From assembly GCA_007693585.1 (NCBI GenBank), contig REDH01000159.1, forward strand, positions 1 to 41,193: a stretch of DNA of 41,193 nucleotides, read 5' to 3'. The notes under the pieces were generated by a model that did no database searches, was not told where the DNA came from, and saw only the letters and a program-made list of their open reading frames with translations. Source of the stretch: Deltaproteobacteria bacterium. Its GTDB lineage: Bacteria; Myxococcota_A; Bradymonadia; REDH01. The position numbers were made by a program, and so were the translations under genes. How positions within the stretch are numbered: position 1 is the stretch's first letter; every line of letters starts with the position of its first letter. Shown one piece after another: positions 1 through 41,193 of the stretch.

Positions 1-24
1 CGCCCCCCCCTGCCGCCCCTCTCC

Positions 25-1068
25 ATGGCCCACGTCCTCCTCACCGGCGCCAGCGGATTCCTCGGTCAGCACCTCGCCGCAGGCCTCCATGACGCCGGAC
101 ACACCGTCCGCGCACTCGTCCGCTCGCCCGAACGCGCCGCACCCGTCGCCCCCCTCCTCGACGACCTCGTCACCGGCGACCTCACCCGCCCGGAGACCCT
201 GCCCCCAGCCCTCGCCGACATCGACGCCGTCGTCCACGCCGCCTGCGCCGTCCAGGGCACCTTCGACAGCGCCTCCGACGCCGAACGCGCCTTCCAGGCC
301 GTCAACGTCGACGGCACCCGCCACCTCCTCGACGCCATCCGCCGCCACACCCCCCCCCCCCCCCGCCTCGCCCCCCTCTCCTCCACCGCCGCCGTCGGCC
401 CCCCCACCGCCACCGAGCTCGACGAGTCCACCCCCTCCCACCCCCGCACCCCCTACCAGCGCTCCAAACGCGCCGCCGAAGAGCTCGTCCTCGACCGCAT
501 CGCCCACCACCGCCTCGACGCCCTCCTCCTGCGCCCGTGCGTCATCGCCGGGCCCGGGAAACCCCGCTCCGAGCTCCTCACCCTCCTCCGACTCGTCCAC
601 CGCGGCCTCTTCCCCGCCATCGGCCCGGCCCTCCTCGCCCGCAAACCCCTCGTCCACGTCGACGACGTCGTGCAGGCCACCCGCCTCGCCCTCCACGCCG
701 ACACCGCGCAACTGCACCCCGACCGGCGGACGTTCTTCATCACCTCCGGCGAGCCCCACACCCTCGGCGACATCGTGCGCGCCGCCGGCCGCGTCATGGG
801 CGTCTCCCGCACCCACCTCCCCATCCCCCTCCCCGCCGCCCGCGCCGCCGCCTCCGCCCTCGAAGGCCTCGCCCGCCTTCACCCCGACTGGAACCCCCCC
901 CTCACCCACGACCGGATCGACCTCCTCACCGCCGACCGCTTCCTCCGCATCGACCACGCCCGCCAGCACCTCGGCTACCGGCCCACCCACACCGACCCCG
1001 AGGCCATGCTCCGCGACACCGCCCAGTGGCACCGCAGCCGCGGCGAACTCCCCCCACGACGACCATGA
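25..1068 (+). CDS. NAD(P)-dependent epimerase/dehydratase (extended SDR)
   Basis: A 347-residue extended short-chain dehydrogenase/reductase. The N-terminal Rossmann motif TGASGFLG is at residues 7-14 and the catalytic Tyr-x3-Lys is Y144/K148 (YQRSK). Members of this family act on nucleotide sugars, dihydroflavonols or 3-beta-hydroxysteroids; the exact substrate cannot be read here. The adjacent glycosyltransferases suggest sugar or lipid modification in the cytoplasm. No clear Shine-Dalgarno sequence precedes the ATG, which is only 24 bases from the window edge, so an upstream gene may be translationally coupled. The stop overlaps the next start (ATGA), so the two genes are probably one transcript. 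The third codon position is almost always C, and a 15-C run lies inside the gene at 350-364. Family is confident, substrate unknown. Confidence 0.9.
   Translation: MAHVLLTGASGFLGQHLAAGLHDAGHTVRALVRSPERAAPVAPLLDDLVTGDLTRPETLPPALADIDAVVHAACAVQGTFDSASDAERAFQAVNVDGTRHLLDAIRRHTPPPPRLAPLSSTAAVGPPTATELDESTPSHPRTPYQRSKRAAEELVLDRIAHHRLDALLLRPCVIAGPGKPRSELLTLLRLVHRGLFPAIGPALLARKPLVHVDDVVQATRLALHADTAQLHPDRRTFFITSGEPHTLGDIVRAAGRVMGVSRTHLPIPLPAARAAASALEGLARLHPDWNPPLTHDRIDLLTADRFLRIDHARQHLGYRPTHTDPEAMLRDTAQWHRSRGELPPRRP
350..364 (+). repeat. 15-nt homopolymeric C tract inside the SDR gene
   Basis: Fifteen consecutive C residues encode part of a Thr-Pro-Pro-Pro-Pro-Arg stretch (about residues 109-114) just before the second half of the Rossmann fold. 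The frame stays open at this length. It is the longest homopolymer I saw in the window; an 8-C run occurs near 894 and a 9-C run near 1800. Confidence 0.97.
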
Positions 1069-1862
1069 CCCACACACCCGTCCTCGAACGCGAGCCGCCC
1101 GGCATCACCTACGACCGCCTGCGCCTCGACCGCCTCCTCACCCGCATCGCCCACCAGCACGGCGTCGCCTCCGCCCTCGAGATCCCCTCCCGCGGCGCCA
1201 AGGCGATGGGCGGCCTCTACTCCCTCGCCCTCGCCCGCGCCGGCGCCGACGTCACCCTCCACGACCCCGACCCCCACGCGCGCGACGCCTGGCACCGCCT
1301 CCACCTCCAGCACCGCCTCCACACCCTCCACGCCCCCGACCTGCCCCGCCTCCCGACCGCCGACCACGCCTTCGACCTCGCCTGGAACTTCGTCACCCTC
1401 GGCGACGCCCCCGATCGCCCCACCCTCCTCGCCGAGATGGCCCGCTCCGCACGCCTCGTCCTCACCGTACACTGCAACGGACACAACTGGGGCTACCCCT
1501 GGCACCGCTTCCTCCACCGCCTCTTCCGCGTGCCCTGGAACCACGGCGACACCGACTGGTTCTTCCCCGACACCGTCCGCGACGCCCACCGCGCCGCCGG
1601 CCTCGAACCCCTCGCGCTCGGCTACCTCGACATGCCCTGGTGGCCGGACCCCCCCGGCTTCCGCGACATGCGCCTGCACCTCGGCCTCGTCGAGGAGAAC
1701 CCCCACACCCGCTGGACCGCCCCCATCGAGGACATCTACCGCGGCGACAACATCCCCCTCCCCCTGCGCGTCCTCTCGCGCATCGAGGACGGCCCCGTGC
1801 CCCCCCCCGTGCGCACCGTCTTCAGCCACCTCTTCTTCGTGCTGTCCCGCTCCCCCGGGTGA
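1065..1862 (+). CDS. SAM-dependent methyltransferase-like protein
   Basis: A 265-residue protein. Its ATG overlaps the stop of the SDR gene (ATGA at 1065-1068), which indicates translational coupling and fixes the start. The layout resembles a class I methyltransferase: a first beta strand and loop (ALEIPSRGAKAMGG), an acidic residue after strand 2 (LHDPDP), then FDLAWNFVTLGD where the methyl-acceptor region usually lies. The glycine-rich motif I is degenerate (no GxGxG), so catalytic activity is uncertain. There is no signal peptide. The 3' end overlaps the convergent GT4 gene by 41 bp. A role in modifying a glycan or lipid intermediate is inferred only from position. Confidence 0.7.
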   Translation: MTHTPVLEREPPGITYDRLRLDRLLTRIAHQHGVASALEIPSRGAKAMGGLYSLALARAGADVTLHDPDPHARDAWHRLHLQHRLHTLHAPDLPRLPTADHAFDLAWNFVTLGDAPDRPTLLAEMARSARLVLTVHCNGHNWGYPWHRFLHRLFRVPWNHGDTDWFFPDTVRDAHRAAGLEPLALGYLDMPWWPDPPGFRDMRLHLGLVEENPHTRWTAPIEDIYRGDNIPLPLRVLSRIEDGPVPPPVRTVFSHLFFVLSRSPG

Positions 1863-2982
1863 CCGCCTCCACCAGCGCGCCCCACCCCGGGCCAGCCGCC
1901 GCACGACGCGCCTGCGCCTCCACCGCCGCCCAGCCCTCCGCGGGCCCCGTGCGCACCCGCCACATCCGCTCCAGCACCTCCGCCAGCGCCGCGGCGTCCC
2001 CGACGGGGGACAGGAATCCCCCGCCCCCCTCCCCCACCACCTCCGTCAGACCCGGCACCCGCGTCCCCACCACCGGCCGGCCGAACGCCAGCGCCAGCGC
2101 CGCCACCCCACTCCCCGTCGCCTCGCGGTACGGAAGCGCCACCGCATCCGCCGCCGCGAACAGCCCCGCCACCTCCGGCTCCGGCACGTACCCGGTGCGC
2201 AGGTCCACCGCGCCCCGCAGGTCCGGCCGCGCCACCCGGGCGCGCAGCGCCGCCTCTTCGCCGTAGCACTCGCCGCGCACCACGAGCTCCACCGCGGAAC
2301 CGCGGGCCCGCGCCAGCGCCACGGCCTCCAGCAGGTCGTCGAGCCCCTTGTACGGCCGGATCAGGCCGAAGAAGAGCAGCCGAAGCGCCCCGTCCGCCCC
2401 GCCGCCGGGTCGACCCGCCGCCGGCGTGGGAGCGGCCTCGCCCGTGAACTGTGCGTAGGGCGGGTGGTGCACCACGACCGCGTGAGAGCGGAGCGTGCGG
2501 GGCAGACGGTCGCGCTCGGCGGCCGACTGCACCACCACGCCATCGGCGAGCCGCCCGGCGGCCTCGACGAGCGGCCCCGCCAACGGGACGCCCTCGTGGG
2601 GGCGGACGTTGTGCACGAGGAGCGTCGTCCGGGCCCCGGCCGCGCGCCCGGCCCCCAGCGCGCTCAAGGCGCACAGGGCGAAGAACGGGTGCCACCACTG
2701 GAAGGCCACGGCATCGGGCCCGAGCGCGCGGATGCGCGCGGCGAGGCGCAGGTTCCGGTCCGGGCGCAGCGGGTCGGCGAGGCGTTCGGCGTGCACGGCC
2801 CAGGCGGGCCGCACGCGCTCGAACTGCGAGACTCCCGGGAAGAACCGCTCCGGATAGAGCCGGCGATAGCCGAGGACGTGGGCATCGTGTCCGGCGTCCA
2901 CGAGGGCGCGGGCGAGGGCGGCGGTGTGGTGGGCGATGCCGCCGCGGTGGGGCCAGGCCGGGCCGACGAGGGCGACGCGCAC
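1822..2982 (-). CDS. Glycosyltransferase family 4 (GT-B fold)
   Basis: A 386-residue retaining glycosyltransferase. The N-terminal domain opens VALVGPAWPHRGGIAHHT, the acceptor-side glycine loop typical of GT4. The C-terminal donor domain has FFGLIRPYKGLDDL and then REATGSGVAALALAFGRPVVGT. The second Glu of the common E-x7-E motif is absent; other GT4 subgroups with an SGV-type loop also lack it. The start is GTG at 2980-2982, preceded by AAGGAG about 10 bases upstream. It is the last gene of a minus-strand operon with the radical SAM, GT2 and GT-C genes (55 bp after the radical SAM stop). It probably adds a sugar to a lipid-linked intermediate at the cytoplasmic face. The 3' end overlaps the convergent methyltransferase gene. 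Confidence 0.88.
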   Translation of the reverse strand: MRVALVGPAWPHRGGIAHHTAALARALVDAGHDAHVLGYRRLYPERFFPGVSQFERVRPAWAVHAERLADPLRPDRNLRLAARIRALGPDAVAFQWWHPFFALCALSALGAGRAAGARTTLLVHNVRPHEGVPLAGPLVEAAGRLADGVVVQSAAERDRLPRTLRSHAVVVHHPPYAQFTGEAAPTPAAGRPGGGADGALRLLFFGLIRPYKGLDDLLEAVALARARGSAVELVVRGECYGEEAALRARVARPDLRGAVDLRTGYVPEPEVAGLFAAADAVALPYREATGSGVAALALAFGRPVVGTRVPGLTEVVGEGGGGFLSPVGDAAALAEVLERMWRVRTGPAEGWAAVEAQARRAAAGPGWGALVEAVTRGSGTARRRGG

Positions 2983-3037
2983 GGATCACCCTCTCCTTCG
3001 CTGACGCCGACGCGCGTGCCGCACGCCGTGACGAGGA

Positions 3038-4261
3038 CTACTCGGCGGCATCGGCAGCGGTGGCAGCGGGCGGCGCGGCCGGTGCCGCGCCGCGGACGCG
3101 CTCGCGCAGGGCCTCGAAGCGTGCGCGGGCGACGGTCCCCGCCACGCGGGCCATGGACCGTGGGGAGAGGAGCATGTTGCCGTAGGCCTGGTTGGCGAGC
3201 GGGCAGTCGCACTCGCGGCGGCGGATGGAGGCGCGCACTTCGGCGGCGCGTTCGGAGTGCCACAGTCGCCAGAAGTCGTAGTCGACCTCCTTGAGGTTGC
3301 CGAGGCTCTTGCTGTCGGCGAGGATCGCGCAGGGCCACAGCTCTCCGTAGGGGGAGATGTGGGCGTTGGAGAGTCCGGCGTAGCAGGGGATGACCTGGGT
3401 GCGGTCGCGGAGCCAGCGCCGGGTGATGTCGTAGTACTCGTGGCGCATGCCCTGGGTGAGGAGCTCCATGCCGCGCGCGGACTTGAGGCGTTCGAAGGTC
3501 TCGTCGCGAAACGGCTGGATACCGCGGTCGTACGCCTGGTGGGTCGGGGTGATGCCGCTGCCGAGGTTGCGCATCTCCTCGCGTTCCTCGGCGACCTCGG
3601 AGATGTAGGTGTCCACGTCGAAGGCGCGGGCCTGGGCGATGATCTGCGGCAGCTCGTGGATGTTCATGGTGGAGATGACGGTGCCGACGCCCACGCGGAG
3701 GTGGTCGTGGCGCTGCCGGAGGTCGCGCAGGAGGCCGAGGGTCCGCACGAGCTTCTGCCAGTTGCCGGCGACCCCGCGGACGACGTCGTGCCGTTCGCCG
3801 ACGCCGTCGAAGGAGGGCTTGAGGGTCAGCTTCACGCCGTCGGGTCCCCACTGGCGCATGCCGACGAGGATCTCCTCGGTGAGGCGGGTGACGCGTTCGG
3901 GGTTGAGGGCGTTGGTGGGGATGTGGACGACGCCGGGGCGGAGGTGTTCGCAGGCGAGCCGGACGATGTCGACGATGTCGCGGCGCAGGAAGGGTTCACC
4001 GCCGGAGATGTTGAAGAAGTAGACCTGGCCGACGGTGCGGAAGATGCGTTCGATCTCGTCGAGGGTGAGCTCGTCCTTGAGGCGCTCCTTCTCGGCGGGA
4101 TAGATCTTCCAGATGTCGCAGCTCTGGCAGCGCGAGTTGCACTTGTAGGTGATGGAGAGCGTGAGGTTGAGCGGCGCGGGGGGCTTGCCGATGCCGCTGT
4201 AGGCGAGGCGGTAGCGGGCCAGCTTGGGCACGACCTCCTCGGCGGTTCGTCGCAGGCTCAT
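3038..4261 (-). CDS. Radical SAM protein with SPASM-like C-terminal cysteines
   Basis: A 407-residue radical SAM enzyme. The 4Fe-4S cluster motif Cx3Cx2C is C41/C45/C48 (KCNSRCQSC), followed by GGEP at residues 87-90, which contacts SAM. A second cysteine group (C293, C311, C351, C353) lies in the C-terminal third around AHISPYGELWPC and resembles a reduced SPASM/twitch auxiliary-cluster domain. The family makes a 5'-deoxyadenosyl radical; SPASM members modify peptides, sugars or cofactors. There is no B12-binding domain. The start overlaps the GT2 stop (ATGA at 4258-4261), so expression is coupled to a glycosyltransferase. I infer modification of a sugar or lipid carrier, but a peptide substrate cannot be excluded; no precursor-peptide gene is visible nearby. 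Confidence 0.88.
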   Translation of the reverse strand: MSLRRTAEEVVPKLARYRLAYSGIGKPPAPLNLTLSITYKCNSRCQSCDIWKIYPAEKERLKDELTLDEIERIFRTVGQVYFFNISGGEPFLRRDIVDIVRLACEHLRPGVVHIPTNALNPERVTRLTEEILVGMRQWGPDGVKLTLKPSFDGVGERHDVVRGVAGNWQKLVRTLGLLRDLRQRHDHLRVGVGTVISTMNIHELPQIIAQARAFDVDTYISEVAEEREEMRNLGSGITPTHQAYDRGIQPFRDETFERLKSARGMELLTQGMRHEYYDITRRWLRDRTQVIPCYAGLSNAHISPYGELWPCAILADSKSLGNLKEVDYDFWRLWHSERAAEVRASIRRRECDCPLANQAYGNMLLSPRSMARVAGTVARARFEALRERVRGAAPAAPPAATAADAAE

Positions 4262-5292
4262 GGGGGGGACTCTCTTGCGGGGGGAGTATCCGAGACCTCT
4301 TCCGGGGCCGTCGCGGGGGCGCGGGGAGCGGCGGCCCGTGTCTCCGGCGCGGTGGCCGCGCCGTCGAAGCCGTGCCGGCGCCGGACGGGCACGCGGGTGC
4401 CCTTGCGATGGTAGTGCCAGGTCATGAGTTCCGCCAGCAGGCCGAAGGAGAGCACCTGGACGGAGATGACGAGCAGGAGCACGCCGAGGCTGAGGAGGGG
4501 GCGTCCGCCGATGGCGTGGCCCTGGATCCAGAGCACGCTGAGCCAGGCGAGGACGGCGACGCCGAGGACGGCGAGCAGGAGTGCGCCGATGCCGATCAGG
4601 TGGAGGGGCCTGCGCCGGTACCGGGTGATGAAGAGGACGGTCATGAGGTCGAGGAGGCCACGGACGAACCGGCCGGCGCTGTATTTGCTGCGTCCGAACC
4701 TGCGGGGCCGGTGGTTGGTCCTGACCTCGGAGACGATGAAGCCTGCGCCGTCGGCGAGGACGGGGATGTAGCGGTGCATGTCCCCGTAGAGGATCAGCTC
4801 GTCGACCACCTCTCGCCGGTAGGCCTTGAGGCCGCAGTTCATGTCGTGCAGGGGCAGGCCGGTGAGCACGCGTGCGGTGGCGTTGTAGAGGCGCGACGGC
4901 AGGGTCTTGGAGAGGGGGTCCCTGCGGGGATGCTTCCAGCCGGAGACGAGGTCCGCCTCGTCGTCGAGGATGGGCCGGAGGAGCGCGGGAATGTCGGCGG
5001 GGTCATCCTGGAGGTCGCCGTCCATGGTGACGAGGAGCTCGCCCCGGGCGGCGGCGAAGCCGGTCTCGAGGGCGCTGGCCTTGCCGAAGTTGCGGCGCAG
5101 GACGATCCCGCGAAAGCGCGGATCGCGGTGGCACTGGTCATCGATGCGCTGCGGGGTGGCGTCGGTGCTGCCATCGTCCACGAAGAGCACTTCCCAGGGG
5201 AGGTTCTGGGCCTCGAGGGCCTCGACGAGCTCCCCGGAGAGGGGGGCGATCGAGTCTTCCTCGTTGAACACCGGGATCACGACGGACAGCAT
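4258..5292 (-). CDS. Polyprenyl-phosphate glycosyltransferase, GT2 (DPM1/GtrB/ArnC-like)
   Basis: A 344-residue membrane-anchored GT2. The N-terminal GT-A domain begins SVVIPVFNEEDSI, has VDDGSTD at about 38-44 and the metal-binding D91-x-D93 (MDGDLQDD). The FGRSKY segment and two predicted transmembrane helices (about 235-255 and 268-292) are typical of enzymes that transfer a sugar from a nucleotide donor to undecaprenyl or dolichyl phosphate. The Ala/Pro/Arg-rich tail is probably cytoplasmic and disordered. ATG 5292 is chosen because AGGAG lies 8 bases upstream and GT2 homology begins there. An in-frame extension to 6249 is antisense-like noise overlapping the upstream gene. The gap to that gene is 5 bp and the downstream radical SAM start overlaps by 4, so this is a tight operon. 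Likely the donor-loading step for the GT-C protein. Confidence 0.92.
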   Translation of the reverse strand: MLSVVIPVFNEEDSIAPLSGELVEALEAQNLPWEVLFVDDGSTDATPQRIDDQCHRDPRFRGIVLRRNFGKASALETGFAAARGELLVTMDGDLQDDPADIPALLRPILDDEADLVSGWKHPRRDPLSKTLPSRLYNATARVLTGLPLHDMNCGLKAYRREVVDELILYGDMHRYIPVLADGAGFIVSEVRTNHRPRRFGRSKYSAGRFVRGLLDLMTVLFITRYRRRPLHLIGIGALLLAVLGVAVLAWLSVLWIQGHAIGGRPLLSLGVLLLVISVQVLSFGLLAELMTWHYHRKGTRVPVRRRHGFDGAATAPETRAAAPRAPATAPEEVSDTPPARESPP

Positions 5293-5297
5293 CGGGC

Positions 5298-7091
5298 TCA
5301 CTCCTGGACGGGCCTGGTCGGGGGGTTCGGCCTTCCCTCCCGCTCCGCCCGTCGGATCTGTATCAGACGGCGGTACTCGGTGGCGAGTTCCGGATGGCCG
5401 CGCAGGTCGTGGATCTGCTGACGGTGGCGCAGGACGGAAATCTCCGCGTCGGGGCCGCTGCTCTGCGGGGTCACGGCGAGGGCCAGCAGCAGGATGGCGC
5501 CAACAACGCCGAGCCCGGCCAGCGGTCCTGCCGCGTGACGCCCGGCACATGCCCTCGTCCACGCGAGCAGAAGCAGGCCGATCGCGAGGACGAGCTGCAG
5601 CGCGTGGCCGAGCGCCGGGGGGAACCAGCCCCCGAGCACGGTGGGGTTCGGTCCCGCCTCGAGGAGCACGGGCACGATGACCTCGAAGATGGGGTTGGCG
5701 AGGCCATCGGGCATGTGGGCGAAGACGTTCGCTGCGGTGACGTTGAGCAGCGCGCCGTGGAGGCCTGCGGCGAGGAGGAACGCGAGGACGGCGGCATGGA
5801 GCCCGCGCGGCAGGGCCGCGCTGCCGAGCCCTCGCGCGAGGACGAAGGCGAGGAGCGGGAGGAGCACGACGAGGTGGCGTGGGCCCACCGAGACCTGGCC
5901 GGCCTCCCAGTCGGTGAAGGTGGCGATCATCAGGGCGTAGCCGACCACGGTGAGGGGGATGGCGATGCGCCAGCGCAGGGTGGCGGCGGGATCGCGCGCC
6001 ACATGCAGCACCATCGCGAAGGCGACGATCGCCCACGGCGCGTGAAAGAAGAGGCCGCGGCTGGCCCCGAAGGTCAGCCCCCACAGCACCTCCGGGCGGA
6101 GGGCGGACAGGCCGAAGAACCCTTCCGCGATGATCTCCTGATGGGGGGTGTGGGCCTTGTGGGCGTAGGACAGCTCGAGGGGCCCGCCGAACACGAGGGT
6201 GTTCCAGACGAGCAGGGCGATCAGCGGGCCGATGCCGCCGGCGATCCACGGGAGCACCCTGCGGCGTCCTTCGGGGTCGGCGAGGAGGGCGAGCCCCGTC
6301 GCCACCACGAAGAAGGCGGACGGGTACTCGAGCAGCACGGCGCAGCCGAGGGCGAGGCCGCCGAGGAACGGGGCCCGCCAGGGTCCGGAGGGTGTCTCTG
6401 CCGGCCCGGGCGTCTTTCGGACCTCACTCTCCGCAACAGGTCGTGCCGCACCGGGTTCGGCATCGCGCATCCGCCGGGGCCAGCCGAGGGACAGGCCGAG
6501 CCCGGTGAGCACGACGACCCCGACGAGGGCGTGACTCAGGAAGAGGCCCATGTTGGCGAGGAACGGCGAGGCCACGAGCAGCAGCACGAGGGACAGGTCG
6601 AGGCTCGGGGCGGAGAGGAGGCCCCGGGCGAGCACGACCCTGCGCAGGATCAGCAGTCCGAGCAGGACGGGCAGGGTGACGAGCAGCAGGACCAGCGTGA
6701 GGGTCAGGGCCGGGTAGTGTTCCCCGGCCCCGGCGGTGGCGAAGACCCAGGCGACCGGCACCGCGAGCCAGCTCATCAGCGGGGCCTTGTCGAGGAGGTA
6801 GCACCCGTCCCGCACGGCGGCATCGATGTTCGGGAGGAAGCCCGCCTGCTCCCAGCCCGGATAGAAGCGATCGAAGAGCGGGTTCACGCAGGTCTGGCCG
6901 GTCTCGGCCAGCGCCATCGCCGCGTAGACGCGGATGGCCTCGGTGGCCATGTGCACGCCATCCGGATAGCGCAGGGGGAGCGCGCTCACGACGAGCACGC
7001 CCACGAGGGCGAGGATGACAGCGGACGTCCGCCTGGGGTAGGAGGCGGAGGTTCGCGGCGCCCCGGGAGGGCCCGCGTCGGTCTCCTCCAT
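5298..7091 (-). CDS. Multi-pass membrane protein, GT-C/GT39-like glycosyltransferase
   Basis: About 597 residues from ATG 7091 (604 if ATG 7112 is used). It has roughly ten hydrophobic segments and a large first extracytoplasmic loop containing PNIDAAVRD and LLDKAP. These features fit polytopic GT-C enzymes that take sugars from polyprenyl phosphate. It is a clear paralogue of the protein at 8605-10338. Shared blocks are PNID-x-AVRD, LLDKAP, WN-x-L-x-FG, HT-x-H, RG-x4-APW and DWEAG...RHL. A polar insert at about residues 200-225 is specific to this copy. It is the first gene of the minus-strand operon; the next gene (GT2) begins 5 bp after its stop, supporting a donor-synthase/transferase pair. 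Its 5' end abuts or overlaps the divergent GT2-methyltransferase gene, and neither candidate start has a good ribosome site. Confidence 0.8.
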   Translation of the reverse strand: MEETDAGPPGAPRTSASYPRRTSAVILALVGVLVVSALPLRYPDGVHMATEAIRVYAAMALAETGQTCVNPLFDRFYPGWEQAGFLPNIDAAVRDGCYLLDKAPLMSWLAVPVAWVFATAGAGEHYPALTLTLVLLLVTLPVLLGLLILRRVVLARGLLSAPSLDLSLVLLLVASPFLANMGLFLSHALVGVVVLTGLGLSLGWPRRMRDAEPGAARPVAESEVRKTPGPAETPSGPWRAPFLGGLALGCAVLLEYPSAFFVVATGLALLADPEGRRRVLPWIAGGIGPLIALLVWNTLVFGGPLELSYAHKAHTPHQEIIAEGFFGLSALRPEVLWGLTFGASRGLFFHAPWAIVAFAMVLHVARDPAATLRWRIAIPLTVVGYALMIATFTDWEAGQVSVGPRHLVVLLPLLAFVLARGLGSAALPRGLHAAVLAFLLAAGLHGALLNVTAANVFAHMPDGLANPIFEVIVPVLLEAGPNPTVLGGWFPPALGHALQLVLAIGLLLLAWTRACAGRHAAGPLAGLGVVGAILLLALAVTPQSSGPDAEISVLRHRQQIHDLRGHPELATEYRRLIQIRRAEREGRPNPPTRPVQE

Positions 7092-7110
7092 GCTTTCCCG
7101 GTGCTGCTGC

Positions 7111-8586
7111 ATGTCTGCGTCCCGCGCCTCTGCCGCCCTGCGCTCCGTGCGCGGGGCCGAGCCCGCCGATCAGGCCCTGTCGCTGAGCGTAATTGTTCCG
7201 GTCTACAACGAACAGCACTACGTGGAGGCGAGCCTCGATCGGTTGCTGTGCCTGCGGGATCCCCTCATCCGATCCCTGCAGGTGATCGTCGTGGACGACT
7301 GCAGCACCGACGCCAGCCTCGCGGTGGTCCGCCGCGTGGCCGAGCGCGATGCGCGCGTGCAGGTGCTGGCACACCCGCACAACCGGGGCAAGGGCGGGGC
7401 GGTGCGCACGGGAATTGCCGCGGCCACCGGGGACGTGACCGTGATCCACGACGCGGATCTCGAGTACCACCCGGACGATCTCGCGCGGGTCATGGTGCCG
7501 TTCGTCCGCGAGGGCGCGGACGCGGTCTTCGGGTCGCGCTACCTGAGCGCCGAGTATCGGCGGGCGCTGATGTTCCGGCACACCCTGATCAACCGCACGC
7601 TCACCTTCCTGTCCAACCTCGCCACGGACCTCGACCTGACCGACGTCGAGACGTGCTACAAGGCGGTCCGAACGCCCCTCCTTCAGTCCATCCCCCTGCG
7701 CAGCGACGACTTCCGCATCGAGATCGAGCTGGCGGCGAAGCTCGCCAAGCGACGGGCCCGCATCTTCGAGGTGCCGATCCGCTACATGCCGCGGTCGTTC
7801 CAGGAGGGAAAGAAGATCCGGGCGAAGGACGGGGTGCTCGCCCTCGGCGCCATGGTCCACTTCAAGGTCGTCGACGACCTGTACCGGGAGGACGAGTACG
7901 GCTCCCACATCCTGTCGGACATGGAGCATGCCCACCGGTTCAACGAGTGGATGGCGGCCCAGCTCCGGCCCTGGATCGGGGATCGGGTGCTGGAGATCGG
8001 CGCGGGCATCGGCACCCTCACCAACCACTTCATTCCCCGCTCGCGCTACCTCGCCTCGGACATCAACCCCCACTACCTGCACTTCCTGCGGTCCTTCGCG
8101 ACGGGGAAGCCCTACCTCGACGTCCGGCGCATCGACGCCGGCCGGGCGGAGGACTTCGACGGGCTGGAGGGGCAGTTCGACACGGCCATCATGGTGAACG
8201 TGCTCGAGCATGTGGCCGACGACGCGGCGGCGCTCGCCCACCTCCACCGCGCGCTGGAGCCGGGCGGGCGGGCGATCGTTCTCGTGCCCCAGCACCCGTC
8301 GCTCTACGGCACGCTCGACGAGGTCCTCGATCACCGGGAGCGCTACACGGAGGAGAGGCTTCGGCGGTCGATGGTCGGCGCGGGCTTCGAGGTCGAGGAG
8401 CTGCACGACTTCAATCGGCTCTCGGTCCCCGGGTGGTGGCTCAACGGCCGGCTGCTGCGTCGGCGGCACTTCTCCCGCGTGCAGCTCAAGATCCTCAACA
8501 CCCTGATGCCCGTGGCCCGCCGGGTCGACCGCGCGTGGCCCTGGAGCGGCCTGAGCCTGATCGCGGTGGGACGCAAGCCGGGCTGA
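7111..8586 (+). CDS. GT2 glycosyltransferase fused to a class I methyltransferase
   Basis: About 491 residues with two domains. The N-terminal GT2 domain (about 20-250) has LSVIVPVYNEQHYVE, VVDDCSTD, NRGKGGAVRTG and the D-x-D-type HDADLEY, which places it near dolichyl-phosphate mannosyltransferase-like enzymes without the membrane anchor. The C-terminal domain (about 275-490) is a SAM methyltransferase: motif I VLEIGAGIGTLT, acidic SDIN after strand 2 and NVLEHVADD as motif IV. One chain may therefore transfer a sugar and methylate it or its acceptor. ATG 7111 (MSAS...) is chosen to minimise overlap with the divergent gene; ATG 7090 in the same frame would add 7 residues. Neither has a visible Shine-Dalgarno sequence. 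Confidence 0.9.
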   Translation: MSASRASAALRSVRGAEPADQALSLSVIVPVYNEQHYVEASLDRLLCLRDPLIRSLQVIVVDDCSTDASLAVVRRVAERDARVQVLAHPHNRGKGGAVRTGIAAATGDVTVIHDADLEYHPDDLARVMVPFVREGADAVFGSRYLSAEYRRALMFRHTLINRTLTFLSNLATDLDLTDVETCYKAVRTPLLQSIPLRSDDFRIEIELAAKLAKRRARIFEVPIRYMPRSFQEGKKIRAKDGVLALGAMVHFKVVDDLYREDEYGSHILSDMEHAHRFNEWMAAQLRPWIGDRVLEIGAGIGTLTNHFIPRSRYLASDINPHYLHFLRSFATGKPYLDVRRIDAGRAEDFDGLEGQFDTAIMVNVLEHVADDAAALAHLHRALEPGGRAIVLVPQHPSLYGTLDEVLDHRERYTEERLRRSMVGAGFEVEELHDFNRLSVPGWWLNGRLLRRRHFSRVQLKILNTLMPVARRVDRAWPWSGLSLIAVGRKPG

Positions 8587-8604
8587 ACCGACCCGGGTCG
8601 TAAC

Positions 8605-10338
8605 TCAGGGCGCGAGCGGCCCGGGGTTCGGCAGCGGCAGCTCCAGGGTCCGCTCCCGCGGTCCGCGCTCCTCGAGCCGCAGCTCCATGCCGGCGCGGAT
8701 GGCGCGGACCTCCTCGGCGCTCAGGGGGGCTGCCGGCCCGGTGGAGCGCCAGGCGTGGTTCGACCAGGCGCCGGCTGCGCCGCCGGCGAGCATGAGAACC
8801 AGGAGGGCCGTGGCGGCCAGTCGATCGCCGAAACGCTGCAGCATCCCCAGCGTGATGCCGCCTGCCATGCCCAGCACCCCGATGCCGACCAGCCCGCGCA
8901 GGACCAGGCCGGCGGCAGCGCCCTCGACCCCGAGGATCGGATACGGACCGACGAGCGCCCACGCGCGGGCCGACAGTCGGGCGATCGGGTACGCCACATC
9001 CTCCGGGTAGTAGATGGTGGTCGCGGAGACGGAGAGCACGAGCACGGCGGCACCGAGCGCGGCGCCGACGAGGGCCGATCGGGCGATCACCCCGGCCGCC
9101 GGAGCGCTGCGATCGAGCACGTCGGGCAGTCGCCACGCTCCGGCTGCGAGAAACGGCAGGGCCGGGAGCAGGTGTCGTGACCCGGCCGACCACCCGGCCT
9201 CCCAGTCCACGAACCCGGCGATCCACAGGGCGTACCCGATGCCCATGGCGGGCAGCACGACCCGCCACGGGCCGGGGAGTCGGCGGTCGAACGCGGCGAC
9301 GACGACGCCGACGAGGCCGAGGGCAATCCAGGGTGCGAGATGGAGAACGCCCCGGTGTGGCGACACGAAGAGTCCGGCGAGCGCTTCGGTGGAGGGCCAC
9401 CGGAAGCCGAAGGCACCCGCTTCGTGGATGGCGAGGTGCCCGGTGTGCCACTTGAACGCGTAGCCGAAGGTGAGGGAGCTGCCGAAGAGGGTGTGGTTCC
9501 ACGCGGCCAGAGCGACGGCGCACAGGGCGCCGCCGAGGACGAGCCCGATGGCGCGTCGCCGCAGCGAGGGGGTGAGCGCGGCGATGAGGGTGAGCAGGAT
9601 CGCGGCGAGGGCGACGGGGGTCTCGACGAGGGTGGCGAGGCCCACGAGGAGACCCGCGCCGAGGCCGCGGCCGATCTCCCGAAGGGCGTCGGTACGCGGG
9701 CGGCCGTCTGTGGGAGTGGGCGCTTCGTCGCGCGCGTGGTGCTGGCGGGGGCCCCGTCCGAGGAGGAGGACGGTGCCGAGCACCAGGAAGGCGGTGGCGG
9801 CGGCGTGGCCGAAGAGGCGGGTGGCGTAGAGGGCCCAGGGGGTCGCGAGCAGGGTGAGGACGGCGAGCGGGAGCGTGCCGAGGGGGGTGTGCTCGGGGTC
9901 GGCGGTGGCGCGCGCGAGGGCGAGGGCGGCGAGGATCGACGGGATGGCGCACAGCAGGAGGGCGAGCCATCGCAGGAGGGCGTTGTGTTCGACCTGCAGG
10001 CCGGCGATGCGGAGGGAGCGCAGGACGGGGATCGTGAGGAGGGTGATCCCGGGGGCCTTGTCGAGGAGCCATCGGTCGTCGCGGACGGCGACGTCGATGT
10101 TGGGGGGTGTGCCACGCTCGCGCCACTGGGGTGCGACGAGATCGAAGACGGGGGCGACGTCGGCGCCCTGACCGGCTTCGAGGGTGGCAGCCTGGTAGAG
10201 CCGGAGGCTCTCGTTGGTGGGGTGGAAGGCGGGGGCGTACGGGTGGGGGAGGAGGAGCGCGGCGAGGAGCGCGAGCGCGCCGGCAACGACAAGCGCCGCG
10301 GCAGCGGTCTGGAGTCCGTTGCGCGGCGCCTGGTTCAT
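8605..10338 (-). CDS. Multi-pass membrane protein, GT-C/GT39-like (second paralogue)
   Basis: A 577-residue polytopic membrane protein with about ten hydrophobic helices and the same signature blocks as the product of 5298-7091: PNIDVAVRD, LLDKAP, WNHTLFG, HRGVLHLAPW and DWEAGWSAGSRHLL. It probably uses a lipid-linked sugar donor on the outer face of the inner membrane; acceptor unknown. It lacks the polar insert of the other copy. ATG 10338 begins a short cytoplasmic tail before the first helix; only a weak GGTGG precedes it. It lies 80 bp downstream of rplI on the same strand, so it may be read from the ribosomal promoter. The GT2-methyltransferase gene converges on it with an 18-bp gap. 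Confidence 0.8.
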   Translation of the reverse strand: MNQAPRNGLQTAAAALVVAGALALLAALLLPHPYAPAFHPTNESLRLYQAATLEAGQGADVAPVFDLVAPQWRERGTPPNIDVAVRDDRWLLDKAPGITLLTIPVLRSLRIAGLQVEHNALLRWLALLLCAIPSILAALALARATADPEHTPLGTLPLAVLTLLATPWALYATRLFGHAAATAFLVLGTVLLLGRGPRQHHARDEAPTPTDGRPRTDALREIGRGLGAGLLVGLATLVETPVALAAILLTLIAALTPSLRRRAIGLVLGGALCAVALAAWNHTLFGSSLTFGYAFKWHTGHLAIHEAGAFGFRWPSTEALAGLFVSPHRGVLHLAPWIALGLVGVVVAAFDRRLPGPWRVVLPAMGIGYALWIAGFVDWEAGWSAGSRHLLPALPFLAAGAWRLPDVLDRSAPAAGVIARSALVGAALGAAVLVLSVSATTIYYPEDVAYPIARLSARAWALVGPYPILGVEGAAAGLVLRGLVGIGVLGMAGGITLGMLQRFGDRLAATALLVLMLAGGAAGAWSNHAWRSTGPAAPLSAEEVRAIRAGMELRLEERGPRERTLELPLPNPGPLAP

Positions 10339-10418
10339 GGGGCCACCCGTGGCTCCCGCGGGTGCGGGGCGAGGTGCTGGTGTCGGGGTGGGCTGCGGGG
10401 ATGGGCGGTGGCTTCCGC

Positions 10419-10862
10419 TCAGAGGGCGCAGACCCAGACGGGCAGGTTGACGGTGACGTCGGCGTGGAGCTTCAGGGGGATGTGGTAGATCCCGAGGGTC
10501 TTGATGGGCTCCTTGACGAGGATTCGGCGGCGCTCGATCGGGTGTCCGAGGGCTTCGAGGGCGGCCTCGATGTCACGGTTGGTGACGGAGCCGAAGAGTC
10601 GGTCGTCGTCGCCGGCCTGCCGTGCGATGGTGATGGCGGTGTCCCGCAGGGCTCCGGCCTTGGCCTCGGCGCCGACGCGGAGCTTGGCCTTGCGGTCCTC
10701 GATCTGTCGCATGACGTGGTCGAGGTGGCGCCGGTTGCCGCGGGTGGCGAGCACGGCGAATCCGCGGGGGATGAGGTAGTTGCGTCCGTACCCGGGCTTG
10801 ACCTTCACGAGGTCGCCCATGCTGCCGAGGTTCGGCACGTCTTCGGTGAGGATGATTTCCAT
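10419..10862 (-). CDS. rplI: 50S ribosomal protein L9
   Basis: A 147-residue protein, the usual L9 length. The N-terminal rRNA-binding domain reads MEIILTEDVPNLGSMGD...VKPGYGRNYLIPRGFA, the hallmark of the family. A charged helix links it to the C-terminal domain (GSVTNRDI..., ending LPVWVCAL). ATG 10862 is supported by GGAG about 8 bases upstream; an in-frame extension to 10910 has no homology. It binds 23S rRNA near the L1 stalk. It lies 70 bp downstream of rpsF; the rpsR gene usually found between or beside them is missing. Confidence 0.98.
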   Translation of the reverse strand: MEIILTEDVPNLGSMGDLVKVKPGYGRNYLIPRGFAVLATRGNRRHLDHVMRQIEDRKAKLRVGAEAKAGALRDTAITIARQAGDDDRLFGSVTNRDIEAALEALGHPIERRRILVKEPIKTLGIYHIPLKLHADVTVNLPVWVCAL

Positions 10863-10932
10863 GGCCCTGCTCCATCGGGGACCGGTCGGCACGGGGCCGT
10901 CCGGTGGCATTCATGCACGTTGGGGTGCGTTC

Positions 10933-11322
10933 CTAGTCGTCGTCGTCCTCGTCGTCCTCGTCGTCCTCGTCCTCCTCGGACTCGCTGGGGACGTAGGCTC
11001 CTTCGGCGCCGAAGACGATGTCTCGTTCCTCCTCGAGCTTCACGGTGAGGAACTTGAGGACGGCGTCCATGAGCCGCAGGCGGCGCTCGATCTCCTGGAT
11101 GACCTCGCCGGGGGCGACGTACCGCAGGTAGATGTAGATGCCGTGGTTCTGCTTGTCGATCGGGTAGGCAAGCCGGCGGCGTCCCCACTCGTCCTGGCGG
11201 CGGATCTCACCGCCGGCCTCGGTGAGGATGCCGGTGACGCGCTCGAGGACCTTCGCCTTGTCTTCTTCGGTGACGTCGGGCTTGAGGATCCAGGTGGTCT
11301 CGTAGATGCGGGGCTTGGCCAT
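10933..11322 (-). CDS. rpsF: 30S ribosomal protein S6
   Basis: A 129-residue S6. The core (about 1-100) has YETTWILKPDVTEED, RRLAYPIDKQNHGIYIYLRY and a helix ending RLMDAVLKFLTVKLEEE, all typical. The tail after about residue 110 is a run of Asp and Glu; many S6 proteins carry a polyglutamate or acidic tail. ATG 11322 has AAAGGAG 9 bases upstream. The gene is probably transcribed from the promoter at 11432-11460 together with rplI and perhaps the GT-C gene. It normally pairs with S18 in the 30S platform, but rpsR is not beside it. Confidence 0.98.
   Translation of the reverse strand: MAKPRIYETTWILKPDVTEEDKAKVLERVTGILTEAGGEIRRQDEWGRRRLAYPIDKQNHGIYIYLRYVAPGEVIQEIERRLRLMDAVLKFLTVKLEEERDIVFGAEGAYVPSESEEDEDDEDDEDDDD
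10936..10971 (-). repeat. Low-complexity 9-bp repeats encoding the acidic S6 tail
   Basis: In-frame GAC/GAG codons repeat with a 9-bp period (Asp-Glu-Asp units) at the 3' end of rpsF. Length changes by multiples of 3 would alter only the tail length. Confidence 0.8.
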
Positions 11323-11431
11323 GTCGTGGTTCTCCTTTCGGGAAATGCCCGGCGTTCGAGGGCCGAGCAAGGAGGTTGTCCGTGGGTCGGAGGGGTCGTG
11401 CACACGCCGGGCGGCGCGCGCGGGAGGCGGG

Positions 11432-11460
11432 CCTATAGCACCCTGCCCATGGGGAATCAA
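11432..11460 (-). promoter_or_regulatory. Sigma70-type promoter for rpsF-rplI
   Basis: On the minus strand TTGATT (plus 11455-11460) is followed by a 17-bp spacer and TATAGG (plus 11432-11437). These match 4 of 6 bases at both -35 and -10 with ideal spacing, in a region otherwise above 70% GC. The predicted start of transcription is near 11425, leaving a leader of about 100 nt before the rpsF ATG, enough for S6-type autoregulatory structure. Seen by eye, not scored with a matrix. Confidence 0.6.
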
Positions 11461-11494
11461 CCTCTTGTGCGGGGCTGGAGAGACGCGAGGGCGC

Positions 11495-14400
11495 TCAGTG
11501 AAAGCTGCGGGCGAGGCGTCGAGCGGGGTCGGGGGGTGTGGATCCGGGATGGGCGGCGCGCGCCCAGGCGACGCGGAGGTTGGCGGCGTTGGTGACGACG
11601 GGCGGCGCAGGGTGGGTGGAGTCCTGTGGGGGGGTGGGGAGGTCGGGGGCGAGGGCGGAGGTCCCCCCTGGGGGGCGGACGTGTTCGACGGTCCCGCCGA
11701 GGACGACGAAGGGAGCGTTGCGCAGGAGGTGTCGGTGCTGGTCGAAGACGTCGGGGGGGACGACGACGTTGAGCATGCCGGAGGGGTCTTCGAGGGTGAG
11801 GAAGACGAAGCCGCGGGCGGTCTGGGGGCTCTGTCGGCAGGTGACGAGGCCGAGGACGACGGCGGGGCTGCCGTGGGGGAGGTTGGCGAGGGAGGCGATG
11901 GGTCGGAAGCGTCGGCGGACGTCGGGGGGGAGGATCTCGAGGGCGTGGTGGTGGACGCTGAGTCCGGTGGCGGCGAACTCGGCGGCGACGGCGTCCTCGC
12001 GGGGGAGGAGGGGGAGGGTGGGGACGGGGGTGGGGGTGTGGGGGGCGAGGGGGGACCAGGTGTTCCGGATGGCGCGGATCTGCCAGGCGGCGTCGCGTCG
12101 GCGGAGTCCCCAGGTGTCGAAGGCGCCGGTGAGGGCGGCCTGTTCGAGGGCGGCGGGGGCGAGTCCGCTGCGCAGGGCGAAGTCGACGAGGCCGTGGAAG
12201 GGGCGGTGGGCGCGGGCGGTCTCGAGGGGTTCGCGGGCGGCGGGGCCGACGGCGCGCAGGAAGCGCAGGCCGATGCGGACGGCGGCGGGGCCGGCGGCGG
12301 GGTCGTCGCCGTCCTCGAGGGGTTCGAGGGTGCAGTCGTAGGCGCTTCGGGCGGCGCACAGGGGGCGGACGACGACGCCGTGGCGGCGGGCGTCGCGGAT
12401 GAGGGTGTCGGGGCTGTAGAAGCCCATGGGCTGGGCGTTGAGGAGGGCGCAGAGGAATTCGGGGGCGCGCCGGAGCTTGAGCCAGGCGGAGAGGTAGACG
12501 ATGAGGGCGAAGGAGGCGGCGTGGCTTTCGGGGAAGCCGTAGTCGGCGAAGGCGGCGAGCTGTCGGAAGATGCGCTCGGCGACGTCGCGGGGGATGCCGT
12601 TTCGGGCCATGCCCTCGATGAGGCGTCGGGAGAGGGTGTCCATGCGGTCGCGGGAGCGCTTGCTGCCCATGGCGCGGCGGAGCTGATCGGCCTCGCCGGG
12701 GCTGAGGCCGGCGGCGTGGACGGCGATGCGCATGCCCTGCTCCTGGAAGAGGGGCACGCCGAGGGTGCGCTCGAGGATGGGCTGGAGGGCGGGGTGGAGG
12801 TAGGTGACGGGCTCCTCGCCGTTGCGGCGGCGGATGTAGGGGTGGACCATCTCGCCCTGGATGGGGCCGGGGCGGATGATGGCGACCTGGACGACGAGGT
12901 CGTAGAAGCGTCGGGGGCGCAGGCGGGGCAGGGAGTTCATCTGCGCGCGGCTCTCGACCTGGAAGACGCCGACGGTGTCGGCGCGGCAGAGCATGTCGTA
13001 GACCTCGGGGTCGTCGCAGGCGAAGGTGGCGGGATCGAGGGATTCTCCGCGGCTGTGTTCGAGGAGGGCGACGGCGTTCTGGATGACCTGGAGCATGCCG
13101 AGGCCGAGGAGGTCGATCTTGCAGAGGCCGGCGGCCTCGGCGTCGTCCTTGTCCCACTGGATGACGGTTCGGCCGGCCATGGTGGCGGGTTCGACGGGGA
13201 CGAGGTCGGTGAGGGGTCGGGCGCTGATGATCATGCCGCCGGGGTGGATGGCGAGGTGTCTCGGGGCGTGCTCGAGGCGTGCGGCGCACCAGGCGAGGGT
13301 GCGCAGCAGGGGGGCGTCGCGCTCCCCGGCGACGCCGGCCTCGTCGAGGGCGTCGACGAGGTCTTCGGGGGACCGGCGGCCGATGGCGCGGGCGATGCGG
13401 GCGAGCTCCTCCTCGCGGAAGCCGAGGGCGCGGGCGGTCTCGCGCACGGCGAGGCGACGGCGGAAGGTGATGACGTTGCAGACCATGGCCGTGTGGTCGT
13501 GGCCGTGGCGTCGGTAGACGTACTGGAGGACGCGTTCGCGTTCGTCGGAGGCGATGTCGACGTCGATGTCGGGGTACTCGGGGCGTTCCTCGGAGAGGAA
13601 GCGCTCGAAGAGGAGGTCGAGGGAGACCGGGTCCACGTTGGTGATGCCGAGGACGTAGCAGACGACGGAGTTGGCCGCCGAGCCGCGGCCCTGGGCGAGG
13701 ATGCCCTCGCGGGTGCAGAACTGCATGATGTCGTCGACGACGAGGAAGTAGCCGGCGAAGCCGAGGCGCCGGATGACGCCGAGCTCGTGCTCGACCTGGG
13801 CGAGGACGCGCTCGGAGGGGGTGCCGTAGCGCCAGGCGACGCCTGCCCGGACGCGGTCGCGCAGGAGCGTGTCGGGGGATTCCCCGGCGGGGCCGCGGAG
13901 GTCGGGGAGGTGGTGGCGCAGCGAGGGCATCGGGTCCTCGCACTGTGCCGCGAGGCGCCGGGCGTGTTCGAGGGCGTGGGGCCAGCGGGCGTGGGCACGG
14001 GCGAGGTGGCGGGGGGAGCGCAGGCACCACGCGTCGCTGGGGCGGAGGGCCTCGCCGAGCTCGGCGAGGGGGCGCCCCAGTCGGATGGCGGTCATCACGT
14101 CCTGCAGCATGCGGTCCCCGGGCTCGGCGTAGAGCGCCCCCTGGGTGGCCACCGGGGGGACCCGCGTCGCGTCGGCGAGGGAGGCGAGTTGTCGGCACCG
14201 GCGCTCCTCGACCGGCGTCCCGTGGGTGGCGAGGGCCAGCGCGAGCTGTCGCGGGTGCAGGCGTTCGCGCCACCAGCGCACCTCTGCTTCGGCGCCCTCA
14301 CGATCCCCGGCGTCCACCCGCCGTGCGAGCCGGCTCTCCTCGTGGCCGATGAGCACGCAGACCTCGGGGGACAGGGCGGCCACCGCCTCGGCGGGAACGG

Positions 14401-14719
14401 CGGCGAGGCCCTTCGCCCAGGGGGCGTGGGCGGCGGTCAGCAGGGCGCACAGCTCGCGCCACCCGTCGGCGCCGCGCGCCAGGAGGATGACGCTCTCCCC
14501 GCTGCCGGGTTCGTCGAGCTCGACGAGGGCGCCGGCGATGGGGCGGACCCCGGCCTCGCGGGCGGCCCGGCTGAACCGGACCATGCCGTAGACGCCTCCG
14601 CGGTCGGTCAGGGCGAGGGCCTCGTAGCCGAGGGTCGCGGCGCGCTGGGCGAGGGCTTCCGGGGAGGAAGCCCCTTCGAGGAAGCTGTAGTGGGAGTGGC
14701 AGTGGAGTTCGGCGTGCAT
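11495..14719 (-). CDS. dnaE2: Error-prone DNA polymerase III alpha subunit DnaE2 (ImuC)
   Basis: A 1,074-residue C-family polymerase, the usual DnaE2 length and shorter than replicative DnaE. The N-terminal PHP domain starts HAELHCHSHYSFLEGASSPE. The palm carries YPDIDVDI (about residues 383-390) and KIDLLGLG (about 530), which supply the three catalytic aspartates. A helix-hairpin-helix region and an OB-fold (FVFLTLEDPSGMLNVVV) follow at the C terminus. DnaE2 does translesion synthesis during the SOS response, normally with ImuA and ImuB; neither is in this window. ATG 14719 begins exactly at the PHP domain, although no strong ribosome site precedes it; 13 further in-frame upstream codons look non-coding. 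A LexA-box-like sequence lies 32-48 bp upstream. Confidence 0.95.
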   Translation of the reverse strand: MHAELHCHSHYSFLEGASSPEALAQRAATLGYEALALTDRGGVYGMVRFSRAAREAGVRPIAGALVELDEPGSGESVILLARGADGWRELCALLTAAHAPWAKGLAAVPAEAVAALSPEVCVLIGHEESRLARRVDAGDREGAEAEVRWWRERLHPRQLALALATHGTPVEERRCRQLASLADATRVPPVATQGALYAEPGDRMLQDVMTAIRLGRPLAELGEALRPSDAWCLRSPRHLARAHARWPHALEHARRLAAQCEDPMPSLRHHLPDLRGPAGESPDTLLRDRVRAGVAWRYGTPSERVLAQVEHELGVIRRLGFAGYFLVVDDIMQFCTREGILAQGRGSAANSVVCYVLGITNVDPVSLDLLFERFLSEERPEYPDIDVDIASDERERVLQYVYRRHGHDHTAMVCNVITFRRRLAVRETARALGFREEELARIARAIGRRSPEDLVDALDEAGVAGERDAPLLRTLAWCAARLEHAPRHLAIHPGGMIISARPLTDLVPVEPATMAGRTVIQWDKDDAEAAGLCKIDLLGLGMLQVIQNAVALLEHSRGESLDPATFACDDPEVYDMLCRADTVGVFQVESRAQMNSLPRLRPRRFYDLVVQVAIIRPGPIQGEMVHPYIRRRNGEEPVTYLHPALQPILERTLGVPLFQEQGMRIAVHAAGLSPGEADQLRRAMGSKRSRDRMDTLSRRLIEGMARNGIPRDVAERIFRQLAAFADYGFPESHAASFALIVYLSAWLKLRRAPEFLCALLNAQPMGFYSPDTLIRDARRHGVVVRPLCAARSAYDCTLEPLEDGDDPAAGPAAVRIGLRFLRAVGPAAREPLETARAHRPFHGLVDFALRSGLAPAALEQAALTGAFDTWGLRRRDAAWQIRAIRNTWSPLAPHTPTPVPTLPLLPREDAVAAEFAATGLSVHHHALEILPPDVRRRFRPIASLANLPHGSPAVVLGLVTCRQSPQTARGFVFLTLEDPSGMLNVVVPPDVFDQHRHLLRNAPFVVLGGTVEHVRPPGGTSALAPDLPTPPQDSTHPAPPVVTNAANLRVAWARAAHPGSTPPDPARRLARSFH

Positions 14720-14744
14720 GGTGGATCGGCGGGGTGGCCCCGAT

Positions 14745-14775
14745 CCAATACTGCACATCCGTTCACTTCGATCAA
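14745..14775 (-). promoter_or_regulatory. Candidate dnaE2 promoter
   Basis: On the minus strand TTGATC (plus 14770-14775) and TATTGG (plus 14745-14750) are 19 bp apart; the alternative -10 GTATTG (14746-14751) gives 18 bp. Both hexamers are imperfect and the spacing is long, as in some repressed or stress promoters. The LexA-like site occupies the spacer. Confidence 0.35.
14751..14767 (+). promoter_or_regulatory. LexA (SOS) box-like site upstream of dnaE2
   Basis: The sequence CTGCACATCCGTTCACT fits the Myxococcus xanthus LexA-box consensus CTRHAMRYBYGTTCAGS (recalled from the literature) at its first 15 of 17 positions and misses only the last two. It lies between the candidate -35 and -10 of dnaE2, where a repressor would block transcription. 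dnaE2 is LexA-controlled in many bacteria. The LexA specificity of this organism is unknown, so the call is provisional. Confidence 0.45.
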
Positions 14776-14800
14776 CCGATCCGGTGGAACGGTGCGGTGC

Positions 14801-15778
14801 TCAGCACTCGAGGGGTTCATCGAGGCTGTAGGTCGGGCGTTCGAACGCTCCGTCCTCGGTGGCGCCCTCCTCGTCGCCTTCTTCGGAGGCTGCCTGGGTG
14901 TCGTCGGCGGGGCCGGTGCCTTCATCGCCCTGGGCGGCGCTCTCGTCGTTCGCGTGCGTTTGGTCGTCGGCGTCCTCGAGGAGAATGGACCAGCTGTCGT
15001 CGCAGGCGGTGGCTCGTCCGTCCGGGGAGAAGGTACCGGCGACGCGGCTGGCGAGGAATTCGATGTCGTTTCCGGCGAGGGTGGCGTCGCCGAGGACGGT
15101 CACGCGGATGAGTGTTCCGTTGTTGCCCCGGACGACGAGGTCACCGTGGATGTCGACGTAGGAGAGTCCGACGTTGTTGGCGAAGTTCTCGATGATGACG
15201 TCCCCGAGGACGGTGAGTCCGCGCACGCGGGAGTTGTTGGCGCGGATGAGGAGATCGCCGTCGAGGATGGTACGGTCGCGGCCGTTTCCGTAGAGGGTGG
15301 TTCGCTGGCCCTCGAGGACGATGTCGCCTTCGAGGATGATGCCGTCGGTGTCTTCGGGGAAGAGGAGCACGCCGCCGTTCCGGTTTCGGGGGACGGCCCA
15401 GTCGCCGTTCTCGTCGGGTTCGAGGAGATCGGGGTCTTCGTCGCTCGGTGGGGGGTAGCAGACGCCGCCGACGACCTCACCGTCGACGACGACGACATCG
15501 ACGACGGCGCCGGGTTCGTCGCAGTAGCGTTCGCGGACGCCATCGAGCGCGACGCAGGCGTCGCCGATGTCGATGCAGCGGTTTCCGGGTTCGCCGCGGA
15601 CGATGAAGTCGTCGCTGCCCTGGCCGGCGACGACGACGCCCTCGTCGTCGAATTCCTGGCGGTCGCCCTCTCCGGGGGTGACGGTCACGGAGGAGGTGCT
15701 GTCACTCCCGCAGGCGGCCATCGTGATGATGAGGGCCGTGCAGGCCAGCAGCGTGGGGAGTCGGTGGTGGATGGACAT
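14801..15778 (-). CDS. Lipoprotein with beta-helix-like repeats
   Basis: About 325 residues with a signal peptide ending in lipobox TMAAC, so it is probably lipid-anchored in the periplasm or outer membrane. After an acidic segment come short strands in register (GDIVLEG, GDLLIRANNSRVRGLTVLGDVIIENF, HGDLVVRGNNG, GDATLAGND), the pattern of a right-handed parallel beta-helix as in pectin-lyase-like proteins. The last 70 residues are very acidic and low in complexity. No catalytic residues are recognisable. ATG 15778 is preferred to ATG 15784 because AAAGGAGG at 15787-15794 is 8 bases from the former and only 2 from the latter. The dnaE2 promoter region starts beyond its 3' end. Confidence 0.75.
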   Translation of the reverse strand: MSIHHRLPTLLACTALIITMAACGSDSTSSVTVTPGEGDRQEFDDEGVVVAGQGSDDFIVRGEPGNRCIDIGDACVALDGVRERYCDEPGAVVDVVVVDGEVVGGVCYPPPSDEDPDLLEPDENGDWAVPRNRNGGVLLFPEDTDGIILEGDIVLEGQRTTLYGNGRDRTILDGDLLIRANNSRVRGLTVLGDVIIENFANNVGLSYVDIHGDLVVRGNNGTLIRVTVLGDATLAGNDIEFLASRVAGTFSPDGRATACDDSWSILLEDADDQTHANDESAAQGDEGTGPADDTQAASEEGDEEGATEDGAFERPTYSLDEPLEC

Positions 15779-15786
15779 GGACATGG

Positions 15787-15794
15787 CCTCCTTT
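15787..15794 (-). promoter_or_regulatory. Strong ribosome binding site that decides the lipoprotein start
   Basis: AAAGGAGG on the minus strand. Spacing of 8 nt to ATG 15778 and only 2 nt to ATG 15784 favours the inner ATG of the Met-Ser-Met-Ser pair. Confidence 0.7.
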
Positions 15795-16233
15795 CTGGGG
15801 TCCCGGTTCCGCGTGGTGTGCGGTGCGGGGGGTTGTGTTCCGGGGGCTGCGGGAGCGCCCCGGTCGGAGCGTGTGGCGGCGGCTGTCGTTCCTGCTTCCC
15901 CTCTTCCAATCCGGGCCGGCGCGTCAGGGCGGGCGCGGCACCGGGTCCACCGCAGCGCTCGGGCGTCAGCATGGCGCACACTTCCCTCCCGCGCAAGCCT
16001 GCGGCGGCGCCGGGCAGTGTCGCTGCGCGTCGGGCCGGGCGGGGAGCGGGGCCCTCTGCCCTGCTCCGGGCTCGTGTCTGCGGGTCGGGACGTGGCGCTT
16101 GCGGGATGCTCCTGCGGCGGCGTATGGTCGCCCTGCGGCGCCTGCCGTGCAGGCCGCGCGGATCGGCTTCGAATCGGCGCATCATCCTGGTGAACTCCGG
16201 GTGCTGCGCGTCGTGTGGCCCCGGTCCGGGGGC
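15795..16233. other. Gene-poor divergent spacer
   Basis: Between the lipoprotein (-) and the barrel candidate (+) no frame has convincing coding character. Translations are Arg/Pro/Gly-rich with no hydrophobic core pattern. I see no convincing -35/-10 pair, tRNA or terminator. It must contain the promoters for both flanking genes. Confidence 0.6.
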
Positions 16234-16250
16234 GAGGAGGCTTGACGGCG

Positions 16251-16976
16251 ATGATCGAGAGACAGGGTTCGGTGAGGCGTTTCGTGTCGGGGGTGCCCCT
16301 CGTGCTGGTGGTGTTCCTCGCGTGGTCGGGGATCGCGCACGCGGAGGAGGAGGGTGGACGTTCCCTGTCGCTCTCGCTGGAGACGGGCCTGTATCTGGAA
16401 TCGGGCAGCGAGCGTCAGCGGACGGAGATCGGGCCGCTGCGCACGCGTCCGCGGTACGACTTTGCGGGGCCGTTGCGTCCGGACGTGGCGATCGGGATCA
16501 CCTCGGGTGCGGATCGCGGGTTTGCCTGGGGCGGGAGCGTGCTTCATCGGGGCAACTGGGTGCTGCGCGAGGATGACGGGGACGGGCGCCGGACGTATGG
16601 CACTCTGGTGGAGTGGATGGGTCTGGCGGAGTACCGGATCGCGCCGCTGGGTCCGGTGACGGTGGTCGCCGGGGTTCGGGGCGGGCTGGTGACGCTCTTT
16701 CCGGGGGACGATCTGCGGGATCGGATCGACGAGCTCGAGGATCAGGGCAGCTCGGTGTGGAGCGGCCCGCGGCTGGGGGTGGTGGCGGGTCCGCAGGTCG
16801 GCGCGCGCTACCGGCTGGCGTCTCGTCTGGCGCTTCGCGCGGACGTGGGCCTGACCTGGTCGCGGGTGTGGCTGCAGCGCGTGAGCGACACGGCGGCGGG
16901 CGTGGACATCCGGCGCCACGCCCACGTCAACGCGATGCGTTCGCGTATGGCGCTGGGGCTCGAGGTCTCGTTCTGA
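16251..16976 (+). CDS. Putative outer-membrane beta-barrel protein
   Basis: A 241-residue exported protein. A signal peptide (RRFVSGVPLVLVVFLAW...) probably ends at AHA before EEEGG. The mature part alternates polar and hydrophobic residues in strand-sized blocks (SLSLSLETGLYLE, GPVTVVAGVRGGLVTL, LALRADVGLTWSRVWL) and ends ALGLEVSF with a C-terminal Phe, the usual outer-membrane assembly signal. Function is unknown. ATG 16251 is chosen because GAGGAGG (16234-16240) is 10 bases upstream; a GTG at 16215 would put the ribosome site inside the gene. It precedes the DUF1549/DUF1501 operon by about 115 bp, with a possible terminator and promoter between. Confidence 0.72.
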   Translation: MIERQGSVRRFVSGVPLVLVVFLAWSGIAHAEEEGGRSLSLSLETGLYLESGSERQRTEIGPLRTRPRYDFAGPLRPDVAIGITSGADRGFAWGGSVLHRGNWVLREDDGDGRRTYGTLVEWMGLAEYRIAPLGPVTVVAGVRGGLVTLFPGDDLRDRIDELEDQGSSVWSGPRLGVVAGPQVGARYRLASRLALRADVGLTWSRVWLQRVSDTAAGVDIRRHAHVNAMRSRMALGLEVSF

Positions 16977-17020
16977 GGCCGTTGAAGGAGGCCGGTTTCG
17001 TTGCGCCCACACTTTTGTCC

Positions 17021-17049
17021 TTGCCTGTCGGCCCGTCCGCCCCGATACT
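17021..17049 (+). promoter_or_regulatory. Candidate promoter of the DUF1549-DUF1501 operon
   Basis: TTGCCT (17021-17026), a 17-bp spacer and GATACT (17044-17049) match 4/6 and 4/6 consensus positions. Predicted transcription would start near 17056, 37 nt before the ATG at 17093. The region overlaps a possible terminator hairpin, so only one of the two readings may be right. Confidence 0.35.
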
Positions 17050-17074
17050 GTCTCTCAAGGGGCGTTTCTTTTTC
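17038..17074 (+). terminator. Possible intrinsic terminator after the barrel gene
   Basis: CGCCCC (17038-17043) can pair with GGGGCG (17059-17064) across a 15-nt loop, followed by TTTCTTTTTC (17065-17074), a rare T-rich run in this DNA. The short stem and long loop make it weak. Confidence 0.45.
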
Positions 17075-17092
17075 AACAATCCGTGTGAGAGC

Positions 17093-18925
17093 ATGTGCGA
17101 CAACACCATGACTCCCCTCCTCTCCGGTGACGGGCGCGATCGCGCCCTTTCCGGGCCTGTCCGACTCCTGCTTCTGTCGGGTCTTGCGGTCATGCTGCTG
17201 TACGGCTGCAGCGAGAGCCCGGGCTTCGATCCCGTGGATCCGGCGAGCGGTCCGGGGATTCGCATGGCGGGGCAGGAGCCGGTGTCGCTCTCGTCCCTCG
17301 GGCCGATGTGGGATGCTGAACCCGCCGCCCTGGCGGATGCGGAGCCTGCGTGCGGTGCCGCGTGTCGTTCGTTCTGCGATGCGCAGGGCTTCACCAATCC
17401 GGTGAACCGGGCGCTCTGCCCGCACACGTGGGGTGTGGGGATCGAGACGGCGCCGGTGCGCACGTCGGAGGCGTGCCGGCGGCTGGCCGCCGACCTCACG
17501 GGGGTGCTGCCTTCGCTCTCGGACATTCGGCGGGAGTGTGTTGACGAGCGGTGGGACGACGTGGCCCGGGGGATGATCGAGAGCGAGAATTTCGTGTTCG
17601 TGAACCAGCGGAGGTGGGCAGATACCCTGCGCTACAACGTCGAGGTCGTGAACGTGGAGCGCATCTATGATGCGGACGCGCTCGTGGGGCGCCTGCATCG
17701 CGGCGAGGTGAGCTACGACACGTTCGCGGCGGCGGTGAGCGCCCACCCCGTGTTCACGCGCCGTTTCGCGACGGCGGAGGACCGGGCCGAGGCGCTGTTC
17801 CTGATGCTGCTCGGACGCCCGCCGCTCGGCAGCGAGCGGAGCGACATGGCCCGGCTTCTCGGCGTGTGGAGCAACGGGTACGTGGATCACCCGGAGCTGG
17901 GCATGCGCGTTCCGGACGCCTACGTTCGCTACCGCTGCGTGACCGATGACGGCGCCATCGACCCGGACTCGTCGGGCGCTTGCACGAGCGTGCTGTGGGG
18001 CTACAACCCCCTGATCCTGACCCCGGACGCCCGGGCGACGCGGGACCGCTCGGGGCAGATGATGTGGAACGGCCTGCTGACCGCCGAGGAGTGGCATGCC
18101 CTGCAGCTCCCGGGACGCATCCTCGCGCGCACGTCGACGTTCTGGGAGCACGTGGTCGACCGGACCCTGCTCCACTATCTCGGCTACCCGCTGGGCAGCA
18201 TGGTGCCTGCGGTGCGGTCCGCCCTGGTGGATCACCTTCTCGCGCACGACGCGGACATCCGGGTGCTCCACTATGCGATCGTGACGAGCCACGCCTACCT
18301 GCAGTCGACGCAGACCCGTGATGCCGAGGTTCCCTGGGCGGCTGGCCCGCTGAAGCAGGCGGACGCGGAGGTGTGGATCGACTCGGTGGCGGCCCACACC
18401 GGCTACCGCCTGAGCACCTGTGATCACCGCATCTCGCGCCCCGAGGACTTCCTGCGTGTCCGCAGCCCCTTCGCCTGGGCGCTGGTGGAGAACAGCCGCT
18501 GGGAGATCGACGGGGAGGGTCGCCTGCGGGAGGACTACCGCAACCTCGCCCGCAATCTGGGCGGGTGCCCGGAGAACACCGTGGGCGGCCGGTTCCGGGT
18601 CGTGAGCATCCTGACCACGTCCACGCAACTCAACTTCGTGAACCGGGTCTGCAACCCGTCCATGGATGACCGCGTGCGCGGAGCGGACGCCGCCGCGCTG
18701 CTCCCCCCGGAGATCGCCCCGAACGCGTCGGTGGACCCGGACATGGCAGAGGCGATCCACGAGTGGCAGATCCGGCGTTTCCTCGGCCGCAGCGCGAGCG
18801 ATGCCGAGCGCGAGGACGCCCGCGAGGCGGGGGAACAGTGCCGCCGCGAGGTCTGTCGCGCGGAGGAGTTCGCGCGACCGAGCTGCTTCGCCGTCCTCAG
18901 CAGCCCCGAGATGATGTTCTACTGA
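17093..18925 (+). CDS. DUF1549-like lipoprotein
   Basis: About 610 residues. The signal peptide has lipobox LLYGC (Cys39), so it is probably a lipoprotein. The segment CRRLAADLTGVLPSLSDIRR...VNQRRWADTLRY follows the DUF1549 pattern (RRL-x-LDLTG-x-P...W-D-x-x-RY), found in planctomycete-type surface proteins beside DUF1501 genes. A DUF1553-like second half is possible but less clear. The N-terminal region has a Cys cluster (CGAACRSFC) with no CxxCH, so it is not itself a c-type cytochrome. ATG 17093 gives a usable signal peptide; ATG 17108 is an alternative. It is 40 bp upstream of the DUF1501 gene. Function of the family is unknown; an exported complex is likely. Confidence 0.75.
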   Translation: MCDNTMTPLLSGDGRDRALSGPVRLLLLSGLAVMLLYGCSESPGFDPVDPASGPGIRMAGQEPVSLSSLGPMWDAEPAALADAEPACGAACRSFCDAQGFTNPVNRALCPHTWGVGIETAPVRTSEACRRLAADLTGVLPSLSDIRRECVDERWDDVARGMIESENFVFVNQRRWADTLRYNVEVVNVERIYDADALVGRLHRGEVSYDTFAAAVSAHPVFTRRFATAEDRAEALFLMLLGRPPLGSERSDMARLLGVWSNGYVDHPELGMRVPDAYVRYRCVTDDGAIDPDSSGACTSVLWGYNPLILTPDARATRDRSGQMMWNGLLTAEEWHALQLPGRILARTSTFWEHVVDRTLLHYLGYPLGSMVPAVRSALVDHLLAHDADIRVLHYAIVTSHAYLQSTQTRDAEVPWAAGPLKQADAEVWIDSVAAHTGYRLSTCDHRISRPEDFLRVRSPFAWALVENSRWEIDGEGRLREDYRNLARNLGGCPENTVGGRFRVVSILTTSTQLNFVNRVCNPSMDDRVRGADAAALLPPEIAPNASVDPDMAEAIHEWQIRRFLGRSASDAEREDAREAGEQCRREVCRAEEFARPSCFAVLSSPEMMFY

Positions 18926-18965
18926 CTGCCAGCCCGTTGTCGTTCCCCCCGATCGCCGAGCCGCC

Positions 18966-20381
18966 ATGAGCAAGCCGAAGTCACCCCGAGGTCTCGCCGT
19001 CAACCGGCGCACCTTCCTCAAGTCCGCCGTCGCCGTCACCGGGGCCGCCGCCTTTCCGCACATCTGGGTGCAACAACCAGCCTACGCCGGCACCTCGGCC
19101 CGGGGTGCGGTGAAGCACCTGCTCTACATTCGCCTGGGCGGTGGATTTCGCTTCACGGCCGCCTTCAACGGCGAGAGCGCCTCGCAGTTCAACCCGTTCG
19201 GCCTCGCCGATCGTGCCGCCAGCGGCGTCGACTGGGGTGTGGGCCGCATGCTCGCCGAGGCATCATGGCTGCAGGGGGACGACGGTCAGCGACGACGCGA
19301 TGCGGGCATGCGCACCGTGCCCGACCTCGCCAATCAGATCGCGGTGCTCCCGTGCGTGGACCACGAACCCAATGCCAACCGGGCCGACGGGAACCACGGC
19401 ACCGGTCTGGAGCGGTACCTGACCGGCTATGTCGGCGGAGACACCTCCTTCTTCACCATGATCAACTACGCCCTGCGCGAACGCGCGGCCGCGATCCAGG
19501 CCGAGGGGGGCATCGCCCTCCCCGCCTTCTCCCTTTCCGACGCGGGCATGTCGATCGGCCACGGGCGCTACGCCTCCTTCCGCCCCCCGGTGGTCCAGGG
19601 CGACGGGTTCGAAGGCTTCGGCTTCGATGCGACGAGCAGTCTCCCGGAGTGGGCTCAGGCCCTCAGCGCGCGCATGGACGCGCGGGCCCGCGACCGGCAG
19701 AACCCGTTTGCCCGCGATCAGGTCGACGCGTACCTGCAGACGCGGGAGGCCACCCGCTCCTACAGCTCCATCTTCAACAGCGACGTGCTTCGCATCCGCA
19801 ACAACAGCGAGGAAGCGGTGGACGGCATCTCCAACCGCCAGCTCGGCTTCCTCCTGGGCGACACCCGCGCGGCCCGACACGTTCGCCTCGCCCTGCGCCT
19901 GTTCGGCTTCGGCTCCCCGGCGTGCTTCCTCAACCAGGGCTACTACGACATGCACTCCGGCGAGGAGAACGGACTGCCCCGGCAGATGGACGAGCTCAAC
20001 CGCCTCATCAGCGGCCTGGATGTCGCCCTCAAGACGATGGATCACCCTGACGGAGGCACCTACTGGGACCACACCCTGGTCGTCTTCGGCTCCGAATTCG
20101 GGCGAACCGCCGGCGGAAACCGGTTCAACTCCGCCCGGGGCTCCGACCACGGCGGGGACCGCGCCACACGCTGGATGTCCATGCCCTTCATGGGCGGACT
20201 CATCGATGAAGCCGGCATGGGGGGTCGCATGATCGGCGAGACCGACCGCGACGATCTCCAGGCGCGGGACCGCGTCTTCTCCTACCGCTCGGTGCTCAAG
20301 ACCCTCATGGACGCCCTCGGGGGAGACCACAGGGAGTTCTTCCCCGGCGACCTGCCCACCGACGCACTCGTCCGCGGCTGA
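18966..20381 (+). CDS. DUF1501 family protein, Tat-exported
   Basis: A 471-residue protein. It begins with a twin-arginine signal (NRRTFLK at residues 13-19, then a hydrophobic AVAVTGAAAF stretch), so it is exported folded. The mature part has the DUF1501 pattern: HLLYIRLGGG near the start, a central CVDHEPNANRADGNHGTG-type segment, and the C-terminal FGSEFGRTAGGNR...SDHGGDRA block. The family is related to alkaline phosphatase/sulfatase folds, with metal ligands expected in the last block; the enzymatic role is unproven. It sits between the DUF1549-like lipoprotein and the heme lipoprotein, 14 bp before the latter, and is the core of the operon. Confidence 0.92.
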   Translation: MSKPKSPRGLAVNRRTFLKSAVAVTGAAAFPHIWVQQPAYAGTSARGAVKHLLYIRLGGGFRFTAAFNGESASQFNPFGLADRAASGVDWGVGRMLAEASWLQGDDGQRRRDAGMRTVPDLANQIAVLPCVDHEPNANRADGNHGTGLERYLTGYVGGDTSFFTMINYALRERAAAIQAEGGIALPAFSLSDAGMSIGHGRYASFRPPVVQGDGFEGFGFDATSSLPEWAQALSARMDARARDRQNPFARDQVDAYLQTREATRSYSSIFNSDVLRIRNNSEEAVDGISNRQLGFLLGDTRAARHVRLALRLFGFGSPACFLNQGYYDMHSGEENGLPRQMDELNRLISGLDVALKTMDHPDGGTYWDHTLVVFGSEFGRTAGGNRFNSARGSDHGGDRATRWMSMPFMGGLIDEAGMGGRMIGETDRDDLQARDRVFSYRSVLKTLMDALGGDHREFFPGDLPTDALVRG

Positions 20382-20395
20382 ACCGGAGCCCCCGC

Positions 20396-21775
20396 ATGAT
20401 CCGTTCCTCCCTCGCACCGTGGCTCATCGCCCTCCTGCTGCTGCTGCCCGCCTGCGGCGACAGCGCGGGGAGCGACCCCCTCACCGACGCCATCCAGGCG
20501 CCGCCGATCCGTCCGGATGCACCGGGCACCCGGGAGCCCGTCCGTTACGACGGGGACAACCCCTTCGTCCTCGAGGCGATTGCGCGGCTCACGACCGGAG
20601 AGGACCTGCACTTCCAGGTGATCCAGCGGACCTGCAGCCCCAACGAGGGCGTGTGCCACAACATGCAGGAGTATCCCGATCTGCGCACGCCCTCCTCGCT
20701 CGTCGAACAGATCGGCGCGCCCTGCAACAGCCAGCCGGGCCACTGGTCCACCGTCTATGACCGCTGCGAACCCCCGGGAGACCGCTTCTCGCTCCAGAAT
20801 CCGTCCACCCAACCCATGGAGATTGCCTGGATCGAACGAGTTCCCGGTCCCGGGACGGACTACCGGGCCGAAGGCACCGCGCCCGAGCTCGACTCCCCGG
20901 GACTGCACATCCGACTGCACTCGCCGTTGCGCCTCGACCGCGAGGAGTACTGGAGCGGTGGACAGTTCATCCGGACCTTCGAGCGGATCGACGAGGGCGG
21001 CCGGGCCGTCATCGAGGACGTCACGTTCGCGACCTACACCACCCGATGGTGGGTCCTCGAAGGCGGGCAACACCTCGTGGGCGAGGTGCGCGACTATCAG
21101 AGCGACGCCGTGAACAACCTCCTCAGCGTGGGAATCCAGCAGGGAGACCATAACCGGAACGGCGTCTTCGGATACCGCGAAGGCCTCAACGTGCCGATGG
21201 TCGCCGCCGGGGACCCCGAGCGCAGCTACCTCGTGGCCCGTGTGCGCGGCGAGATGCTCGGCGAGACCGTTCCCGGCACGCGCATGCCCCTCGCCAATCA
21301 GCCCCTGTCCATCCCGGAGATGCTCGCCTTCTTCTGCTGGATCGAGGGACTGCCCACCGATGGCAGCCCCGTCGACATGCGCTGGCCCATCGACTACACG
21401 AACTGCAGCTATGCCGAACGCCCCGAAGAGCTGAACCTTCTGGGAACGGGAACGAGCTGGGAGGGGCGCGTGCGTCCGCTCTTCATCGCCAACTGCGGAG
21501 GCTGTCACGGTGAGCGGCTCGCCGAGGCCGAGTTCCGTGTCACCGGTGACGACGCGTACGAGCGACTGTTCCAGCACAGCACCCAGATCGACACCATGGT
21601 GCTTCTCGAGCCCGGGCAACCGGAGAACAGCTACCTGTGGTGGAAGCTGGACGGGCACGAGCAGCTCGTCGGCCGCACCATGCCGCTCAGCCCGTCCGAC
21701 GGGGGCGGACGCCTGTCCGACGAGGAGCTGGCCGACATCCGCACCTGGATCGAGCAGGGAGCCCAGGACAACTGA
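20396..21775 (+). CDS. Lipoprotein with c-type cytochrome motif
   Basis: A 459-residue lipoprotein with lipobox LLPAC (Cys20). A canonical heme c site CGGCH (C367-H371) follows VRPLFIANC, as in planctomycete-type cytochrome domains, and TMPLSP downstream may give the axial Met. Near the N terminus a second Cys...CysHis pair is spaced Cx6CH (C80, C87-H88); this is not a standard heme motif. The middle (about 100-350) has no domain I recognise. GGAG lies upstream of ATG 20396. The operon position suggests it supplies the redox domain that is fused to DUF1549 in planctomycetes. Heme loading would need a Ccm or Ccs system outside the window. Confidence 0.82.
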   Translation: MIRSSLAPWLIALLLLLPACGDSAGSDPLTDAIQAPPIRPDAPGTREPVRYDGDNPFVLEAIARLTTGEDLHFQVIQRTCSPNEGVCHNMQEYPDLRTPSSLVEQIGAPCNSQPGHWSTVYDRCEPPGDRFSLQNPSTQPMEIAWIERVPGPGTDYRAEGTAPELDSPGLHIRLHSPLRLDREEYWSGGQFIRTFERIDEGGRAVIEDVTFATYTTRWWVLEGGQHLVGEVRDYQSDAVNNLLSVGIQQGDHNRNGVFGYREGLNVPMVAAGDPERSYLVARVRGEMLGETVPGTRMPLANQPLSIPEMLAFFCWIEGLPTDGSPVDMRWPIDYTNCSYAERPEELNLLGTGTSWEGRVRPLFIANCGGCHGERLAEAEFRVTGDDAYERLFQHSTQIDTMVLLEPGQPENSYLWWKLDGHEQLVGRTMPLSPSDGGGRLSDEELADIRTWIEQGAQDN

Positions 21776-21968
21776 GCGCATCCAGGCCGTGCCGCCGCGA
21801 ACCGGAACCACCGGGAGGCCGGAGCACGGATCGCGCCAGACAGGCACTTCAGCCCCCCGCTCCGTGTCTCTCGAGGAAGCGACGCACCGTCCGCGGTCGA
21901 CGAACGGACCGGAGCGGTCTGGCAGTCCCCTCCTTCAGCCCCCTGCGAAACGGCGCCACAACGGGTCG

Positions 21969-23318
21969 TCAACGCTCGCCGTCTCGTCGGCTGTAGACGA
22001 TGTCGGGATGCAGCAGGTCTTCTCCATCCAGCAGGGCCCTCTCGGAGTCATCCCCGAGCAGGTGAAACCGGGCGAAGGCCATGCTGAAGGTGTTGATCAC
22101 GAAGTAGGCCTCCTCGACATCCATGAAGTCGTCCTCGCAGCCGTCATTCTCGACGACGGGCCCGAAGAGGTCGCACATGTTGGAGAACGTGAAGTGCCCC
22201 GCCTCGGCGAAGTCGAGCCGGATGTGCTGCGCCCCCCGCATGCTGTCCCAGATGGGATCTCCCTCGCTGGCGTTGGGCAGGGTGGCGTCGCGCGCCCCGG
22301 TCATCACGAGGGTGGGTGTGCGGATGGCCGACTCTCCTCCGCGGAATGCGTCGTGCCCGCCGGGGGTCATGGGAATGGACACCCGGACCCGTTCATCGAG
22401 AAAGCCCTCGCGGAAGACGTCCAGCGTGGCTTCGTCGTCGACGAGGTCGCAGAACCGGGAACGCTGCGCGGGATCCTCGCAGACGGCGACCAGCTCGTCG
22501 ACGGCGAACGCTGCGCCGGTGACCGCGAGCGAGGTGAACCCCCCGAAGGAGTGCCCGGCCACCACGATCGCCTCGGGATCGATCCGCTGGTACAGGGGGT
22601 CCTCGGCGGGGAGCTCGTCGAGGACATGGTCCAGGGTTGCGGAGATGTCCTGCGGGCGAACGAACCCGGAGCCGAGGTTGATGGCCCCGACGTTGTCGAA
22701 GAAGGTGTTGTCCGTGTGGTCGGGCGCAACGACGACCCAGCCATGGGAGGCGAAGTACTCGGTGAGGGAGTAGTTCTGCTCGGCGATTCCCGAGTTGCCA
22801 TGGGAGAAGACGAGCAGAGGCATCCGCTCGTCCGCCTCGCGGGCGAGAGGCGCGTTCAGGAAGAGCGCGGGGTTTCTGCGCCGCAGGAACCCCCGGTCGC
22901 TGTTGGGCGGGTGTGCGTAGCGCACGCCGAGACCGTCGACGGCGGTGGTGGGGTACCAGACGCGCAGGGCGATGGTCCGTTCGGTGTCGCTCCCCCGGGG
23001 AACGAAGGTCACGCCCAGGATCGAGCGGAAGCCGATGTTGAATGGACCCTGCTCGCGGATGGACCAGGGGCGTTCGGGCAGGGGAAACGGCTCCGCGGAC
23101 GAGGACAGGGTACTGGACGTGGCGTCTGCCGCGGAGGACGGGAGGCTCGACGTGGCGTCCGGGTCGACCGATGCGCTTCCATCGACGGAGGACTCGGCGC
23201 CCGGGAACGAGGAGAGACCGGAGCTGTCGACGTCGTCGCTGCCACAGGCGGACAGGAGCGCGACGAGACTCGGCAGCAGGAGAATCCGGACGAGGGGATG
23301 GGGTTGCGGCATCGTCAT
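21969..23318 (-). CDS. Lipoprotein alpha/beta hydrolase (PAF-acetylhydrolase/dienelactone-like)
   Basis: About 449 residues. Signal peptide with lipobox LLSAC, then a Ser/Ala/Asp-rich linker of about 50 residues that probably spaces the domain from the membrane. The hydrolase domain has PLLVFSHGNSG (oxyanion region), GHSFGG (nucleophile Ser), VMTGARD (acid) and EAGHFTFSN (His), a complete catalytic triad. It resembles bacterial PAF-acetylhydrolase-like esterases; substrate unknown. The start is ATG 23318, with an AGGA about 11 bases upstream; ATG 23312 is possible. It diverges from the Mrp gene over a 267-bp spacer and converges on the heme-lipoprotein gene, 193 bp away. Confidence 0.85.
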   Translation of the reverse strand: MTMPQPHPLVRILLLPSLVALLSACGSDDVDSSGLSSFPGAESSVDGSASVDPDATSSLPSSAADATSSTLSSSAEPFPLPERPWSIREQGPFNIGFRSILGVTFVPRGSDTERTIALRVWYPTTAVDGLGVRYAHPPNSDRGFLRRRNPALFLNAPLAREADERMPLLVFSHGNSGIAEQNYSLTEYFASHGWVVVAPDHTDNTFFDNVGAINLGSGFVRPQDISATLDHVLDELPAEDPLYQRIDPEAIVVAGHSFGGFTSLAVTGAAFAVDELVAVCEDPAQRSRFCDLVDDEATLDVFREGFLDERVRVSIPMTPGGHDAFRGGESAIRTPTLVMTGARDATLPNASEGDPIWDSMRGAQHIRLDFAEAGHFTFSNMCDLFGPVVENDGCEDDFMDVEEAYFVINTFSMAFARFHLLGDDSERALLDGEDLLHPDIVYSRRDGER

Positions 23319-23585
23319 GGGTGGGCTGGTCCTGTGGGCCGTGAAGGCCCGCCGCTCCGGGCGAGCGCGGTGGTCCTGCACGTTGACGTCACGTCCTGTG
23401 GCCAGGCGCGTGACACGACGAGGGGATTGGAGCGGCAACCGGTCCTGCATGCAAGTGTTCCCCTTGCCGCATGACGCCGAAGGGCCTACCGGCGGGCGGC
23501 GCTTGCGAGGGGGAGGCACTTCCCGGGCTCGGTGGTCTGCCCTGCCCGGATGCACATTCGAGTTCATGAACCGAAGGGTGAGGAC

Positions 23586-24911
23586 ATGGCAGATGACCTG
23601 ACAGTCAAGGGCGCGGTGATCGACACCGTGGGAGAGTTGAAGGACCCGGCCTCGGGCGACACGCTGCTCGATGCGCACATTCTGGACGATGTGCAGGTGG
23701 CGGACGGGATCGTGACGATCCGCCTTCTGGTGGGCGAGGAGCTTGGCCAGCAGGACCGCTGGTCCCTGGAGGACGCCGTCGCGGATGCGTCCGAGGCGAT
23801 CGAGGGGGTTCGCGAGGCTCGGGTGACGGTGTTCGTTCGGGGTCACGAGGAGGCTTCTGCGCCTCCCGGAGCGCCCGCGGGTGCTGCGGCCGCAGCGGCA
23901 TCGTCGGGTCCGGCCGCGGCTTCCGGCGGTGGCGCCTCTCCTGTGGCGGAGAAGGCGGGCGGACGAAAGCCTCTCGGTTCATCCGGGGGCGGCGCGGCAG
24001 CGACCCCGGGTACGCTCGAGGGCGTGGGCCGCGTGATCGCGGTCGCGTCGGGCAAGGGCGGGGTCGGGAAGAGCACGGTCGCCGTGAACCTGGCCCTCGC
24101 GCTCCAGCGACAGGGCTATCGGGTGGGGCTGCTCGACATCGACGTGTATGGTCCGAGCCTCCCGACCCTGCTCGGGGTGAACGAGCGTCCCAACGTGCAC
24201 AACCGCCGCATCGTGCCCCTCGTGGCGGAGGGCATGAAGCTGATGAGCCTCGGATACCTGATGGAGGACGACACCCCGGTGATCTGGCGCGGCCCGATCG
24301 TGACCGGGATCATCCGCCAGTTCCTCCAGGATGTGGACTGGTCGGGGACCGACTACCTGATCGTGGACATGCCGCCCGGGACCGGCGACGCGCAGCTCAG
24401 CCTCGCGCAGTCCGTTCCGGTGGACGGCGCGGTGATCGTCACGACCCCGAGCGATCTGGCGCTGATCGATGCGGCCCGCGGTCTTCACATGTTCGAGACA
24501 TTGAACGTCGATGTCCTCGGCATCGTCGAGAACATGTCCTGGTTCGCCTGGCCGGGTGCACCGGCGCTGCGGAGCATCATGGAGGACGCCCGGGCCACGG
24601 CGCCCGAGATCGCCGATCGGATCGAGGCGGTTCTCGACGAGCATGAGCGTACCTGGATCTTCGGACGGGACGGCGGCCAGCGAGAGGCGGAACGCCTGGG
24701 GGCCGAGTTCCTGGGACGCATTCCCCTCGACCCCGAGGTTCGACGTGGCGGAGACGAGGGGAGGCCCGTCGTGGCGGCAGCACCCGAGTCCCCGGTCAGT
24801 GAGGCATTCCTCGGTCTGGCGCGCCGCATCGCCGAGGCCCGCCCGCTCGAGACCGGAGACAGCCCGGACGCCGGAAAGCGGAAAGGACTGTTCTCGTTCA
24901 TGAAGTCGTAA
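23586..24911 (+). CDS. mrp: Mrp/NBP35 family P-loop ATPase (ApbC-like), cysteine-free
   Basis: A 441-residue Mrp-type protein. An N-terminal MIP18/DUF59-like domain (about 1-85) is joined by an Ala/Gly/Ser-rich linker (90-140) to the ATPase. The ATPase has the deviant Walker A SGKGGVGKST (155-164), DIDVYGPS (184-191) and DMPPGTGD (261-268). Normal Mrp proteins bind a bridging 4Fe-4S cluster with a CPxC-type motif soon after ENMS. Here that place reads ENMSWFAWPGA (315-325), followed by about 30 inserted residues before IFGRDGG, and the whole protein contains no Cys. Iron-sulfur carrier function is therefore doubtful. ATG 23586 has AGGGTGAGG upstream. The ABC genes follow after 21 bp, suggesting one operon. 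Confidence 0.9.
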   Translation: MADDLTVKGAVIDTVGELKDPASGDTLLDAHILDDVQVADGIVTIRLLVGEELGQQDRWSLEDAVADASEAIEGVREARVTVFVRGHEEASAPPGAPAGAAAAAASSGPAAASGGGASPVAEKAGGRKPLGSSGGGAAATPGTLEGVGRVIAVASGKGGVGKSTVAVNLALALQRQGYRVGLLDIDVYGPSLPTLLGVNERPNVHNRRIVPLVAEGMKLMSLGYLMEDDTPVIWRGPIVTGIIRQFLQDVDWSGTDYLIVDMPPGTGDAQLSLAQSVPVDGAVIVTTPSDLALIDAARGLHMFETLNVDVLGIVENMSWFAWPGAPALRSIMEDARATAPEIADRIEAVLDEHERTWIFGRDGGQREAERLGAEFLGRIPLDPEVRRGGDEGRPVVAAAPESPVSEAFLGLARRIAEARPLETGDSPDAGKRKGLFSFMKS

Positions 24912-24932
24912 CCCTCACCCCGGTGGACAGCC

Positions 24933-25706
24933 ATGGCCCCTGCACTCCTCGACATGGATGGGGTCCACAAGACCTTCCGGGCACCGGGACCGATCCTGCG
25001 CGCCCTGAGCCTCGGCCGGCTGCACCGGGGAGACGTCCGTGCCCTCCGCGGTGTCCACGCCCGGGTGGATGCTGGTGAGATCGTCGGCCTTCTTGGCCCG
25101 AACGGGTCGGGGAAGACGACCCTGGTGCGCTGTGCAGCGGGGCTCGTTCGTCCGGACACGGGCGAGGTCCGGACCCTCGGCCTCGACCCGGCCCTGGGCG
25201 AGGGTGGGGTCCGCGGACGCATCGGGCTGGTGCTGCGCGACGACCGCTCCTTCGCGTGGCGGCTGACCGGCCGGGAGAACCTCCGGTTCTTCGGGCAACT
25301 GCAGGGGCTGAGTGCGGGTGTTCTCGCCGAGCGCATCGAGGACACGTTGCAGGCGACCCGCCTCGAGTCCGTGGCCGACCGCCCGGTGCGGACCTGGTCC
25401 ACGGGGATGCGACAGCGGCTGGCGGTGTGCCGAGCGCTGCTGGGCAACCCGTCCCTGCTGCTCATGGACGAGGCCTCCAGCGGCCTCGACCCGGGTCGGC
25501 GGGACACGTTCTACACGTTCCTGTCCACCGTGGTGGAGGAACGGAACATCGGCATCCTCTACGCCACGCATGACCTCACGGAAGCGCAGTACCTCTGCAC
25601 GCGGGTTCTCCTGCTGGACGAGGGCGCGGTGGCCGCGGAGGGCTCGTGGCTGAACGTCGAGCCCGTCGCCGAGGCGCTGTTCCGCCGAGCGGGAGGACAG
25701 GCATGA
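24933..25706 (+). CDS. ABC transporter ATP-binding protein
   Basis: A 257-residue nucleotide-binding subunit. Walker A is GPNGSGKTT, the signature is WSTGMRQRL (a variant of LSGGQ common in ABC-2 exporters), Walker B is LLLMDEASSGLDP and the H-loop His is in ATHDLTEAQ. It energises the permease encoded immediately downstream (ATGA overlap at 25703-25706). A short insert after the first strand (APGPILRALSLGRLHRGDVRA) is typical of the DrrA/NatA-like group. Substrate unknown; drug, lipid or polysaccharide are all possible. Confidence 0.93.
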   Translation: MAPALLDMDGVHKTFRAPGPILRALSLGRLHRGDVRALRGVHARVDAGEIVGLLGPNGSGKTTLVRCAAGLVRPDTGEVRTLGLDPALGEGGVRGRIGLVLRDDRSFAWRLTGRENLRFFGQLQGLSAGVLAERIEDTLQATRLESVADRPVRTWSTGMRQRLAVCRALLGNPSLLLMDEASSGLDPGRRDTFYTFLSTVVEERNIGILYATHDLTEAQYLCTRVLLLDEGAVAAEGSWLNVEPVAEALFRRAGGQA

Positions 25707-26518
25707 GCTCGGCGCGCACGACGCCCCTGCTGCAGGTCGCCCGGGCCTTCTGGTCCATGGGACGGCAGGAGGCGCTGTCCTACCCGTTCGCGATCGTCAA
25801 CCGCGCCGTCAATCTGATGGCGGCCGTGTTCCTGTTGTTCTTCGCCTCCGATCTCGTCCCCACCACATCGCTTGGCGGCATGAGCTTTGCGAGCTTCGCG
25901 CTCTTCGGGCTGGCGGCACTGCAGCTCCTCGGCGCGTGCCTGGCCGTCTTTCCCGGACAGCTCCGGCAGATGCAGGTCACCGGGCAGTTCGAGGCATGTC
26001 TGATGACCCTGACGCCCCCGTGGAAGCTCCTTCTGGCCATGCCGTCGTACGCGCTGAGTGCGGCGAGCCTGCGCGCCCTGGTCCTGCTGATCCTCGGCAC
26101 GGTCATGGCTGGCGACGCCCTCGACCCTGCGGGCATTCTGCCCGCGCTGGCATTTCTGGGCCTGGGAGTGGCATGCTTCGTCTGCCTCGGCCTGCTCTCG
26201 GCGTCGATCACCCTGGTGATCAAGCGAGGCGATCCCATCGCGCGGCTGGTCCAGCTCGGCAGCCTCCTGCTGGCCGGCACCTTCGTGCCCCGGGACGCGC
26301 TGCCCCCGCTTCTGGCCGAAATCGGAGCGTGGTTCCCGATCGGCCCGATGCTGGACGGCATGCGAGCATCCCTGTTCGGTTCCGCCGGCCAGGAGGAGCC
26401 CCTGTCGGCGCTTCTCCGCCTCGCGGTTCTCCTCGGCATTCTCCTCCCCCTGACCATCGTCGCGCTACCGCGCGCGGTCGATCGCGTTCAGCGCGACGGC
26501 AGCGCCGGCCAGTTCTAG
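25703..26518 (+). CDS. ABC-2 type transporter permease
   Basis: A 271-residue membrane protein with about six hydrophobic helices and no extracytoplasmic domain. It has the ABC-2 layout: amphipathic N terminus (VARAFWSMGRQEALSYPFAIVNRA), helix pairs, and a conserved loop of the FVPRDALPP...WFPIGPMLDGMRA type between helices 5 and 6. GGGAGG precedes the overlapping ATG. It works with the ATPase just upstream, probably as a homodimer. The gene ends 68 bp before the convergent kinase gene, with a long inverted repeat between them. Confidence 0.9.
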   Translation: MSSARTTPLLQVARAFWSMGRQEALSYPFAIVNRAVNLMAAVFLLFFASDLVPTTSLGGMSFASFALFGLAALQLLGACLAVFPGQLRQMQVTGQFEACLMTLTPPWKLLLAMPSYALSAASLRALVLLILGTVMAGDALDPAGILPALAFLGLGVACFVCLGLLSASITLVIKRGDPIARLVQLGSLLLAGTFVPRDALPPLLAEIGAWFPIGPMLDGMRASLFGSAGQEEPLSALLRLAVLLGILLPLTIVALPRAVDRVQRDGSAGQF

Positions 26519-26539
26519 CGAGCAGCGCCGCAGGAGGCC

Positions 26540-26602
26540 GCCCGAAGGCGCGCATCCGAGTCGACGGTGTCACCCTGCGGATCGGCTCATGCGCCTTCGG
26601 GC
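26540..26602. terminator. Inverted repeat at the convergent ABC permease/kinase junction
   Basis: A 12-bp arm (26540-26551, GCCCGAAGGCGC) is perfectly complementary to 26591-26602, and two further A/T pairs form if a 2-nt bulge is allowed. The loop is 39 nt. The right arm includes the last codons and stop of the kinase gene. There is no T tract, so it may be a bidirectional Rho-independent-like or 3'-stabilising structure rather than a classical terminator. Confidence 0.4.
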
Positions 26603-29600
26603 TCCCCGGGACGAGCCGGCACGAGCTGCTGCATGATCTCGTCCCGCAACGCGACGCACGCTTCCACATGGGGCAGATCCAGCTTCCTGAGGAGCGCGAT
26701 GGCCTCGTCAAGGACGGACACCGCTTCCTGGTGGTCTCCCTGTGCGGACAGGGCACTGGCCAGGTTGGCCCGGCTCCGCGCCTCGTTCTGAGCGTCCCCG
26801 CAGCTCCGGCCGATGGTGACGGCCTCGCGCCACGCCGCGACGGCCTCGGCGTCGAGGCCGAGGCCGGCAGCAGCGGCCGCCAGGTTGTTGAGGATTCGGC
26901 CATGCAGGACGGGCTCCAGCAGCTCGGCCGCGAGAGAGAGGGCCTCGCGGGAGAGCGCGAGCGCGCGAGCGAAGTCGGCCTGCTCGAAGCGGCACATGGA
27001 GAGGATATTGAGCATGACCGCGCAGGCGCGGCGGTCCCCGATCCGCTGTGCGAGGGCGAGGGCTTCCTCGGCGACGGGCACCGCCTCCGCGGGGCGCCCC
27101 AGCCGCAGGAGGGCCCCGGCCCGAACCTTCAGGGACTCCCCTCGTTCCCAGCCTTCTCCCACCCTCTCCAGCGACGCGAGCGCCGCATCCGCCTCGTCGA
27201 GGGCCTCGGGATATCGGGCCGTCTCGAGAAGGACGAACGCGAGACCGCCCTGCAGTTTCGCCTCGGTGGCCGTGAGGCCCAGCATCGAGGCGAGACTGCG
27301 GGCGGCACGAAGCTCGTTCTCCGCTGCCGCGTACTCGCCACGCTGGCGGAGAACGTCGATCAGCATCATCCGCGTCTCGAGGAACTCCCTTCCCAGCGCC
27401 GTGGAGCTGGACGCCTCCGGGGGCACCTCCTCCCATCGACGAACCGCTTCGGTCAGGGCGACGAGCGCCTCGTGCGTGCGCCCCTCGCGAAACAGGGCGA
27501 GACCCCTGAGCTGCATCGGGCGGCCGGTCGCCTGTCCTCCGGCTTCGGCCTGGTCGAGCGTGGCCAGCCACCGCTGCTCCTCGGCGGACTGCCCTCGCCG
27601 GCCAGCGAGGAGCGCACGAACGAAAGCGAGCTGACCGAGGTCGTCCGGGGACAGCGAAGCCTCGTCGAGATCCCCGGCGATGGACTCCGCAAGCAGGTCA
27701 TTGCCCGCGGCGATCGACTCGCGCGCCGCGCGGAGCGACCACGAGGAGGCTCCTTCACACCCGGCGCGCGCACGCAGCCTCCCGATGGCCGTCAGGTCGG
27801 AGATCCGGAGTACGGCACGGCGCTCGCGCGCCTCGGCAAGCCACGCGCACCATACCGCGACGTCCGCCATGCCGTCGGCCAGTGTGCGCGCCTGGGCATG
27901 AGCCCTGCCATGACCAAAGCCGATCCGGTCGTCCGGGTGCTCGACGAGCAGCCCGTCATCCACCCAGAATGCCAGGTCGTTCTCGAGCTGGACGACCGCT
28001 TCGGGAAGGAGCTCCTTCACCGCCTCCACGACCTCGTTCCGGCGCCACATGGGACCCATCAGGGCGAGGAGGGCGAGCAGCCGAGTTCTCCGCCGGCCTG
28101 TTTGTCCCGAGTCGTGGAGTGCCACGAGTCGCTGGTGAAGCAACGCAGCGGCGCGGGAGTCTTCACCGAGCCGTTTCATGGCACCCTCGTCGAGCCACCA
28201 GCTTCCGGCGTGGAGCTGCAGGAGACCGCGCTCGGCGGCGCGATGCACGAACTCGATCAGATCGAGCGGGATTCCACCCACATGCTCCGCGATCGCGCGG
28301 GCGACGCTCTCGTGCATGGGCAACAGCGCAGCGGGAATGCGCGCCGCATCGGCGAGGGGAAGAGGGTGAAGCACGAGCTCGCGCACAAGCCCCGTGTCCG
28401 GAGCGGAGAGAACCCGGGTACAGCCCAGCTGCAGCCCATCGGTGCCGAGCGCCAGAAGCAGGGGAACCCGGGCGTCACGGGCCGCCCGGGCGATGCCCCT
28501 GACATCCTCGAGGAGCGGCCTTGCGAAAGGAACGGCCACGTCATCGACGCAAAGCAGCACCGGGCGGTCGCGGGAGAACCCGCGCAAGGCCTGGGCGATG
28601 GCGCGATGGTGCAGGGCCCGGATGGACGGCTCCCCCGACACATCCGCCGTCAGCGCGTCGGCGGCTCCCAGGTACCGGGCCACGTCCGCCCACGCTCCGG
28701 GCTCCCCGCCGGAGGGCGCCCGCAGGGAGAGCGAGGCGGCGATCGCGTGGTGAGGGAGTCCCGCGACACCAAGCCGCCGAACGAGCTCCGCGCGCACGAC
28801 CGACAGGAGATCGGCCGCCGCGCTGCCCCCAGCGGATACCGAAAGGCCCCGCAGCAGCCCCTCCTCCACGAAGCTCGTCCGCATCCAGCGCAGGAGGCGG
28901 GACGTGCCGACGCCATGATCCGCCGTGATGACCACTACCCTGGTGCCCCCCGCCGTTCGGACGGTTCGGGCGAGATGCGCGAGCTGCGACCGTTCCTCGA
29001 GTCGCCCGACCATGGGGGGCATCCGGAGCCCGACGAGGGAGACCCCACCCGGCATCTCGGGCCCAGGCTCCAGCGGCCGAGACCCGTCGCCTGTTTGTGA
29101 CTCCCCGGGGCCGGACAGCACGGCGCGGGTCCGCGCATCGGGCTGCGACGGAAGTCCTTCCCCCGCCATGCGGGTGTTTCTTCCGGGGTCATGCGTCTCC
29201 ACGAGGGTCGCACGGCGCGGATCCGCGATCCCTCCCGGTGACTCCGACTCGGCCACGGTGAGCTCGCTGGTCGGCCGCTGCACGTGCCGAGGTCTCGTGG
29301 CGATGGTGGCCTCATGCTCCGCGAAGCCTGGGGGTTCCGTCCCGCACGGCCGACGCGTCATCCGCTCCACCCGAAGCCGATCGAGGGCGACGCGGGGCAC
29401 GATGTGCGGGTCATCCTCCCGGTCGAGCGGCACGGGATCGAGGGCCTCGAGACGATCATGCACCTCACGGGCGCAGTCCGGGCGCGCATCGGGGTCCTTG
29501 CGCAGCAGGTCCCGAATCAGCTGCTGCAACGGCGCTGGTGCGCGCGCTCCGGACGGCAGGAGGATCGGCGGCACCGGCGCCACCACGTGCCGCATCATCT

Positions 29601-30312
29601 GCTCCTGCACCGTATCCGCGGGGAAGGGGTGGCTCCCCGTCACCCACTCGAAGAGCATCACCCCGAAGGCGTAGAGATCGCTGCCGGGTCCCACCTTCTC
29701 GCGCTGCCCCCGGGCCTGCTCCGGGGCCATGTAGGCGGGTGTGCCGAAGACGGTGCCGGCCAGGGTCGCCCGCTCGGGCGCGTTCGGCGTTCCGTACCCG
29801 ACCCGAGCGACCGCATCCCGATCCTCGGCGAGCCTCGCGATCCCGAAGTCGGCCAGCTTCAGCATCGGTCCCCGCGCATCATGGGCCAGCAGCAGGTTCT
29901 CCGGCTTCAAATCGCGGTGCACCACGTCGCGGGCGTGCGCGAACGCCAGCCGCAAGGCCAGCTCGGAGAGCAGGTGACGAACCGCGGAGAAGCCCAGCCG
30001 CGGCCCGTCGACTCCCTCCAGGCCGCAGCCCTGGACATACTCCATCGCAAACCAGACCCGTCCGTCCTCCTCCACGCCCTGATCGAGCACGCGCACGATC
30101 CCGGGATGCTCGAGGCGAGCCGCCGCGCGCACCTCGCGCAGGAAGAGTCGCCGGACCTGTGGATCGGTCACCCGATCCTCCCGGATGATCTTCACCGCTA
30201 CCGTGTCCCCGGTCCGGAGGTCTTGCGCCCGGTGGACATTCCCCATTCCCCCGCGACCGATCGACTCTTCGACCAGGTAGCGCCCCCCCAGCTTGCGTCG
30301 GCCTCCCGACAT
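26587..30312 (-). CDS. Ser/Thr protein kinase fused to an ATPase-like region and TPRs
   Basis: A 1,241-residue multidomain protein. The PknB-type kinase domain (about 11-290) is complete: GRGGMG loop (19-24), Lys41 in VAVKII, HRDLKPEN (132-139), DFG at 155-157 and GTPAYMAPE. A proline- and charge-rich linker (300-430) leads to a regulatory ATPase-like module (about 432-760) opening MVGRLEER. Its P-loop reads ADHGVGTS at 464-471 with Thr in place of the invariant Lys; LLCVDD is the Walker B-like strand. The remainder (about 880-1230) is TPR-type helical repeats with NNLAAAAAGLGLDAEAVA-like units. Such kinases are frequent in Myxococcota. No transmembrane segment is visible. ATG 30312 has GGAGG about 8 bases upstream; a longer in-frame extension is not supported. 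Confidence 0.92.
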   Translation of the reverse strand: MSGGRRKLGGRYLVEESIGRGGMGNVHRAQDLRTGDTVAVKIIREDRVTDPQVRRLFLREVRAAARLEHPGIVRVLDQGVEEDGRVWFAMEYVQGCGLEGVDGPRLGFSAVRHLLSELALRLAFAHARDVVHRDLKPENLLLAHDARGPMLKLADFGIARLAEDRDAVARVGYGTPNAPERATLAGTVFGTPAYMAPEQARGQREKVGPGSDLYAFGVMLFEWVTGSHPFPADTVQEQMMRHVVAPVPPILLPSGARAPAPLQQLIRDLLRKDPDARPDCAREVHDRLEALDPVPLDREDDPHIVPRVALDRLRVERMTRRPCGTEPPGFAEHEATIATRPRHVQRPTSELTVAESESPGGIADPRRATLVETHDPGRNTRMAGEGLPSQPDARTRAVLSGPGESQTGDGSRPLEPGPEMPGGVSLVGLRMPPMVGRLEERSQLAHLARTVRTAGGTRVVVITADHGVGTSRLLRWMRTSFVEEGLLRGLSVSAGGSAAADLLSVVRAELVRRLGVAGLPHHAIAASLSLRAPSGGEPGAWADVARYLGAADALTADVSGEPSIRALHHRAIAQALRGFSRDRPVLLCVDDVAVPFARPLLEDVRGIARAARDARVPLLLALGTDGLQLGCTRVLSAPDTGLVRELVLHPLPLADAARIPAALLPMHESVARAIAEHVGGIPLDLIEFVHRAAERGLLQLHAGSWWLDEGAMKRLGEDSRAAALLHQRLVALHDSGQTGRRRTRLLALLALMGPMWRRNEVVEAVKELLPEAVVQLENDLAFWVDDGLLVEHPDDRIGFGHGRAHAQARTLADGMADVAVWCAWLAEARERRAVLRISDLTAIGRLRARAGCEGASSWSLRAARESIAAGNDLLAESIAGDLDEASLSPDDLGQLAFVRALLAGRRGQSAEEQRWLATLDQAEAGGQATGRPMQLRGLALFREGRTHEALVALTEAVRRWEEVPPEASSSTALGREFLETRMMLIDVLRQRGEYAAAENELRAARSLASMLGLTATEAKLQGGLAFVLLETARYPEALDEADAALASLERVGEGWERGESLKVRAGALLRLGRPAEAVPVAEEALALAQRIGDRRACAVMLNILSMCRFEQADFARALALSREALSLAAELLEPVLHGRILNNLAAAAAGLGLDAEAVAAWREAVTIGRSCGDAQNEARSRANLASALSAQGDHQEAVSVLDEAIALLRKLDLPHVEACVALRDEIMQQLVPARPGEPEGA

Positions 30313-30926
30313 CGTTGGTCCTCCGTGGGCCGCGGTGACTGTCGAAGCGCCCGGGCCCTGTCGGTGCCATGCTGCGCCAACCCTCCGGTGGACGCAACGG
30401 CGTTCGCCGGTGCCCATTCCGCCGAGGCCCGGGCGAATCGGATGTGGGCAGGCCGCCACGGCGGCCGTCTGTGCGGATCCTCCCGGGCAGCCCCGGGGTC
30501 GGATCCACCCGACCCAATCCGGCTCGGGTCGGTTGAAACCGGACGCTCCCGGTCCCGCTGTCGTTTCCGAAAGCGAGCCGACTCGACAGGAACCCTGGTC
30601 CGGAGCAAGCTCCGTCCGCCCCTCCGGCCGCCTCCCCCCCGAGCCCCCGCAAACCGGTCCATGTCGCCCCCAGCCCTCGACGACATCCTCGAACGCATGG
30701 CATCCCCCGTCCCGTCACCAACCTGCGGCGCGACGGTGACCGGCAGGAGTCTTCCTCGGCGCCCATCTCGTCATGGAAACACCGGCGGCGCAGCCCCCTC
30801 TGACAGGTCGTTCAGACACTGGTGCCACCCCGCCGAGCCGGACGCCCGTCGACCCGCCAGGCAAGGTCGCACTCCGCTCGGCTTCAGCACGCCCCGATCT
30901 GGCGAGCGCCTCATCCTGCACTAGGG
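30313..30926. other. 614-bp spacer between divergent kinase and hypothetical genes
   Basis: No convincing gene. An 87-codon frame at 30661-30924 (starts MSPPALDDILERMASP) quickly becomes Arg/Pro-rich and looks non-coding, although it stops 2 bases before the next ATG. The spacer contains three copies of a heptamer at 30496-30532 and presumably the promoters of both flanking genes, which I could not locate. Confidence 0.6.
30496..30532. repeat. Alternating heptamer repeat GGGTCGG/CCGACCC/GGGTCGG
   Basis: GGGTCGG at 30496-30502, its exact complement CCGACCC at 30509-30515, and GGGTCGG again at 30526-30532. The middle copy can pair with either outer copy (6-nt or 10-nt loop), giving two mutually exclusive 7-bp hairpins, or the array may hold operator half-sites. 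Confidence 0.6.
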
Positions 30927-31667
30927 ATGGTGCGGGAGGATCGCGACCCGAGGTGGATCCTCGTCCCCTGTCCAGGATTTCCCGTGCATCCCGGTGAAGC
31001 CTTCCACATGGGCTGGCAGAGCGCCTCTGCAGGCTACTTCTTCGACGGCATGGAAATGATCGCGGCGCTTGCGCCCGGGGCCGGCGGCATCGAGCCCCTT
31101 CAGGGCGCCGTCGAGCTGCTCCTTCCCGTGCGCGACACGGTGAACACCCGAATGGACGATCTCGCGCGTCTATGCTCTGCCGCCTTCGGACGGACGTGGA
31201 CCGCACCGCGGTCGGTTGACGAGTACAGGCTCCTGCTGCGACACGGCGTGTTCGAGATCGTGAACCGCTGGTCGTACATCGCCGATATCCAGACCGTGAA
31301 CCGTCTGCAGGCGTGGTTCTACGCCGGGTTCGGCCTCGGGCGCGGTGAGACCGTGTTTCGTGGTCTGAGGCTGCACGCCAGGCTCCACGAGATCGTCGGC
31401 GATGCTCCACCGCTGCCCGACATGCCCCTGAACCTTGGTCGCATGGCGCGCGAGGGCGCGCGGCAGATGAGCACCGCGGCCGAGGAGGACGATCTCCGCA
31501 CGGTCCGTCCCCTGTTCGAGGACTGCGCGCGCCGCCTGGACGGTGCTGCCCGACACTGTTCCGGTCCGCTCGCGGAGCCGCGGCCCCGGATGTTCGAGGA
31601 GGATCTGGCCGCGGTCCTGGACACGGCACGCCGGGTGGAGCTCGACTTCGCGGGCCGCCGCAACTGA
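30927..31667 (+). CDS. Hypothetical protein
   Basis: About 246 residues, family not recognised. The protein is soluble with no signal peptide or transmembrane helix and appears mostly helical (e.g. GAVELLLPVRDTVNTRMDD, VFEIVNRWSYIADIQTVNR), with aromatic residues through the middle (WFYAGFGLGRGETVFRGLR). The balanced composition is protein-like and the frame is free of the Arg/Pro excess of shadow frames. ATG 30927 is the most upstream plausible start, but its ribosome site is poor; ATG 31008 (MGWQSAS) is an alternative. It is flanked by the divergent kinase gene and converges on the giant TPR gene with a 9-bp gap. Function unknown. Confidence 0.65.
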   Translation: MVREDRDPRWILVPCPGFPVHPGEAFHMGWQSASAGYFFDGMEMIAALAPGAGGIEPLQGAVELLLPVRDTVNTRMDDLARLCSAAFGRTWTAPRSVDEYRLLLRHGVFEIVNRWSYIADIQTVNRLQAWFYAGFGLGRGETVFRGLRLHARLHEIVGDAPPLPDMPLNLGRMAREGARQMSTAAEEDDLRTVRPLFEDCARRLDGAARHCSGPLAEPRPRMFEEDLAAVLDTARRVELDFAGRRN

Positions 31668-31676
31668 CCCGGTCCC

Positions 31677-34600
31677 TCAGACCTCGATGGCGTCTGCGGT
31701 CACGGCGCGCCAGAGCGGCGAAGTGGCGAAGGCGAGCAGCCCCCGGAGCAGCGGTGCTGGCTGGAGGGACTCGTCCACGGCTTCCCAGCTCTGGAAGGCC
31801 ATGGGTCGCTCGACCCGGTCATCCATCACCGAGAGCACCTTCCAGATCTGCATGAGGTCCGGTCCGGCCACGAGCCCGGCGCAGTGGCCCTGGTGGACCA
31901 CTTCGGCGAACCAGTCACGGGCGACCTCGGTCGGGTCCTGATCCCCGTGGTCGATCAGCGTGGCCGCCCAGGCGTCGAGCCGATCGAGCCCGGCCACCTC
32001 CCGCAGTCGCTCCACGAGAGCCGCCACCTCGGGGCGCTCGGCCTCGCGGAAGTCGAGCGCCGCCCACAGCGCGAGGAAGAGATCCTCGCGGGTGCGCGCC
32101 GTGACGAGGCTCGCGAGGCGCCGCCCCGACCGGAGGCGGAACAGGGCACCGCCGAGCACGAAGCCCACTTCCGCACGGGTGAGGTGGGGCAGCAGATCGG
32201 CGCGAACAGCGAGTGCGGGGGCGCCTTCGAGCATGCCCATGCGCAGGGGCTCGGGCTGCTCTTCGGCGCGGTGCAGGCTGACCTCTCCGATGTCCCAGGT
32301 CTCGACGATGGACTGGAAGCCTCGGCCGAGGCCCGAGTGGGGGCTGATCGGCGAGAGCGAGATGCCGGAGAAGCCGGTGTGCGGGAGGCCTAGCTCGTCG
32401 GCGATGCCCTCCAGGGAACCGAGCACGGCGCTGACGGCAGCGAACCGGCCGCTCTCCTCGAGGGCGGCTTCGCCCTGACTGCCGAGTAGCATCAGGGACG
32501 GCTTCTCGTGGTCGCGCCGCATGCCCTTGAGCGTGTTGCGGAGATCCTCTTCGGCCTCCCGGACGACCATCGCCGGGGACAGCAGGCACCAGGCCCGGCG
32601 CGGGTCCTCGTTCAGGAGGATCTCGCCGAGCTCCGCGGCCGGTCGGTACCACGGCGGTCCCCACTGGATCAGCCGACTGGTCAGGTCCTCCCGTTCCGAC
32701 AGGTCGCCGCGCGGGCCGAGTTCCTCCAGCAGCCATCCGACCGCACGCGCCGAAGGCTGGGCGTCGATGGCATTGCGAAGATAGGTCTGGACCTGGTCGG
32801 TGCGTCCCAGCTCATCCTGTGCGATTTCGGCCATCTGCAGCCAGGCATCGGCGCGCTGGGCGTCGGAGCCGCCCTCGGCGATGGCTCCGAGCAGCTCGAT
32901 GAGCTGTTCCCAGTCCCCGCGCCGCCGGAGCACGTCGGCGAGTCCCAGTCTGGCCTCGTGCCGCGCCGGGTCGTAGGACAGCGCCATGTCGAAGGCCTCG
33001 ACGGCGTCTCCCTCGACGCTGGCATCGCCGCTTCCCGACAGGATCTCGCCCCGTGCGAGCCAGAGGTCCGCGAGCTCGTCGGCGTCGGTGGCATCCGGGA
33101 GCAGTCGCTCCACGAGATCGAGCCCCCGTTCGAGCTGTCCGGCGCGCCGGCAGTGCCGGAGCACACGGTGCATGAGTCCGCGGGTCTCGAGCCCGTCGAG
33201 CAGGGCGAATTCGTAGGCCGCGCCGGCCTCGTCGTGCAGTCCCAGGCGATCCTCGAACAGGAGACCGACTTCGAAGTAGCGCGGCGCACGGCTGGACCGG
33301 TCCGGATCGAGCGCCAGGGCCCGGAGGTGGAGCTCGAGAGCTTCGGCCACATGGCCCGACTCGGTCTCGAGGGTTGCCAGGGCATCCAGCGCCTCGAGGT
33401 GGAGCGGGTTGAGTCCGATGGCCTGCTGGAGCGCACGACGGGCATCCTCCTCCCGTTCCTCCCGCCGCAGGGCCAGGCCCTGGAGGCAGAGGAGGTCCGA
33501 GAGCAGGCTCGCGGGCGTCCCGTCATCGTCCTCGGGGGACAGCTCTCCCAGGAGGGCCAGCAGCTCGGTCTCCCGCTCCTGGGCGAGGAGGTAGCCGGCG
33601 AGCGCGTACAGGGCGCTTCCGCTCGTGGGTGCCAGCGTGAAGCTTCGCTCGGCGCAGGCGGCGAAGAGCGCATTCTGCCCGGCGGACTGGAGGGCCGGAA
33701 CGATGGCGAGGAGTTCCTGGACCTCGTCCTTGCGCAGCCCCTCGTCCTGCAGCCCGGTGGTGCGTTCGCGGGCACGGAGCGCCGCGATGCGAGACTGGAC
33801 GGCGGCATCGGGCTCGCCGCCGCGTTCCTGCAGCTCCGCCACCCGGCGGAGCAGGTCTGCCCGATCGGGGTCGATGGCAGTGGCCCGCTGGAGCCAGTCC
33901 AGCTCCGTCGCCGGGTCGCCGGCCTCGTCGGCGAGCTGGACCAGCCGCTCGACGCGCTGCTCCAGCGTCAGGTCGCGTTCCCCGTCCTCGGGCAGCAGCG
34001 CCGCCGCGGGGCGCAGGGCCTTCAGGCGTCGGCCGATTCCGCGCAGGGCCTCCCGTGCGCAGGTGTTCTCGGGATCCAGTCCCCGCGCCTCGCGGTAGAA
34101 GCCCACCATGCGCGGCTGAAGCCCGTCGACCTCGTCGCAGACTTCGGCGAGGTGGCAGAAATGCAGGGCAGCTTCGCGCGCATCCAGGCGCCGTGCAGCG
34201 GCCTCCCGGTGGGTGAGGTAGGACGTCCAGTCTCCGCGAAGCCGAGCGAGGCGGGCCTGGAACAGCGGCACCGCCACGTCGGCGCCGTAGACCACACCAT
34301 CCCCGCGAGCGGCCTGCGTCAGGGTGGCGTCAGCCCCTTCCCCGTCGTCCAGATCGTTGGCCTGCACGCGCGCGCGATCGAGGAGCAGCCGGCGGCGCTC
34401 GTCGGCGCTGTCGGCCGTGCGGGCCCACTCCTCCAGACTCTCCGCGAAGGCGTCCAGCGCCCCCCGCGCCACAAGGGTTGCCGCCAGATCCCGACGGATC
34501 GAGGGGTCGTCCGGGACGACCGCCAGGGCCCGGCGGAAGAAGTCCGTCAACTCCCCGCTCTCGAAGGCATCACGATGTCCGCGGCACGCGCGCAGGGCGT

Positions 34601-37600
34601 CCGAGATGGCCCGGGCGCGCTCCTCCCCTTCCAGGGCCTCCGCGCGGGCGAGCTGAAGCTCCGCGATGTCCTTCCAGCGGCCCAGCGGGGGGAGCAGCGT
34701 AACGAGCCGTGTCCACGCCTCGTCCACCGGCCCGGCATGGTCCACCAGGTCCAGCAGCGTCCCCACCGCCGCTTCCGCGTCCTCGAGTTCATCCTGCTGC
34801 AGGGCGGCCATGGCGAGCTGAAGCTCGGTGGCCCGCTCCCCCTCGGCCGACATCAGCTCCAGCTGCAGCCAGCGAAGCCGGAGCTCCGCAGACCGCAGCT
34901 CCTCCACCAGCTCGGCGAGCCGTTCTCTCGCCTCCTCGTGTTCCGGGTCGATCTCGAGGATTCCGGCGAAGGCCGTGAACGCGCCCTCCGGATCGTCGAG
35001 CTGATCCCGGCACAGCGTGGCCACCTCGAGCTGGGCGGCCACACGCTCGTCCCGATCCTCGGAGAGCACCACGGTTCGCCGGAGCAGGCGACGCAGGGAA
35101 TCCCAGTCCTCGGCGTCCCGGGCCGCATCGGCGAGCGTTCCCACGATCTCCAGATCGTCCGGCAGGAGCCGGAGAACACGCTGACGCACCTCGACCGCCA
35201 GCTCCGGGCGCTCCAGAACCCCGGCGTAGAGCGTCGCCGCGCGGCGAAGCAGGGCGGCCCTGCGCTCCGCATCCGACGCCCGCGCCGCGGCGATCCGGAG
35301 CACCATGGCGAGGTCCTCCTGACGCCCGGCCTTGCCAGCCATGGTCACCAGGTGGACGTCGCCGTCCTCGTGATCGGGGTCCGCCATCAGCGCCTCCGCG
35401 GCCAGCTCGAACCCCCGCTCCGCGTCTCCCGCATCCTGAGCCCAGACCGCGCTCAGTCGGCGCAGGGCCGTGGCCGGGCGGTTCCCCGCCGCAGCGAGCA
35501 GACTCGCCTCGATCATCGGCAGCACCCGATGCAGGGTTGCGCCGTCGTCGCCCAGCGCCCGACCGGCCTCGATCACGGCGTCGAAGCACGCTTCGGGCAG
35601 GAGCCGGAACCGCTGCAACTGCACCCGGAAGGCCCCCGGGGCATCGTCCAGCAACGCGCGGCGAACCTTCTCCTCCTCCTCGAGATGGTGCAGTCGCACC
35701 TCGAGGGAGTCGGCCACGACGGCGAGGTCGCCGTGGGCGGTCGCCAGAGCCGACTCGAACCCGCTCCCGGTACACAGGGTGTGCAGCCGCCCGACCACAT
35801 CCTCGTCGGGGCCGTCGAGTGCGATACGCCGCCGCAGGGCGCCGATGGCGCGGCGAGGATCGTCCAGAGGCCCGCGCGCCAGCGCCTCGCAGCGCTCGAG
35901 CGCTGCCCGGCGCCCTGCCGCATCGCCGCTCAGGTGCAGCGCCTGCTCCTCGACGAGGGCCAGGAGGTCCTCGTGCCGACCGGTCTGTTCCGCCAGGCGC
36001 TCCAGCTCCTCGAGGGCCTCGCTCACACTGCCGGGCGACGCGAGCGACGCCGTGCGCAACAGCCAGGCCCGGTCGGCGCCCTCGAGGTCCTTCTCCAGCA
36101 GCTCGGCCAGAAGATCGCGCACGGACCCGCGCTCGTCCGCGGACTGCGTGAGCAGATGAAGGCGCAGCAGCCAGCATACGGTGGGAATGTCCCCGACCGC
36201 ACGCCCGGCCGCCACGAGCTCCGCGATGTCATCCGGCCGCCGCTCGCCGAGCAGGAACCGGCGGCGCGCCAGATCGAAGCGACCCTGCACGTCGTCCTCC
36301 GCGAGCCGCGCTCCCCAGGCCTCCAGGCGCGCCAGACGCACGGCCTGCGGCGCCTCGCGGAGCGCATGGGCGGCCAGCCAGTCCAGCGCCTCCTCCGGGT
36401 GACCGTCTCCGGCGTACAGTTCCAGCAGGCGCGCCAGCGCATCCGGGTCCTCCGCCAACGCCAGCAGCTCCTCGAGCACCCCGATCTCCAGCCGGGCCTC
36501 CCCGGAGGACGACCAGAACCCCGCGAGCTGCCGCAGGTTCCCCTGCCGCGCCTCCTCGCCCTCGACCTCCTGCAGCGCGGCCAGCTTCACCAGCGCCCGA
36601 CGCCGGCCCGCTCCCGCGTCGGCGAGGCATCCGTCGAGCGCCTCGAGCGCGGGCCCCTGCCGGGTGCTCGTGTCCACCACCAGCAACCAGGCATCGGCGG
36701 CGCGAGCCGGATCCTCGAGGGCCTCCTTCAGGTGGCGCGCCGCCTCGGCTCCGACCTGCGCGGCCTCTTCCACATCCTCCGTCAGCGCGTACCGCCGCAT
36801 CATGTCGGCGAGCTGCGCCTCGCGATCCCCGAGCTGCCGGTTGAGCGCCGCCGAGGCCTCGAGCGCTCCCGTGTGGCTCGGCTCGAGGCGCAGCACCTCC
36901 GCCAGGGCTTCCCGCGCGCGGTCCGTGTCCTCCCCCGGTCCCGTGCACAGACGCGCCACCGACAGCAGCGCCTCCACCCGCGCGGCGCGGTCCGGAGCCC
37001 GACGCGCCTGCTCCTCCAGCACCGCCCGCCGTTCGCCGTGCTGACCCGTGGCCGCATACAGCCGGTCGAGGTCCGCCAGGACCTCCCGGTCCTCGGGCGC
37101 CGCCTCCCGGATCGCCAGCCGCAACCGCACGGCCCGCGGCAGGTTCTCCAGCCGGTTCTCCGCGATCTCCGCCGCCTCCCGCAGCAGCTCCAGCTCCTCG
37201 GATCGCTGCACCGCCTCGGCCGCGCGGGACTCCAGGAAGTCCGCCAGCGCCGTCCACTCCCCGCGCTGCTCCAGCCACGCTCGGCGCGCGGAGAGCGCCC
37301 CCGCATCCCGCGGATCGATCTCCAGAACCCGGTCGATCAGCCGCGCCGCATCCTCCTCGCGACCCGCCTCCCGCACCGCCGCCGCGATCCGGTGCAGCCG
37401 GTCGACACGCGCCGCGTCATCGAGCGCCGGCGCCTCCGCCAGTTCCAGCAGCGCATCCCAGCGCTGCAGCCGAGTGCGAATCCGCACCAGCAGCTCCGCC
37501 TCCACCGCATCCGGAGGCGAATCGCCCCGGTCCTTCGCCAGCAGGCGCTCCGCCCCGTCCGCGTCATCGAGCGCGAACAGCCGAAGCTCCGCCAGCTCCC

Positions 37601-39251
37601 GGCGCAGCAGCCGGGACGTCGCCGCATCCGCCGATTCCACCTGGCGCTCGATGAACACCGCCAGCTCCTCCCAGCGACCCGTACGACGATACAGGCTGGC
37701 CAGCGCACTCGTCGCCTCCTCCAGGCCGTCCCCCAGGCTCCACAACTGCTCCCACGCCGCGATCGCCAGATCCAGCCGCCCAAGCCGCTCCGCAGCCGTG
37801 TCCGCAGCCAGCCGGGTCAGCCGCAGCCGCTCGTCCCGGTCCCAGTTCGCCTCCACCGCACGCAGCGCCGTCGTGCAGATCCGCTCCCACCGGCCATCCT
37901 CCTCCCACGCACCGTGCAGCCACGAGAGCACCTCCGCCTGGCCGGGCTCGACCGTCAGCAACGCCTCGAACGCCTCGACCGCGCGGACCCGATCCCGCAG
38001 ACGATCCCGATACAACCTCCCCAGATCCTGAAGGATCGACGCCAGCGTCGCCCCCTGCGCGAACGACGCGCGCATCGCCGCGTGCGCGCTCAGCGCCGCC
38101 ACCTCCCGCCACTTGTTGCTCCGCACCAGACGCTGCAGCTCCCCCCGCCACACCTGCTGGTCCTCCAGCCACTCCCCCGACCGCGCCGCAAGCTCCTCCG
38201 GCAGCTCCGGCAGCTCCAGATCGATCGCCCCGGCACCCTCCCCCGGCAACGTCACCGGCTCCGTCGACTCTGCCTCCGAGGCCGCCGCGTCCTCGACCAT
38301 CCCCTCGTCCGCCGACTCGTCCGACAGTTCGTCCGCAGGTTCACCCGCCAGCGCCGCCGACAGTTCGTCCGCAGGTTCACCCGCCAGCGCCGCCGACAGT
38401 TCGTCCGCAGGATCGTCAAGCAGCGCGACCTCATCCATGATCCCCGGCTCCCCCCCCACCGGATCCTCGTCCTCCCCGGCGTCCCCCTCCGCGAACGTCG
38501 ATCCGTCCAGCCGCGCCTCCGCCGACGACTCCATCCCATCCACCCGCGCCGCCGCCTCGCGCTGCAGGCCGGTCATCGACACGCGGTCCCACTCGCCCTC
38601 CCCGTCCATCAGCAGATCGTCGTCCGCATCCGGCAGCAGGTCCTCCCCCCCCTCCATCGACAGCACGTCCCCACCCGCCCCGGCTTCCTCCTCCAGCCCA
38701 GCGGCGTCGTCCGGCTCCAGCGCCACACCGAGGCCCTCGTCCACCATCGTGTCCGGCCCCTCGGCCAGCGTATCCGCCTGCGGATCCTCCAGATGGAAGT
38801 CCGCGGGCAGCGTCTCCTCCGGAGAGACGTCCCCCAGGACCTCCGGCTCCGCGGCCTCAACCGCGACCGGCTCGCGCGACACCACCGGACTCGGCGCCGT
38901 GTCCGCCTCCGTCCCGCCGCCGAGCAGGGAGCCCTCCCCCAGCAGCGGCTCGTCCCCGAGCAGATCGTCCATGTCCCCGAGCAGATCATCGTCCAGCGAC
39001 ACGGCCTCCTCCGCGAGCGGCTCCGCCGCTGCTTCCGCGGGGGCCGCCTCCGCCACGCCCACCGACCACGCCTGCCCGGCGCCGTCGTTCGCAGGCTCCA
39101 CCTCCTCGAGCAGGAGATCGTCCCCGTCGAGGTCCAGAAGCTCGGGCTCCTCCACCGCCTCGATCTCCAGAAGATCGTCGGCGTCGAATTCGATCACCTC
39201 ACCGGTGTCGGAACCGGGAGTGGGCGGGATGGGGCGGTTGTCGTCGCTCAT
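31677..39251 (-). CDS. Giant TPR protein with acidic N terminus and M48-like tail
   Basis: A 2,524-residue protein. Residues 1 to about 360 are acidic and low in complexity (repeated DDLL, LLGDEPLLGEG) with no signal peptide. From about 380 to 2,230 the chain is almost entirely TPR-like helical repeats with units such as RDRVRAVEAFEALLTVEPGQ and ALSYDPARHEARLGLADVL. The last 290 residues form a distinct domain: EGAPALAVRADLL, then TRAEVGFVLGGALFRLRSG at about 2357-2375, resembling the M48 metallopeptidase arrangement without HExxH. TPR proteins of this size scaffold complexes in myxobacteria; the partner here is unknown. ATG 39251 has GGAAAGAG 7 bases upstream. It diverges from the isocitrate dehydrogenase gene. 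Confidence 0.9.
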   Translation of the reverse strand: MSDDNRPIPPTPGSDTGEVIEFDADDLLEIEAVEEPELLDLDGDDLLLEEVEPANDGAGQAWSVGVAEAAPAEAAAEPLAEEAVSLDDDLLGDMDDLLGDEPLLGEGSLLGGGTEADTAPSPVVSREPVAVEAAEPEVLGDVSPEETLPADFHLEDPQADTLAEGPDTMVDEGLGVALEPDDAAGLEEEAGAGGDVLSMEGGEDLLPDADDDLLMDGEGEWDRVSMTGLQREAAARVDGMESSAEARLDGSTFAEGDAGEDEDPVGGEPGIMDEVALLDDPADELSAALAGEPADELSAALAGEPADELSDESADEGMVEDAAASEAESTEPVTLPGEGAGAIDLELPELPEELAARSGEWLEDQQVWRGELQRLVRSNKWREVAALSAHAAMRASFAQGATLASILQDLGRLYRDRLRDRVRAVEAFEALLTVEPGQAEVLSWLHGAWEEDGRWERICTTALRAVEANWDRDERLRLTRLAADTAAERLGRLDLAIAAWEQLWSLGDGLEEATSALASLYRRTGRWEELAVFIERQVESADAATSRLLRRELAELRLFALDDADGAERLLAKDRGDSPPDAVEAELLVRIRTRLQRWDALLELAEAPALDDAARVDRLHRIAAAVREAGREEDAARLIDRVLEIDPRDAGALSARRAWLEQRGEWTALADFLESRAAEAVQRSEELELLREAAEIAENRLENLPRAVRLRLAIREAAPEDREVLADLDRLYAATGQHGERRAVLEEQARRAPDRAARVEALLSVARLCTGPGEDTDRAREALAEVLRLEPSHTGALEASAALNRQLGDREAQLADMMRRYALTEDVEEAAQVGAEAARHLKEALEDPARAADAWLLVVDTSTRQGPALEALDGCLADAGAGRRRALVKLAALQEVEGEEARQGNLRQLAGFWSSSGEARLEIGVLEELLALAEDPDALARLLELYAGDGHPEEALDWLAAHALREAPQAVRLARLEAWGARLAEDDVQGRFDLARRRFLLGERRPDDIAELVAAGRAVGDIPTVCWLLRLHLLTQSADERGSVRDLLAELLEKDLEGADRAWLLRTASLASPGSVSEALEELERLAEQTGRHEDLLALVEEQALHLSGDAAGRRAALERCEALARGPLDDPRRAIGALRRRIALDGPDEDVVGRLHTLCTGSGFESALATAHGDLAVVADSLEVRLHHLEEEEKVRRALLDDAPGAFRVQLQRFRLLPEACFDAVIEAGRALGDDGATLHRVLPMIEASLLAAAGNRPATALRRLSAVWAQDAGDAERGFELAAEALMADPDHEDGDVHLVTMAGKAGRQEDLAMVLRIAAARASDAERRAALLRRAATLYAGVLERPELAVEVRQRVLRLLPDDLEIVGTLADAARDAEDWDSLRRLLRRTVVLSEDRDERVAAQLEVATLCRDQLDDPEGAFTAFAGILEIDPEHEEARERLAELVEELRSAELRLRWLQLELMSAEGERATELQLAMAALQQDELEDAEAAVGTLLDLVDHAGPVDEAWTRLVTLLPPLGRWKDIAELQLARAEALEGEERARAISDALRACRGHRDAFESGELTDFFRRALAVVPDDPSIRRDLAATLVARGALDAFAESLEEWARTADSADERRRLLLDRARVQANDLDDGEGADATLTQAARGDGVVYGADVAVPLFQARLARLRGDWTSYLTHREAAARRLDAREAALHFCHLAEVCDEVDGLQPRMVGFYREARGLDPENTCAREALRGIGRRLKALRPAAALLPEDGERDLTLEQRVERLVQLADEAGDPATELDWLQRATAIDPDRADLLRRVAELQERGGEPDAAVQSRIAALRARERTTGLQDEGLRKDEVQELLAIVPALQSAGQNALFAACAERSFTLAPTSGSALYALAGYLLAQERETELLALLGELSPEDDDGTPASLLSDLLCLQGLALRREEREEDARRALQQAIGLNPLHLEALDALATLETESGHVAEALELHLRALALDPDRSSRAPRYFEVGLLFEDRLGLHDEAGAAYEFALLDGLETRGLMHRVLRHCRRAGQLERGLDLVERLLPDATDADELADLWLARGEILSGSGDASVEGDAVEAFDMALSYDPARHEARLGLADVLRRRGDWEQLIELLGAIAEGGSDAQRADAWLQMAEIAQDELGRTDQVQTYLRNAIDAQPSARAVGWLLEELGPRGDLSEREDLTSRLIQWGPPWYRPAAELGEILLNEDPRRAWCLLSPAMVVREAEEDLRNTLKGMRRDHEKPSLMLLGSQGEAALEESGRFAAVSAVLGSLEGIADELGLPHTGFSGISLSPISPHSGLGRGFQSIVETWDIGEVSLHRAEEQPEPLRMGMLEGAPALAVRADLLPHLTRAEVGFVLGGALFRLRSGRRLASLVTARTREDLFLALWAALDFREAERPEVAALVERLREVAGLDRLDAWAATLIDHGDQDPTEVARDWFAEVVHQGHCAGLVAGPDLMQIWKVLSVMDDRVERPMAFQSWEAVDESLQPAPLLRGLLAFATSPLWRAVTADAIEV
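38323..38411 (-). repeat. 36-bp tandem repeat inside the giant TPR gene
   Basis: Two identical 36-bp units (38323-38358, 38359-38394) and a 17-bp partial third unit. They encode the in-frame 12-residue repeat ADELSAALAGEP near residue 290, in the acidic N-terminal region. The perfect identity indicates recent duplication; copy number could change without a frameshift. Confidence 0.95.
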
Positions 39252-39326
39252 CGTGGCTCTTTCCGATGGAGGGGTCCGGATCCGGCACGGGACCCGGTCG
39301 GGATGGGGACCTGCCTGTCGATCCCC

Positions 39327-39355
39327 AGCCTACCCCAACGACCCCGCCCCGGCAA
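39327..39355 (-). promoter_or_regulatory. Weak candidate promoter of the giant TPR gene
   Basis: On the minus strand TTGCCG (plus 39350-39355) and TAGGCT (plus 39327-39332) are 17 bp apart, about 75 bp upstream of the ATG. The matches are only 4/6 and 3/6. Confidence 0.28.
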
Positions 39356-39385
39356 CGATCCCACGACCCCGCCCGCCAACGCCGC

Positions 39386-39413
39386 TTGACCTCCGCAACC
39401 CCGCCGGGATAGG
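39386..39413 (+). promoter_or_regulatory. Candidate promoter of the isocitrate dehydrogenase gene
   Basis: TTGACC (5/6 match) at 39386-39391, a 16-bp spacer and GATAGG (3/6) at 39408-39413. Transcription would start about 43 nt before the ATG at 39463. Confidence 0.42.
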
Positions 39414-39462
39414 ACCCGCGCGGTCGTTTCCGACCCCCTTCGCACCCAGCCCCGGAAGTCCC

Positions 39463-40917
39463 ATGAGCACCCCGACCCCCATCACGGTCGCCCACGGCGA
39501 CGGCATCGGCCCCGAGATCATGGACGCCACCCTGCGCATCCTCGAGGCCGCAGGCGCCCGCCTCGACATCGAGACCATCGAGATCGGCGAGAAGGTCTAC
39601 CGCGAAGGGCACGCCGGCGGCATCCGCCCCGAGTCCTGGGACTCCCTGCGCCGCACCCGTGTCTTCCTCAAGGCCCCCATCACCACCCCCCAGGGCGGCG
39701 GCGTCAAGAGCCTCAACGTCACCATCCGCAAGTCCCTCGGACTCTACGCCAACGTCCGGCCCTGCGTCGCCTACCACCCCTTCGTCAAGACCCGCTTCCC
39801 GACCATGGACCTCGTCATCGTCCGCGAGAACGAGGAAGACCTCTACGCCGGCATCGAGCACCGACAGACCGACGAGGTCTTCCAGTGCCTCAAGCTCATC
39901 AGCCGACCCGGCTGCGAGCGCATCGTCCGATACGCCTTCGAGTACGCCCGCCTCAACAAGCGCAGGAAGGTCACCTGCTTCACCAAGGACAACATCATGA
40001 AGATCACCGATGGACTCTTCCATCGGGTCTTCGATGACATCGGCGCAGAATACCCCGACCTCGAGAAGGAACACTGGATCGTCGACATCGGCGCCGCCAA
40101 GGTCGCCGACTCCCCCGAGGACTTCGACGTCATCGTCATGCCGAACCTCTACGGCGACATCATCTCCGACATCGCCGCCCAGGTCTCGGGCTCCGTCGGC
40201 CTCGGCGGCTCCTCCAACATCGGCGAACACTGCGCCATGTTCGAGGCCATCCACGGCTCCGCCCCCGACATCGCCGGCAAGGGCATCGCCAACCCCTCCG
40301 GACTCCTCCTCGGCGCCGTCATGATGCTCGTCCACATCGGACAGGGCGACATCGCCACCCGCGTCCACAACGCCTGGATGCGCACCCTCGAGGACGGCGT
40401 CCACACCGGCGACATCTTCGTCGACGGCCAGAGCCGCGAGCGCGCCGGCACCACCGCCTTCGCCGACGCCGTCATCGCCCGCCTCGGCCAGAAGCCCGAG
40501 GGCCTCACCCCCGTCGAGTACGCCGTCGGCACCGCCTCCGCGCCCCCCGTCGCCAGCGAGCAGCGCATGCCCCCCGCCCCCCGACAGCGCAAGGAGCTCG
40601 TCGGCGTCGACCTCTTCCTCGACTGGCGCGGCTCCAGCCCGAAGGTCCTGGGCGACACCCTCCGCGCCATCGACGGCGACGGCCTCGCCCTCGACTTCAT
40701 CTCCAACCGCGGCGTCAAGGTCTACCCCACCGGCATGCCCGAGACCTTCTGCACCGACCACTGGCGCTGCCGTTTCCTGGCCACCGACGACACCGTCACC
40801 CACGCCCAGGTCGTCGCCCTCCTGCAGCGCGCCGCCACCGCCGGCTTCGACTTCGTCAAGACCGAGCACCTGTGCCGCTTCGACGGCCAGAACGGCTTCT
40901 CCGCCGGCCACGGCTGA
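39463..40917 (+). CDS. icd: Isocitrate dehydrogenase with C-terminal extension, predicted NAD+-dependent
   Basis: A 484-residue beta-decarboxylating dehydrogenase of the TCA cycle (isocitrate to 2-oxoglutarate plus CO2). Substrate motif KSLNVTIRKSLGLYANVRP is at about 82-100, RENEEDLYAGIEH carries the catalytic Tyr128, TKDNIMK the Lys175, and NLYGDIISD the metal-binding Asp232/Asp236. The coenzyme loop HGSAPDIAGKGIANP has D269, I270 and A276 at the places of Lys344, Tyr345 and Val351 in the NADP enzyme of E. coli; Asp-Ile-Ala is the known NAD+ signature. The C-terminal extra domain of about 140 residues is as in Rickettsia and Thermus enzymes. GGAAG precedes ATG 39463. The stop lies inside a 55-bp tandem duplication. 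Confidence 0.95.
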   Translation: MSTPTPITVAHGDGIGPEIMDATLRILEAAGARLDIETIEIGEKVYREGHAGGIRPESWDSLRRTRVFLKAPITTPQGGGVKSLNVTIRKSLGLYANVRPCVAYHPFVKTRFPTMDLVIVRENEEDLYAGIEHRQTDEVFQCLKLISRPGCERIVRYAFEYARLNKRRKVTCFTKDNIMKITDGLFHRVFDDIGAEYPDLEKEHWIVDIGAAKVADSPEDFDVIVMPNLYGDIISDIAAQVSGSVGLGGSSNIGEHCAMFEAIHGSAPDIAGKGIANPSGLLLGAVMMLVHIGQGDIATRVHNAWMRTLEDGVHTGDIFVDGQSRERAGTTAFADAVIARLGQKPEGLTPVEYAVGTASAPPVASEQRMPPAPRQRKELVGVDLFLDWRGSSPKVLGDTLRAIDGDGLALDFISNRGVKVYPTGMPETFCTDHWRCRFLATDDTVTHAQVVALLQRAATAGFDFVKTEHLCRFDGQNGFSAGHG

Positions 40918-41017
40918 TCGGCGGCAGGGGCCCACGAGAGACCCGGGCGTCTTCCCCACAGCCCACGGCTGATCGGCGGCAGGGGCCCACGAGGGGCCCG
41001 GGCGTCCTCCCCACAGG
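40908..41017 (+). repeat. 55-bp tandem duplication spanning the icd stop codon
   Basis: Unit 1 (40908-40962) includes the final His-Gly-stop codons of the isocitrate dehydrogenase gene; unit 2 (40963-41017) repeats it with four substitutions by eye. The second copy again contains CACGGCTGA. It has no role I can assign. Confidence 0.9.
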
Positions 41018-41020
41018 CCT

Positions 41021-41048
41021 GGACCTCCGCCGGCGTGTGCGGAGGTCC
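41021..41048 (+). terminator. Perfect 10-bp hairpin downstream of icd
   Basis: GGACCTCCGC (41021-41030), an 8-nt loop and GCGGAGGTCC (41039-41048) form a strong GC-rich stem. No T tract follows, so it is a possible terminator or 3'-stabilising structure for icd. The remaining bases to 41193 hold no gene I can support. Confidence 0.5.
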
Positions 41049-41193
41049 CGAAGCGTGTGACCATGACGCACGCGAACGCAGCGCCGCACACCGGGCACGG
41101 TGCGGGCGCGCGGCGCACGGGGCTCGCGTCCGCGCCGACTCGGCCCTCGCCGCCGGCGCGGGCGAACCGGGACCACCTTGTCCCGGCCGACCG

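Follow-up and report, generated by a model that had tools for sequence, protein, structure and literature searches.

The described systems that bear most closely on the locus reported here are the M48 metallopeptidases (PF01435), with HExxH at their active site; the mini-gluzincins, which keep the peptidase motif; and BepA (YfgC) of E. coli (PDB 6AIT, 6SAR), in which an M48 domain is likewise joined to TPRs. BepA is described as active and periplasmic (PMC8423444), and its TPR domain, which consists of four TPR motifs and comes after the protease domain, as cupping that domain (PMC7950410). The window analysed here (the whole stretch of DNA, 41,193 nucleotides in length) encodes a giant TPR protein that ends in a domain related to these peptidases.

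The TPR protein and its orthologues

The first-pass annotation, made from the letters and translations alone, had described a 2,524-residue TPR protein, and this description holds: the open reading frame has that length, and the Pfam families that it matches above cut-off are exclusively TPR families (Table 1). The frame is open across all 2,524 residues, and the third-position G+C of the gene is 0.88. On the opposite strand, a 2,293-residue ORF (32508-39389, +) runs antisense to nearly the whole gene; because its similarity to an antisense frame in one orthologue is a mirror image of that of the real gene, we take it as a shadow, probably driven by G+C. The translation by itself contains no obvious signal peptide, and on this basis the giant protein is probably cytoplasmic. 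An exact 36-bp tandem repeat of 2.5 copies (38321-38411) lies inside the acidic N-terminal region.

Table 1. Coordinates of the TPR gene and of the parts of its product discussed in the text
Feature	Position	Strand	Basis
2,524-residue TPR protein with C-terminal pseudo-M48 domain	31677..39251 (stop codon included)	-	ORF and translation; Pfam TPR matches; collinear orthologues
N-terminal ~340 residues, acidic, low-complexity, with DDLL-type motifs	38232..39251	-	Translation; mostly outside the conserved part
TPR solenoid, about residues 345-2180	32712..38219	-	Pfam TPR families; collinear tblastn alignments, 25-34% identity
Pseudo-M48 domain, about residues 2257-2524	31680..32483	-	hhalign to M48; AlphaFold models; structural neighbours
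PALAVRADLL, residues 2345-2354, strand before the former active-site helix	32190..32219	-	Translation; DSSP strand
GALFR, residues 2368-2372, on a helix in place of HExxH	32136..32150	-	hhalign register; helix of the tail model
Val2452 in place of the third M48 metal ligand, Glu	31896..31898	-	hhalign register, VVHQGHCAGL versus AEVTCDRAGL; helix of the tail model

When the tail was searched against 57 genomes, comprising its own and relatives, it was found in 10, its own included. Across 377 genomes of the phylum, a search with the tail alignment matched 24, of which 15 (again including its own) have strong and nearly full-length matches with E-values of 4.5e-30 or better, while the other 9 have weak, partial ones. 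In a collection of named genomes, the window tail alone had no match, and the alignment of nine relatives retrieved nine records that we took to be the same contigs as those relatives: five labelled Proteobacteria (four obtained from ruminant gut and one further bin), three Myxococcales (one of them UBA4248), and one Deltaproteobacteria. Twelve of the 14 other genomes yield whole-protein tblastn alignments that are collinear over 2,110-2,315 positions (25-34% identity) and start at residues 271-364 of the window protein; in the remaining two (G330 and G279), the contig holds part of the gene only. These collinear whole-protein alignments show the members of this window family to be one orthologous protein rather than a chance resemblance among TPRs, and TPRs were confirmed by Pfam in two of the orthologues.

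The gene neighbourhood provides no functional lead. Some neighbours are common to the loci of one family (f3), and in the rows inspected beyond that family, none were common except kinase genes and a single additional weak pair; kinases of a similar kind are matched elsewhere too. The window itself encodes a Ser/Thr protein kinase (26587-30459, -) that carries TPR repeats at its C-terminus and, between these and the kinase part, a weak AAA match. Its kinase part is recognised by many PADLOC kinase models (best PD-T4-6), perhaps for no reason beyond the shared kinase fold. Elsewhere in the window, three adjoining genes (16613-21775, +) match PSCyt2/PSD1 (weakly), DUF1501 (together with a TAT signal) and PSCyt1; this gene set is known from Planctomycetes.

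Resemblance of the tail to M48 peptidases

The resemblance of the tail to M48 surfaces only by profile-profile comparison and structure. M48 was not found in searches of Pfam, NCBIfam and the PDB with the tail, the family members and their profiles. At E-values up to 10, PF01435 gave zero matches to the window tail, to 11 window-family members and to 14 members of a wider family described below, for which only unrelated families appeared at chance level, and the last 342 residues taken alone gave zero Pfam matches at the same threshold; NCBIfam likewise matched nothing in this tail. For the profile-profile comparisons, we used an alignment of 20 true M48 peptidases (A6) and one of the 14 wider-family domains (A5), most of which come from giant open frames and two of which (C24 and C83) belong to the window's own genome. 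With hhalign, the window family (11 rows) matches M48 with a probability of 76.6, an E-value of 2.1e-5 and a score of 44.4, and the wider family matches it with a probability of 97.4, an E-value of 1.1e-11 and a score of 86.5, where each E-value is that of one pairwise comparison and column shuffles are the better guide. In 150 such shuffles, the maximum score was 22.0 for the window family and 23.5 for the wider family, and reversal of the M48 alignment gave 11.2 and 13.2, respectively. A narrower alignment (A1) matched M48 only weakly, with an unshuffled score of 32.3 and a probability of 19.5%. The window and wider families match each other with a probability of 99.75 and an E-value of 2e-27.

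The first-pass annotation had proposed that the last domain follows the M48 layout, with the strand PALAVRADLL followed by LTRAEVGFVLGGALFRLRSG. Both strings are found in the translation, from residues 2345 and 2357, respectively, and the profile-profile comparison, with its controls, gives the same register. Here, HLTRAEVGFVLGGALFRLRSG lies opposite RLSDAELKFVIGHECGHIQNS of a true M48 peptidase, and hence HExxH corresponds to GALFR. Active M48 peptidases are encoded at three places in the same genome with matches above the Pfam cut-off, including one with HECGH and EVTCDRAGLLCCGD, and the second motif of this HECGH-containing enzyme resembles that of the pseudo domain.

An AlphaFold model of the tail, built with nine relatives, has a pLDDT of 89.3 and a pTM of 0.88. 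In this model, PALAVRA forms a strand (162-168, by DSSP), GALFR lies in a helix (177-190), and Val2452 lies in another (258-280). Foldseek searches of the PDB returned nothing at an E-value of 0.001 for either the tail model, whose best match was ZMPSTE24 (E 0.23), or the model of a homologue. When the 992 top Foldseek chains were realigned to the tail model, ranks 1-19 (Z 7.7-5.3) were taken by ZMPSTE24, HtpX, Ste24p, BepA, BlaR1, selecase, jannalysin and abylysin, with MATCAP close behind at Z 5.1; these values are modest, all below 8, and a Z under 8 may reflect a common arrangement. BlaR1 belongs to M56 and the last three are mini-gluzincins; ranks 1-19 are M48, M56 or mini-gluzincin structures without exception. 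The same is true of the homologue domain, which was modelled alone with a pLDDT of 91.8 and for which ranks 1-19 span Z 8.2-5.3 and the next row falls to 4.5. With the same neighbour list obtained twice and an independent profile result, we regard the assignment of the tail to a diverged, M48-like (gluzincin) fold as firm, in line with the first-pass annotation. The structural comparison yields no residue pairs, and the register of the active site thus rests on hhalign.

The former active site across the phylum

In the hhalign register, the window protein has Gly, Ala and Arg at the His, Glu and His of HExxH and Val at the third ligand. The motif occurs nowhere in the 2,524 residues; the replacement of the metal-binding His and Glu that had been noted earlier is borne out, and the third ligand is gone as well. 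Loss of the active site in this domain is well supported. With all three zinc ligands and the catalytic Glu replaced, it should, judging from its sequence, neither bind a catalytic zinc in the way of M48 nor cut by the M48 mechanism.

The window tail is part of a larger, undescribed family. A search with the wider-family alignment (A5) matched 219 of the 377 genomes of the phylum, 194 of them strongly, although models of Pfam and NCBIfam did not identify the domains scanned as M48. The number of strong genomes was obtained by eye, by subtracting from the 219 those 25 for which the best E-value is 9.8e-8 or weaker; where the first motif is readable in these weak genomes, it belongs to a true M48 or to the [A/S]ExxH lineage described below, and many of the matches cover the second motif only. 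Strong genomes often carry several matches, and because about six candidates were scored per genome, copy numbers are lower bounds. Among the 150 matches listed, 106 are in open frames of at least 2,000 residues and 85 in frames of at least 3,000, with 22 in frames under 1,000, some of which are cut by contig ends. The frame ends 149-173 residues past the old motif in nine of the 14 wider-family members and runs on for at least 340 residues in the other five. Pfam detects TPRs in both wider-family proteins scanned, which are encoded by 4,043- and 735-residue frames of the window's own genome. The longer of these (C83, at L098:1869-13997) has many TPRs and a wider-family pseudo-M48 domain at its end. 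Among the papers listed by full-text searches of the openly accessible literature, a body that mostly excludes subscription papers and preprints, none has a title or abstract describing such a domain. With this finding, part of some of these bacteria's largest proteins receives a name and a role that can be tested.

The residues at the old site were compared in 90 strong loci, of which 30 came from the wider-family search and 60 were picked from the 150 matches listed; some are from the same genome, and most members of A5, the alignment used as the search query, are among them. HExxH is present at the site in none of these 90 loci and in none of the 11 window-family rows, which answers the earlier question of whether any homologue keeps the motif; the nearest approach to it is the [A/S]ExxH lineage (9/9 loci). 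The first His position is instead occupied by Lys (43) or Arg (39) in 82 of the 90 loci, and a single locus (L204) has His. Two loci have Glu at the position of the catalytic Glu, 80 have Leu, Tyr, Trp, Met or Phe at that of the second His, and 69 of the 90 have an acidic residue at that of the third ligand (40 Glu, 29 Asp). An R-x-G motif is near-fixed, with Arg in 83 and Gly in 85 of the 90. The window family is itself variable at the first His position (Gly, Tyr, Ser, Leu, Gln or Lys). The string HEEAH in L105 and L032 resembles HExxH but lies elsewhere in the domain (position 44), and three long frames considered as possible intermediates (L102, L103 and L104) proved to be true M48 peptidases that keep HExxH, with no repeats seen in the part inspected. 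A salt bridge between Lys/Arg at the first His position and Asp/Glu at the third-ligand position was also considered. The occurrence of the two is not associated among the 90 loci (63, 19, 6 and 2; Fisher p = 1.0, in a test of little power with just 8 loci lacking Lys/Arg), and the idea is thus unsupported by covariation.

Nine loci from other genomes of the phylum (L135, L136, L143, L144, L146, L147, L152, L157 and L162) form the [A/S]ExxH lineage. These sequences keep the Glu and the second His of the motif, have Ala (8) or Ser (1) in place of the first His, and all nine carry Gln at the third ligand. They share with the wider family an R-x-GLxxxGD motif and, within a longer frame, a closing segment that is much alike; in L136, Pfam found no TPR match in the 596 residues scanned. 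We inferred a maximum-likelihood tree from 82 rows, including 45 of the 90 strong loci (the even-numbered ones) and six of the nine [A/S]ExxH loci (those meeting the search pattern). In this tree, the window family is one clade (100/100) among wider-family domains, and the [A/S]ExxH rows form one clade (100/99) that groups with M48 (100/95); the M48 rows form a single group (97/80). Support is weak for the split that sets the wider family apart from the M48 side (81/42), and one wider-family row (L210) is placed on the M48 side of it. The window row is among the four end branches flagged as longest, as are two M48 rows. Given these placements and the weakness of that split, a stepwise loss of the metal site across M48, the [A/S]ExxH lineage and the wider family is plausible, and the lineage would illustrate, as a series found in nature, how a metallopeptidase could give up its metal one step at a time without losing its fold.

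Possible roles and comparison with known systems

Because several families of the phylum retain the domain at this same position, we think it most likely, with moderate confidence, that this catalytically dead M48-family domain acts as the terminal docking head, for protein-protein contacts, of a giant TPR solenoid that is probably cytoplasmic. For the binding role that we infer, a client or partner peptide would be held uncut in the old cleft and along the edge strand, and further partners may be gathered by the TPR solenoid together with the acidic N-terminal tail. By analogy, the arrangement could be viewed as that of TPR-M48 proteins such as BepA with the order turned round and the cutting lost: we propose a docking head on a scaffold because BepA shows that TPRs and an M48 domain can cooperate, and here the order is reversed, the solenoid is long and the peptidase is dead. 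A function of the old site itself is least supported for the window member, since it has Gly where most relatives carry Lys or Arg. A broader proposal, which we put forward only tentatively, is that giant TPR scaffolds with a dead M48 domain occur phylum-wide, that Lys or Arg replaces the zinc while the Glu or Asp of the third ligand is largely kept, and that the result is a charge-locked docking site; the [A/S]ExxH lineage would then be a surviving half-way stage and the window protein a further remodelled branch.

The dead domain might instead be a mere structural cap that closes and stabilises the end of the TPR solenoid and has no ligand of its own. The frame ends at about the end of the domain in nine of the 14 wider-family members, as it does in the window protein, and the old active-site residues of the window member differ from those common in the wider family, both of which would suit a cap. 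However, a globular domain of 270 residues is large for this purpose, the five members that continue past the motif do not end there, and the wider family conserves particular residues in the old site and around it (Lys/Arg where the first His stood, and the R-x-G motif); we regard this reading as less likely. Decay of the tail, in which the lost motif would mark a recently inactivated gene or pseudogene, is the least probable of all the readings: although the window row has one of the longest end branches in the tree, its frame is open throughout with the third-position G+C given above, the tail is recognisable in 14 other genomes, and there is no HExxH at the site in the 10 that were aligned with the window nor in 10 rows of another alignment.

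It is also unlikely that the fold descends from M56 or another gluzincin group rather than from M48. BlaR1 and the mini-gluzincins do stand beside the M48 structures with tied Z, but the R-x-GLLxCGD motif of the wider family resembles the CDRAGLLCCGD of the M48 group in these genomes, and the profile comparison with M48, the one group against which it was made, is strong. Very improbable, too, is a domain that remains a metal-dependent enzyme through other residues. The Glu or Asp kept at the third-ligand position in most wider-family loci, the His of L204 and the two loci with Glu at the second position are the features that would fit such an enzyme, whereas the first His has generally given way to Lys or Arg and the second to Leu, Tyr, Trp, Met or Phe, and the window member has lost every one of these residues.

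Among known systems, a close one is M48 (PF01435), here the group represented by C93 of the same genome (L060). This group and the pseudo domain are alike in predicted fold, with a strand and then the active-site helix, and in the ELxFVLG that precedes the motif and the R-x-GLLxCGD that follows it. In L060, the distance from the motif to the end of the frame is 158 residues, which is within the range seen in the nine wider-family members that end early. Unlike M48 of PF01435, the pseudo domain lacks HExxH and, in the window, the third ligand, is found on giant TPR proteins, and is missed by the Pfam model. The mini-gluzincins selecase, jannalysin and abylysin share the core of the fold, with selecase (4qhh) aligning over 70 residues at 1.9 A rmsd and Z 7.7, but these are stand-alone chains of about 105-112 residues, unlike the window tail. 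BepA, finally, is a structural neighbour of both models: in BepA, the peptidase is active and the TPRs come second, whereas in the window protein, the TPRs come first, extend over about 1,800 residues, and lead to a dead site.
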